In this document: positions 1 through 64,000 of the stretch, in pieces
Layout: each line of letters opens with the position of its first letter
Position numbering within the stretch: the stretch's first letter is position 1
Assembly: GCA_037974665.1 (NCBI GenBank)
Contig: CM075773.1
Span: forward strand, 46,082,080-46,146,079
Direction of reading: 5' to 3'
Length of the DNA: 64,000 nt
Origin: Ehretia macrophylla
Taxonomy: Eukaryota > Streptophyta > Magnoliopsida > Boraginales > Ehretiaceae
Position numbers and translations under genes: made by a program
Notes under the pieces: model-generated
Seen by the model: only the letters and a program-made list of their open reading frames with translations
The model's database searches: none
What the model was told of the DNA's origin: nothing

Positions 1-1340
1 AAGGAAAGAAAAAGGAGGGTTGTGGGGAGAAATGAAATGACAAGAAGATAATGGAAGATCGATTTGAAAGAGATAATGGATATAGGAGTTCTTTTTTTAA
101 ACCCTACTATTTTCAACCCTAAAATCAATTGAAAGCTCAATGAAGAGTAGTTGGAAACTTATAACAGAGTACTTTTGAATTGATAAACAAGAAAGTTCTA
201 GCTTAAATTTTAAATACAATTTAAAATATAAGTATATACTTGGCATACAATATATTATATAGTTGTACAAGGCTTCACCATTAAGTATTGAATCACAATT
301 ATCATAGTTGCAGGGTACAAATCTGAAGTATATAGTTCGATTAGATTCATAGTACTACGATACAAAGTATGTGATTTAGAACAATTCATGATTTCATATA
401 ATTTTTCTTTTCACAATTTAGGACGACTCAAGATTGTAAAAATAATCTCACGATTCACGATTTAAGATGACTTGTGATTTTAGAAAAATGGCAAAAATTC
501 ACAATTTCAGAACTATGGTTTAGATTCATGAGAGAAAGATAAGGGATGAGATAAAAAAAATAAAGAAGGAAAGAAAGATCCTACTAGTTGTACTTCTTTC
601 ATTTTTAAAGCAATCTAGCTTCACTACTAATTTGGAAAAAGTCCAATCACTTTCTTATTATGTAGCTTGTGAGATAAGTAGAATTAATATCTGAACTATT
701 TCAGAGATTTGCTTGGCAGTTTACAGAAATATTCCATCCAATCCAAGAAAAATTATCCACCTCAAAACCAGAAGAAGAAACTAAGAGAATAAATGTTATA
801 AATCTACCCAAAAACATGAAGAGACATGGTGTGTAGGCTGGACGGCTACGACAGGAACATAGGACATGACTCTTTGAACAACTAAGAATGAACAAGATTG
901 ATTTGTTTTAATTAAATACAAAACATCTAAGCGGAAATATAAACTTTGAATATAATTTGGAAGAATCAACATTTGTTAGAATTAAATCAAATATTTGTAT
1001 TCACGAAATGTTCACACGACATGATTCTAGAGCAATTTAATCAAGTGGATGACGACACATGATTGCAGAGCGATATAATCACGTGGATACTAGCTGGAGA
1101 TTATATCATCAATTAGCCAAGAGTTTGGTTGATCCTCCTGTGCATTAAAAAAAAAAAAACAGACCAACTATTAGATATCTAAAAATGAGCAAGAAGACTT
1201 GCACAGATATAAGGATCTATCAAGAACTAGCGATATCATGAACTTTATGAAAGCATGCTTATTATCAAATAATATTGCTAAGTTCTATTGAATCTGGTTT
1301 ACAAATGATATAAACTAAAACACTAAACATAATTAGAAGC
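1..1340. other. AT-rich intergenic DNA, no gene seen
   Basis: I see no coding homology. A 64-codon minus-strand frame at 701-895 has no recognisable domain and I do not treat it as a gene. Around 302-530 there are weak matches to the hAT-like ends seen elsewhere (CATAGTTG and its reverse complement), but no flanking target duplication. Confidence 0.6.
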
Positions 1341-1650
1341 TACACTCATGGAGCTTTCCAATCATATATGACTCATCATCTAATTCCTTCTCAATTGGTG
1401 TAGTTTTTTATGTGAAGTTGGCTCAAAAAACGGATTCAGCAATTTTGTTATTTTTCCATACTTTACCAAAATAGTCATAACTTATTTTACAAAACTCCAA
1501 TTGATGCATCGTTCGAAGCATTACAAACTACACTCATAGAGATCTCTAACCATATATGAATCATCATCTAGGTCTTTCTCAATTGATACATTTTTTTTAT
1601 GTGAAGTTGGACCAAAAAACAGATTCAGCTATTTTGTTATCTTTCTATCT
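1341..1650. repeat. diverged direct duplication of about 120 bp
   Basis: Two related segments, about 1341-1458 and 1529-1650, lie 188 bp apart. Both contain TACACTCAT, a run of ATCATATATGA type, and GTGAAGTTGG followed by AAAAAAC and GATTCAGC. They are roughly 80% alike by eye. No coding sense is apparent and the origin is unknown. Confidence 0.6.
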
Positions 1651-2690
1651 TCCTTTCATTAATTATGGAGTTGGAGTGATTTGCTTAAGCTAGCACTCCT
1701 ATGATAGATGCACTAGCACCATTGTGTCATGTTACGTGTATTATTTTGGATTTTATAGATTGTATCTTTGGAAATTATAGCTATTAAGACTAATTGGAAA
1801 TTCAATAGTGTTCAAAATTCCCAAGGTTGTTTCCAAATTCTGCACACATTTCCTTCTCCTGAAGCGGAGATTAAAACATCATCTTCAACTAGGGCAATGA
1901 ACTTCCCGGCTGAAGCACGAATCACTCGAAGGTTCAAGTCAAAGAGGTCATGACTCTCCAACTACACACCCAGAACATAATGAGAACATTAACTTAGCAA
2001 GAAATACAACTCACTAAAGAATCCAAAATTAAGGTCATAAATTGCGACGAAATACACAACAGCTTGTGGATATCTTTTGCTGATATAAGAAAAACTATAA
2101 ATAAATTAAAAAAAACTTAATCTCTATACAATTACGAATCAGACTTTTCCCTGTTATCTTCTTATTTTTGGTTTTTGAAGGAAATGAGATGAAAACAGAG
2201 TCTGATATGCAGAAATTGACAATAATGCTTTCTTGTCCAATAATTTATGATACCCATTACAAGATTTTCATGCACCACACATATTTATCACATAAATACA
2301 CAACTACAACTGAATAGGAAAAAAACCCAGAAAAATTAAACATATATATCGTATAAACAACACATAAAGATCGAATCTTTGTACATAATTAATGCAGAAA
2401 ATACTGTAAAACACCTTAAAAGTGTTTAATTGAAAAATATAAAAGTAATGATTATAAAGATCGTACCTTTCCTTCTGTGATGAGAAACTCGTGAGAGGGT
2501 GTTTTGGAATGAGCTGAAAATAATATAGGGATTGTTTAGAGAAGAGAGACAAAGTAGTGGATATTGATTTTTAGTGTGTGCAATCTCCAAACATTGAAAA
2601 GCTTTAATTTTTACCTTTTGTCGAATCCTAAGCGAACTGTTTAGAAAAAAAAACTGAGTTTTGGTGGCCATTAATGACAACCGTAGCCAT
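1651..2690. other. AT-rich intergenic DNA, no gene seen
   Basis: Short frames exist on both strands (for example 1768-1953 plus, 2304-2680 minus), but none shows a recognisable domain. Their composition matches the surrounding AT-rich DNA. I see no repeat or transposon end here. Confidence 0.5.
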
Positions 2691-2995
2691 AGATATAATT
2701 AAAATTATAATCAACGACGAATACCGTAAGCGTCGTCAATGTCAATTTTTTTTTGTTAATCAATGACGATGTTTATTTTAGGACCGCCGAGAATGAAGTC
2801 CAAGTGAATAAGTTGGGTGTTGTCTAGCCTATCCAAGCAACAAGGGCGACGTTTAAGAAAAATCGCCGCTAAACAAAAATAAATGCGACTCTTCTACAAA
2901 GCGTCGACAAAAATAACCCACCTAATTCATCTTTGATGACGGTTTTTATTTTATCGTGTTATAAGCACCGCCAATACACCCAATTTCTTGTAGTG
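2691..2995 (-). mobile_element. CACTA-type transposon end, fragment
   Basis: On the minus strand the segment begins CACTACAAGAAAT at 2995, the classic terminus of plant CACTA (En/Spm) elements. It continues into subterminal DNA with reiterated GTCG/CGACG and GCGGT motifs. The partner terminus was not found, so the left limit is approximate and the element is either truncated or very short. There is no coding capacity. Confidence 0.65.
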
Positions 2996-3550
2996 ACTAC
3001 ATCGCCGCCCCATCTGCCACTTAGTGTTTATCTTGTTTGTATAGGCTATGATAGTAATTAAAATAGTTGTTACAAATGAAAGGCTTTTTATCATTAATTC
3101 TATTTTGGCATAGACTTTTGAAATTTGCAAATAAGCAACTTTGTTAGCTTCTTAATTAGTAGGAAGCTTAGGTTTATTAAAGTATGTATGTATGTATGTA
3201 AGTAAGTACATATACATGGGTATAGGTGTATGGTTCAGTTTTTTTTTTTTTTTTTGTGTAGACCAAGGGTCTGCACTCGCATTCAAAAGATTAAGATGGC
3301 TTTCCGCGTATTGGTCCCTAGAATGCCAAAAATATTTGGAGTTTGTAAACATGAGAAAAATTGATGGATGCATGTTCATGGATCCAGAGTCAATTTGTAA
3401 TAATTCTAACTAACTTGAGGATTCAGGTCGCTTTTTGTAGGGTAGTGTTTTCTTAAAAGTGGAAGGTGAAGAAGGATTTGTTGCCTTGCGCTTACACAAG
3501 TGGGTTTTCACCTACATTTATTATGTATTAGTTATATTTGTATGTCGATT
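2996..3550. other. intergenic; contains a segment duplicated at 42.7 kb
   Basis: A short (TATG)n/(TAAG)n microsatellite lies at about 3183-3207. From about 3411 to 3550 the DNA is similar to 42690-42973: both share GAGGATTC, TCGCTTTTTGTA, GTTGCCTTGCGCTT, and TTTGTATGTCGATTAGGTAT. This shows an old duplication. A weaker relative of the first part is at about 20080-20160. No gene is seen. Confidence 0.55.
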
Positions 3551-4171
3551 AGGTATATCTCGTTTGGAATAAAGCTGTTGTTTCAAATCATAGTTTTTGT
3601 ACTTGGCTTATATGCTTAAATCGTAGTCCCACTAAAGAACACCTACTTAGTTGGGGAGTTATTGATTGCACAAAAGGAACGCCTGCTTAGTTGGGGAGTT
3701 ATTGATTGCACAAAATGTGTTTTCTGTGATCTAGGGATGGAATACAGGGATCACCTCTATTTTGAGTGCCTTTTTACCAACAAAATTTGGAGACATTTTT
3801 ATGCTCTTATTAAAGAGCAGAATATTGTTACCCATTGGGATTTGATAATTATCTGACTTAGGCTTTGCAAGAAGAAGACATTGAAGGCAAATATCATGAG
3901 AGCTATGTTTTGTGCAAGCATTTACTACATCTGGCAGGAAAGAAATAGTAGAATTTATATAAAAGGTACTAGCTCGAAACAACAGATGATTGAAAAAATC
4001 AATCTCACAGTTAGAGAAAAAAATTCGTTACAACATAAATACGTCAATAGTGCACAAAATAGATCCCTGTGTTCTTTATAGTAGATTACAGATATTTTGA
4101 TGTAAAAATCTTTTGTATCTTAGTTTTTTACAGTGAAATAAAATGATTACTTGCTTAGCCACAAAAAAAAA
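3551..4171 (+). pseudogene. 5'-truncated LINE, 3' end with zf-RVT and tail
   Basis: The translated frames at 3662-3856 and 3881-4081 match the C-terminal end of plant LINE ORF2. First comes a zf-RVT-like zinc-binding stretch (CVFCDLGMEYRDHLYFEC, then FTNKIW). After a stop comes the usual terminal block (ASIYYIWQERNSRIY). A non-coding tail follows, ending in an A-rich run at about 4161-4171. The RT domain is absent, so this is a 5'-truncated dead copy. Stop codons and the local 40-bp duplication at 3641-3720 break the frame. TTTGTATGTCGATT occurs on both sides and might be a target duplication (see findings for the doubt). Confidence 0.8.
3641..3720 (+). repeat. 40-bp tandem duplication inside LINE fragment
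   Basis: Two adjacent 40-bp units (3641-3680 and 3681-3720) share CTTAGTTGGGGAGTTATTG and GATTGCACAAAA, with few differences. They duplicate the start of the zf-RVT region of the LINE remnant and add stop codons. Confidence 0.85.
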
Positions 4172-6214
4172 ACTTTGTATGTCGATTTGATCAATAAAAT
4201 GGAAGCAGCACATGCGTGTAGGAGGCTGTATGGAAAAATTGAGTACTTTCTCTAATATTCATAGATTTACTTTCTTAAAACAACGCCACCAAATCTTTGT
4301 CCGACCAGGTGGTCCCAGAAAGAATGGGTAGTGCAGAATTGTTCAGTTATGTTATCGATGAATATGATAAATTTTATACCTCGATTGAACAGTAATCTAC
4401 TATATTTGCAACTTTATAACTCTTTTGCATTGGAGGAAGATGTTACCAATGATTTGTGAATCAGTCTAACCCTAAAACAGTATCAGTAGTAGCACATTCA
4501 TAAAGATGAACTAATGCGGGGCATTCACAAGCAAACAAAGGCACATGAAAAATCAAATTTCTAATACATACAATTTGTATCATAATTTTCTTTCATATAG
4601 AATATAACTCTCAATTTTTGTCTTTCTCGTTCAATGTCGCCTAGTAGGCCATTCATTATAAAGCTCCAATATATAATAAGCATAAAAATTAACTGATGCA
4701 TAAATCATAAGATTGAGAGAACACATGAAAATTATTTTTTTAAAGAGAGAATACATGTTCTGATATATATACTCTGATACTATATATAAAGCAATAACAA
4801 TTGAATTTATCAGAAGCTATGTAGTTATCACAGTAAACCACTAAAGGCAAAAGTATGCTATTTGACGCAAAAGACGAAGTCATGATAGTAATTAATTGAT
4901 TGGGTAATTTACCGAAATGGTTCTAGATCTTTATATTTTTTGATATTTAAGTCTACTATCTTTTATTTTGAACAAAATGATTATTCATATTTTATTTTGG
5001 CGACAATTGTTAGTCTTTGGAGCAAAATCTATTAAAAAATAACGTTAGTGAACACGTGAATGACACATGACCGCAAAATATATAAACTTTAGTGTTCTTC
5101 TATCTTAAGATATTATATTCTTACCGACTAATGTTTATACAGTGAATGGTGGAAATCAATGGAGTATATACATGGAAACAGTTCTATTTAGAAGCTTGGA
5201 GAAAATATTTATATGCGGGAGTATCAACGATTAGAATTTTGTCATTGAATATGTGGGAGCAAAAGTTGTCGGATCTATGTGCTTAAGCCTTTCCTGATTG
5301 ATGGGAAGCCCTCTGTATATGCGCCATCAAAGTCATGCATGTCGGGCCCCTTTGGACATCTAACAAGATATTCTTTGAAATAAATAAATGTAAAGTTTGT
5401 ATTAATTAAATTATCACCTAGAAAAATAGGATCCGGATTAAGAATAAGAAAGTTTAAATTATTAAAGAATAATTTATTATATTATTTATTATTTCTAAAT
5501 ATATACATGAGAGATTTATTTTCTCTTTTTATCCTTACATGTCGGTCAATTTTAATATTTTTAAATTAATGAGGATGAGATTTGATAATATATTAAATTA
5601 CTATATTATCTAAAACGTTAAACTATTATACACGAATTTAGTATATTATTTATTTTTTTAACTCTTTGTTCTAACCTTTTGCTAATTATTATAAGTGCAC
5701 CATTCTACGAGTTTATAGTATGTGCAATCAATTAACAATGCATCTAAATGGATAATAGAACTCCAAATGGAAAACAGAAAAAGACACAAGTATATGCTTA
5801 AATATATCAAGTCTATCATGCTAAAACTCCTTGCGCCTTAAATTGTCTATCTAAAGATCAATCACGATAAACTCTACACTTTTTTATTAGTTTTTTTTTT
5901 TTTGTCAGAAAGCTCTTGCACCCATTTTTGCCTATTTAAAGAGTAAAGATCATTAATTAATATTAAAACTGCCCAAGCACTAATTCCTAGACATCATAAT
6001 TAAATGGCTTTTGTTAACTAACTTAGGTCACGCTTGAATGATAATCAGATGTATTACTGCTTTTATGCATGTCGACTCTAGCATGTTTGGAGATTAAATT
6101 AGCTCCTTCATAACACAATCCAGCCCGTTTTAGTAGTGGGGCATGCTATCTGTTTTCAATCGATCATGTGGGCTCTACGTACAGGAGTTTTCATTGACGT
6201 ATTGCAACTATAAT
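4172..6214. other. AT-rich intergenic DNA, no gene seen
   Basis: No coding homology is recognised. The phrase at about 4902-5000 beginning GGGTAATTTACCGAAATGG is typical of dispersed plant non-coding repeats but could not be delimited. The stretch at 5140-5170 (TGAATGGTGGAAA, then TATACATGG) recurs at about 36553-36590, another sign of old segmental duplication. Confidence 0.5.
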
Positions 6215-6317
6215 GTATTGTGAGTCTTGATGGAGCCTTGTAAATTCTTTTGACTTTGGACTTAATGAAAAGCTTTTTCTTTTCCAGCAAAAAAAAAAAA
6301 AAAAAGTATTGTGAGTC
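6215..6317 (+). mobile_element. 79-bp LINE 3' tail with 12-bp target duplication
   Basis: A body of about 62 bp plus an A17 run (6227-6305) is bracketed by identical 12-bp copies of GTATTGTGAGTC at 6215-6226 and 6306-6317. The body ends TTAATGAAAAGC, a T-rich stretch, CCAGC, then poly(A), as plant LINE 3' ends do. An extremely 5'-truncated LINE insertion is the simplest reading. A SINE-like retroposon is the alternative. Confidence 0.85.
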
Positions 6318-6706
6318 GGCTTCTCAGGCGGAGGAATGCACTAGCTTGTCAATCAGCATGTGCGATGGTTGCATCTTGTGGTCTTCCACAGTGTTTTATA
6401 GAGTCTGATGCTTGTACAATCATCAAACCTTTTTTGGAAATTCACGATTCTGATTGGAGGATTTTCTACATTATTTAGAACTCTCTTATCTCTTATCTTC
6501 TAATTATTACGACCATACGTTCGTGACTTGCCAACTATGTGGCCAATTGAATTGATATGGCAATTAGGATAGGTCTCTTTAATTCTTCCAAGGGGATTGT
6601 AATTTTTCCTTGGAGCTATATTTATTGTAACAATTAGATGATTAATCTTCGGGCAATGGCTAGTGCTTGTGTTAATAAAGTTTTCTTTTTGACCAAAAAA
6701 AAAAAA
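6318..6706 (+). pseudogene. RNase H-like LINE 3' remnant
   Basis: Forward translation gives fragments such as RNALACQSACAMVASCG and CFIESDACTIIKPFLE. These match the RVT_3 RNase H-like domain of plant LINEs, in which the ESD acidic motif is typical. Several stop codons and at least one frame change follow. The segment ends TTTTTGACC plus an A12 run at about 6692-6703, a retroposon tail. The 79-bp LINE tail at 6227-6305 probably interrupts its 5' side. Confidence 0.65.
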
Positions 6707-7079
6707 GTACGTGCTTATGAAAGCAATAATGTTTTACCTTTTTCATTTCATTAAATATGAAAAGACAAACATGCAATTAAAACTAAACAGGTAACTTGCC
6801 CGTTCAAAATTTGTGGAGATGGAAGGGATTGGGAAGTGAAAGGGGAAATTTATTAGTTTATGCAGAAGAAGAAGCCAAGATTGCTTGGTTAATTGTAGAC
6901 GAAATACGATATTCTTTAAACAACTAAACAAATCAAATTTTTGTCTAATCTTTGCTTATTATTAGTAAACCTATCTACTTCTTCGTCTGTTCATTAAAAC
7001 AACATACCCTGCAATTCACTTTTACTAGTACGTTGCACTCTATTCACAATGACTCTATAGAACTTCAAAAGGAAAATAG
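6707..7079. other. intergenic; weak match to upstream DNA of the 34-kb gene
   Basis: About 6905-6990 (CAACTAAACAAAT, then CTTATTATTAGTAAACCTAT, then TTCTTCGTC) resembles 34222-34290 just upstream of the small membrane-protein copy. It may be a leftover from another copy of that duplication. No coding part is seen here. Confidence 0.35.
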
Positions 7080-7084
7080 ATAAC

Positions 7085-7322
7085 AATTAGAAGATCTCAT
7101 CAATCAGAAGATTTGACTTCCCTTAATCATGGGATCAGATTTCTGTAATTGTGTAAATGAAATCATGATTGGTTATTTACCTAGAATAGATTTCCCTTCA
7201 TACCTAGAATAGACTTATTTGTATAGTATAAATGCTTGTAATATATTGCAGAGAAGATACACAAAAGAAAGAGAAGAAGTTTTCTTTCCCAATTCTTCTT
7301 GCTGTCAATCCTAAATTTAACA
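7085..7322 (+). repeat. 5' LTR of outer copia element
   Basis: It matches 16443-16684 throughout. It starts AATTAGAAG where the 3' copy has TATTAGAAG, and ends TTTAACA directly before the primer-binding site. A TATA-like GTATAGTATAAATGC lies near the 3' third. The expected TG start is not preserved in either copy. Confidence 0.93.
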
Positions 7323-7334
7323 TGGTATCAGAGC
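7323..7334 (+). promoter_or_regulatory. primer-binding site, tRNA-iMet type (outer element)
   Basis: TGGTATCAGAGC immediately follows the 5' LTR. It is the standard plant copia primer site, complementary to the 3' end of initiator methionine tRNA. Confidence 0.92.
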
Positions 7335-7410
7335 ACCGTTTCTGGTGACTCTGCATACCTCACTGCTTCCGCAACAATCATACACAAACAAACATAATAA
7401 CCTCGCTATC

Positions 7411-7856
7411 ATGAGTGACCCCAAACAATCGACTGAGACTTCATCAGAAGTCTCGGACCCTTTTACCTTGCATCACTCAAATCAACCGGGAAACATTCTG
7501 GTTTCAAAGGTTCTTGTAGGCGACAACTATGGAGCATGGAGTCGTGCTATGAGGATTAGCCTGAGGGCAAAAAATAAACTCGGATTTGTTAATGGAACCA
7601 TTGAAGCCCCATCTGAAACCGACAAGACATATGCATCATGGCAGAGATGCAATGATATGGTTCTTACCTGATTTTGAACTCCGTTCATGGAGACATTGTA
7701 AATAGTGTTTCCTATTACACAACAGCGGCAGAGGTTTGGATAGATCTTCGAGACCGTTATTCACAAGGCAATGATGCACGAATCTTCCAACTCAAACGCG
7801 AAATTGTTGAGCTTCGACAAGGTGAACAGTCCATCGCTGTTTACTATACCAGGATG
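7411..7856 (+). pseudogene. gag N-terminal part of outer copia element
   Basis: The frame can begin at 7345 or, more likely, at the ATG at 7411 (MSDPKQST). The protein resembles the copia gag N-terminal domain: FTLHHSNQPGN, VGDNYGAWSRAMRISL and KNKLGFVNG. At about 7669-7671 one missing base shifts the frame, and gag resumes at 7674 (MNSVHGDIVNSV, then AAEVWIDLRDRYSQGND). The inner retrotransposon interrupts it after 7856, within the sequence TRM. Gag continues in the same frame at 12570, which confirms a simple insertion. Gag would form the virus-like particle in the cytoplasm. This copy is inactive. Confidence 0.9.
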
Positions 7857-8045
7857 TAATATGAAGGAGTCCATCTGATTCATATCTCCTTTGATGATAT
7901 CCTCTTATCCCATTGCTTAAGGGATAAACTATTGTAATCTTCATCCTTATCATTACTAACTCAATGTTGTATTATTGTATATATACTGCCTACAGTGAAG
8001 TAATATAATTAAGCTTGCTTCTGCACATATTTGCTTTCTCTTATA
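7857..8045 (+). repeat. 5' LTR of inner copia element
   Basis: 189 bp, matching 12376-12564 with three substitutions (near offsets 6, 39 and 54). It ends CTCTTATA directly before the primer site. TATA-like TGTATATATACTG lies in its second half. Confidence 0.94.
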
Positions 8046-8058
8046 TGGTATCAAGAGC
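8046..8058 (+). promoter_or_regulatory. primer-binding site (inner element), one extra A
   Basis: TGGTATCAAGAGC follows the 5' LTR. Compared with the outer element's TGGTATCAGAGC it has one extra A, so complementarity to the iMet tRNA is interrupted after about 8 bases. This is a variant seen in some plant copia elements. Confidence 0.8.
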
Positions 8059-8125
8059 ATATCTTTTGCTCTAACGAGTTCACGATCCTGACCTTACCTC
8101 TTTTTTTTTTCTTTCTTCTCCCACC

Positions 8126-11100
8126 ATGTCTTCCGGTTCCACATCCCCTTCCTCTTCAGGTCTTCCCACTGAGCAACCCATGTTATCTTCGGCTCCTTCC
8201 CTCATCTCTATCAATGCTGCGAGTCAGCTTCCACTCAAACTGACCCCCACGAATTACTATTCGTGGAAGACCCAATTTGATGCTCTCCTTTTTGGATATG
8301 ATTTGGCTGGCTATGTTGATGGTAGTCGCCTCTGTCCACCCGCTGAGATCACTGAAGCCGGCAAGAAAGTTCCGAATCCTGAGTATATGCTTTGGATGCG
8401 CCAAGACAAACTCATTCTTCTTGGCTTTATTGGCTCTCTCAGTCCTGCTCTCGTGCCTGTTATTCGTTCATGTCAGACATCCGCTGAGGCTTGGCAACGT
8501 CTTGCGAAGATCTATGCCAACCCGTCGTCATCTCGTATCATGGGTCTCACGGAGCAGCTGACCCTTCTCTCTCGCGGCACTCAATCTGTGTCTGATTATC
8601 TGTCTCAAGTGCGTGACCTTGCTGACGAGCTTGCTCTTGTTGGCTCCCCTGTCCCGCCTCAATACCTAATCACTCACACCCTCAATGGGCTTGGTCCTGC
8701 CTTCAAAGAGCTTGCCGCGGCTGTTCGAGCTCGCGACACAGTTACTAGCCTTGATGAATTAGTGGACAAACTGCTTGAGTATGAGCAGTACATGAAACGT
8801 GAAGAGCAGCATGCTAGCACTGGAGTTCTTGGTCCAGTTACTATTAACGCTTCATCCTACTTGCCTGCCTCCAATTCTAGTTAAAACAAGAAGTCGTTTA
8901 ACAACAACAGAGGTGGTTCTAAGTCTAATGGCCCTACATCTAATAAGCATGGGTTTGGTTCTGCCACTAATTCTCAAAAGCCTGTTATATATTGTCAATT
9001 CTGTGAAAAACGAGGCCATACTGCTTGTCAGTGTTTTCAAGCAAAGAAACTATTCTTCACTTCTGCTCCTACTGCCAATGTCACCACTACCTCACCTTCT
9101 AATCAGTCTTGGCTCCTTGATACAGGGGCCTCCCATCATGTCACTGCTGATTTGGGCAATCTTTCCATTCGACAACATTATGAGGGTCCGGATGATGTGG
9201 TCATAGGCGATGGTTCAGGTTTGAAAATTTCGCATGTTGGTCATACCAGTTTGCCTTCTGCCTCTCGTTCCTTTTCCTTAAATAATGTCTTACATGTTCC
9301 CTCAATGCATCGTAATCTCATCTCCGTAAATCAGTTTTGTCGTAGTAATAATGCTTCCGTTGAGTTTAACCCATCTTCCTTTTGTGTGAAGGATCTGTTC
9401 ACGGGGGTACCCCTCGCGGTGGGACGGAGCAAGAATAACGTATACGAATGGGCTTCTGATGATGTTTCTATTCCTCTTAAACAGGTGCATGTGAGCACTC
9501 ACCACAGTATGTCGTTGTGGCATGATCGGCTAGGGCATCCGACTCCCAAAATTGTCCGCCAACTAGTGTCCAATAAACATATTCCTTCTTTTTGTAGTAC
9601 GTCGGAGTTTTCTTGTAATGCTTGTCGTTGTAGTAAATCTCATAAGTTACCCTTTGGGATTTCCAGTTTAACGAGCAGTCGTCCGTTAGAACTTGTGTTT
9701 ACCGATGTTTGGGGTCCTTCCCCCGTCCGTTCAATAAATGGATATTCATATTATATTCTGTTTGTTGATCATTTTACAAAGTTTACTTGGCTTTTTCCGT
9801 TAGCTTACAAGTCTGATGTTTTTACGATTTTTCCAATTTTTAAAAGCATGGTTGAGAAACACTTTGATCAACAAATTGTAACAATCTATTCTGATGGAGG
9901 CACAAAATACAAAAGTCTTTCTTCCTTTTTTTCAAAGTTTGGCATTCAGCATTTGATTTCTCCGCCCTATACCCCTGAGCATGTGGCTCCTGCTGAACGA
10001 CGCCATAGGCACGTTGTGGAAACTGGCCTTACTCTTTTGCATCGCGCATCTTTACCCCTTTCTTTGTGGCCTTTTGCCTTCACTACTGCGGTTTTTTTAA
10101 TTAACATACTTCCTACTGCAGTTCTCAACGGCAAGTCACCTTTTGAATGTCTTTTTAAAACAACACCAAATTTTTCCAAATTAAAAATATTTGGCTGCCT
10201 CTGTTATCCATGGCTCAGGCCATATGCGCCACACAAGCTGGCTCCTCGATCTCAACCTTGTATCTTCTTAGGCTATTCGCTAATTCATGATAGTTATGTA
10301 TGTTACGAGCCAACCCGACACAAATTTTATCATTCACGTCATGTAACCTTCGTTGAAGGTGTTTTTCCTTCTCTTCCTTCTTTAGCTTCCCACTCTCTTG
10401 TCCATCGAAAAACAGTGTTCACTTGGTCTTCTCTTACCCCAGACATGTCTCAGCCTCCACCTATGTCGCCTACCCACCCAGCAGATAATCCGCTCTCATG
10501 TGCCTCACCTATTGTTCAAGAGGTCCCATCTTTCACTAGCCCACTCGCCGAGCATGCACAACAAGTTATTCAGTCAGCTCCACGTGAACCACCACAACAA
10601 CAAGCCATGTTGCATGCATCTGCTATTGGATCATCATCAGCTTCCCATTCGTCTGCGCCATCTGATCCATCACATCCTCAGGGTGTGTCCCCTGTAGTTG
10701 ATTTACCTCACTCATCGGTTACAGTCAACCCTCCTACACACCATATGCAGACTCGATTGAAAAGTAATATCAGGAAGCCCAAACACATTACATCTCTCAC
10801 TGCAACCAAACACATCTTACCTTCACCTATTGAGCCGTCCACTATTAAGCAGGCTCTAAAGCATGAAGAATGACGCAATGCCATGCTTGACGAATTGGCT
10901 GCTCTTCATCGAAATGGTACATGGTCCTTAGTACCAAGGGAGTACTCACAAAATGTGGTTGGTTGTCGTTGGGTTTTCAGAATTAAGCGACATCCAGATG
11001 GTAGTATTGCTCGGTACAAAGCTAGATTGGTGGCCAAAGGTTTTAATCAGCGCCCTGGTCTCGACTACACCGAAACCTTTAGTCCAGTTGTGAAACCCGC

Positions 11101-12397
11101 TACCATTCGTACAGTTTTGTCTATTGCAGTGTCTCGAGGCTGGGTACTCAAGCAGCTTGATGTTAATAATGCCTTCTTACATGGGCATCTCACTGAGGCA
11201 GTCTTTATGTCTCAACCTCCTGGGTTTGAAGATGCTTCCAAGCCAACACATGTGTGTCGATTATTTAAGTCTCTCTATGGCCTGAAGCAGGCACCTAGAG
11301 CCTGGTTTCATGAACTTCAACGTTTCATTATTACTCTGGGTTTTGTGGCAACTCGATCCGATTCGTCGCTCTTTGTGCATTATACTCCTAATCACATCAC
11401 TTACATTCTTGTTTATGTTGATGATTTGGTCATTACAGGGTCATCTTCATCTTTCATTCATGCCACAATTGAAGCTCTCTCCAGAAAATTTTCTATTAAG
11501 AATCTTGGTTGCTTGTCATACTTCTTGGGTATTGAGGTTCTTCCTTGTGGTGCAGGCATGATGCTTTCTTAACAAAAATACATCCGAGATATCCTGCACC
11601 GATTCAATATGGCTGGTGCAAAGCCATCCCCAGTTCCGTTGAGTTCTACTACAAAGCTGACCCTTGGTCATGATGCAGTGATAGATAATGCAAGTTCATA
11701 TCGGAGTCTCATTGGCAGTCTGCACTATCTGTTGCTCACAAGACCAGATTTGGCATATGCTATTAACCGATTAGCTCAGTACATGCATGCTCCTAAATCT
11801 CAACATTGGATAGCGGCTAAGAAGCTTCTGCGCTATCTCAAGTTCACTATGCAGTTCGGCCTTGTCATCCACAAATCATTTTCTAATGATCTTACTACTT
11901 ATGTTGATGCCGATTGGGCCGGCAATAAAGATGATTACACTTCCACTTCAGCATATATTGTTTTCCTCGGTTCTACGCCTATATCGTGGTGTTCCAAAAA
12001 GCAGCGAACAGTTGCGCGCTCTTCGACTGAAGCGGAGTACCGCTCTGTGGCATCTGCTGCTGCGGAAATAACTTGGCTGACCAATTTACTTCGGGAGCTT
12101 CGTCTACCTGCAGTGGCTACTCCTACGCTTCTTTGTGATAATCTGGGTGCTACATTTCTTTGCTCTAATCCTGTCTTCCATTCGCGCATGAAGCATCTTG
12201 CTCTAGATTACCACTTTGTACGTGATAAGGTGGCTGACGGGTCTTTGCAAGTTCAACATGTGTCGTCTGCCAACCAGTTGGCTGATGCCTTAACTAAGCC
12301 ATTGTCCAGGTCGCATTTTGACGAACTTCGGTCCAAGATCGGTGTAGCCGATGGCTCCACCATCTTGCGGGGGCATAATACGAAGGAGTCCATCTGA
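8126..12397 (+). pseudogene. gag-pol polyprotein of inner copia, three in-frame stops
   Basis: One reading frame runs from the ATG at 8126 to the TGA at 12395-12397, interrupted only by stops at 8882-8884 (TAA), 10871-10873 (TGA) and 11570-11572 (TAA). Domains in order: gag (8126 on; NYYSWKTQFDALL, then LADELALVGSPVP); CCHC zinc knuckle (8993-9034, CQFCEKRGHTACQC); aspartic protease (LLDTGASHH, Asp at 9119); GAG-pre-integrase with H-H-C-C; integrase core with Asp at 9704, Asp at 9893 and Glu at 9995; RT with YVDD at 11414-11425; RNase H with DADWAG and STEAEY. The order protease-integrase-RT defines copia. The last codons lie inside the 3' LTR. The stops are all of a kind that single C-to-T or G-to-A changes produce, as in methylated DNA (inference). 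It cannot make full-length Pol. Confidence 0.95.
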
Positions 12398-12564
12398 TTC
12401 ATATCTCCTTTGACGATATCCTCTTATCCTATTGCTTAAGGGATAAACTATTGTAATCTTCATCCTTATCATTACTAACTCAATGTTGTATTATTGTATA
12501 TATACTGCCTACAGTGAAGTAATATAATTAAGCTTGCTTCTGCACATATTTGCTTTCTCTTATA
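12376..12564 (+). repeat. 3' LTR of inner copia element
   Basis: 189 bp, pairing with 7857-8045. It is followed directly by the GGATG target duplication and then by the resumed outer gag frame. Confidence 0.94.
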
Positions 12565-12569
12565 GGATG

Positions 12570-13952
12570 AAAGCTTTTTTGGATGAATTGTCATCATACA
12601 ATGATGCCGCCACCTGCACATGTGGAGGACTCAAGAAAATCTGCGAACGAGAAGAAAAAGACAAGGTGATGCAATTCTTAATGGGGTTGAATGATACCTA
12701 CTCCGCAGTCCGCAGACAAATCCTATTGATGCAGCCTCTTCCGGACACACGAAAGACGTATTCTCTTGTGCTTCAGCAAGAGAAACAAATGGAGGTTTCT
12801 CTCAATCACACCAATACAAGTTCATATGCCATGAAGGTGGCGTACAAGGAGGAATTTGCTTCCAATAACTCACAGTCCCAGAAGGAAAAGCTGCCACTTC
12901 ACTGCTCGCATTGTGACCAGGATTATCATACTATTGACAGATGCTACTATCTCCATGGCTTTCCACCTGGTCATAAGTTTCATGGAAAAAATGTGAAACC
13001 CCTAAACAAGCGAAGACCTGCTGCAAACCATGCTAAAGCTGATGTCGAAAACTCCAAAGGTCCCAACACAGGTCAAAATGATGGCCCAACATTCACCCAA
13101 GAAGAATACAATCAAATCATGGCAATGCTAAATAGGAACAATGGTAACCCACAACACCTTGCTAATGTCACAGGTATTATCACACACACCTCTAACATGT
13201 CACAAGTTGCCTCTCAGTCGACTCTATATTGGATCATTGATAGCGGGGCGACTGACCATATAGTGTCCACACCACACTTGCTTGACAAAGAAACACCATG
13301 TGTTTCAAATTCAGTACAAATGCCAACTGGTAGCCAAGCACATATAGACTCTATCGGTTCTGTCAAAGTCACTTCTAATATTACACTTGATGAAGTTCTC
13401 CATGTGTCAAAGTTTAAAGTCAATTTACTCTCAGTGAGCAAACTTACTCGCGCATTAGAATGTTTAGTGATATTCTTTTCGGATTTTTGTGTCATACAAG
13501 ACGTACGTATGAGGAGGATGATTGGTCTGGGCAAACAATTTAATGGGCTCTATTACTTGGCGTCGGACCAAAATCCTAAACTTGCCAACCAGGTCAGCTG
13601 CCACCCAAATCTTTGGCACCAAAGATTAGGACACCCTTCCCATGGTCCTTTACACGTGTTGACCAAGAATGTTCCAGCAACTATGTTTGATTCACATCAT
13701 GTTTGTGATATTTGTCCACTTACTAAACAAACTAGATTATCGTTTCACTTAAGTTCTATTTAATCTACTACACCTTTTGATTTAATTCATTGTGACATTT
13801 GGGGGCCTCATCAAGTCAATTCCCACTCCGGGGCTCGTTATTTTTTGACAATTGTTGATGATTTTAGTCGATACACTTGGATTCACCTTATACGTTTTAA
13901 ATCTAAAACACAAGAATTATTACGCTCTTTTGTCTCTTGGGTGCAAACATAA
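12570..13952 (+). pseudogene. outer copia: gag C-terminus, protease, integrase N-part
   Basis: The frame continues from gag at 7856. It shows KAFLDELSSYNDAATC, then FLMGLNDTYSAVRRQIL, a CCHC knuckle at 12903-12944 (CSHCDQDYHTIDRC), protease WIIDSGATDHIV (DSGA at 13239-13250), and GAG-pre-integrase LWHQRLGHPS with a CDIC pair. A TAA at 13761-13763 ends the long frame. The same frame then shows the integrase start (HCDIWGPHQ, then DDFSRYTW) until a stop near 13950. The inner element separates this part from its N-terminus. Confidence 0.9.
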
Positions 13953-16435
13953 TTTAATTGTACAATCAAAGCACTTCGTGCTGATAATGGCACTGAATTC
14001 ACTTCTATGCATCTGTTTTTTTGAAAGCAAGGGCATTTCTTTTCAAACTTCTTGTCCATCAACACCCCAACAAAATAGAGTTGTTGAACAGAAACATCGT
14101 CATCTTTTGAATGTGGGTCGAGCTTTGCGTTTTCAAGCAAATTTACCTTTAACATTTTGGGGGGATAGCATCCAAACTGCTTGTTATTTGATCAATCCTT
14201 TGCCCATGCCATTACTTGGCAAGATTTCTCCTTATGAATTATTGCATAATAAATCTCCTGATTATTCTCATCTTAAAGTTTTTGGTTGTTTGTATTATGC
14301 AACAAATTTGATGCCCATTTATAAGTTTGATCAACGTGCTCGACGATGCATTTTTGTTGGGTATCCCTTGGGTCAAAAAGGCTATCGTGTCTACGATCTT
14401 ACTACTCACAAATTTTTTACCACTCGTGATGTTGTATTTCACGAACACATTTTTCCGTATTCTACCAATCCACCCAATTACCAAGATGATACCCCTATCT
14501 TACCCTTACCATCCGCCCACCATGACAATCTCCCAGAGCCTTTACCAGATACACCAACCACCCCACAGCTCACGGCATCTCCTATTGTCCCTGACGATCC
14601 TTCCTCCATAAACCCTTCTACCACCACACATATTCTTACAATCATAAAAAATCCTTCGCCCCAACCCACAATTTTTCCACCACATCCACCACGTCAATTT
14701 GGTTGCATTACCAAGCCATCCGTTTGCCTACATGATTATCTTGTTTGTCATGCTCAAAATTTTGCTCCCGGCGCCTCATCCTCCACGTTCGGCACAAGGT
14801 ATCCTCTTTCTCACTATGTATCCTATGCACATCTTTCGTCATCTCATCGATCTTTTGCTTGCCAAATTTCTACCACTGTGGAACCTAACACCTTTGAAAG
14901 TGGCGAACTGCCATGGCTTCCGAGCTCCAAGCTCTTGATGAGAACCATACATGGACACTTACCACTCTACCACCTGGACATCTTCCAATCGGCTGCAAAT
15001 GGGTCTATAAAATAATGTATAATTTCGATGGCACCATCGAATGTTACAAGGCTCACCTCGTTACAAAAGGATTTATTCAACGAGAGGGTATTGATTACAA
15101 GGAGACCTTTGCCCCTGTTGCTAAGTTGATCACGGTGCGATGCCTCCTTGCCATCGCCTCTGTTCGTAATTGGTCCCTTTACCAAATGGACGTTCAAAAT
15201 GTCTTTCTTCATGGGGAATTATCTCAAGAGGGTCTTATGGAGGGAAGGGGAGGGGAAAGGCTTGGGCCTACCTATCCCGATAGCCACCTAGGCTTCGTTG
15301 ACAGGGGAAGTATAATGTATGTCGCCTCAACAAGTCCTTATATGGACTTAAACTAGCCTCTCACAGCTGGTTTCCCAAGTTTGCCAATGCCATTTGTCAA
15401 GCGGGCTATCGACAATGTAAGGCAGACTATTCCTTGTTTACTAAAGTGCATGGGAATTTGTTTACGGCGGTACTTATCTACGTTGATGACATGATTCTCA
15501 CATGAAATAATGATGATGCTATACTTGACTTCAAGCAATTTCTTCACAGCCATTTTCGAATAAAAGATCTTGGCAAGCTAAAGTATTTTCTCGGAGTGGA
15601 AGTTGCACGATCCGCATAAGGTATCTCTATTTCCCAATGAAAATACGTGTTGGATATTCTTGATGAAGCTGGATTACTTGGTGCGATGCCAGCCAAATTT
15701 CCCATGGAAGAGAATTTAAAATTATCCCCCATAGATGGAGAAATCCTCAAGAATGCTTCTCAATATAGAAGACTCGTTGGTAAGGTTATTTATCTCACCA
15801 TCACAAGGCCTGAGATTTCTTATGCAGTTCATGTCCTTAGCCAATATATGCAAGAACCGCAAAAACTACATCTTGAAGCGGTTCATTGCCTTCTATGATA
15901 TTTAAAAGGAGCACCTGGCCAAGGTCTTGTTTTCCCTTCACGAGGCAATACTGTCCTGAGAGGATACTGTGATGCAGACTGGGCTCGCTGCCCCATTACG
16001 AGGAAATCTGTCACTGGATATTGCATATTTCTTGGTAATTCACTTGTGTCATGGAAAAACAATAAACAATCTACTGTTTCGCGATCTTCAGCTAAAGCGG
16101 AGTATCATGCAATGGCTTCAGTCATATGTGAGCTCACTTGGATGAAATATTTACTTGCTGATCTTCGAGTTTACCATCTTAGACCAGCCAAGTTGTTTTG
16201 CGACAATCAAGCAGCCATCCATATAGCTGCAAATCTGGTATTTCACGAGTGCACCAAACATATAGAGATCGATTGTCATGTTGTGCGTGAAAAGATTCAA
16301 ACAAGGGTCATTGCAATAGCCTACGTTCCAACAAAACAACAACTTGTCGATATCTTCACAAAGCCATTGAGAGAAGCAATGTTTCGTTCCATCCTTAGCA
16401 AGCTAGGTGTAGCTGACATCCACACTCCAGCTTGA
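13953..16435 (+). pseudogene. outer copia: integrase C-part, RT and RNase H, decayed
   Basis: Integrase continues with RADNGTEFTSMH, a frameshift in a T7 run near 14020, then STPQQNRVVEQKHRH and the usual FGCLYY block (frame of 13852-15015). RT begins near 14913 ([33 protein letters not shown]), shifts frame at about 15230-15330 in a G-rich insertion, and resumes with YVDD at 15479-15490. Further stops occur around 15503, 15617, 15638 and 15896. RNase H follows to the stop at 16435 (GYCDADWA, then SSAKAEYHAM, where the usual catalytic-site TEAEY has lost its first Glu). Clearly inactive. Confidence 0.9.
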
Positions 16436-16442
16436 GGGGGAG
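16434..16442 (+). promoter_or_regulatory. polypurine tract of outer copia element
   Basis: GAGGGGGAG lies directly before the 3' LTR, the expected priming site for plus-strand DNA synthesis. Confidence 0.85.
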
Positions 16443-16684
16443 TATTAGAAGATCTCATCAATTAGTATATTTGACTTCCCTTAATCATGGGATCAGATTT
16501 CTGTAATTATGTAAATTAATGAAATCGTGATTGGTTATTTAACTAGAATAGATTTCCCTTCATACCTAGAATAGACTTCTTTGTATAGTATAAATGCTTG
16601 TAATATATTGCAGAGAAGATACACAAAAGAAAGAGAAGAAGTTTTCTATCCCAATTCTTCTTGCTGTCAATCCTAGATTTAACA
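16443..16684 (+). repeat. 3' LTR of outer copia element
   Basis: 242 bp, pairing with 7085-7322. It carries a 4-bp TAAT insertion relative to the 5' copy and about 10 substitutions. It is followed by the ATAAC target duplication. Confidence 0.93.
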
Positions 16685-16689
16685 ATAAC

Positions 16690-17228
16690 GAGACAAATAT
16701 TTGTTTAAATCAAGTCTATCATGCTAAAACTCTTTGCACCATATTTTTATGTTTTTTTTTTTACGTGAACATTCTACTGGCAGAGTTCGACCACTGAGTT
16801 TTCTAGCAAAGTCCAACCACCAGTTATTTCGATGAAGCCTAGTCAGTAGTTTTTTTGACTGAGCCCGATTACCAATTGATAAATTAACGGGTGTAGTAGT
16901 ACGCCTCAATACATGTACTAATTCAGTTAAGAGTTTGATATTGATTAATTACAGTTGGAGACCCTTGAATGCAACGGGTTTCCTACTAAACTCACGAGAG
17001 TAGAGCTACGGCTCACATGCAATCCAATAGCTCGTGAGCTACCCTGTAGTCCGATCATCTCCAACCCAAGACTCGTAGGTGAGCCACGCCACCAATACCA
17101 CCACGACGTGGATTATTAATGACAGATTCAAGTAGGATTTTCTCTGGAGATAAGCCATCATAGTGATAGCTTAGCTCGTTCATCCATCATGTTTGAATGA
17201 ATAACGATAAACTCAGGGTAGGAGTAGA
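16690..17228. other. intergenic, unrecognised, less AT-rich patch
   Basis: No gene or repeat is recognised. About 16950-17110 is less AT-rich than its surroundings, with repeated CTCGTGAG/CTCGTAGGTGAG phrases, but it has no open frame of note. Confidence 0.45.
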
Positions 17229-17455
17229 GGCAGATTCATATGGGGGACAGTGGGAGCTGCAGTCCCCCACTGAGTTAGAAAAACGTTAAAAATCTTGTGC
17301 ATTTTTCCAAAAAAAAAAAAATATATCTATGTATTTTTAGTTGAAAGAATTAATTAGCCCCAACTAAAAAATAAAATATTTATATCAATTAAAAATTATG
17401 GGTTTTAACCTCCACTAACAAAAATTCATGGATTAAATTTTTATTTTCTCTAATA
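17229..17455. repeat. MITE-like repeat, copy 1 of 4
   Basis: About 220 bp, starting GAGGCAGATTCAT and including GGGGGACAGTGGGAGC, TAGAAAAACGTTAAAAAT, GTATTTTTAGTT, TTAATTAGCCCC and CCTCCACTAACAAAAATTC. The same string of blocks recurs at 33510-33730, 20429-20640 and, weaker, 18030-18165. Ends of the 33.5-kb copy are imperfect inverted repeats (AGGGCGGGA vs AGGGGTGGA), which suggests a small non-autonomous DNA transposon. The superfamily is not certain. Confidence 0.6.
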
Positions 17456-18283
17456 AACCTTGGGGGGAGAATAGAGTATATATGAAAAAGCTTTCAACTA
17501 GATTACATCAGGGGGTTGGTTAATCTCAAAATTGAGTTACCTGTAATCGTAATTGTTTAGTATCACTTGTTACCAAAATAGTATCCAAAGCTCAACAGGT
17601 TCAAAAGCTATTGACCATAACTCCAACTGTTAAGTATCTAAAAATAGCAAATACTCGTACCAATGCCCATAATCGTTTACTTTGGAAAAAATGAAAATTT
17701 AGTTTATAGTAAAAACTAGCTTAAAAACAAAACTAAACTGCATAATTATTGAAAAAATACTATAGGTTTAGTCAGCATAGGATTAGAAGTGTAATTTTGG
17801 GTATTAATTTATTAGGCTAATATAAAATTATTTTTTTATATTTTGTCATTTCTAATTATATATAATATATGTGTCATGTCTTATATATGTAGACACACCC
17901 ACAAATACAATACGTATACATATATTTTTGGGTTTCATGTTTCAAAATTTTTAAACGTTTAATACCAAAATCTATCGGATTACCTATCAAGTGCTTTTCA
18001 TAAAAACCAACTATAGGGTAGATACTCATCAATTTCGTTACTGATCCAGAAAAACGTTAATAAATTGGTGTATTTTTTTAAAAATAAATATGCTCATATA
18101 GTTTAAAAATAATATGTTTTAACTCTCACTGAGAAGAATTCTTGAATACGCCCTATATCTAAAGATTGAAATTTTTCTATTTTTGTTTTCTCTGTAAAAC
18201 ATTTTACTGTTCACATCCACAAAACAAGAAGCATGAAGACATTTTGCTATTAAAAAAAAAAAGAAATATCGTGCCGTTCAAAC
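17456..18283. other. intergenic; 18030-18283 duplicates 20500-20770
   Basis: The first part is AT-rich without genes. From about 18030 the DNA parallels 20500-20770: both include TGAGAAGAATTC, GATTGAAATTTTTC, CACAAAACAAGAAGCATGAAG and GAAATATCGTGCC. A MITE relic at 18030-18165 is included in this duplication. Confidence 0.6.
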
Positions 18284-18900
18284 TTTTTTTTTTTTTTTTT
18301 TGTCATAGTGGAATTTCATTAAAATGAGAGAAAATACATTAGCCTACCCCAACAGTAGGTAAGTCTACTCCCAGCAGAAATACAATGATGAAGGAACATT
18401 TGATAACTAGTCAGACGAAAGTAGTTGTTGATGAGCCTGGTTAGCAATCCAATCGGAAGGAGCATTTGTCGTTCTTCTAATGAGGTTTGAGATTGATATC
18501 ATTCCTTCCTGAAAGCTCATGTCTAATGTCTTGGACAATTGAATCCACCTTCCAGTTGGTCTCCGAAGTGGAATGAGTGATTGCTTGGTAAACTTCTTGA
18601 CAATCTGTTTCAATAATCAGTTGCGAGGAAGAGAAGGATCCAGCCAGCTTAAAAGCATTAAGAAAGGCCAAGGCTTCAACTTGTTGAGGGAATTCACATC
18701 TTGTGAAAAAAACAAGCCCGTCAATGAGTGAACCAGAGTGGTTTCTGCAAAAAACTGCAATGCCAATAGTACCTGAGATCTTGTTGAAAGAGGCGTCGCA
18801 ATTAAGCTTGAATATGCCTCTGGGAGGTAGAGATCAGTGAGTAGGGATAGCTGGTGAACTCATGTTAAAATCTGGGAAGTGGAGATCAGTTCACTAAAAC
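18284..18900 (-). pseudogene. 5'-truncated LINE 3' end with RNase H-like domain
   Basis: On the minus strand the translation gives GIFKLNCDASFNKISG, VFFTRCEFPQQVEAL, AFLNAFKLAGSFSSSQLIIE and TDCQEVYQAITHS. This is the RVT_3 RNase H-like domain found at the end of plant LINEs and of some domesticated RNase H-like genes. A frameshift separates it from APSDWIANQAHQQ. A non-coding tail with AATGAAATTCCACTATGAC ends in an 18-base A run (T18 at 18284-18301). The flanks align with 20741-20820, which lacks the insert, so the retroposon boundaries are about 18284-18900. Confidence 0.8.
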
Positions 18901-20179
18901 AAAATAAGATCCAATCCAACTGGAAATTCAACATGAATGATCACAGGCCATTTGTATAGTTTTCCCTTTCGATTACATTCAAATGTTGTTGAAGCACCAA
19001 GGTAAAATGAAATGTGAGAGAATTCCAAGCAACCAATATTAGAATCATCCAAATCCCTTCCTCAAACAGATACAATCATCCAAAATTGTCATCCATTCAA
19101 TTGCATTTTCACACAGCATAAAATTTATGTAAAGCTTGATTTCCCTCATCTCCAGAAACTTGTGTATAGCTTTCTGCAAATAGTCATCTAATTTTTGCAT
19201 TTCACGGGGAGATGCAGTCATGGAGAAGTTAATTTGTAGGAAAGCAACTAAATTCATGGTAAACACTAACAGATGTAGCCATTGGCAATGGTACATACAA
19301 CTCATGTGTGCACAGGCACACCCTGAGTTCGAAATTCTTTTTTCTTTTTAGTGTTAAAGAAAAAAAAATATTTGGAGTCTTCATTAGACGGATGATCGGA
19401 TAGTATTTTTTATTTGATCGAGATTACATTTGGTCAACATGTACACAACTCAATTTTCTACAATCTGAATGACAGAGCTTTCTAAGACTGGTAATCCATT
19501 TCTTTTTGGTGATTTTCATCATTATTTAAATAAATTTATTCAAGTTAGATTTTAATCTATAAATTTTTATGTATTTCATAATTGTTTAATTTTGCTTTGA
19601 TGTTCAAGGATTCTTTGTTTAGTACTATAGTTGATTTTGATATATGACCATGATAGACGTTTGTCATTTTTTTGTAGAGTAAATTGCATTTATATTCCTT
19701 CTGAATTAAATCAAAGGGAGTCATGCTTTGAAAACTCAATTTGTGCTATAACGTGCTCAAATTAAGTATTGATTTACTTATAACATATTGTACTCTATCA
19801 TTATAAAAAAAAAACATGGATTTAGACATAAAACCAACAGTTTTTATTTATAATTTATATAAAAAAAATATCCATAAACGAAGACTTCCGATCCCTAGTT
19901 AGTGATACCAACACTACATAGTTCACCATGATCCTCGATACTTGGTTCAGTCAAGGATAATGATCTCGCTTGTCGCTTTGCTGAATTGACCTGCGGAAAG
20001 TGCCAAACACATTCCATATTTTTGCCTTCACTGAGAATCTCCTCCAAGTTCTGTAACATGTTTGTCAAGTCACTAATGAAGTTCTTGGGATTCAGGTCAC
20101 TTTCTAACCTATTGCAAAGTTCTTTTCGGTGGAAACCAATTGCAAAGTCGGTAAAGTTGAAGGTTTCGGCATTTCAGGT
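18901..20179. other. duplicated and unrecognised DNA, no gene supported
   Basis: 18905-18960 (CCAACTGGAAATTCAACATG, then GATCACAGGCCA) pairs with 20808-20836. A minus-strand frame of 86 codons at 19045-19305 (MSCMYHCQW..., with LDDYLQKAIHKFLEMREIK) has no family I recognise and no other gene signal. 20070-20160 weakly resembles 3420-3480 and 42700-42780. Confidence 0.4.
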
Positions 20180-20346
20180 TTTTCTTTTGCACATTGTGGA
20201 GTTTGCTATATAGGAGAATTATGGTTAAGATTGGTCGCCAATCACAACGGCAAGAAAGGCTCAGAAGAGAAACCTTAACCCACGACACTTGGGTCTTGCC
20301 GCAATTTGATGCATACCAAGTTGTTGATTCGCTTGTATATATAACT
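20180..20346 (+). pseudogene. 3' scrap of the small membrane-protein family (copy B)
   Basis: Translation in the frame of 20194 (MVKIGRQSQRQERLRR, then TWVLPQFDAYQVVDSL) matches the C-terminal tail of the copy at 34323-34943 (VKIGHQSQVQERLRRR, TWALSQNDAYPVDSLP). The membrane-spanning N-terminal two-thirds are absent upstream. About 20370-20400 (GCGGCAGATACTGCTTATG region) also matches DNA downstream of the 34-kb copy (GAGCAGATAATACTGC). The family has no name I know. Confidence 0.75.
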
Positions 20347-20428
20347 GCAACAAAAATAGAGACAATTTCTACTTTTTGAAGATCTAGACAGTGCGCGGCA
20401 GATACTGCTGCTTATGACATCTCATGTA

Positions 20429-20640
20429 TCTAAACAGAGGCAGATGTACGTTTGGACCAGTGTGGGCTGCAACTTTAACTGGTCCAGAAAAATATTTTAT
20501 GTATTATTTTTTAAAAAAATAAAAATATCTATGTCTTTCTATTTAAAAAAATTAATTAATATTTATTAAAATAATATACTTATATAGTTGAAAAATAAAG
20601 CAATCACTGAGAAGAATTCCTCAATATGCTCTTGTATCCA
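20429..20640. repeat. MITE-like repeat, copy 3 of 4
   Basis: Diverged copy of the repeat at 17229-17455: GAGGCAGATGTACG, CAGTGTGGGCTGC, CCAGAAAAATATTTT, AAAATATCTATG, and CACTGAGAAGAATTCCTC. It forms part of a block duplicated at 18030-18283. Confidence 0.5.
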
Positions 20641-21469
20641 GCGATTGAAATTTTTCCCTTTTGTTTTCTCTATCTTTTAGACCCCTGAAAACTTTTAATT
20701 GTTCATGTCCACAAAACAAGAAGCATGAAGACATTTTCCTATTAAAAAAAAAAAGAAATATCGTGCCATTCAAACATCTATAAAACAGAATAATTAAGCT
20801 CCTATCCAACTGGATATTCAACATGATGATCACAGGCCAGACTCGGTGAAAGAATGAAGAAGATTAGAACTGTAAGAGCTAACTAACACACGATGTGGTC
20901 CATGCTTATTTAGATGGTCCATTAATTTATTATGAAAATTTTTAATCGTGCTATAACATCTACCATAATATAATCAAAATATACAAAACTTAACTTGACA
21001 ACATTTGATGGAAAAGTGAGCCTTTTCCTATAGATTATATTTATGGGCAGATTCAGAAACTAACGGTCATTTCTGACTCAATTTGGATAATGCAATTTCA
21101 AGAGGAGTCGATTATTGGGCATTGGATACCTTGAAACTTGCAGAACGTGCAACGTTGTATTAGGGTTTGGTGAGCCAGCCCTTCCAGTTCGAAGATACTT
21201 GATTCCTCAATCAAAAGGGTTAAAGAAGGGATGGATGGAAGAACTTTCGAAAAAGGCAACACGTGGGTGGGACTCTTTCCTCTAAAAAGCTTAGTAAGAA
21301 GGAGCTGATTCACTAGCTACTCTTCAGCCTATGAATGCAAAAAAGAGCTGATTTCAAAACATACAATTCAATACTCATATATTGAAATTTCTTTTGGTGG
21401 AGAATAAATTAATTTTTCAATTAAAAAAACTTTAAAAATATACAAATTTTCAGAAAAAAATGTAAATAA
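20641..21469. other. duplicated downstream block, then intergenic DNA
   Basis: 20680-20960 corresponds to 18190-18970, 45290-45600 and 50780-50960. Shared phrases include ATTCAACATGATGATCACAGG, AAAGAATGAAGAA, and ACGATGTGGTCCATG. These segments lie downstream of family copies, so they were probably duplicated with the gene. 20961-21469 holds no recognised feature. The minus-strand frame at 21098-21313 has no homology that I see. Confidence 0.55.
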
Positions 21470-22460
21470 TTCATTCTAAACATATGCGTCTTAGTTTCAG
21501 CTGGCGACTCAACTGCATTACCCAAAACTTGATAACAATGTCGGTACTTGTCAAATAAAAAAGATAACAATCTATGCCAACCTTATAATCACTACAAGAA
21601 ATTTCGCGTTCGGAGACGACACATTTCCGTCTCCGTTCCGTCTCTAATTTGAAAAGGAAATGGAACGGAGACGAAACTTGAGCGTCACCTTTCGACCCGT
21701 CTCCTTTTTTGAATTTTGTCACCGTTTCGTCTCAAATAGAGACGAAAAGATATTTCGTCACCCTTCAGTCTCGCTCACATTTCGTCTCCAATTCGTTTCT
21801 CTCACATTTAGTCACATTTCCGTCTCTCTCAAATTTTTTCTTTGTTCCGTCTCTCTTATATTTCGTCTCATTTCTGTCTCTATATAATTTCGTCTTATTT
21901 CCATCTCCGTTAATATTAATATTGCATAAAATAACTCGGATTAATGTAAAAGAATCCAACCCCACGGAACTTATCATACTTCCCAAATATCTATCTAAGG
22001 TACCACAATTATACAAATTCTTGCCTAAAGCTTAATGGTGTTGAATTTTCCGTTAATCAAACTTCTGACATCATGTTGGCGGACAAGGTATTACCATATA
22101 CGCTGAATTCAAATGAAATTCATAGTTCTGACCAAAAAAAAATTGGAAGTTATAGTAGAAAAAGAAATAAATTACTATGAAGAGATTGACACATTTTTTA
22201 TCTTTTACAATACTTAAAATTGTTGCAAGAAAGCTGAAATTATTGTTGTTAATAACTTTATGGAATGGTTGAAAAATCATTCATATCCCATCATAAAGTT
22301 TTTAATGCAATAGTTTTTTGTAAACAATAACCAATAGTGTTAAAAAATTGTTGTAATTAAAGGATAATTTTAAATTATTCAAAAAATAATCTCAAAAGCA
22401 ATTATTACTAAAAAAAATGATAAAATAATTATAATTGTTGCAATTAAATAAAATCATTAT
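21470..22460. repeat. segmental duplication pair with 47836-48570
   Basis: Outside the insertion at 21590-21917, this block aligns with 47870-48570. Shared runs include AAGATAACAATCTATG, TTGCATAAAATAACT, GGAACTTATCATA, TAATGGTGTTGAATTTT, and GACATCATGTTGGCGGA. At 47.8 kb the block follows a family gene copy directly, so this copy probably marks the site of a further lost gene copy. Confidence 0.85.
21590..21917 (+). mobile_element. CACTA-type fragment inserted in duplicated block
   Basis: It starts CACTACAAGAAATTTCGCG at 21590 and continues into DNA rich in CGTCTC/GAGACG subterminal motifs. The paralogous block at 47.9 kb lacks it and reads CCTTATAAAATTGC at that point. Here AAT occurs on both sides (21587-21589 and 21918-21920), consistent with a 3-bp target duplication. 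The right end lacks the expected TAGTG, so the right terminus has been lost or altered. Confidence 0.75.
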
Positions 22461-23138
22461 AAAAACATTTATTAGTTTATAATACAAGAGTTAAAAAAAC
22501 GTTGCAATAAGTTACCAATTGCCCACAACCTGTTATTTTTAAATTTCAGTTTTCCAAAGAGTTAAAATGTCCCATATAGAGCACAACAGCCTTTCTCTTC
22601 GACTACAAAAATATTTGAAATATGTTTAATAAAGCCAAAACAACAATGAAAAAAGCTCGTGCTAGGTCTGGCCGGTTTGTTATTTTTGTAAATATTAAAT
22701 ATATTCGATGTTCTTTTTCTAAAAGTATTTTATATACTACAATAAATACTAAATGTATTTGCAATTATAGCCCTTGGTTTGAGGATTTTTCAGAAGAGAT
22801 ATTCTACTGGCAAAGTGGTGTTTGAGGGTTTGTCACAATTTCTCATTTAATATTGTATTTCCACAATGATTGGTGATGTAGAATGGAGTACGAATGGTAC
22901 GGATTTTAATTAGCCACAAGCCAAAATCATCTTGAATTTGAAGAGAGACCTAGTCAATTATATCAGTAAATATAGAAGTGACACGAATCAAGTTACTCAT
23001 GTATCTAAAGAAATGATGTTTTACCCTTCTATCATTTTCCCAAAATGATCTCGAGTGTACTAGGTGGTTGAGTAATAATGTTTTCTGCTAGAGGATGCCG
23101 TATGCCTAAATTTGTGGACAAATTTGCACATTATTCAA
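22461..23138. other. AT-rich intergenic DNA, no gene seen
   Basis: A 67-codon frame at 22622-22825 has no recognisable domain. The phrase CTACTGGCAAAGTGGTGTTTG near 22803 recurs at 57066 (CTACTAGCAAAGTGGAGTTTG) and partly at 36497. This is another dispersed duplicated segment. Confidence 0.45.
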
Positions 23139-24185
23139 CTCATGATCATAGTTGTTCGCGATACGAATCGTACAATTTAATACAATTTACTCAAAAATTA
23201 ATACGAATCAACGGATGAATCGTAAATTGGTATGAATTGCATGCCGAATTGTGAAAAAAAGTGTTGAATCATATCGAATTGACCAATTCATAGATTCGTC
23301 TGAATTCATTGCTATGATGCTTTTTTTTTCTCTTCTATCTGATGATATAGTGCTTGTCGGTATAGAAACAAAAGAAAAATGAAATGGGACATATGAAGAC
23401 AAAATTGAGTGGAAGAAAAGGCAAATGCCTTAATTATTATTGTCTTCTTTGGTCAAAGAGTCAAAGGTGAATAGTAAAAGTAAAAAACAAAGACTTAAAT
23501 TTCACATCCGTTCCTATCTAGTTAGGAAAAATTGCATAAACAATTTTTTTTTATTTTTTTAAAATTTCAAATTCATTTTTATTGTTTAAAATTGGTCCCT
23601 ATTAATTTTCAAAAAAATTCAAATTTGTCCTTATTGTTCAAAAGAAACTAATTTAGTCCCTATTATTTAAAAAAATTAATTAATTTATCCAATTTAGAGA
23701 AGGACTAAACTAAATTTTTTTTATAAAAAAAATAGGGACTAAATTGACTAACATTGAATAATAGTGACGAATTTAAATTTTTTGGAAAACGATAAGGACT
23801 AAATTGACTAATTTTGAATAATAGGGACGAATTTGAAACTTTAAGAAAATAATAGGGACCATTTGCTCAATTTCCTTTCTTGTTAAATGCGGAGGTTTTT
23901 ATTTTAATGAAAAGAAAAAACATAAACTAACTATAATAATTTTTTCTTTATATAATCTTTTAACATCTAACCAAAAAAAAAAAGTTTAACTAAATAATTT
24001 TAACTCAAAATAACTAATGAGAACACAATAATCAATTCTTTTTTTGAGAAAAAAATAAAAAATATCATTGATAACACAAAATATCAATTATTGGTGTATT
24101 ACTAAAAATGTGACCGAATCGTTACGATCCACGATTCGAAAAAAAATGAGCTTTCGATTAACGATTTGACAACTATTCTCATGAT
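23139..24185. mobile_element. hAT-type non-autonomous element, copy 1
   Basis: The element 23147-24177 (1031 bp) is flanked by perfect 8-bp copies of CTCATGAT (23139-23146 and 24178-24185), the size typical of hAT transposons. Its ends are inverted repeats (CATAGTTGTTCGCGATACG against AATAGTTGTCAAATCG on the other strand). Both arms are rich in AATCG/CGATT phrases. It has the same plan as 37864-39025. No transposase is encoded. A foldback element sits inside it at about 23527-23880. Confidence 0.85.
23527..23880. mobile_element. foldback element built of short reiterated phrases
   Basis: The left arm reads GGAAAAATTGC, then repeated TTTAGTCCCTATT-type phrases. The right arm reads the complement, AATAGGGACGAATTTGAAA, ending GCTCAATTTCC. 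The whole can fold into one imperfect hairpin. The plan equals that of 28445-28929. A possible diverged 9-bp target duplication (TCTAGTTAG / TCTTGTTAA, 7 of 9) leaves the ends uncertain. Confidence 0.65.
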
Positions 24186-24524
24186 AAACATGTCTTTCAA
24201 AAAGACTGCTTGTTTTGCAGCATCATGCTTTTATAGTCATCTAGCATCTTTTATGGAGAATATATGTACAAAATAGGAAAACCATCAATCTAGTCTTTTC
24301 ATCTAGTTGTGGCATTGTTCAAGCCATGTAACTTAATGCTCCAATGTTATCCCAATTCTGAATTTCTATTTGCCCTCATGGCACAAGACAATATTTTAAT
24401 GCAAAACAGGTGGTAAGATGCTAAGAAACGTGTATTAAAAAGACTCGGAATATTGACTGTCGATTGCATGCAATTTGACCGTTGTCGACTGATTATTAAT
24501 ACGTGCCCGATTGTTGTCCAGTGC
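24186..24524. other. intergenic, partly duplicated at 48.6 and 49.1 kb
   Basis: 24237-24300 (TCATCTAGCATC, GAGAATATATG, CAATCTAGTC) parallels the flanks of the foldback element at 48619-48976, without that element. 24325-24375 (GCCATGTAACTTAATGCTCC, then CCCAATT) parallels 49110-49150. No gene is seen. Confidence 0.5.
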
Positions 24525-27499
24525 AAACAGATTCTTTAACACTTGGGCATCTCATGAGGGGTTTCGTCCCATCCTTGAAGAGGTGTGGAATACTCAATTT
24601 TCGGGCTATCCTATGTTCAGACTGGTTAAGAAATTAAAATCCCTGAAAGAAGTCCTTAAATATTTCAACAAATAGCACTTTACTAGAATCAGTTCATCCA
24701 TCTCCATTCTCATATCTGAGCTGGAGACTGTGCAAAATAACTTATTGAGCTCGATACTTGATCACGAGTTAGCAAGTAAGGAGGCTGATTTGAGGGGTCA
24801 GTTGATGGAGGCCTTACTTTATGAAGAGTCCATTTTGCAACAAAAGGCTCGTGTTTATTGGTTGAAGGAAGGTGACCTGAATATGGCGTACTTCCATAGA
24901 GTTATTAAGGGGCGATAAGTTCGTAATACTATCTCTAGTGTGGTTGATGATAATGGCAATATTCTGACGTCCAATGCAGACATTGTTGACAATTTTGTTA
25001 GTTACTTTAAGAACTTGTTGGGAACGAACAGAATGGATAGTATGGATTATACAATTGGTGATCTCAAGAATTTGTTGGGGAAGTCGATCTCTGAGGAAAA
25101 TAAGAGGTTATTCTCGGAGCTTGTGTCTGACTTTGAAATCAAAGAAGCCATGTTCTCTATCAACAGCTCCAAAAGTCCGGGTCCTGATGGGTATCCTGCT
25201 TTCTTCTTCAAGAATGACTGGGATGTTGTTGGTGCCAATGTCTATTGTGCAGTGAAGGATACTTTGAACTCTGGGATTCTTCTTAAAGAAATAAATACTA
25301 CAATCATCACTCTCATTCCGAAGGTTAGTAATCCTTCGGGGCCTAAAGACTATAGGCCTATTTCTTGTTGCAATGTGATTTACAAATGTGTTTCTAAGGT
25401 GATTGCTAATAGGTTGTGCAAGGTGCTTGATTCGATCATCTCTATTAATCAATCAGCCTTTATTCCGGGACGTAAAATTCTTGATAATGTGCTTATTGCT
25501 CAGGAGTTGGTTAGGAATTATGGTAGGAAGTATACAACATCCAGATGTATCATTAAGTTTGACATTATGAAAGCCTACGATTCTGTCGACTAGAACTTTA
25601 TACGATCATCCTTTCCTACTCTTGAGTTTCCTGGAAACTTTATTAAATGGATTGATATGTGTATCTCCACGCCATCTTATTCTGTGATGATAAATGGCCA
25701 AATGGAGGGCTTTTTTTAGAGGGAAAAAAGACTCAGACAAGGTGACCCGATTTTGCCCTATATCTTTGTGATTGTCATGGAAGCTTTATCAAATTTGCTG
25801 AACCAATGTGGTAACTTGTGAGGCTTTGCTTTTCACCCCAAATGCAAGAAGAGTAACCGTAATCACCTTGCATTTGCAGATGATATCCTTATTTTCTCCA
25901 AGGCTAACCCGAGCTCCATTGCTATCATCAAAAAAGCCATCGTCGTCTTCTCTAAAATGTCAGGCCTCCACTTTAGCAATGCTAAAAGTCAAATTTTCTT
26001 TGCTGGCTACCCGGATAGTTGTAAACTCTTTATTTGTGAATCACTAGGCATCAAAGAGGGGAACCTGGCAGTGCGGTACTTGGGTGCTCCCTTGATTACT
26101 AGTAGGCTCAACAAATCTATTTGTAGTGCTTTAGTGAACAAGATCACTTCTAGAATTGATCATTGGACAACTAATTGGCTGTCCTATGCTCGTAGACTTC
26201 AGCTTATCAATTCAGTTTTGCAAAGTATTTTGACTTATTGGTGTAATGTGTTCATGCTATTGAAAGGTGTTATTGAGGAGATTGAAAGAAAGTTCACTGC
26301 ATTTCTATGGAAAAATGGAGGGGAAAATGCGAGAGGGGCCAAAGTGGCTTGGTCAAAAGTCAGCAAACCAAAGAAAGAAGGAGGCCTTGGTGTTCGAAGT
26401 TTGTGGGATATCAATGTTGTTGCTATTCTCAAGCAGTTTTGGCATACGTATTGCGATAATGACTTTCTTTGGGGCTATTAGGCTAATCGAGTCTTACTTG
26501 ACAGTTGCAATATTTGGAGTGTTGATATTCCAAACAACGCATCGTGGACTTGGTGTAATCTACTCCAAATTAGACAAGTTGCTAAAAGGTTCATTCGCCA
26601 TCAAGTTGCAAACGGGTGTAATACCAATCTTCTTTGGGATACTTGGCTGCCTTGTGAAAGTCTTTGGGATTTTTCACATTCTAACAATATTGATATCCCG
26701 ACTAATTGTGGAAACTTGAAAGTGGCTGACTGTATTAATGGCTTTTGCTGGAATTGGCCTAGCAATCTTAGGTGGATTGAAGCCTTAGTTGACTTCGAAC
26801 CAAGACCTGACATGCAAGACCGACTTATTGGGTTGTGGGGACTCGTACGGATTTCAATTTCCATTCGGCATGGGAATATATTCGAGCCAAGAGTACTGAA
26901 GTTTTTTAGGAGGAGCTGGTGTGGAACAAATCTATTATACTTAACCACAGCTTCTGCACCTGTCTCACGATGCTTTATAGGCTTGCTACTAAGGCGAGAA
27001 TTTCTAGTTGGGGTATCTCAACTGATGTGAATTGTTGCTTCTGTGGACTGGGTGTGGAATGTAGAAATCACATTTTCTTTGATTGTCTGTTCACTCACCG
27101 TATTTGGAAATGGTGTGCAAAGCGAAGCGGTATGGTGTCCTCAATGCCGACTGGGTCACCATTGTTGAGAAACTTTGTAAAATCAGCAAATGACGTAGCT
27201 TGAAGGCAACCATTGTGAGAAATGCTTTCAACTCTTGTATTTACTACATTTGGATGGAGCGTAACGCTAGATTTTTTGGCACTAATCCACAAACTAAAGA
27301 ATAGATTATTAGAAAAATTAATTTTGATGTGAGGGGCAAGGTTAAGTTAATTTGTAAATATCCTAACACCTTAGAAAACTCAATTTTTTGTAGAGACTGT
27401 AATATTTGTATTTCTTAAGGCTTCCTATATCGGAACCTTAGATGTATAGTGCTTTGATGTGGAAATGAAATAATTATTTTTGCTGAGCAAAAAAAAAAA
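24525..27499 (+). pseudogene. LINE ORF2 reverse transcriptase, decayed copy with tail
   Basis: A non-LTR retrotransposon ORF2 without its endonuclease end: homology starts near 24529 (FFNTWASHEGFRPILEEVWN). RT motifs include KSPGPDGYPAFFFK, TTIITLIPKV, KDYRPISCCNVIYK, NQSAFIPGRKILDN and the catalytic FADD at 25873-25884. The downstream connection domain reads VRYLGAPLI and WLSYARRLQLINSVL. A zf-RVT (CCFCGLGVECRNHIFFDC) follows, then YYIWMERNARFF, a non-coding 3' tail and an A11 run at 27489-27499. One frame serves 24529 to about 26840 but has stops at 24673, 24916, 25591, 25717, 25819 and 26479. A frameshift near 26840 moves zf-RVT to another frame. This is a 5'-truncated dead copy. Confidence 0.93.
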
Positions 27500-28444
27500 T
27501 CTGACTTGATCTCCGAAAAGAAGAAAAAAAAAATCTGACTTCATCACTCTTTTCCAGCAGAGCTCTTTTATCGGGTTTCTCTGAGGGCCTTCATATCAAT
27601 GAGACTCAGACGTGATGATATTAAAGTATGTAAACGACGTTTCCGCATTTCAAAGATTAAAGTCGATAACTGCTAGTGTGAAAGAACAATTTAAATAACA
27701 ATATATTGCCTTTTTTTTTTTCTCTATCTTTTGCCAATTTACATATGAATTAGGGAAAGAATGAGTCTTGGGTTTCTGACATCATTCAAAATTCTATCCA
27801 CAGAAAAGACAAAAATCTTCTTTTTTCTTATCAAAGTTACATGTTAGACGTGCTACAATAAAAATTTAATAACTCCTATAATTTATAAAAATGGGACAAA
27901 AAAATCTTTGCATAAACACTTACATATATATATGGTATTAGTAGTTTTTCATGGAATTTAATTAGAGCAAATGACCAGTGGTAAAGATGGATTGTTAATT
28001 TCGCACTTTCCACGTGGTAAACCATATTTTTCTTCTTTTTTTAATACAAATGAGGTCAAGTCATAATTACAAAAAATTATTGTAGTAGATGTTTTACTTT
28101 TTTTTTTATATCATTTTCTATAACTACAAGTAGCTATAAAATAGTAAAATGGGATGTACGATATTATGGCACTTTACGAGCCAATCAACACATCCATTAG
28201 TTTCTTGATAAACGCACATGGAACTCAATAGATAAGATCAAGGTTTTTTACATTAAATAGAAGCGATTTTCTCGTTCCTTTGTTGTGTAATTATAGTTTT
28301 TTTTTGTTTTGGGAGTCTAGTCGAAGACTAGAACAAATTCATTTTGAAACAAGAGCATTTCTTTCTGCTGAAGGAACTTTCACGATTCAGATCGGATAGC
28401 GAAAGTGAAACCTAATGACTCAGCAACAGCGTACTTCAAAATAA
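27500..28444. other. AT-rich intergenic DNA, no gene seen
   Basis: Just after the LINE tail, AAAATCTGACTT occurs twice with A-runs (27490-27545), a small local duplication. The rest holds poly-T runs and no coding homology. Confidence 0.5.
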
Positions 28445-28929
28445 GGAAAAATTTCACATTTAGTCCCTATTTTTTACAAAGTATCTCAGTTTAATCATTA
28501 TTATTTAAAATGTTTCAATTTAGTTCCTATTCTTTTACCAAAAGTTTTAATTTCGTCCCTATTGTTTAAAATATCTCAATTTAGTCTCTATTATTTTTTA
28601 AAAAATTTCAATTTCATCTCTATTGTTTTTAAAAAGTTTTAATTTCGTCCTTATTATTTTCATAAAGTTTCAAATTTATCCCTATTATCCAATGACTGAA
28701 TTAAAAAATTTTGAGAAACAATAGGGATGAATTTGAAACTTTTTGAAAACAATAGGAACGAAATTAAAAATTTTTAAGAAACAATAAGGATGAAATTGAA
28801 AACTTTAAATAATAAGGATGAAATTAAAACTTTTAGGGAAACAATAAGGACTAAATTGAGACATTTTAAATAATATCGACTAAACTGAAATTTTTTATAA
28901 ACAATAAGGACTAAATGTGAGATTTTCCC
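28445..28929. mobile_element. foldback element of about 50-bp reiterated phrases
   Basis: The left arm starts GGAAAAATTTCACATTTAG and repeats TTTAGTCCCTATT-type phrases about every 50 bp. The right arm is its complement, ending CTAAATGTGAGATTTTCCC. Ends match over about 20 bases with two differences. Flanks TCAAAATAA (left) and TTAAAATTA (right, read across the CACTA insertion at 28936) agree at 7 of 9 positions, consistent with a diverged 9-bp Mutator-type target duplication. No coding capacity. Confidence 0.7.
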
Positions 28930-28932
28930 TTA

Positions 28933-31900
28933 AAACACTACAAAAAATACTGGATTTTGCGATGGGCCGTTGCCATCCCGTCACTAATACGGCGACGGCT
29001 TGGTAAAGGGAATGTTGACACCAATTTTGTGACAGGACAATGACGGCATAGTGTGAGACGGAAAAAACCATCACCAAGTCGTCACTGTTAGTGATGGCAT
29101 ACTTCGTTGTCTCCAATTTTGGAGACGAGAACACCTCGCGTCTCCAAAATTGGCGACGGGAAAGCCTCCCGTCTCCAATTTTGGAGACGGGAACGCCTCT
29201 TATTTTTTATTTTTTTTATAATTTTCGAAAATAATATTTTTTGTATTTTAATAATTAATTTATTTTAATATAAAATTTAAGTTAATATAAATAATTAATC
29301 ATTAAATTTTTATTAACAATTTATCCTAAAATTGTAATTTAGGACCATACCTTATATTATAACTACAAAAAAAAATTAGATTTTGCGATGGGCCGTCGCT
29401 ATCCTCTCACCAATACGGCGACGGCTTGGTGAAGGAATTAAATGAATTTACTATATTTACTTGCTAAATAATTTATTTTAATCTATAATTTATATTAATA
29501 TTAATAATTAATAATTAATTTATCATGAACAATTTATCTTAAACTTGTTATTAAAGTACTGATTAAATAATAAATAACTAGTTATTTTAATTAATATAAT
29601 TCTCTCATAATTTTTTTTTAAGAAATATCTTAATACTTCCTTCATAAAATAAATTGTCATCAATTAAAAAAAAAAAAAAAAAATCCCATGTAGCACATTT
29701 AAGTGCATGTGCTGGGAGACAGACTCAATGGGTCTAATCTCCCTAAAGGAGACGGACCCATTGGTCCGTCTCTAAAAGGAGACGGACCTACATGGCCCCT
29801 CTCCACCAATATTTAAAAAAAAAAATTGAAATAAAAGGACATCAGATCTAATTTCAATTACAACCCCTCACCCCTACGTCCCCTGCAGCGCCTCACCCCA
29901 CCCTACCTCCACCTCCACCTCCTATCCCATTCCCTAGCCCGTAGCCCCCACCCCCTATCCCATTCCCTACTGGTATTAGTACCCCCACCCCCTCGATCTG
30001 TCACCCCCATCCCCCGCGAAGCACCACCACCCCTAGGGAAGCACTACCACCAGTCGGCGAACCACCACCACAACCACAACGGCCACCCTTAGTCTCGCGC
30101 GGTATATGTGTGTATATATATAAGTTTATGTATATGTATCTATATATACATATGTATACATACATCTACATACATTATATACAATCTTTTTATATATTTA
30201 TTTTTATTTTTTATTTTTTGTTTTAGTTTAATATATTATGTAATTTTTTGTTTTTTATTTAATTTTTTGTTATTTATTTTATATTCTGTTATTAATTTAT
30301 TATTTAATTACTGTTTAATTTATTTAATGTATGTGTATGTATAGTGTGTCGTGTGGGTGTGTAAGGTTGAGTTGTGATTTTGTGGGCAATTGTGTGTGTG
30401 TAGTATCTATCAATGGAGTTTTCTTTCGAGAAGATGAAAGAAAAGAATGGAGAGGAAACGCAGTTTTCTTGTGAAGAAATTGAAATGTGATTTTATGCAG
30501 CGGTGATGAATGTGTCACTGATAAGTGTGTTTGATTGATTGATGCATGTGAGTTTCAACTGTTTTTTGTTTGTGGAAATAGATAAAAAAGAGCAATGGCG
30601 GTTCAGTTTTGGAGCATTGAATAATTTCTTGGTAAAGGTGAATTTGTAATATGAATCCATGTGTAATCTAACATCAGGCTTCTATGCATACCATTTCTGA
30701 ATATACCAAGAGAATGTATAGTCAAGGTATATTAATTGAAATTAAAGAAAATAGATAAGTATTACTAACAAAAACTTGTACGCTAATCCCAAGGGATTTT
30801 GAAAAAAAAGACTAATAATAATAATGGGTTAATTTAGTGGTGGAACATTTAAAGCGTTGGACAAAAAACTTACTTATATTTTATGTTCAAATTGGCAAAA
30901 AAGATAATTTTTCATGAGGCCAGTCTTGAAAGCATTTGCTTAACTAAAGCACATTTGTATGAAGAAACTTTAAAATTGTCTAGTCAAACAAATAGATCAA
31001 TTAAGCATTACTGAAATTTATTCACTAAAATTACCTGTCTACCAAAGAATTCTGACTACATAATAAATTAGTAAAGATATTCCTATTGATACTATAATTG
31101 ATGAATTCTATTGCATGAAGGAGAGCTGAGCCCAACTTTAATATTGACTGAATTAGTGAACTTTTCTTTATAAAATCTTATATTATTTTTGCTAAATATA
31201 TTGTATTCTTTATGCTTGTTTATCTCTGAAACATTAATATCGTCAATTTTCTTAATTGAATCTCGTATCCAATATTAAATTGCTAGCTTCATCGTTGCAT
31301 AGGGTTGTACATAAATTCCTAAAAATGACAATTTTTTTTTTTTGTATTGATCCAAAATCCCATGGAAATTATTAACTTACACATTTCATGACGTGGGGAG
31401 CAAATTAGTTTTTTTTATATGTATGACTAACCATAAAAAATATTAAAGGAGTGTTGAAAGAAGGATTAGTCCTAAAAATGATGCAGTCTAGTAATGATAT
31501 TTTGTTGTTAAGTAAATCTAAGTACTTCGTTTTCTAATCTTTTAGTTGTGTTTGTTGATTTGATTGATCATTTGTACCTGCTTTGAATTAATTCGCATTT
31601 AGTGTAATTTTGTATGTTATATAGCTAATAACGAGAAATGCAATTTAGTCATGCTATTTATTTCCTTAAGAACTTATTAGCTTTTTATTCATAAGAGTTA
31701 ATTCTGTAATGATTGATTTTTGAGTACTTATATTTTTTCCTTGGGATATGATCATTGCGATTCTAACAACTATCTTATTGTTAAATTTTGTTTTGTCTTT
31801 AAAAAACACAAACACATATGGAAAGACGAATTCATCCCCACCCCTTAAAATTTGTCTTAACACCATCTTCTTCCTCATAATAGAATATGGGTAGTATAAA

Positions 31901-33107
31901 ATGTCAATTATAACTTAAGTTCTACATTATCCATCACTAGAACTATTATTTCTCATCAAAATACTTCTCATCTTCACATAAACCTATATAGCCGAATATA
32001 GTCTATATAAATTTCATAAATTAAGTCACATGTGACCTTATCCATAAGTTGTAAATAAACCATGCCTGACATAAATTTACAGTGAAGTTGGTATCTATCA
32101 TTGACATGTAGCAGATTTATGAAAAATATATGAAGTAATAGTAACATATTCTAGTGAAAGGATTTATACAATGTGAGCCCCATTTTATATAAAATTTGTT
32201 CTTCTCTTTTAATGAGAAAATTGCAACCATAGTTTACCTTTTCTTTCAATTATCAAACAAAGGAATGAAACATAAGTTTAATTGATAAAGTTATAAGATT
32301 TACCACTAAGACAAATTCAAATGGGATAAGTCATATAACCTTGGAATAACATTTGCCATCTTTCACCATATAACCTTGGCATAAAGCATTACTATTGACG
32401 ATAAGTTTAGGGAGAACTATTTGAGATGGATACATTAGGAGATGATCTTTGAAGGCACCTATCAAAAGTATGAAAATATAGAAGTAGCCTTAATTTTAAT
32501 TATATACATCATATCGTATTTTCGGCATTATTTGCAGTTGATTTCACATATCAAACAGGTTCAGTTTGGGATCTGGGTTCAAAATTTGTGAAAGAGTCAT
32601 GAGAAGTTCAAGTATATGGTACATTAAAGATAGTGAGGGCTTGGTGACGGCTTGGTGAAGGAAATGATTAGTGATGGATTGGCGAGGGCTTGGAGATGCA
32701 AATTTTGGTAACGGTATAGTGAGAGGTAAAGTTGGCGAGTGGTCGGTGACAGCAATCATTGGTGACAGGCGGGTGAGGGGAAAGATTGGCGAGGGCTTGG
32801 TGATGGGACATTTGGTGACAGTTTTGGGACGGCACCAGTTGACGAGGGCTCGGTGACGGCAAACTGTAGTGATGACCTGGAGACGGGAAAAGATGGCGAG
32901 GGCTTGGTGACGGAGGAGTTGGAGACGGGATGGAGACAATTTGACAACCGTCGCCAAATTGGTGATTGTTTGGTGAGGGGAACGATTTTGGCAACAACCT
33001 CGTATCTGACGGACGGTTCCCCTCACCGTGCTGACGCAAATTTCAAATTGGCGATGGCACGGTGAAGGGAACCGTCTCTGGCAAAATTCAGTTTTTTTGT
33101 AGTGAAA
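28933..33107 (+). mobile_element. CACTA-type non-autonomous transposon, 4.2 kb
   Basis: The element is 28936-33104. It begins CACTACAAAAAAT and ends TTTTTTTGTAGTG, with the 3-bp target duplication AAA at 28933-28935 and 33105-33107. Both subterminal regions are dense in related motifs (GGCGACGGCTTGG, GGCGAGGGCTTGGTGACGG). The left end is reiterated internally at 29362 (ACTACAAAAAAAAATTAGA, then GCGATGGGCCGTCGC). The interior has GAGACGG repeats, a C-rich stretch (29870-30070) and long AT-rich DNA. No transposase is encoded. Frames at 30108-30344, 30324-30518 and 32544-33065 are low-complexity or repeat-derived. It must rely on a transposase made elsewhere. Confidence 0.9.
32638..33075 (+). 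repeat. subterminal motif array of the CACTA element
   Basis: Variants of GGCGAGGGCTTGGTGACGG occur about every 20 bp at least twelve times. Such arrays are the binding region for the CACTA-encoded DNA-binding protein in known systems (family knowledge). Apparent minus-strand open frames of 123-160 codons here are translations of this array. Confidence 0.8.
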
Positions 33108-33509
33108 TTATCTTGATTCATTCCCATCCAGTACTTAACCAATGAAAGGTTAGAGGAACATACATATTTCAAAAGGTCTAACTGCCATCCTACTTGAACA
33201 TCTCCTACCTAACATAGAAAGGTTAGAGGAACATACATACTTTATAAAGAAAAGAATATTCACTTACTAATCCACAATATATTACTTAGCAACTTGCAAT
33301 TATAGTGATTCGATAGTGCCGAGTAGATGGGCTTTCAATCAATTGATATTCTTTAGGTATTCCTTGAGTGAATAGACCATGAAAGATTAGTTACCCAGTT
33401 TGGGGTTACACTTCCATTCAATCCCCAGGAAAAGAAACTACACAACTCCAATTGCACTTGAACTGCCCCGAAGGTGAGAAGAGTTGAGAACAAATTGGCG
33501 AAAGGGGGT
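33108..33509. other. intergenic, small direct repeat
   Basis: GAAAGGTTAGAGGAACATAC appears at about 33145 and again at about 33218. No gene is recognised. Confidence 0.5.
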
Positions 33510-33730
33510 GTAACTAAGGGCGGGAGACAGTGGGGGCTGTAACCTCCACTAATTTAGAAAAACATTAAAAATTATATGTATTTTTCAAAAAAAAAAAAAA
33601 AAGATATCAATGTATTTTTAGTTAAAAAAATTAATTAGCCCTCACTGAAAAAATAAATAAATTTATATTGTTAAAAAATTATAAGTTTTAGCCTCCACTA
33701 ACAAAAATTCTTGGATCCACCCCTGTGTGT
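33510..33730. repeat. MITE-like repeat, copy 4 of 4, best-kept ends
   Basis: It shares with 17229-17455 the blocks GGAGACAGTGGGGGCTG, TAGAAAAACATTAAAAAT, GTATTTTTAGTT, TTAATTAGCCC and CCTCCACTAACAAAAATTCTT. It ends GGATCCACCCCTG, an imperfect inverted match of its start (AAGGGCGGGAGAC). Confidence 0.6.
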
Positions 33731-34322
33731 AACGCGTGAAAATGTGCTAAACAATTTGGTAACTGGTGTATGGACCACAGTCATACTTCCCAGTAATTGT
33801 CCTAATCTAATATTAGTTCGCTTCCGGTAGTTATATATATGTCTCACCCCGAAACCTGGATTCTATCGTAAAATCTTTGTTGTGTCATAGGATTTTCCCG
33901 TTTGCATATGTGAATGGGTTATCTAAGATACTCAGAAACTTACATGAAAGAACAAGGTGGACTTGTATCTTTTTCCATTGACTCTCTACGCAGAAATTAC
34001 ATCATTAGAAAGAAGTCGTCCAAAACCTTCGCTGTCCATTGGCCGGGTACATTAATTTTTTTATGATTAATAGAGGGTAATTACCTTTCAACCTGTGACC
34101 TTTGCTGATCATGATCATGTGCACCATCACGTTCGTCAGCTTGCAGTTTTAAGATATGGTAGTCCCACAGTGACGCTTCGCTCACTGCACGTACGACAAA
34201 ATATTCGTATAAGCAACTAAACAAATGAAGGTTTTTTCCTAACCTTGTCGTAATTATAAGTAAACCTCTCTGCTAATTCTTCAGCATGCTCATAAGTTTT
34301 CTTTCTTCATAGGTGATCTAAT
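33731..34322 (+). promoter_or_regulatory. upstream region of membrane-protein copy C
   Basis: 34160-34290 is similar to 49855-50005 (ACAGTGAYGCTTCGC, CAACTAAACAAATGAA, TTCTAAT-type phrases). Before the ATG the sequence is CTTTCTTCATAG then GTGATCTAATATGG, which looks like a 3' splice site followed by a short leader. CATAGGTGATCT recurs before copy D (44204-44215). A 5' leader intron is an inference from these shared bases. Confidence 0.4.
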
Positions 34323-34943
34323 ATGGCAGAGGCTACGAGTACAAACCATTATCTCAACCTATTCGGACAAAGCTTCTATGCGCAGTTCAATGTCATGTAC
34401 ATGACCATGAAGTGTCTTCGTTTGCAAAGCCACCATGCTCTGTCTACTCACCATACTATTCTCGCATTCATTGTTCCAGTGCTGCTCAACTTTCCGGAAT
34501 TGAAGTATCAAGGTAAAAATTAGTCTCCTTTCGAAACCCATCCACGAACGATGTTCATAGCCAATACAAGTATCCTCGTATATTGCGTGTTATATGATGC
34601 TATGTTGTGGATTTTGTCGAGCAATACCTCTCGTTATTATGCCAACTTTGTCCAAAAAGGTATGGTATTTCTCGGTACCTTGTCAATGGCAGCTCTGTCC
34701 TCAGTTTTTTTTCCAGACTTCATTCGTCCCATTTTATACTTCCTCCCCGTTTATTTTTCAGCAGGTGACCTGTTGTACTGCAAATTCTGCCTATTGTTGA
34801 AGTTGCTATACATGAAAATTAGGGTTAAGATTGGACACCAGTCACAAGTGCAAGAAAGGCTGAGACGACGACAAACCTTAATCCGTCGAACTTGGGCTTT
34901 GTCGCAGAACGATGCATACCCAGTAGATTCACTTCCTGTGTAA
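34323..34943 (+). pseudogene. uncharacterised 4-TM small protein, copy C, one nonsense codon
   Basis: The frame is 206 codons from the ATG at 34323 (MAEATSTNHYLNLF) to the TAA at 34941-34943. It is open except for a TAG at 34521-34523, where the sibling copy D has a Glu codon in the same context (KNESPFETHP). Hydrophobic segments: TILAFIVPVLLNF, TMFIANTSILVYCVLYDAM, GMVFLGTLSMAALSSVFF, and ILYFLPVYFSAGDLLY. A basic tail follows (VKIGHQSQVQERLRRRQ). Four membrane spans and a basic C-terminus suggest a small integral membrane protein. I do not recognise a named family or function. Related copies lie at 44216 and 47538, with a 3' scrap at 20180. Read-through, a recent null allele or a dead gene are all possible. 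Confidence 0.75.
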
Positions 34944-36286
34944 CCATATATAGCATAGGTGATATAAGAAACAAAATGATAGAATTTCCATTATTTGAAA
35001 GTTTTGATTAGTAGTGCAGAGCAGATAATACTGCTTATGTTATCACCTGTTTTGTCTTGTAAGTTGTATCTATAGATGAAAAAGTTTCCTACAGCTTAGA
35101 CCCAATTGTATTAGGATAGTCCAACAAAACTATCGCAAACACGATCGTTTCTAAATATCATACGTCACTAAACGCTTTCTTGTCCATAATATCTGTTATT
35201 TTCGAATTTAAACCCTATTTGCATATATCAATCCTAAATTAGATGCTAGCAAAACTATAAAGAAAGATTTTCAAATTGCATGGGAAAATCACCAATTTAG
35301 TCATTTTCATCAACTGGTCACTAAACGCTTTCTTGCCCTCTTAGCATGAGAGGCTCAAGTTTTCTAAAGACAGGAATTTAATACAGAACTGATGACTATG
35401 CAAAGAAACTCACATGAAAAACCGCTGACTTCTTTGTTGTCCATTGTTACCTATTCAATGTTCAACTTGAAAAAAATATATATATATCTTTGGTATTTTT
35501 TCTAAAAAACTATCATACTAGACACTGTTGTTATATAATGACACATCTTAGCATCTTTCACTGTATGAGTACATCTCCAAACTTACGTGTCAGAGTCCGC
35601 CACTTGTTTCATATCCTTAGAAAGATGACATAAGTTAGATATGTACATTAACATATGTGTCTAATCATTATCTTACCAATATTCAAACACTTGTGGCCGG
35701 CTTTGGCATGCGAGCAATAATATACAAACAGAATAATTATATACATATATATTTTACAAAAATGATATGGCAAAAATATGTTGAATTCTAAACAAAATGA
35801 ATGGCAAAACTATGTTGATTCCTTTTAGAATTCGTTGGTCAACCTCACCATATTAGAAGAGAGGAGAGACACATTAATTTCATGTGAGGATTTTTTGTAA
35901 GATTCTTTTGTAAGTGTAGTATTTTCTTTGGCATTATAATAATTCATTATCCTCGTATACTACCATTTTGTCAGTATTGTATGATTAGTTTATTTCAAAT
36001 TCTAGTTTGATTTGGTCCTAACAAGGTTCGACCAACGAATTGAAGACTTTGTACTGGATTGAGAATAAAATTAAAGATTCAGAAAATAAATATAAAAGAA
36101 TTGGGGTAATTTTAAGATTCAACTCTAATTGGAAAGGATCAAAATCCTTTTGAAATAAAAAAATAAAATCTCACTAGAAAAAAGCTGAGCATAGGCGGCA
36201 CAAATCCAATACAACAATGAGAAAACCTCGTCCTGGATTTAGCCTTTCTTTCTTCTTTTTTTTTTTTTTTTTCAAATATCATTTAT
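34944..36286. other. downstream block and AT-rich intergenic DNA
   Basis: 34985-35060 (GTGCAGAGCAGATAATACTGC) matches DNA downstream of the copies at 20380, 45120 and, inverted, 45870. CACTAAACGCTTTCTTGYCC is repeated at about 35166 and 35320. The rest has no recognised feature. Confidence 0.5.
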
Positions 36287-36440
36287 GTAATATCCTACGT
36301 TGATATGTGACTCAATATGAGATTATAGTTAAGAAATTCATATTATGGGTTTAAGTAATAACTCTAAGTGATCTATTTTAGATCCGGTAAATTTGAGGCT
36401 AAAAAATAATTATATTTTTAAATAGATGACATTAATCTCG
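36287..36440. repeat. dispersed about 150-bp repeat, copy 1 of 6
   Basis: It reads TGTAATATCCTACG, GGGTTTAAGTAATAACTCTAAG, GGTAAATTTGAGGCTAAAAA and ends with a TTTTTAAAT/ATGACA phrase. The same order recurs at 41932, 42296, 46216, 51058 and 51299. Class unknown; it may be a SINE or LTR remnant. Confidence 0.6.
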
Positions 36441-36617
36441 CGTGTTGACTAAGAGTGCTAAGCATGAGTCATGATAATTTATATTTGATGTGCCGAACTG
36501 GAGTTTGAGGGCTCGTAGCAATTTCTCTCCTTTTTTTTTTTTTGTTTCTTAATGAATGGTGGAAACATAATGGAATATACATGGGAAAGTTGAAAAGGTT
36601 TAAATTAGAAGCTACAC

Positions 36618-36620
<3 letters not shown>

Positions 36621-36675
<55 letters not shown>
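36621..36675. repeat. (TA)n microsatellite
   Basis: An uninterrupted alternation of TA over about 55 bases. Its length is likely polymorphic. Confidence 0.95.
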
Positions 36676-36678
<3 letters not shown>

Positions 36679-37197
36679 TGAGCCCCAACTTTTCTAAACC
36701 TTCACAAATGAAGAAAGTTGCCAACCTTCCCTCTTAACATGATCCTCACTTTTCTAAACAACTTTTTCCGTTTCCCGATTCTCACAGTAAAATTTGATTC
36801 TTTAAAGTTCATTCCTTCATGTAAAACATAATAGAGAAGTACTGGGGGAAAACCATGAAAGTAAAAGAGTAAAAAGAAAAAAAAAAGGTGTGACTGGAGG
36901 AGGGAGCTTGAAGTTAGTGGGGTGGGGAAATATATAGAAAATATCGGTGTCAAGGAAATATTTGTTGGGTCCTACCAAAGAAGATGCGTTAGATTTTGCA
37001 TGCAAATACATCTATGTCAAATAGATAATGCAAAGATAACACGTGACACGAAATAGGACAAGAAGGTTAAGTTTTGTGGAAGTAACTCTCACTTGAGATT
37101 TAAATTGTCTCGAATTTGAGTCACTTAGGATATATGTGAGAAACTACTATTGATTCCTTTTAAGGACAAAAAAAAAAAAAAAAAAAACCTGTGACAT
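36676..37197. other. intergenic, no gene supported
   Basis: Minus-strand frames at 36702-36953 and 36817-37011 are short and have no recognisable domain. An A20 run lies at 37169-37188. Confidence 0.5.
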
Positions 37198-37737
37198 GAA
37201 GTATATGTTGTTAGAATATGTTGTATCATCATTGATATGGTGGCAATTACAAAGCATTCAATCAATTCATAAAGGAGAAAGGCATGCAAAAAGTGTAGTT
37301 TGTAGTGAAATCATTATAAATTGAACATAAATTGTATAGAATCAATGTGGGACAAAGTGTAGAGTCAGCTCTTACATCACTTGTTACGACTCAAGTGCAA
37401 CTATAAATGTATCAATACATTGAGCCTAATCAAATGATTGAGAATATTTAAGTTCATATTGACAATTATAATAGAAAATTCAAATTATTATAAATTGAAT
37501 ACAAATCTCTTAAAAAACTAATTTGTGATCAAGTGTCACAGAGCTAGACCTAACTTTCCTAGCAATCCCCCATCCGTTGAAGCATTTTTACATCTTTTAG
37601 CATGAGTGGACCTAAATGAGTCCTGTTAGGAGTTTCTTCACATCATTGATGATTAGTGCAAAGCAGATAATAATATTGACATCACATGTTTACGTCTCTA
37701 CATAAGTGGGGAAGCACACCAAGTAAGCTTGTTACTC
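37198..37737 (+). repeat. inverted segmental duplication partner of 57812-58631
   Basis: Read in reverse complement, this segment aligns with 57812-58631: GTATATGTTGTTAGAATATG, CATTGATATGGTGGCAATTAC, GAACATAAATTGTA, GAGCCTAATCAAATGATTGA, CATCTTTTAGCATGAG, GCAGATAATAATATTGACAT, AAGTGGGGAAGCACACCAAG. No coding sense is apparent. Confidence 0.88.
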
Positions 37738-37855
37738 TTGCATAAGAGTGCATGTGCTCGATTGTTTCAATTTCTTCACCACACTATATATGTATATATA
37801 TTGGTTCCGGGGTACACACCGTCTCGTGTTCATTTTTCTCCATTGTTTTTTAAGG

Positions 37856-39033
37856 GACCTTAGCATAGTTGTCGAATCGTGAATCATATCGTGAATCAAA
37901 ATGTCATTTTTTTGAATCGTGAATCGAATCGAATCGTGAATCGTACCGATTTAGTCACAAATTTAAAACTAGTTGATATTTGACTTATTATGTTTCCATG
38001 TTGTGTCTTGTTCTTTTTGTTTTTTCTTAACCATATTTTAATGATCAACACCAAAGTCCTGTGTTAAGATAAAATAAATAAAATAATTAAAGTCCAACCC
38101 ATACTTTGACCGTAAATATCAATGAGATTCATGGTTAATGCATATAGGCATACACTGCTTTATTTGATAACAGAGACATCGTTTTTTGACCCAAAAAAAA
38201 AAACAGAGACATCGTTTAAAAACAGTTATGATCCCCAAACAATTTTTGCATCACAATATCATATTTCACAAATGCCCAAACTAGTGCTCGAAGGCTGCTG
38301 TAAACGATGTCTCTGTTTTCTTCCAAGCAAACACAAGGCCATTAAAAGCAAATATGTACACCATTAAAGTAAACCATTAAAACAAACTATTAAATGTTCT
38401 CTTCCAAGCCATATATACCAAGTACTACAAAAAGACACACGGCAAAAAACAGGCAAGCAAAACTCACAGTCATGGCTCTGCAAAAGCAAAAGTACCAGCA
38501 AAAAAAAAAAGTTGAAGCAAAAGCTAACGTCACTAACACGATCAGCTCAGTTGAAGGTTTGAAGCAAGATTCTTCTTCACCGGCCAAGTTGAAGCAATCA
38601 GCTTTGTCTCCCTCTTTTTAGTAGTTAGACTTAGGGCTTTCTATTTGGGGATTGTTTTTTGAATTGATAATTAAATATTGTTAAATGATAAATGATATTA
38701 TATAATGGGCCTTTTTTATTTTATTTGTTCATCTTGTTAATATTGGGCTAATTTTATTTTTCAAAAAATCAGCTACGAGTTTCTCTTTTTTTTTTTTTAT
38801 ATTACTGAAGTGGGCTTATTTTGTTATCTACTTTGAAATATTTTGGGCTTTTTTTTATAATTTTGACCAGAATCGCAAACGATTCAGTGAATCGTTCGAT
38901 TCACACGATTCGCTACGATTTACTATCGATTCACTTGCGATTCACGTCAATTCACGATTCTCCTATCTGACTTGTATCATTTTTTTAGTGAATCGTATGC
39001 GAATCGTACGATTCCGATTACACTGGACCTTAG
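37856..39033. mobile_element. hAT-type non-autonomous element, copy 2
   Basis: The element 37864-39025 (1162 bp) is flanked by perfect 8-bp copies of GACCTTAG (37856-37863 and 39026-39033). Its ends are CATAGTTGTCGAATCGTG and, inverted, CAGTGTAATCGGAATCG. Arms of about 100-150 bp are reiterations of GAATCGTGAATCGTACG-like phrases. The middle carries a 75-codon frame at 38394-38621 (rich in Lys, Gln and Ser: MALQKQKYQQKKKVEAKA) of unknown meaning and no transposase domain. It shares its plan with 23147-24177, so both likely use the same unseen hAT transposase. Confidence 0.88.
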
Positions 39034-40050
39034 TATGCCAAATATTCATCCAAAGTCATTTTGGCCACGAGGTAGAACTGAAAGGATTTTATCCTGAAAA
39101 GTTTTTGTATTTTTCGTATCTGCAACAGAGTACATCATGTGGCTTTTATACTACAAACAGTGACTAACAACCAAGCCTATAGAAGTGGTATACAAGTACA
39201 ACAACTAGATAACATCAAGGCAATTTAAACTTTTGAATTTTTAAAACAAATGACTCTTATCACGCCCCCTCAAGCGAAGTCGGGCTGAGAACAGAGAGCT
39301 TGGTACGTAATGTAATGAATCGTTGTCGCGAAAGAGGCTTAGTCATGATGTCAGCTAATTGGTCAATAGTGGATATGAATCGAACCTGTAGCTCTCCAGA
39401 AGCCACCTTTTCATGAACAAAGTGAAAATCCACTTCAATATGCTTGGTTCTAGCATGAAAAACAGGATTAGTTGTTAAATATGTAGCATCAATATTGTCA
39501 CACCAAAGAACAGGTTTAGATGTTGGCACCACACACAACTCGCATAACAGAGACTGGATCCAACATAAATCAGTTGTGGCAAATGTAATAGCATGATACT
39601 CAGCCTCTATACTAGAGCACGAAGTTGTAGTTTGTTTCTTGGCAGACCATGAGACTAAGTTCGGGCCAAGAAAGATACAGTAACCATGAGTGCTGCGGCG
39701 ATCATCTGGGCAACCTGTCCAATCTGAATATGCATGTAAACTAGTATAAGGTGAGGCATGAAAATGCAACCCATGATTGACAGTGCCTTTTAAGTACCGA
39801 AGGATGCATTTGACCACAGACCAGTGAACATCAGTAGGGGCATGCATGTACTGACATACCTTGTTAATAGCAAAACTAAGTTCAGGTCGTGTTATAGTGA
39901 GATATTGCAAGGCTCCCACAATGTTGCAATAAAGCGTTGGATCTGGAAAAGGATCACCAATATGTTGAGACAACTGCACAGTGTTTGATAAAGGAGTTGC
40001 AATCGTGTTTGCCTGATGAAGTTTAGTTCTGTTCAACAAATCATCATATA
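39034..40050 (-). pseudogene. truncated Ty1/copia: end of RT, RNase H, start of 3' LTR
   Basis: The minus-strand frame 39260-40117 reads YDDLLNRTKLHQANTIATPL, ALQYLTITRPELSFAINKV, HAYSDWTGCPDDRRSTHGYC, SSIEAEYHAITFATTDLCW and DIMTKPLSRQRF, the copia RT C-terminus and RNase H. The first catalytic Asp motif is SDW in place of DADW, a likely defect. After the stop there is a purine tract (GCTTGAGGGGGCGTG on the minus strand) and an LTR-like start TGATAAGAGTCA near 39258. TATAAAAG follows near 39160. The 5' half is missing, and the hAT element lies next to or inside the LTR. Confidence 0.88.
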
Positions 40051-40854
40051 TATCGTTGCTGACTAAGACAATTAAAATAGATATGTCATTCAAACAATTA
40101 TTAATTAAGGAGAACAAGCTCCGATGTCATTCAAACAATCATATGTCATTCAAAGTAAGAATTTTTCAAAAACAATTGATATATATATATATATATAATA
40201 AAAAAGTAAAAAAATAAAAAAAATTGAGAACAATATTGGATTCCCCGTTACAAACTATTAACATGACTATTGCTCATGGTCCCTGCGTGTTAGATAAGTA
40301 ATTTGATTAACCTAACTAGTAGTTTACATTATTTTAAATCACGAATGACAATTAACAAGTCGAATATAATTTGCTTTTCCTCAAACAAATCGAGATGGAC
40401 AATCGCATTGGAAATAATTAAGGGTAATAAAGATTAAATAATCTTACCGGATTTTGAAAGAAACAGGCGTGTGAAGTATATATCGACCATAGGTAAGCAA
40501 AAGATATATGTTGAGATAGACAATCAGGGTGCAAATTAGTGTCAAATAACTAATTGAGATTTCATACTAAAATCAATTAGTGTTAGGTAAAGTAGTTCGT
40601 GATCTTATATATTGGTGTTGAAAATCTTAATCTATCAACAAAGCATTTATGGTATATACATTTTGCATTAAGCTCTTGTCAATATAAGATTTTGTCTTCC
40701 CATTACGTCGTAAGATGTATTAATCCCATTTCTTTCATAAGATTGTGTTGTAATTATTTTATCTACTCCTATGTATAAGGTGTCTATATCTTTTCACCCC
40801 ATATATCATTACTCGTTGATGATGCTAGACTTTGTGGAATTGAAGTACATATAT
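40051..40854. other. AT-rich intergenic DNA, no gene seen
   Basis: A short (AT)n run lies near 40178-40198. ATATGTCATTCAAA is repeated at 40081, 40119 and 40141. No coding homology is seen. Confidence 0.5.
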
Positions 40855-41415
40855 ATTTTTTGGCTAAACCAGTAAGAAGTTTCATTCAATATCAAAAACT
40901 GTGGAGTACATTTTACAAAAGAAGCCTACACAAAAAGGATCTATTCAAGTGTTGCGCTAATCTTCCAATATGTACAAAGGGCACGGTTACATGAATTGTC
41001 TTTAAATTTGCTACCTGAAAGCATTTCAATCTAACCGTCTCTTCAATCATAGCAACATTTGGTCTTCTGTTGAAACTCCATTGCCAAATAGTCTACAATT
41101 GAGTTCTCTCCAGAGGTGGAAGATGCAAGCAGGAAAGACGATTTTAAGAATGGCTGCTTAATTTAATAGTCTTCATTTTGCAACTCTCAGTGATATAGTG
41201 AAGAGTTTGATCCCAACGAATACTTCCAACTGTGGTCATTGCAAATTTAACACACCTTCGCCAGACTCTTCTACTAAATGTACATTCAAAGAAGATGGGA
41301 GCACGCGCTTCCAATCCCATATGGCAAAGTTCATATGAATCATTAACGTGAAAACCCAACTAATTAGTCTGGATTTCGTTGGCAATCTATCAAGGATTGC
41401 TAAGAATTGAAGTAC
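40855..41415 (-). pseudogene. 5'-truncated LINE 3' end with zf-RVT remnant
   Basis: On the minus strand, AILDRLPTKSRLISW leads into a zf-RVT-like stretch in a second frame (YELCHMGLEARAPIFFEC, then FSRRVWRR), typical of plant LINE ORF2 ends. Several stops follow. The non-coding tail reads TTGAATGAAACTTCTTACTGG, GTTTAGCC and a short A6 run at about 40856. There is no RT core. The related fragments at 3551-4171 and 24525-27499 share this domain. Confidence 0.75.
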
Positions 41416-43230
41416 ATATATTAAGAAAGAGAACGTGTAACCATTCAAATTAAGCACATCATTTCCATGTTTGTAGCTACTTTTTACTCTACTCGTATAA
41501 TAAAATCAACCATTAGCATTTTGGCAATATTCTAGTACTGAACTGTCATGGAATATCAATTCATATAGAGTTGAAATAGATAGTGCTAGTCTTTAACCAC
41601 CAGAGCTAGTGAGAGAACAATTTAATATATATTATTTTGTTTTGCGAATTTACATATACAACATGCCTTTCTTTTTGTCAGAACATATGCATCAGGCTCA
41701 GTTATGCAATACCTTGCGTCACTCACATCGTACAAAATTCTATCTCAGCTTCTGACATTAGAATTTTTTTTTGGTGGACCTGACATTAAAATCTAGCGTT
41801 AATTTAGCATTTTGGGCAATTTTCTAATACTGACTAACTCTTGAACATGCCGCTTAATATTGAGTTGAATTAGACAATGCAAGTGTTCGAAAATGCTTCA
41901 CAATCTAGCAGATTCATCTTCGTATGTATGTGTAATGTCTTACGTAAAAAGGTGGAGACACTAAAAGTATATGATTTATACAGGTGTTGTATGTTTAAAT
42001 GATAATTTTAGTTAATTATTGTGGGTCAGTAAATTTGAGCCTTAAATAGTTATTTTTTTAAACCTATAACACTAGTTTCACTTCCATGTTTAAAGTGTGA
42101 CAAAATGGTATTTAAAGTTTGTTACCAGTCGGGTGTGGAAACTAAATGTTGTGTGGAACACACTACTATACCAAGAAAGTAGTGAGAGCCATCTCTAAAA
42201 ACTGTACGAATCACTTTTAAAATCTCGCACCACCTAGTAGTAGTGTTTGTGTACCTTATAAGGATGTCAGATTTTCAATGGAGGTGTATTTAATGTTTCA
42301 CAATGGTGAGAGAAATTATAAGTAATTAGTTTCTAAATTGGTGTTGTGGATTTAAGTAATAACTTAAACTAACTATTTTGAATTAGTGAATTTAAAGCTA
42401 ACACTAATGGCTAGTGGTGACTCATTACACTTTTTTTCCCTATTGATTCAAAAACGGTTTAAATTATTTTATATCATTTAAAATATTATACAAGAAAATT
42501 AATTTCGAAACTTTACAAATCCAAAATGAGAATTATGTCACCAGACAAAATAGCTAGTGGCTGACTCGTTTCGTTCTAGATTATATACCTTTTCTCATTT
42601 CTTTCCTACGTGTTAGAATGGACGTATATATAGAAATACGGGGAACAAATTAACAATGTTTCCATTAATGGCCAATTTGTAATTATGTCAACTTACATGA
42701 GGATTCCGATCCATGTCGCTTTTTGTACAGTAGTATTTTTTGAAAGGTGAAATTAATGTGACGATGGACTGGTTGCCTTGCGCTTTCCTTGTGGTCAATG
42801 TTCGTTTTTATTAATTAGAAGTGGGTTTGCACCTTACCTTTGTTATGTTTAGGGATTTAAATGAAAAGTATCGTCGCTGCATTTTTTACTTTTTACATGC
42901 ATGTTTCATCGATAGATCGTTCATTAATCAACATCTATCTATTAGTTAATTAAATTTGTATGTCGATTAGGTATATGAAAAACAGATTATAGATGGGTAA
43001 TAAAGAAAAAGCACCATATATCTATGTATTTGTTAAGTTTGTATGTCAATTTAAGTATAACAAAAGAAGAAGATAAATGGATAATAAAAAAAAGTGATAT
43101 AGAATTTTTCTTAAATGAAACTACTACTCTATATTTGGAATTTTTACGAAACTGGTAGTAGAAAAAAAAATATGAAGGAAATAAAGGAAAGATAAAACAA
43201 ATGAAGTATATATTAACAGGCTCTTTGAAA
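41416..43230. other. intergenic with dispersed repeats, no gene seen
   Basis: Holds two copies of the 150-bp dispersed repeat (41932-42120 and 42296-42420) and the duplicated segment 42690-42973 (see 3411-3550). TTTGTATGTCRATT occurs at 42955 and 43040 within a diverged tandem pair of about 80 bp. No coding homology is seen. Confidence 0.5.
41932..42420. repeat. dispersed about 150-bp repeat, copies 2 and 3
   Basis: Copy 2 is at 41932-42120 (GTAATGTCTTACG, GTTGTATGTTTAAATGATAA, GGGTCAGTAAATTTGAGCC, TAACACTAGTTTC). Copy 3 is at 42296-42420 (GTTGTGGATTTAAGTAATAAC, TTAGTGAATTTAAAGCTAAC). Confidence 0.55.
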
Positions 43231-43266
43231 CAAATGAATTCCATAAAATTTTATGGAATTCATTTG
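43231..43266. repeat. perfect 36-bp palindrome
   Basis: The 18-base half CAAATGAATTCCATAAAA is followed directly by its exact reverse complement, with no loop. It lies beside CTCTTTGAAA and CGATTTTTTAGTCTTTGG, suggesting the tip of a small inverted-repeat transposon whose outer ends were not resolved. Confidence 0.95.
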
Positions 43267-43520
43267 CAAATCGATTTTTTAGTCTTTGGAAGCACCTATA
43301 ATGATCCTACATTATCTTACCCTTACAATGAGTATTTCTTAAGTACAAAGGGTTCTCTTACTTAATAGACTAGTTTTTTGAGATGGGCTATTCCTTTGGA
43401 CTTGAGTTGTTACATTCTTGGGCTATTTTGTTATATTGGTATTTTCATTAAGAGTGAACTTTATAGAAATGAGACTATAGGTCAGATTAAGGTGTGGTAT
43501 GCCACACTGAATACTGCAAT

Positions 43521-43885
43521 TTACACACCTGACAGCTAGTTTTTTTACACTAACTGATGAAAATATTTTTCAATTAATTTATTTTACGATTTTACCAAAT
43601 ACTGAAAAATTGAAAAAAATTTGCACAAAAAAAAAAAAATTACGGCAAACAAACGGAGCCAAGTGACACGCTATTTGTAGTCTAGGTAAGATAATCTCCA
43701 AGGCATACCCCCATAGAAGATTTAACTCATTACCTTTCTTTTCTCTCCATAACCCCAAAGATCCTTTTATTAAATTGCAGGGAACGATCAAGATTGATAA
43801 ACTAGGTTTACCTTGCTTTAGATTTTGAAGTTGAAATCCTTTTTGTTAGTTAGATTTATCTTTTATAGATTCTTGTAAAAAGGAG
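43521..43885. repeat. 365-bp near-identical direct repeat, partner of 46980-47343
   Basis: The two copies differ at only a few bases and A-run lengths. Each lies upstream of a family gene copy (44216 and 47538), which shows a tandem duplication of about 3.4 kb. Identity is much higher than between the gene copies themselves. Confidence 0.95.
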
Positions 43886-44035
43886 ATGAAGGATGGGACA
43901 TGTAAATCTCCCATCTTCAAGTTAGGTCTTATGTTTCCCTCCGAGATTTTATTAATATATAAATAAATAAATAAATAAATAAACGGTTTTTGGCCCACGT
44001 ACCCGGTCGGCTTTGTTAGTTTCCAATATGAGTGT
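43886..44035. other. spacer with microinversion and (AAAT)n run
   Basis: 43937-43963 is the exact reverse complement of 47443-47469, although the surrounding DNA is parallel. An (AAAT)n run follows at about 43959-43983. Confidence 0.7.
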
Positions 44036-44150
44036 GCACAAAGGTGCGTTTCGGTCAAATGGGTACAAGGGTGCATTTTGGTCAAATGGGTACAAGGGTG
44101 TTTTTTGGTCAAATGGGCACAAGGGTGTTTTTGGGTCAAATGGGCACTCA
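44036..44150. repeat. minisatellite, about 4 units of 29-30 bp
   Basis: Units of GGTCAAATGGGTACAAGGGTG followed by a T-rich phrase recur four times with small changes. The minus-strand frame at 43846-44139 with HPCTHLTK repeats is only a translation of this array. Confidence 0.9.
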
Positions 44151-44215
44151 GATTACTAGTAATAAAATAATCAATCTCTCACCTCAATATATTTCTTCTA
44201 CATAGGTGATCTTCC

Positions 44216-44821
44216 ATGCCAGAGGCCACAAGACCAAGCCATTTTCTTCTCCTTTCCGGAGAAAACATGTATGGGCAGTTCAATGTGATGTATAGAATGA
44301 CAATGAACAATCTTTGTTTGCAAAGCAACAATAATATTCTGCCTACTCTCCTTACTATTCTTGCATTCATTGTCCTAGTGATGCTCAACTTTCTGCAATT
44401 GAAGTATCAAGGCAAGAATGAGTCTCCATTCGAAACCCATCCAGCAACTATGTTTATCGCCATTACAAGTCTCCTCATATTTTGCAGGGCATGTTATGTT
44501 TCATCCAGATTTTCGTCGACCAATCCCTCCCATTCTTATAATGCTAAAACTGTTCAAAAAGGTATGGTGTTTTTCGGTACTCTGACAGTGGCAGCTCTGT
44601 ACTCGGTTCTTTTTTCTGTCCCTTTCTATATTTGCTCCCCATATGCTTTTCGGCAGGTGACCTTCTATACTCCAAATTTTGCTCTTTTTGGAGTTTTCTA
44701 TATCGCAGAGTACTTCTGGCTAATATCCTCCAGCAGTCACACATGCAACAAAGGTTCAGAAGATCGGTATTATCGATCCACCAATCTAGGTTTTTGCCAC
44801 AGAATGATGTGTAGCAAGTAG
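44216..44821 (+). pseudogene. uncharacterised 4-TM small protein, copy D, frameshifted C-terminus
   Basis: The open frame is 201 codons from the ATG at 44216 (MPEATRPSHFLLLSGENMYG). It aligns with copy C through YGQFNVMYRMTM, TILAFIVLVMLNFLQLKYQG, NESPFETHPATMFIAITSLL and QKGMVFFGTLTVAALYSVLF. Near 44613 it lacks about 11 bases relative to copy C. After that point the family-like C-terminus (ICFSAGDLLYSKFC, then QQRFRRSVLSIHQ) continues in the other frame, while the open frame ends with an unrelated tail. It could still encode a protein with a changed end, so calling it dead is an inference. A GTGATCT leader phrase precedes the ATG as in copy C. Confidence 0.7.
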
Positions 44822-46215
44822 ATTGCCTTCCTGTATAACCAGGGGTTGTGTGAATGATCCAATATAATAAGTTCTTCTTGGTGGGAACAAAAAATAAGTC
44901 TTTTTTTCCTGTATTAAGAGTGTTTCCTCAGCACACCCTCATGTCGGTGTAATTTTGCTATTGTGTAACTGTTGTATTGGTGTAACAAATTAATGGATAG
45001 ATTATATGATTCCGCATTTTGATGGTTGGATGCGCAGGGCAACAAAATGGTACAATATCCACTTTCTGGAACTTCGATTTACTTGTTAATGGATATTTTA
45101 GTCTTTGAAGATTTGGTTAGTTGTGCACAACAGATAATACTAATTTGGATTTAAGTAACATAATAACGTGATTAGAGAGATCGATACATAGTAATAAATA
45201 ACTCAAACATTTCATCACTATCAATCTTCTTAATAACATTATTATATTATTAAAAAATTCGAATCTATTACCTAGTTTTCTTTTCCTTAGTCTTTTCGAA
45301 GACTACAAACTTTTAGTAGCTAGACTTAAATACCAAACAAAATACACAAGGCATAGAGACATTTTACTATTGAACAACAACTGATCATGCCATTTGAACA
45401 GTTATAAGCAAAACAAGCTCCGATTCCACTTGAAATTCAACACGAGTGATGCTTAGACAAACTCAAAGAAAGAATGAAGAACACGATGTAAGGCCATGAT
45501 TATTAAGATGGCTATTAAAAAAGTCTCTTTAATTAGATTTGTCCGATTACAACTAGCATAATCCATTCAACAAGACTTAAGTCTAGTAGGAAAAGTTTGA
45601 TTTATAACTTCTTATTTTTTTTATTTTTTTTATCTCTTTAAAAATAAGTTATTAATTTTCAAATCATTAAAGCGTTTTTAAATGTTTAAAAACTAGGTTA
45701 AATAGGTCGTAAAAGACTAGAAGAAAATAATTGTAACACTCAGAGCGAAGAACCCCTCCTTTTACCAAAAAATAATAATAATAAAAGACTAGGAAAAAAT
45801 AAAAGTAGGAGAACATTCCATCTTAATATACAAAACGCCATTAAACATGAGATTTCATACGCGGTATTATCTGCTGTGCACTGATCGGATGTTCAAATAT
45901 TATAAATTTTATCATTTTGTCGCATCTATATTATAATATAATGACACAAGAATTATATCTACGTTGTATGAATCTAATATTGGCGTTGCGGAGGCTGTCT
46001 GTGGCCCCTGCTTCAATACGCAAAGAGAGGAGAAAGTTGTTTAGGTCAACACGTTGCTTTGTAAATTTCTTCGAACGTAACCTGTAATAGATTTTTAGAT
46101 TTCTTAGTGCAAAACGTTGTCTTTATAGTAATGAATATATGTTCAGGCTCATAAGGACTCAGATTTTACTACGTGTAATTTCTTTCAAAAGCATGTAAAC
46201 CACGTAAACCAATTG
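44822..46215. other. duplicated downstream block and intergenic DNA
   Basis: 45105-45150 (GTGCACAACAGATAATACTAA) and 45330-45600 (CACAAGGCATAGAGACATTTT, CCACTTGAAATTCAACACGAG, AGAAAGAATGAAGAACACGAT) match the downstream blocks of the other copies. 45860-45930 carries the same GCAGATAAT motif region inverted. No gene is seen. Confidence 0.55.
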
Positions 46216-46380
46216 TAATGTCTCATATTAGTGGAAAAAAATATTAAATTTTTGTTATAAGTAGGTTTTGCTAAATTGTTTAAATAATAACTTGATTTAA
46301 TATTATAGATTAGTAGATTAGAGACTAAATACTTATCTGTTAAGTTTATGACACTAGTTTGGTTATCAGGTCTAAAATTT
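46216..46380. repeat. dispersed about 150-bp repeat, copy 4
   Basis: It starts TGTAATGTCTCATATTAGTGG and continues TTTAAATAATAACTTG, GATTAGTAGATTAGAGAC and TTATGACACTAGTTT, as in the other copies. Confidence 0.6.
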
Positions 46381-46979
46381 TGGGGCCTAGAATGGGTAAA
46401 ATGGATGGAAATGTTGTTGAATTTTTGTGAGAAAAAAAAAGGATTGAAATTTTTTCTATGGAGAACATTTTTGTTTCTCCCAAGTTGAGGACAAATAGAA
46501 GGAAAATAAGTAATAGTATTATCATAACAAAACCACTACCTTATCTTTCATTGTTTTTCTTGAATATTCTAGTAAATTTACATTTAAAATTATCATTTCC
46601 TTTGTTTCTTTGAATCTTTACAAGAAATTATAAAATTTTTTCTTTTCTTTTTTCTTCTTCAATTTTTACCATCCAAATGAAGAGATCTTTCTCCTTTTTT
46701 CATTTCTTTTAAATGCCCTTTCTAATTTCCAATCTCTCGCCAATGTAAACATAGTATAGTGCAAGTCTTCAACCACTAAAGTGAGAAGACAATTTAAATA
46801 AAAAAAAGGAGATAATTTAAATATTTGTGTAAAAAAATTAATATTTTCTGGTGTTTGCGACTATAATGAAAAACATTTATTGATATAATTGGGGGTGACC
46901 AAGGGAGGGGGGGTTGAGAGGAGGTGAGGTGAAGTGCGAAATGAAAATATTTTCATCACTTAAAGTACTGTAAAACATT
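46381..46979. other. AT-rich intergenic DNA, no gene seen
   Basis: No coding homology or repeat boundary is seen. A purine-rich GGGAGGGGGGGTTGAG stretch lies near 46903. Confidence 0.5.
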
Positions 46980-47343
46980 TTACACACCTTACAACTAGTT
47001 TTTTTACACTAACTGATGAAAATATTTTTCAATTAATTTATTTTACGATTTTACCAAATACTGAAAAATAGAAAAAAAATTTGCACAAAAAAAAAATTAC
47101 GGCAAACAAACGGAGCCAAGTGACACGCTATTTGTAGTCTAGGTAAGATAATCTCCAAGGCATATCCCCCATAGAAGATTTAACTCATTACCTTTCTTTT
47201 CTCTCCATAACCCCAAAGATCCTTTTATTAAATTCCAGGGAACGATCAAGATTGATAAACTAGGTTTACCTTGCTTTAGATTTTGAAGTTGAAATCCTTT
47301 TTGTTAGTTAGATTTATCTTTTATAGATTCTTGTAAAAAGGAG
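46980..47343. repeat. 364-bp near-identical direct repeat, partner of 43521-43885
   Basis: Second copy of the pair. It begins TTACACACCT and ends TTCTTGTAAAAAGGAG. It lies about 195 bp before family copy E. Confidence 0.95.
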
Positions 47344-47505
47344 TGTTTATACTTCTTTTAGAGCAGATGAACAATGGGGCAGGTAAGTCCCCCATCCTCA
47401 AATTAGGCTTTATGTCCCCCTTTGTTTTTGTAATTTTTTTTTTTTATATATTAATAAAATCTCGGAGGGTAGCGCTCCTCTTTCCTTATAAAAAAAAAAA
47501 AAAAA
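47344..47505 (+). repeat. retroposon-like 3' tail with poly(A)
   Basis: TTAATAAAATCTCGGAGGG, TAGCGCTCCTCTTTCC and an A16 run (47490-47505) have the look of a plant LINE or mRNA-derived 3' end. The preceding part aligns with 43900-43936 upstream of copy D, then the two part company at the inverted 27-bp segment. Confidence 0.45.
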
Positions 47506-47537
47506 TCATCTTTCTTCTCCATAGTTGAGAGCTTTAT

Positions 47538-47830
47538 ATGGCAGAGGCTACAAGAACAAAGTAACTTTCTCCACCTCTTTGGAGAAAATTTCTATGGCCA
47601 GTTTAATTTCATGTATATGACAAGCAACTGCGTTTGTTTGGAAAGCTACAACGCTCTGGCTCATCACCATGATCTTCTTGTATTCATTGTTCCAGTGCTG
47701 CTCAATTTTCTGGAAGTGAAGTATCAAGGTGAAAATGACAATCCAGCTGTCGAAACCCATCCGAAAAAGATGTTTATAGTTAATTCAAGTCTGCTCATGT
47801 ATTGCAGCAGGTGATTTGATATACGTTTTT
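47538..47830 (+). pseudogene. 4-TM small protein family, copy E, frameshift and deletion
   Basis: It starts MAEATRTK at the ATG 47538-47540 and meets a stop at once because of a one-base frameshift. The family frame then resumes (FLHLFGENFYGQFNFMYMT, LLVFIVPVLLNFLEVKYQG, PAVETHPKKMFIVNSS). After the second membrane segment, YC is joined directly to the sequence equivalent to SAGDLLY of copy C. This is a deletion of about 170 bp at a CAGCAGGTGA junction. The rest of the C-terminus is absent. Not functional. Confidence 0.8.
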
Positions 47831-47835
47831 CAGAA

Positions 47836-48570
47836 AAACATGTAAATATTTGATATATTGATATTGATATTTGTCAAATAAATAAGATAACAATCTATGT
47901 AAACCTTATAAAATTGCATAAAATAACTTGGATTAATATAAAAGACATCCTACCCCTCGGAACTTATCATAATTCTCAAATATCAATCTAAAGTACCACA
48001 ATTACACAAATTCTTCCCTAAATTAAGCATAATGGTGTTGAATTTTTCGTTGATCAAACTAGTGAAAGACCAATCTCGTTTATGTAATAAGATATTTTAG
48101 GCTTCTGACATCATGTTGGCGGAAATACTACCACCATACACGTCGAATTCAAACGAAAGTCATAGTTCTGACAAAAAAAGAAAAAAAGAAAAAAATGAAA
48201 TGAAAGTTATGGTAGAAAAAGAAGTAAAACATCAGTAGGAAGAGAACTAGTACACCTTTTTATTTGTTAAAACACTTAGTTGTTGCAAGAAAGCTAAAAT
48301 TATTGTTGTTATGACTTTATGCAATGGTTGTAAAATTATTACAATACGGTCCCATTGTAATTTGTAAATTCTCAACTGCAACAGTTTTTTGTAAAAAAGA
48401 AGCAATAGTCATAAAAAAGATCGTCGTAGTTAAACTATAATTTTAAATTATTTGTAAAAAGTAATTTCATGAGCAATTATTAATAAAAATGAATACAATA
48501 ATCATAACCGTTGCAATTAAATACAAGTATTATTAAAAATCTTTGTTTATGCAACAGTTAAAAATATTGC
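47836..48570. repeat. segmental duplication pair with 21470-22460
   Basis: See the partner entry. This copy lacks the CACTA insertion and serves as the empty-site reference. It also holds an extra phrase (AGTGAAAGACCAATCTCG to TTTTAGGC, 48059-48101) not present at 22.05 kb. Confidence 0.85.
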
Positions 48571-48609
48571 AATACGAAGCACAACACTATCATCTAGCCT
48601 CTTTCTATA

Positions 48610-48985
48610 AAGAATATAGGGTAAATAACATATCACCCCCCTATGTTTTGCTAAAAATGCACAATATCCCCTTGTGTTTTAAAAATTAACTGATTATCCC
48701 CCTATTTTGCTAAAATTGCACAATACCCCCTGTGTTTTGCTAAAAGTAGCTTATTACCCCTCTTATATTTTCTAACAAAAACACTAATTTTTAAAAAGTA
48801 CAGGGGGTAATTAGCTAATTTTATAAAACACAGGGGGGTAATCAGTTAATTTATAAAACACAGGGGGTATTGTGCACTTTTAGCAAAATACAGGGGGGTA
48901 ATCAGTTACTTTTTAAAACACAGGGAGATATTGTGCATTTTTAGCAAAACACAAGGAGATAATACTCTATTTACCCAAGAATATA
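48610..48985. mobile_element. Mutator-type foldback element, 358 bp, 9-bp target duplication
   Basis: The element 48619-48976 is flanked by perfect 9-bp copies of AAGAATATA (48610-48618 and 48977-48985). It starts GGGTAAATAACATATC and ends CTCTATTTACCC. The inverted arms pair over most of the element (GTTTTGCTAAAAATGCACAAT in both). Arms consist of reiterated phrases such as AAAACACAGGGGGTAATCAG. A 9-bp target duplication and long inverted ends point to Mutator-like elements. No coding capacity. Confidence 0.9.
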
Positions 48986-49854
48986 TAACAATTTAGTCTT
49001 TTTTTATTTATTTAATCTAGCTGTAACTTAATGCTCTTTTTTTGTTCGCTAGTAAAGCAAGTGTACTTCATATCCACTGGACCACGTCAACATACATGAT
49101 TTTTGAAGCCATGTAAAGTAATTCTCCAATATTCTCCCAATTTCATATCTATGCAAACTTTTCCAATTCTGGAGATCACTATACCTCAGAATTATGGTTA
49201 AGATTGGTCCTAGTTAGTCTTGTTTTTTATTTTTTTTTATTTTTTTTTGTTTTATCCTATTTGACAAAACATCCTCTATCTTCAAAAATGCTATATTTAA
49301 ATCTATTAACTTTATACCTTTTGATATTGTGGGTCCTTTTATACTAATGCGGTTCTTTTAAATTTTTGTATGACCAACAAACTTTTATTAAGTTCTAAGC
49401 TTTCTCTTAAGATGGTTTAATTTCAATAGAGCCTGTATTTTTTTATAATCCATTACTGTTGTATATATTTTTAATTAATAAATTAATAATCAGATTTCGA
49501 TTTTTTTAATGTTTAAAATTAAAATCTATTGGTTTACTCGATCGATTATTACTTATATAAAAAAAATATATTAGTTTATCCGTCGATTTTTATTATTTAG
49601 AGATACTTATTGATTTCGATTTTAAACCCTACCCGCTGCCTTCCTTAAACATAGTCAGGCGAAATAAAGTTTTTGGTCAAGCACCTAAACCTTTTATAAT
49701 TGATTGAAGGCAACTTCCTCGACGGTTCGCGCTCACTGTTAATTCGAGCTCCCTTGTGGATTTGCCTCAAATAGTACAACTTAATAAGAATCTTATGCCC
49801 GCTGGACTTGTAACCATATGCACGAAATGATTACTGTTTGAAGAAATTATGGTT
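48986..49854. other. AT-rich intergenic DNA, no gene seen
   Basis: GAATTATGGTTAAGATTGGTCC near 49190 matches the start of family scrap B (20215), but nothing coding follows. The rest has no recognised feature. Confidence 0.45.
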
Positions 49855-50005
49855 CCCGACAGTGATGCTTCGCAAGTTCGATAGATGTAAGACGCGACAA
49901 GATAATCTTTTAAACAAACAAATGAAAGGTCTGTGTTCTAATTGCTAATTATAGGTAATTTTCATCCTCCCTCCTCGTACCAACCCAATCATCTTTCTTC
50001 TTCAT
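49855..50005 (+). repeat. orphan copy of the family upstream region
   Basis: ACAGTGATGCTTCGC, CGACAAGATAATCTTTTAAAC, AACAAATGAAAGGT and TTCTTCTTCAT parallel 34160-34315 upstream of copy C. After TTCTTCAT the sequence changes to GGGGCTGGGCGC, so the coding part is missing. It probably marks a sixth, deleted copy. Confidence 0.5.
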
Positions 50006-50443
50006 GGGGCTGGGCGCTTTGGACTTACAGGATTATTTGCCATAAATGAGAAGTACAACTACTAATAGTCCTGCAAGATATGCTTTCCTGCTTAAACAGT
50101 CAGACGCGATATGTGATTAAAGAAAATTATTCCATCAATTTAGACTGATAGGTCAATCTCTCACATGGTGGTTGAGACTTACACGTGTGAATCCACTGCC
50201 AATATGTTAGAGATTAATATCAATTCGAATTAATTGAAGAATTTCTCATTCTTTTAAAACAAACAAATGATTTTTTTTTTATGTTTTATTTTTTCGCCTT
50301 TCGCTATATTAAGTATTACCCTTTGACCTCTTGATCCACACATTTCCCTGCTCATAATCTTTATTTTTCATCAGTGATATATATATCTTATAGTTCAGCA
50401 TTAATTCCTCCCATTGTTATGCGAAAATTGAGAGACTGTTGAA
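50006..50443. other. intergenic, no gene seen
   Basis: 50400-50445 (CCTCCCATTGTTATGCGAAAATTG, split by small changes) may be a tiny scrap of the family's middle coding part (compare 34630-34650). Not enough to call. Confidence 0.35.
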
Positions 50444-50736
50444 GTAAAACTGAAATAGGGGATTCTTAAAAATAAAGAGTCACCTCTTTCACTCTTTATT
50501 TTACAGAAAAAAATAGGAAGACTGGTTGAGATGGCCTATGAACCAAAATGCGCTAGGCATTGTGACATTTTCCTTTTTGAGAAATAATTAATCATGTCAT
50601 CAAAGCAGAAACCAAGAAGAGTAACTGAAATAGGGGGTTCTTAAAAATAAAGAGACACCTCTTTCACTCTTTATTTTAGAGAAAAAAATAGGAAGACTAG
50701 TTGAGATGGCCTAAGCACCAAAATGCGTTAGGCATC
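50444..50736. repeat. tandem duplication of about 117 bp with internal hairpin
   Basis: Units 50444-50560 and 50620-50736 lie 175 bp apart. Each contains AAATAAAGAG, a 9-10 base loop region, then CTCTTTATTT, able to form a stem of 10-11 pairs. Both end AAAATGCGYTAGGCAT. Confidence 0.85.
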
Positions 50737-51057
50737 AAATTAAGCAGCTAGCTACCAAGAAGAGAAAGCCCCCCCTTCCACTTGAAATTCAACATAAATA
50801 TTGAGGCCAGGACAAACTCAGAGAAAGAATGAAGAACACAATGTGGTACATGATTATTAAGATGGGCTGTTAAATAATTATGCAAATTCTGATTCGTCCT
50901 ATTACATGGTGCATAAATCAATTAGAACATAAACAAGACTTAATTCAAGCAGAAAAAGTGACAATATTTTCGGATAAGCTGATACAGCTTGGAAGTACTG
51001 AGATTTAAGTTAAGAATCTATAGACCCAAGCTTCTTAAGATAGTCCAACAAATAACT
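50737..51057. repeat. downstream block of the family duplication
   Basis: CCACTTGAAATTCAACATAAA, AACTCAGAGAAAGAATGAAG, AACACAATGTGGTACATG and GATTATTAAGATGG match 45420-45510 and 20808-20900. Confidence 0.7.
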
Positions 51058-51445
51058 ATCGTAATGTCCCATGTTAGTGGGAAATAGGCTAAGTGTGGTT
51101 ATAAGTGTGTGTTGTGTGTTTAAATAGTAACTTTATTATTTTGGGTCATTAAATTTGAAGGTACAAGTAGTTATTTTTTAAATTTATAGCACTAGTTGGT
51201 AGAATGGTATTCAAATTGTGCCCCTAACGGGATGTTAGGTCTTCAACACGCGGCGGGGGGGGGGGGGGGGGGGGGGGGGAAGGGGTTGAGGGTGAGTGTA
51301 ATGTCCTAAATTGGTGCAATACAAGTTGAATAATTGATTTATAAGTGGATGTTTTGAGTGTAAATAATAATTTGAATTAACTATTACAAATAAATAAATT
51401 TGAGCACCCAAATAATTATTTTTTAAGTGTAACACTAGTATCGAT
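51058..51445. repeat. dispersed about 150-bp repeat, copies 5 and 6, and G25 run
   Basis: Copy 5 spans 51058-51230 (GTAATGTCCCATGTTAGTGGG, TTTAAATAGTAAC, GGGTCATTAAATTTGAAGG, TATAGCACTAGTTGG). Copy 6 spans 51299-51445 (GTAATGTCCTAAATTGG, GTAAATAATAATTTG, GTGTAACACTAGTATCG). They are separated by a run of 25 G at 51255-51279, whose length should be treated as uncertain. Confidence 0.65.
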
Positions 51446-51986
51446 TGTGGATTTGAAATTCTAGGCACCAACAAAAACTGAAGTATGTTTGTAGTCCTCA
51501 GCGTGTTTTTATTTGTCAATGTCGTGTTAATATTTTATTCTTAAATTAAAGAAATTTAAAACACAACCTATCAGAATACAAACACTCCACTCATGAAAAA
51601 CACGTAATAAAAAATCCATCCTTTCTTGGAAGTATAACAAAAAAAAAAAAAAATCCATCCTTTCTGAAAATGGGTATAAATATATCATCTCATTAGTGAT
51701 ATAGATGAAAAACTCACTGAGACATAAACAAGTTCGTACATCAAAATCTGGTCACATTAACCACTTTAGTTTTAATTTAAACTTTCACCTAACCGCAACG
51801 AAAGGATTGCAATTTGCCCTATTAAAATGCACATCCTATATACCAAAAAGTCAAAAATTGAGAATACATATATATATATACTAATACATTGTATATGAGT
51901 TTGTGTATGTATATATATATTTTCACAAAATTGACATTAATTTCAATAGGCCTTCAGCTCAAAAGAAGAATATTTGATTAATATAT
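51446..51986. other. AT-rich intergenic DNA, no gene seen
   Basis: AAAATCCATCCTTTCT is repeated at 51610 and 51650. No coding homology is seen. Confidence 0.5.
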
Positions 51987-52071
51987 TTGTTGGTATAAAT
52001 TTGTGTATATAATCTGTGTGTTTGTATAAAGTAGATATTTCTACTGATTATTTTTATATTGCACAATCAGA
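51987..52071 (+). repeat. 85-bp inverted repeat, left copy (partner 56352-56436)
   Basis: It starts TTGTTGGTATAAATTTGTG and ends TTGCACAATCAGA. The reverse complement of 56352-56436 matches at 84 of 85 positions by eye. The enclosed 4.3 kb includes the copia remnant. Confidence 0.93.
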
Positions 52072-53799
52072 TTGTGACATGCGGCACTGTCTAGCGATTG
52101 ATGATTAAAAAAAATTATTATTATAAAAGCGACGTGGCAAACAGGTCTTGAACTCGCGTTGCTTGAGATCTTAGAGTGATTTCATAGCAATTAAGGCAAA
52201 GACTACGCCTCTATTGTATTGCAATTGCATTACTTTTATTAATATCTATCCGTTGATTTTTGAATCAAAATGATAAATAGTTGCGTCTAAGGGGTTTCAG
52301 ACTCGTATTACTTGGTGTTAAAACTAACACAACCGCTAAGCAAAAGAAGGTTTTTGGCATTTTTGAATGACGTATCCATTTTGTAAGCTTGAGTGTAACA
52401 AAGATTTTTCGCCACAAACCCATGTGGTTATTTGTTTAGATTTGGCGTCTAATCTTTTCATATCAGGGAATCCCTATTTTCTTCATGACCACATGATGTT
52501 GTACCATGGCAGTAAACTATGTCAAGTAGACGTCTTTGAAATTTATTAGACGCACAAGTGGAATATGGGATGGAAATATGTATTTAATTTATGAAATTAA
52601 TGTGTCAAATTTATTTAAATACAAATGAGAAAATTGTGCACTATATGCTATAATTATTTGATTAGGAAACCTTCTATTAAAGAAGCAAAATGAGATTTCC
52701 CTAGTCTTGAATTGTTTTGATTGCTCTTTAAGTGTTGGTTGAGAATGCTTTGTAATAAGAGCAATAACGAGTCATAGTGTCAAATTATATTTATACTTTC
52801 CTCATTCTATATTTGTTCATGATTGGCCTTCAAGCCAATACTTGCGGTAGCGAAGAATTGGGTATAAGGCATGATGTTTGAAAATGTTGTATTTTTTGGT
52901 ATGCCTAATTATGAGATCTTCTTCCCATAAATGTGAAAATAAATCATAGATTTTAGATTATGGTTTATGTTACATGTGCATTTCCTTTTCCTGTGAGCAC
53001 ATATTATTATTATTCTTATAATGGAGATATCTACCAATTATTTAATAGCATGCAAGTTCCCTGTGTAAGTAATTGTTGTGAAAAACAAAATGCTATTTGT
53101 TTATAAGTTTATGGTATATATATTTATGTACCTATGAGATGTGCATGATTGAAAGGTACTTATGTGATGGTCTATTTAAATTAAATTACCATTGTACCTA
53201 CTATCAATTATACTAATAATATTAGTTCCATTATTCATTTGATGGAGTATCTCAATATATGGCATGATATATTAGGATATGTGATTTATATTCTTTGCAT
53301 AGATTTGTGAATTTAGGTATACTACCTAAAAATGGTTCATATAATAAATATGGAATACGCTTAGAATCAAAATAACCTCCCCACAACTTTTTGGGTAATT
53401 AAGAACTAATCAAGAAAGCATTTAGCCATTGACTAACCAACAACATCGTGTTTAATGCAATATTTAGACAGATATTGCTTGAGATATGGAAGTTTTTGAT
53501 AACTTTTCTTCCAATATTTAGAAATGTGGGGTATCTAAATAAGGAAGGACTCCTTACTCCTACAATGGTCAAGATTTGACCTAATAAAATTGATTGGATC
53601 TTCATTGGGTATGTGAAAAATTACTTTTGTATACAAGTTTCTTATGCATATGTTAAAAATTGATGACATTCAAATATCAATACAATTAAATAAGAATTAC
53701 ATATTTCTTCGGAGAAATATTTCTTGTTAGAATGCATAAGAACAAAGTTTTTTGATAAGAACGCATGATACTACTCATAGTAATCATGGAAATGATATA
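52072..53799. other. AT-rich DNA, no gene recognised
   Basis: A 60-codon frame at 52367-52549 has no recognisable domain. If the copia remnant that follows was once complete, its gag and integrase would lie here, but I see no motif of either. Confidence 0.4.
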
Positions 53800-55815
53800 G
53801 TCCAAGAGTCTGTACCAAATAACAATGAAGATGAAGACGTTCTAAGAGCTAAAACATCTAAGTCTTTGTTATAATTTTCTAAATATTTTTCTTAGAAAAT
53901 GAGCCGATTACCTCCAGGAAGTAGTGTGAACTCCAGAAATTCCATTTTAGAAAGAGGCAGTTAATAGAGAAATTGACTCCATTATTAGACATTGGAATTG
54001 GTGGATCTTCTTCCTGAAAGTAACTTTTAGTTGGTAAATGGGTTTTCAAGTGGAAGATAGAAGTTGATGGATCAATTTAAAATACAAGGCAAGGCTTGTA
54101 GATAAGCGTTACAAGTAGATGGAAAGGCCTTGAATCCATTGATACGTTACACCAGTTAAGAGGATAGCATCAATTTGGATGTCAATGGCTTTTATGGCTA
54201 TATATAATCTTGAGTTACATTAAATTGATGTGATCAACCTTCTTAAATGGTATTTATTATTCATATGGAATAAGGCTAAGTGCGTTGTGGTTCTCGAAAA
54301 AGAGGACAAGATCAGTAAATCACCATATGATTTTAATTAAACTACAGAACTATGGCATATACCAAATGACTTTAACATCAAAGAGTGTGACAAAATTAGC
54401 TTTGTGAAAGACACAAGTCAAGAAAATGTCATTGTTTGATTTATTGTGGATGACATTCTTATTGGAAGTAATAATGATGTCATTAAATATTGACCAGTAA
54501 TTTAATAGAAGTATTTTGGGTATAACAGGTGTTATTTTGAGTTAACATCTGATGGACTAGTCCTATCTCAATTTTTATCTTGAGAAAATTTTTTATAACA
54601 TAGTCCATTAAAGAAACCAATAGATGTAAATTAACTTTTAGCGGAAAATACTGGTGAAAGAATATCTCAATTGGAGTATTCTTGTACAAGTGGAAGTATA
54701 ATATACATTATAAATTGCACGACACCTGATAGCAGTTATACTAGAAATTCAAGCAAATCCAATGGATAACTATATTAGGAGTTTTGAGTTGTTTGGAAAT
54801 AACTTTGAAATATGAGTTGTGTTTTATTAAATACCCAGGTATACTAGAGAAGTGCAAAGATGCTAACTGGATATTTAATTCTAAAGACATTGAAATCTGA
54901 AATTATTGCTTTGAGAGAGCTAGAGAGGCAGTTGAAAAGCTTTATCATTTGTTTGAGGATATTCCGAATTGGTCAATACTTTTGCTAGCTATTTGCATAT
55001 ACAACAATCGTCAATTAGCATTTGGAAGAACACAAAATATAATATGTTCATTGGTGAGTCTATTTGTCGTAGACATAACACTACAAAATAATTACTCTCT
55101 AATGGATTGATCTATATTGACTATGTGAAGTCAAAGGGATAGTTGGAGATCCGCTTCCAAAGGGTTTATCTGGAGAGTAAGTATAAAATTCTTTAAGGGG
55201 AATAGGTAATAAGCCTATAACTATAGAGTTGCCATAATAGAAACCCTACCTAGCTGACTGGAGATCCCAATATCTAGGTTCAAAGGGAAAACTGAATTAT
55301 GTAACTGCGACTCAGTTAAAGCACTGTGGGGGATAAACCTCCTACATATTCCTATGACGAGCAGATAGTGCTACATGTAAAAGTCCAGGTTAAGCTATGC
55401 TTTTAATGGTTCTTATATCTTGAAAATCTCTAAGTGGGGTACCGCAGGATACTCTTAATAAGAAATCACCTATATGAGTAGGGAGTGGGCCGCTCCTACG
55501 AAAATTCTAAAGGTTGAATTATCAAAGAGTACTCATGAAAACCAAGATTTGTTCAGGGCCAAAATTGACACAACCATGAGAACCTCAAATAATGTCCTGA
55601 GGATACTGTGTGAGTTCTATTGTCTTGGTTTACACAAAAAGGTGAACAGATCAAGACATTGCGTTTACTGGTTAGTGAGTAAATCCGATAGTTCTTCCCT
55701 AAAGAAGGTTCAAGGTTTTTGGCTACCTATCTCGAAGCGGTATCTTCTAATTGAACTCCCTCTTGTGTCTACATGTTTTTGTGCATTTTGACTAGCAAAT
55801 TTTCATTCATGGAGG
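53800..55815 (+). pseudogene. decayed Ty1/copia: RT and RNase H remnants, 3' untranslated part
   Basis: Translated scraps in all three frames follow a copia RT of Tork-like type: SEIDSI/ELVDLLPESN, GKWVFKWKIEVDGS, a SIWMSMAFMAIYNLE block, DFNIKECDKISFVKD, VDDILIGSNNDV (about 54446-54480, the YVDD motif with its Tyr changed), YIINCTTPDSS and KCKDANWIFNS. Every stretch has stops. From about 55200 a non-coding 3' region runs to the LTR. The 105-codon frame at 55474-55791 lies in that region and shows no known domain. The element is long dead. Confidence 0.8.
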
Positions 55816-55818
55816 GAT

Positions 55819-56299
55819 TGTTGTCATTTGTGATTAAAACAAATGATAAATTGATTGGGAAAATTGGGGCTTGAATTTTGGTTAAAATTATTCATTAATT
55901 TAATTCCAAAAAATTCTGGATTATTTCCTAATAATCATATATCTTCTCCGAATGGACATGGCTAGTCATAAAGGGTCTTGCATCTTTTCCGAATAGGCAT
56001 GAGAAATTCTATAAATACCAAGTGCACTGGTATTTTTAGAAGATTGTTTTTTTTTTAATTAAATTTTCCTACAACATTCATATGCATAAAATGAGAGAGA
56101 GAGTTATACATTATTTGATTCGCTGTAACTGAATATTTTGGAGTGCTCCTACGTCAAATGAAGACCGTTGTATCTTGGGAGACTTGCGTCAAGAGACCGT
56201 AAGCACCGTAGCGAGGCAATAAAGTCTAAAAAAGATTGGATCCAATCTAGGCCTCGGTCTTACCATTTTCATTCTGCATTTTTCTAGTATTATGTTACA
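55819..56299 (+). repeat. 3' LTR of the decayed copia element
   Basis: A purine tract (GGAGGGA, 55811-55817) is followed by TGTTGTCATTTGTG, a typical LTR start, and the segment ends TATTATGTTACA. TATAAATACC at about 56010 is a good TATA box. No matching 5' LTR was found in the window, so the right boundary rests on the CA end only. Confidence 0.65.
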
Positions 56300-56351
56300 A
56301 GTAAGTTTTCTTTTGGAGTTTAATTTATTATAAATAATAATAGCATGAAAT

Positions 56352-56436
56352 TCTGATTGTGCAATATAAAAATAATCAGTAGAAATATCTACTTTATACA
56401 AACACACAAATTATATACACAAATTTATACCAACAA
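56352..56436 (-). repeat. 85-bp inverted repeat, right copy
   Basis: Reverse complement of 51987-52071 with one mismatch. It begins 52 bp after the proposed LTR end. Confidence 0.93.
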
Positions 56437-57811
56437 TATTTAGATAAAATTACAGGATAATCAGCTGGAGATACGATTGCAGACTTCAAAGGCGTGATGC
56501 GAACCCAGCCCGCAAGATCATCATTTCTTCCACATCAAACTCTGCTTTCTTCCTCTCTTCACCTAAGAATTTCACTCAATTTTAGCAACAAAACCCCTAA
56601 AATTCTCAACTATAGCTTGACTTTTTATTTTTTATTTTTTCTGAAGAGAAGTCTAATCGATAGTTACAATCAGCTTTAAAGATAATTAATATGGGCTACT
56701 GGCCATTTATAATCCGAGAGGCAATGTTATCTCTTTTATCTTTCTCTAAACGAGTGCTCAATGCTAGAGGCACATGGCTCAATTAACATTCCTGAACTAA
56801 AGCTTGACTTTTAACTATATTCGTGTGTGTATATAGGTAACTAACAATATGTATATATGTAAGGTGTATTTCGTTCCTCCTAAATGAAACTCGAGTGAAG
56901 AGGAAAATAAAATATTGGTATAAAAGAACAAGAAAAGGAAAAAGAAAAACAAATAAAATATATTAGACAATAATAGGAAAACGGCAATGAATAAATGTCG
57001 TCTACATTCCAAGCGCATTTTTCTCAAAATTGCGTATACTATAAAGTTTTCATGAAAATATCTTCTACTAGCAAAGTGGAGTTTGAGGGCCTGTTGCTAT
57101 TTTTTGTTTGATTTTTCATTTCCTCTGAGAATCATGCTAGCCAAAATAATGGAATTACGTAGAGGAATTTCGTTAGTATAATAAATTTCTCTATAACAGT
57201 TTATTTTTAGATGAGGTGGTTATTTAACATAATATCAGAGTTTAGATATTAAAAGGGTAATTTTGATTCACACCCCTTTGATTTTCGATAAATGAGAGTT
57301 AGATCCCATGATTTTTGGAAACTTTGACTCAGACCCCTTATGTTGAAGAATCATTAAAATTTTCGATGGCCCATATTCAACTCGATACCAAGTGGTACGT
57401 CAAGGGGCCAAGAGAGTTTCGTACTACACTATAGACAAAAGGCTAATCGTTGATGCATTCGAGTAGACTTCAAAGTAGCTTCAAACATGGTTAAATTAAA
57501 TGATGTGCCTTGAATGGTGACACGTTCTTTTTCTTGATATATATGCTTAAATTCCACAAAGTTGAGCATGATAAATGGACAGTCATTATATATGTATTTG
57601 GATTAATTATTTTAAATCAGAAAAAAAGTCTAAATAGTTATAAATTTCTTGATTTGTAACGTGACACGTTACGATCTGTTTGACATGGATGTATTTTTTT
57701 TTTCTGGGGAGTCAAAAAGCTGAAATTACACAACTATTAAGTATATCATGTTGGGTTTTTGGTTTAATTCTAAGGCCAAGTTGAATTGGTAATTAGTCTA
57801 ATATTTTCTTC
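56437..57811. other. AT-rich intergenic DNA, no gene seen
   Basis: 57250-57370 begins AGGGTAATTTTGATTCACACCCC and repeats ACTCAGACCCC phrases, a relative of 59505-59600. 57060-57120 matches 22800. No coding homology is seen. Confidence 0.5.
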
Positions 57812-58631
57812 AGTAACAAGCTTAATTACTTGGTGTGCTTCCCCACTATAATCATATCTCTTTAGTGGAAATTTCTACATAAGCACGTGATCATGTCAAT
57901 ATTATTATCTGCTATGCACTAATCATATCTCCTCAATAGTTGAAATTTCTACATAAGCATGTGATCATGTCAATATTATTGTCTGCAATGCACTAATCAT
58001 ATCTCTTCAATAGTGGAAATTCTATCATTTGTTGCGCATATAATTTAATTATGTTAATTTTGTAAACATTATTAGTATTACTATCAACTTGATAATTACT
58101 GAGCAATTCATCAAAGAGTTGTCCCCTAGCGCCTCACCCATCGACTGGAAAATTAGCTCCACCATCAACGATGTCACTTTCAGGTCCAGTTCTCTCATGC
58201 TAAAAGATGTAAAATTGTTGCAACAGATGGTGGATTGCTAGGAAAGTTGGGTCTAACTTTGTGACACTCGATCTCATATTGATTCTTGACCAAAAAAAAA
58301 AAGATCTCATATTAATTCTTTAAAAGATTTGTGTTTAATTTATAATAACTTTAATTCTCTATTATACTGTCAATATGAACTTAAATATTATCAATCATTT
58401 GATTAGGTTCAATTTATCAATATACTAGTAATTACACTTGATTCATAACAGAAGATATAAGGACAAGCTGTACACTTTGTTTTATAGTAATTTTGTACAA
58501 TTTATGTTCAATTTATAATTTAACTACGAATACAAGCTACACTTTTGGCGGACTTTTCTCCTTTATGAATTGGGTGAATGCTATGTAATTGCCACTATAT
58601 CAATGATACAACATATTCTAACAACATATAC
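57812..58631 (-). repeat. inverted segmental duplication partner of 37198-37737
   Basis: Aligns in reverse with 37198-37737. It is longer because a 71-74 bp unit (CATATCTC... to ...TGCACTAAT) is present twice plus a partial third (57853-57923, 57924-57997, 57998-58020). Confidence 0.88.
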
Positions 58632-58797
58632 CCTCATGTCACTATTGGTGACCGCTTGGTGATGATTTTTTTCGTCTGACACTATGCTATTACCGTCCAG
58701 TTACAAAATTGGCGTCAACATTTCTCATCACTAAACCATCGCCATTTTGGTGACGACATGGCAACGGTCCATTGTAAAATTCAATTTTTTTGTAGTA
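58632..58797 (-). mobile_element. CACTA end fragment, same family as 28936-33104
   Basis: Read on the minus strand from 58797 it goes TACTACAAAAAAATTG, then ACAATGGACCGTTGCCATG, GTTGACGCCAATTTTGTAAC and CATCACCAAGCGGTCACC. This parallels the first 165 bp of the element at 28936. The rest of the element is absent, and it abuts the inverted duplication exactly where the paralogy stops. Confidence 0.8.
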
Positions 58798-58903
58798 TTT
58801 TCTTATTAATTAACACATAGAGCATGAAATCAGATAATGGATTCAATTTTTTTTGTAGTATTTGCTTATTAATTAACACATAGAGCATGAAATCAGATAG
58901 TGG
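58779..58903. repeat. tandem duplication of 62-63 bp over the CACTA end
   Basis: Units 58779-58840 and 58841-58903 share ATTCAATTTTTT, TGTAGTATTT, CTTATTAATTAACACATAG and AGCATGAAATCAGATA. The duplicated unit includes the transposon terminus, so it arose after insertion. Confidence 0.93.
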
Positions 58904-60512
58904 ACTTTAGTGTACAATGAAGGAGAATATCTTTAAACTTCCTATTGTACCATGAAGGGAATATCATTTTTACTTCCTGTAGTAATGCGAACTTCTAGAA
59001 GACCAGGCCTAGATGTGCCGTATATGATGGAGCTTGTGGAAACAAACTCGTTAGAAGTCTAATCATTAATTACTTAATTATAAAAAATAAAAATAAAAAA
59101 GTTTATTTGCTGCTAACTAAGATATGGACAAAGCCACAAAAATATTTTTTTTTAAAATCTCACTGGTTATGTTGTACGATATTAGACTTCTCTTAAATCT
59201 AAAAATTAAAATAAAATAAAAAATACTGTCTTAGAACCTTATGCCATGTGGGCAAACTTAAAAAATTGGAAAAATAAGGAGCACTAAAAGTGAAGACTCT
59301 ATAAAAATCAATCTAGCTCAATAATTTTGGGTAGCATCTTGTTAAGTGATCACCTCACATGAGAGAGAAGTTTGTTATATATATATATATATTCACATCT
59401 TCTCATGTTGAGGCTGGATTTGTTTGAGTTTTGCACGTTGACTGTTTTAATATTTTTATTTTAAATGGGTGGGAGAAAAAGATTTGAACCTATAACATTT
59501 TAATATCGGGTAATTTTGACTGAGACCCCTTGCACTTTCAATAAATGTGACTCAAATCCCACACTTTTTGAAAACTATGACTCACACCCCTTTAGTTAAT
59601 ACTTTTTATGTTTAATGTTAGTAAAAGACCATTCTATCCTTATTTTGTCAAAAGACAATTATGCCCTTACTTTGCCAAGGCAATTAAATTTGCATGTCAA
59701 CAAAAGTGGCGGGAATTCCATCCCAGTAGTTAGTTTTTTTTTCTTTTTTTTTTATAAAACATTTTCTAGTACTTCAACCTATTCTTTTTGCCAATTTATA
59801 CTCTGTATGATTTTATATAAAATGGACAAGAAAATACATAACATTATAACTCATGCTTTCATCCAATCCTGTGAGTTCCTTTTCTACTCTTTCGTCGTCA
59901 TTATGTAAGACAAGCAGAAATTCATAACCCTGTTGCACCTACAAACAAATATATAAATCTCCTGCTCTGGTATAGGCTAATGTAAAAATTGAATAAGAAA
60001 GTACATGTAAAATTTAGCCATTAAAGCTCCATAAAATTATATGTTCTTAACCAAAAAGTAAACTACATACACCTTCTCATCATTCAGTAATCTATAACCA
60101 TACAAGTAAAAGCAAATATTGTAACTGTTTAACAAAAAGCATTTAACCAATTTAGTTGGTATCCTCAAAAACTAACTACACCTTGTAATTACACTGACAT
60201 TGATATCCTCAAAAGTTGTCACCGCCTACATGCAATTCAACATCACTTCATATTTAGTTCTGGAAACAAATGCCATGAATAAGTTTGAAAGAGAGAAAAA
60301 TTAGAAATAAAGATCAGAAGATTTTAGAAGCAATATAGAACCAAAATAGTAAATAGACTTCATAAAATTAGCAAACAATACATTTTCAAAACTAAATCAA
60401 CCTCAATAGAAAACTGAAAAACCATATATAGAATTCAAACTAACTAAATCAAATACTTGAGTCAAACAACTAAATACTCTAAAAATACAAACTGATCAAG
60501 ACTGAGTATGTT
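58904..60512. other. AT-rich intergenic DNA, no gene supported
   Basis: 59505-59600 begins CGGGTAATTTTGACTGAGACC and repeats GACTCAAATCCC/GACTCACACCCC phrases (relative of 57250). The 97-codon frame at 59615-59908 has no recognised domain. The region is downstream of the transposase gene and may lie partly inside the Mutator element. Confidence 0.45.
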
Positions 60513-63339
60513 TTACCAAGGATTTCGGGAGGTATTTGGAGGTTGAATTGTGCCTTGTGATAGTTGGACAAGTGAACCAATATCCTAAAGCAAAAAATAT
60601 GAATTATCATAAATCACATCATGCAATAATATGTCCACAAATTCTTATGGATGTATTACAAATCTTTATGCCTTCGATAAAAGGCCTGCAAGATATCTTA
60701 TATGTACCTGAGATTGAGCATTGTATGGCACACTCACATTTAAAGCCTGTGTAGCGTGCTCAGTAATATAACTTAAAGCACCTTGACAAATAAACATATG
60801 AATTGTATTAAAAGCTCTAAAAAATTTATGGTAATAAGATCCTTATAACCTTGTGCAAAAAATGAAGCACCTTGTGTTGATTGTCCAGAAGTTTGTGTAG
60901 TTTGTGATTCCTGGCCGAAAAAAAATGCCATATTAAAATATAAAAAGCTATTCATAACAACATAAATAATAATACTAGATGAATAAAGTTAAATACCTGT
61001 GTAGATATGTTCTTGTCTCTCTTTTGTTTGAAATTATTGGCAGGATTTTTTGAACGAGTTTTTATGTTATGGCCAGTTGCTTTACAGAACCCACATTTCA
61101 AAACTTTGATCATTTTGCGAAGTACTGGTGCTTCACCATCTTCTCTTCTCCTATTCAATTTAGGTCTTCCTCTTTTTCCTTGTCTAATTGGTGGCTGAAT
61201 TTTAGGGTGATCAACTACAGGCCAAGTTGATTCATCTAGGATAGTATTTATTCTTCCAGAATAGGTCTTCAAATAAGCTTCTTTTGATAAGAATGAGTCC
61301 AAGTAATTGGCTGGATCACCTTGCTTATGAGTAATGCAGGCCATTGCATGCTTGCATGCAACCCCACTGATTTGTCATTCCCCATACTGGCAAGTTTTTT
61401 CTTTTAAGTTAAGCAAATAGATTTTATCATAAAAAATCTCATACTCATGCCCATTCGAACATCCTTGTAGATGTCGACCCTCTTTTCTGTTCTTATTCAG
61501 TCCATCTCTAACCCTTGGAGGAATTTATGTTGTCCATTTGCAACCTTTTTCAAACTTCTTAACAAATCTGTTCATTACCCTTCTTCTCATAAACTCCATT
61601 AGTGTCATGATAGGTTTTTGTCTTTCTTCATTCAACCAACTATTGAAAGATTCAGTCATATTATTTGTAACATGGTCATTCTTTACATGCTCATCAAAGG
61701 CATGTACTGACCAATTTTCAAGAGGATCATTCATCAACCAATCATATTCCTTTTCATTCAACTGTTTTATTTGTTGCATTGCATCATTAAAATTTTGTAA
61801 ATTTGAAGCCCTGACTGCTCGCCAATATAACAACTTGAACTTTGGTCCTGGATAAATAGCCCTGAAATTGTTGTACCTATGTCTAGCACAATATCTATTA
61901 CTTGCCATAGGATAAACTTTCTTCACTGCCTTCAAAATGCCCTTTTGTTTGTCAGTCATAAAAGTCAATTTTCTGTCATCCCCAAGGTGGGTATCAAGGC
62001 ATTCTAAAAAATATCCCCAACTATCTTCACTTTCAGTTTTAGCAAACATGAAAGCAAGTGGAAATATCCCACAATTGGCATCTAAGGCAACAGCCACAAG
62101 CAATTGACCTCCATAAGTCCCCTTTAAGAAACATCCATCTATTCCAATGAAAGGCCTACAACCATTTAGAAAACCCTCCTTTTGAGCTGGGAAACCAATG
62201 AAAAGTCTTTTGAAAATGGGATTGCATTGAGGATTAGTGACATCTAATCCTATACATTGTAACCCAACAACTACGCCTGGGTTTCTTTCCTTTAATATGT
62301 TAGCGTAGCTAGGAATCTTAGCATAGCTCCCAGAATGATCCCCAGAAACTATATTTTGCGCCATTCTCCTTGCGTAATACAATCTGTTAGGTTTCACATG
62401 AACACCAAAGTTTGTTGCAAGCTTTTTTCCAATCATACTTACAGATGTCATTGGATCAATCTCAAATCCAGACAATAATTTCTTTGCAATCCAATCAGAT
62501 GTAGCCTCTTTAAATTGTATATCAAATGGACTACGTGTATGGACATCATTGTATGACTTTATTTGATAAGTGACATCATATCCCCCAATAGGTGATGCAT
62601 GGATTCGCCAAGTGCAATCTTTACTTCTAGCACACTTTGCAGTCACTCTTAACTTCTCATTATGAAGCCTATCAAGATTAAAGCCTTCTTGGATTGAGTA
62701 TTCTTTCAGTACCCTCCTAAAATGGTCAACATCATCAAATGTTTGGTTTTTGCCAAATTCAATCTTTCCCTTACTATCCAGCTTGAAATAATTACTAAGC
62801 ATTTCTTTACTCATTTCATTCAAAGTGTTTCCATCCTCTTTTTCTTCATCACTAAGACCTTTAAAATCTTCATTATCACTGGAATCATAGTTAGACAATT
62901 CATCTCCACTATTAGCAAGACCAGTATCCAAATTATTGTTCTCTTCCACACTATCAACGTCACTACATTGAAACTTTTCATTTTCCAATTCTTGTTCATC
63001 CATAATGCCCTCAGTTTGTGCATTTTTCTCAGTTTCCGTTTCAATGGATAGTGTATTACTCTCAAGGTATGTCAATTTTACATGGATTAATTTTTCTCCC
63101 AAACTTTCGTACATGGCAAACAAAGTTCTAACATCAATATCATTTTTTAGTGTAAACGTCTCATCGGTCCAAGGTATCATTCCTTCTAATACAGGAATTT
63201 GGCTTATGTCCCCATCTTGGATTCCAAGAGTTACATTACAACAATCTCTCAATAATTTTACCAGGTCATAGTCAAAAGGATTAACATTAGGTATGTTGTA
63301 TGCATCAAGACAAAAATGTACAATAATTGTGCTCCACAT
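60513..63339 (-). pseudogene. MuDR/Mutator-type transposase gene, spliced, two nonsense codons
   Basis: The long exon runs 63339-60997. From the N-terminus: an acidic region; a MuDR DNA-binding domain (FGKNQTFDDVDHFRRVLKEY, then CARSKDCTWRIHAS); the MULE transposase domain with FIGIDGCFLKG (first Asp) and FMTDKQKGILKAV (second Asp), then YCARHRYNNFR; a SWIM zinc finger (CQYGE to ACKHAMACI); and a zinc knuckle (CGFCKATGHN) whose last Cys is Arg. A TAA lies at 61525-61527, and a TGA at 61375-61377 replaces the usual Trp of the SWIM motif. Inferred further exons 60910-60850, 60781-60708 and 60584-60513 have GT...AG borders and keep phase, ending RNPW and a stop. The start Met follows an acceptor-like TATGGTGTAG, so a 5' leader intron is possible. 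Inactive as it stands. Confidence 0.88.
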
Positions 63340-64000
63340 CCCTACACCATAAAGAATAAAACAATCAAAATAAAGAACATATAACACAATGACTAAATTC
63401 TGTGAAATATTGGTATATATATAAGACACTATTAAAGTAAAGGTCTAGATAACAATCTATAACTCCATTAACTTACATGTCCCAAAATCAGTTTATCAAT
63501 TCATCACTTTATCCCCAACAATAAAATTGTAAGCAGTAGGCAAAGTACTGATAAAGAAAAACCCTAAGGTATCGTACATGAAACAAACATATACATTAAC
63601 CAGTTCAAACAATTTTATCAACTATCAATGAATCAAACAAAAAATACAAAATCTGTAAATCTAACAAACAACCAAAGGGATCACATACGTGCCACAAGAA
63701 AAAACTCTAAATGAAAAAAACAAAAAATAAACGTAAAATAGAAAAAGAAAAAGAACCCGTACAAGATCATACATGCAAAAATAAAAAAAACAAAAAAAAT
63801 ATGACCTTTACTAGATTAAACAAGATTAGTATTTTTTATTAAAAAAAACTGAAATAAACCCACATGCATAACAAAAAATAAAATAAAGTGGCTTAATCAA
63901 ACAAAATATGGGTATAATCAAAGTACTACAGGTAAAAACCTAAGAAAACATGTTCAACAAGTATATTGGAGTAGTAAACCGTATGAAATTAGGACATGAA
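63340..64000. other. 5' leader or intron of the transposase gene, AT-rich
   Basis: No coding homology is seen. The open frame reaches 63429 but its first 30 residues are hydrophobic and unlike MuDR proteins, which favours a start at 63339. The Mutator terminal inverted repeat was not found before the window end. Confidence 0.4.

Follow-up and report, generated by a model that had tools for sequence, protein, structure and literature searches.

A probable megabase birth-and-death array of an unnamed four-transmembrane plant protein family in Ehretia macrophylla

The 64,000-nt stretch of Ehretia macrophylla DNA analyzed here (the window) very probably sits inside a 4.39-Mb array, almost wholly in a single orientation, in which an unnamed family of four-transmembrane (TM) plant proteins undergoes birth and death; we put the probability of this genomic reading at roughly 0.83. 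Using two protein searches of the plant's own genome (1.58 Gb in 20 contigs), we found at least 188 distinct family loci in C10:43.80–48.19 Mb, obtained from 300 listed rows by merging starts within 800 bp. The loci lie on the plus strand in 186 cases and on the minus strand in 2, and all six samples taken from the flanks of the array (6/6) lacked the family.

Results

Decayed gene copies in the window

The initial annotation had grouped copies starting at 34323, 44216 and 47538, together with smaller scraps, into one family, and tblastn and DNA matches confirm that they are related. Every one of them is decayed. The features of the window are listed below.

2996..34236, no strand assigned: region of the amplified A unit, with ~92–98% matches from samples of the 513-kb stretch after copy C
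20180..20346, plus strand: copy A, a 3′ scrap in the same frame as the tail of copy B (65% over 51 residues, tblastn)
34201..34322, plus strand: upstream region of copy B, with a TATA-like element (TTATAAGTA), a CT-rich leader and an in-frame TGA at −9
34323..34943, plus strand: copy B, a full-length pseudogene with a single in-frame TAG at codon 67
43517..43885, plus strand: 369-bp repeat upstream of copy C, 97% to 46976–47343
44216..44821, plus strand: copy C, a 201-codon ORF that loses the family frame past about codon 134
46976..47343, plus strand: second copy of the 369-bp repeat, upstream of copy D, 97% to 43517–43885
47538..47830, plus strand: copy D, 5′ part of an interrupted gene, with TAA at codon 9
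49152..49208, plus strand: 3′ scrap, weak by tblastn when taken alone (E 0.86), with DNA matches to B (75%) and A (81%)
49855..50020, plus strand: E, a G-type upstream region without gene body, 91% to the upstream DNA of L022, L025 and L036

Copies B and C match as proteins with E 4e-38 (tblastn, within the window) and share 73% DNA identity across 664 bp. Codon 67 is TAG in B versus GAG in C, and a genome protein search returned stop-free relatives of B at 94–96% (L010, L011 and L012). The TATA-like element, CT-rich leader and in-frame TGA also occur upstream of relatives, in comparison rows that exclude B itself. Copy C is also broken, because it departs from the family frame past about residue 134; the segment SAGDLLY...SLPV, present in B and in the intact 210-aa C-type copies L004 and L007, is found in another frame of C. 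Copy D is 60% identical to B across 82 residues (tblastn, within the window), and the scrap at 49152–49208 is probably the remainder of D; between the two lie a repeat in common with 21917–22509 and a 358-bp self-inverted repeat. Copy A probably derives from a gene of the G0/L037 type. The description of E as an orphan upstream region was borne out: its counterpart precedes the G-type genes L022, L025 and L036 by ~190–350 bp, and tblastn within the window found no gene body after it. The segment 50757–50959 gives a 73% match to DNA downstream of copy C. The 369-bp repeat also precedes the C-type loci L003, L004 and L007, and its interpretation as LTRs bearing copy C was rejected, as the repeat is part of the C-type block.

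Intact members of the family

It had been proposed that the window might belong to a gene cluster with intact members beyond its limits. A strict intact-ORF test was passed by 19 of 38 array loci (3.5–3.6-kb pieces), a proportion that is not an unbiased intact rate because the loci were drawn from the best-scoring rows, and a hand count of one protein search gave 63 of 150 listed rows that are stop-free over at least 180 of 206 residues. Intact tandem members thus exist in the flanking DNA, within C10:43.80–48.19 Mb, which is one of the two options that the initial annotation had offered. By script, no full ORF was detected at L057, L059, L061, L064, L072, L076, L079 and L082, and the ORFs of L063, L066 and L069 are shortened. 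The competing suggestion of a recently dying family holds for the window copies and for the amplified A fragment but not for the family, which has intact members elsewhere.

Distant paralogues form clusters on C1, C3, C6 and C10, and the family has multiplied also on C1 and at C10:54 Mb. The C1 cluster occupies both strands, and three 10-kb samples from it have stretches of 3.6–5.9 kb in common at 91–95%, with ends that are not delimited. The pattern PFETHPxTMF, allowing up to two mismatches, gave 317 matches in the genome versus 1 for the reversed control; the places among the matches listed are no census. No prokaryotic relatives were found by a pattern prefilter followed by tblastn on 130 stretches.

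Protein architecture and coding constraint

Intact copies have one uninterrupted coding stretch of 202–210 codons behind a short shared leader. The four hydrophobic segments and basic tail that had been noticed in the window copies are seen on intact relatives, together with a conserved first loop, ELKYQGKNESPFETHP. In a set of 13 proteins, drawn from other clusters as well as the array, the four segments fall at the same places in 11, and the second loop and tail are positive. The exceptions are L070, with three segments, and L071, with four, one of them elsewhere. All 13 carry the family core L(E/Q)L(K/N)YQ..N.(S/T)PFETHP.(T/S)M(F/Y).A, with variation at single positions, and besides the first Met the residues P52, L58, L60, Y62, Q63, F70, P74, A80, Y139 and Y163 are invariant. 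Paralogues differ least in the first loop, where the mean pairwise difference is 0.117. Intact copies would be expected to encode small proteins that cross the membrane four times, with N and C termini predicted to be cytosolic.

The coding sequence is constrained, and the flanks of old types barely align. Among five old types compared pairwise, the CDS aligns nearly end to end in 10 of 10 pairs, and upstream matches are missing in five pairs and do not exceed 100 bp in the remaining five. Pooled dN/dS was 0.38 over 168 of 171 pairs of intact loci; the intact filter left out 19 of the 38 loci, and three pairs were set aside for dS ≤0.02 or lack of a value. The tree-wide omega was 0.47 or 0.56, and fixing omega at 1 (kappa fixed at 2) worsened the fit by 17.8 lnL units. 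In a neutral simulation, 0.65% of sequences were stop-free at 0.27 substitutions per site and 45% at 0.03. Constraint looks relaxed among young duplicates, with a dN/dS of 0.59 at dS 0.02–0.1.

Searches for a family identity

The initial annotation knew no family name, and this holds after sequence searches of Pfam, NCBIfam and PDB, which returned no convincing family. No Pfam family reached its curated cutoff; the best, LGT, scored 19.8 bits versus 24.9 and did so for broken copy C only. LGT, DUF2339 and TctB were each rejected as the identity of copy C, their matches being weak and all below cutoff; LGT alone of the three recurs, in one intact copy (E 0.052). A PDB profile search matched 8hf2_A, a PRA1 family protein, with E 0.046 over 105 positions, and an unrelated armadillo-like protein outranked it in the same search (E 0.0026). 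The PRA1 model (Pfam entry PF03208) is absent from the Pfam matches. Full-text literature searches, which were weak and made without the species name, gave no report of a published function for the family.

Array growth and an amplified unit

Distances between copies of the same type range from hundreds of kilobases to megabases, and the DNA of such copies is 96–98% identical, flanks included; several types repeat in one order along the array (46 positions, without a statistical control). Block order and spacing, whole-piece identity and the tree together indicate that multi-gene blocks have been duplicated. The blocks are irregular, since the pair distances of the 188 loci have no clear period (best z 2.7). 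The A unit bears only a 3′ gene scrap (copy A), yet it has been amplified: after scoring 40 of 576 candidates, we found at least 16 full-length copies of the A-unit probe at 95–100% (window included) and one partial copy. Probe matches extend to C20:16.1 Mb. A fixed 26.5-kb unit in the 513-kb stretch was rejected, as the spacings vary from ~21 to 56 kb.

Discussion

Unequal exchange, together with the duplication of blocks of several genes, would have enlarged the array, and copies would afterward decay (birth and death); the window contains decayed copies only. Clusters of NLR and F-box genes in plants also grow in tandem by birth and death, with intact and broken copies mixed. The C10 array has these features in common with them and differs in its near single orientation over 4.39 Mb, its nested amplification of a scrap-bearing unit and its uncharacterized protein. 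No transposon accounting for the copies was found. That mobile elements spread a transposon-borne gene is by far the least probable reading; the TE-rich surroundings, the 369-bp repeat near C and D, and the two-stranded C1 cluster with its undelimited unit ends speak for it, but the shared strand of 186 of 188 loci within one stretch, the absence of common element ends from the flanks of five types (C10:43.8–48.2 only) and the assignment of the repeat to the C-type block argue against it. Homologues confined to transposons, an outcome the initial annotation had weighed, are not what the C10 array contains, because flanks differ between types and multi-gene blocks appear to have been copied.

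What the proteins do is a separate matter from the birth-and-death array itself. They may have an ordinary membrane function, the array being large only through an exchange-prone stretch of chromosome and most copies being neutral. The amplification of a unit with a mere gene scrap, the relaxed look of young copies and the many broken copies favor this view, which is possible though short of even odds; it sits less well with the stop-free rows, the constraint across old types and the multiplication on C1 and at C10:54 Mb. Tentatively, the conserved outer loop may bind a constant partner or ligand, a putative and somewhat doubtful role under which copy number would mainly alter dose. PRA1 proteins have four TM segments and both ends cytosolic, and like the array proteins they are of ~200 residues; a PRA1-type endomembrane trafficking adaptor is nevertheless unlikely, as the profile match to 8hf2_A that suggests it is nonsignificant, ranks below an unrelated protein and may reflect hydrophobic composition, and no Pfam match accompanies it. 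The plant CASP-like and DMP/DUF679 families likewise have ~200 residues and four TM segments, but are absent among the Pfam matches of the array proteins.

We rate as equally unlikely a role in recognition or ion permeation, in which the proteins would act in pollen–pistil interaction or defense by analogy with PrpS of poppy (Papaver) and SE1, SE2 and SEA of Ipomoea. PMC13033167 gives SE four predicted TM segments and PrpS multiple ones, and describes these proteins as small, hydrophobic, without known domain and, it is said, lineage-restricted; compared by that description, the array proteins fall into the same architecture class, and their local expansion is large. However, PrpS and SE belong to a polymorphic S-locus, whereas the array family has hundreds of paralogues in megabase arrays; its first loop, unlike theirs, is conserved, being the least variable segment among paralogues rather than hypervariable, and omega is below 1. 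More doubtful still is the idea that the array is a megabase-sized library of a single small receptor- or channel-like protein with four TM segments, held in one orientation and refreshed by block duplication, and that it serves a system of recognition or conflict, such as a reproductive barrier, drive or defense, new to this plant group.

Provided that the assembly is correct, a single family that has no curated model accounts for 188 or more loci within 4.39 Mb, and for further clusters besides. The array would then be a model of a chromosome segment that multiplies genes on several nested scales.

Decayed copies and mobile elements in the window

The locally multiplied and decayed family of four-transmembrane (four-TM) proteins proposed in the initial annotation is present in the window: the protein alignment of its copies B and C has an E value of 4e-38, and their DNA is 73% identical over 664 bp.

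Family copies and mobile elements (window coordinates)
7086-16684: nested copia-type elements; outer terminal repeats 7086-7322 and 16444-16684 (94.6% alike), inner terminal repeats 7857-8045 and 12376-12564 (98.4% alike)
20180-20346: copy A, a 3′ scrap
23551-23852: long imperfect self-inverted repeat, MITE-like
24919-26478: LINE-type reverse transcriptase pieces (RVT_1), between A and B
28442-28932: long imperfect self-inverted repeat, MITE-like
34323-34943: copy B, in-frame TAG at codon 67
44216-44821: copy C, 201 open codons, family frame left after about residue 134
47538 (start): copy D, TAA at codon 9
48619-48976: long imperfect self-inverted repeat, MITE-like, between two parts of D
49152-49208: probable 3′ scrap of D, weak alone as a protein match, with DNA matches besides
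49855-50005: E, a gene-less upstream region
61525-63444, minus strand: frame of 639 codons, open from stop to stop, encoding MULE transposase and MuDR DNA-binding domains

None of the copies found in the window is intact. Codon 67 is TAG in B and GAG in C, and the segment SAGDLLY...SLPV, read by B and the intact copies, sits in a different frame of C. E, taken from the outset for an orphan upstream region, is 91% identical to DNA upstream of three loci elsewhere in the genome (L022, L025 and L036, of the clade we label G-type). In L045, another locus, the match of position 7856 continues directly into that of 12564; because this is an empty site, the inner copia-type insertion looks younger than the duplication shared with L045.

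Extent of the array

The window occupies C10:46,082,080-46,146,079 of the genome (1.58 Gb, 20 contigs; the array is known from one assembly). Protein searches of this genome with C (150 matches listed) and with the translation of B continued past its stop (best 150 of 151 matches) were merged into at least 188 distinct family loci at C10 43,797,743-48,189,943; the plus strand carries 186 of these and the minus strand 2. This number is a lower bound, since 150 candidates were scored per query, from 706 and 611 first-look candidates. A DNA pattern for PFETHPxTMF, allowing up to two mismatches, had 317 matches in the genome and its reversed control one; among the matches listed, at least 81 were exact, all inside the array stretch, and at least 13 with one mismatch lay on C1. 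Six 6-kb samples of C10 outside the array (43.50, 43.65, 43.75, 48.23, 48.33 and 48.48 Mb) contained no family match (0/6) and no similarity to the sampled array pieces.

Intact members and coding constraint

Intact tandem members, envisaged in the initial annotation for the flanking DNA, were found there: 19 of 38 sampled array loci (3.5-3.6 kb pieces) contain an ORF that runs from ATG to stop over 195-215 codons with the SLPV end, and by hand count 63 of the best 150 B-query matches span 180 or more of the 206 query residues free of stops, both samples being biased toward well-preserved copies. Among the 19 intact copies, pooled dN/dS was 0.38 (168 of 171 pairs), with 0.59 at dS 0.02-0.1 and 0.37 at dS 0.4-0.7. 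Tree-wide omega was 0.47 (MG) or 0.56 (GY), and a model with omega held at 1 and kappa at 2 (estimated value of kappa 2.2) fitted 17.8 lnL units worse.

When substitutions alone were simulated under neutrality, 0.65% of sequences remained without stops at 0.27 substitutions per site and 45% at 0.03; an open frame in young copies is thus weak proof of constraint. Between five old types, the 620-bp coding region aligned nearly end to end in all 10 pairs (73.6-90.2%), whereas upstream DNA gave no match in five pairs and no more than 100 bp in the remaining five, and downstream DNA gave no match in two, at most 106 bp in seven and a longer match only in the closest pair. This contrast between coding and flanking sequence is stronger evidence than openness. 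Of 10 upstream regions aligned, 8 have a CT-rich leader directly before the start, most of these with an in-frame stop at -9; a TATA-like element is seen in several of the aligned regions, at about -70 in locus L010.

Growth of the array

In a tree built from the 38 loci, with good support for 16 of 35 inner branches, the copies fall into type clades B, C, F, G, H, J and K, most of these clades being scattered across megabases with short tips. Over their longest aligned stretches, which reach up to 3.6 kb and take in flanking DNA, loci of the same type are 95.7-98.4% identical in the 11 pairs compared. The next type after H was F in 5 of 5 cases, 31-70 kb away; after F it was G in 3 of 7 (31-37 kb), and after B it was C in 6 of 13 (9.2-11.3 kb), as counted without statistical control over 46 positions, eight typed solely by identity to B or C. 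Distances among the 188 loci showed no clear period.

The 513 kb after copy C are free of family loci in the protein search listings, and 6 of 6 samples from them match window 2,996-34,236 at about 92-98%. A 1-kb probe from that region found at least 16 full-length copies, including the window's own, and one partial copy (40 of 576 candidates scored); the 15 outside the window are 95-97% identical. The interval 46.157-46.629 Mb holds the partial copy and thirteen of the full-length ones, spaced 21-54 kb. The probe copies at 45.026 and 47.512 Mb precede B-type copies by 20.6 and 10.6 kb, and in the window the corresponding copy precedes B by 15.0 kb. Together these matches indicate that the unit bearing only gene scrap A was itself amplified.

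The same search gave seven 75-77% matches, at C20:13.99-16.12 Mb and C13:51.50 Mb, to DNA that in G0-type copies is located roughly 1.3 kb upstream of the gene. Six of the seven fall within 2 Mb of C20, where a further related array may be concealed.

Wider family and protein architecture

A PFETHP-bearing paralogue on C1 is 35-42% identical to array copies over about 108-135 residues by direct comparison, with E about 1e-18 genome-wide.

Matches listed with the C1 paralogue as query
C1:59.08-59.15 Mb: 8
C3:55.07-55.13 Mb: 2
C6:13.87-13.89 Mb: 2
C10:53.78-54.44 Mb: 18
Array containing the window: 8
C1:26.42-28.32 Mb: the remainder, 112 if all 150 are listed

A divergent C10:54 Mb member used as query found the same places and no others among the best 150 of 151 matches. 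The C1:26.42-28.32 Mb stretch is a second large cluster, on both strands, with 3.6-5.9 kb stretches repeated at 91-95% between three sampled places and open 224-residue copies (e.g. L058, L060 and L062).

Ten residues beyond the first Met are invariant across thirteen intact proteins from the array, C1, C6 and C10:54 Mb. The four hydrophobic segments and basic tail noticed originally recur in 11 of the 13, the segments at the same positions and the second loop and tail positive, which by the positive-inside rule suggests that both protein ends are cytosolic. Conservation across the 19 array copies is highest in the first loop, and variation is greatest in the second loop and N-terminal tail.

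Identity and candidate roles

The family went unnamed at first reading, and still does: no Pfam model reached its cut-off, and NCBIfam gave nothing near cut-off for seven family proteins. One PDB profile search gave no match; others matched an armadillo-like protein (9lwo_B, E 0.0015-0.0026 over 61-67 positions), a PRA1 protein (E 0.046) and a transporter (E 1.1). A search of prokaryotic genomes for family relatives found none.

Candidate molecular roles are an endomembrane adaptor, a receptor- or channel-like function, and an ordinary membrane role in which the copies are mainly passengers. In a self-incompatibility review (PMC13033167), PrpS and Ipomoea SE are described as small multi-TM or four-TM proteins, perhaps channel-like, with homologues absent outside their own plant families. 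The likeness to our family is one of architecture only, and the conservation of the first loop in our family counts against a hypervariable recognition loop. For the genomic part, with a probability of roughly 0.83, the array most probably reflects birth-and-death growth of a functional family of small four-TM proteins.
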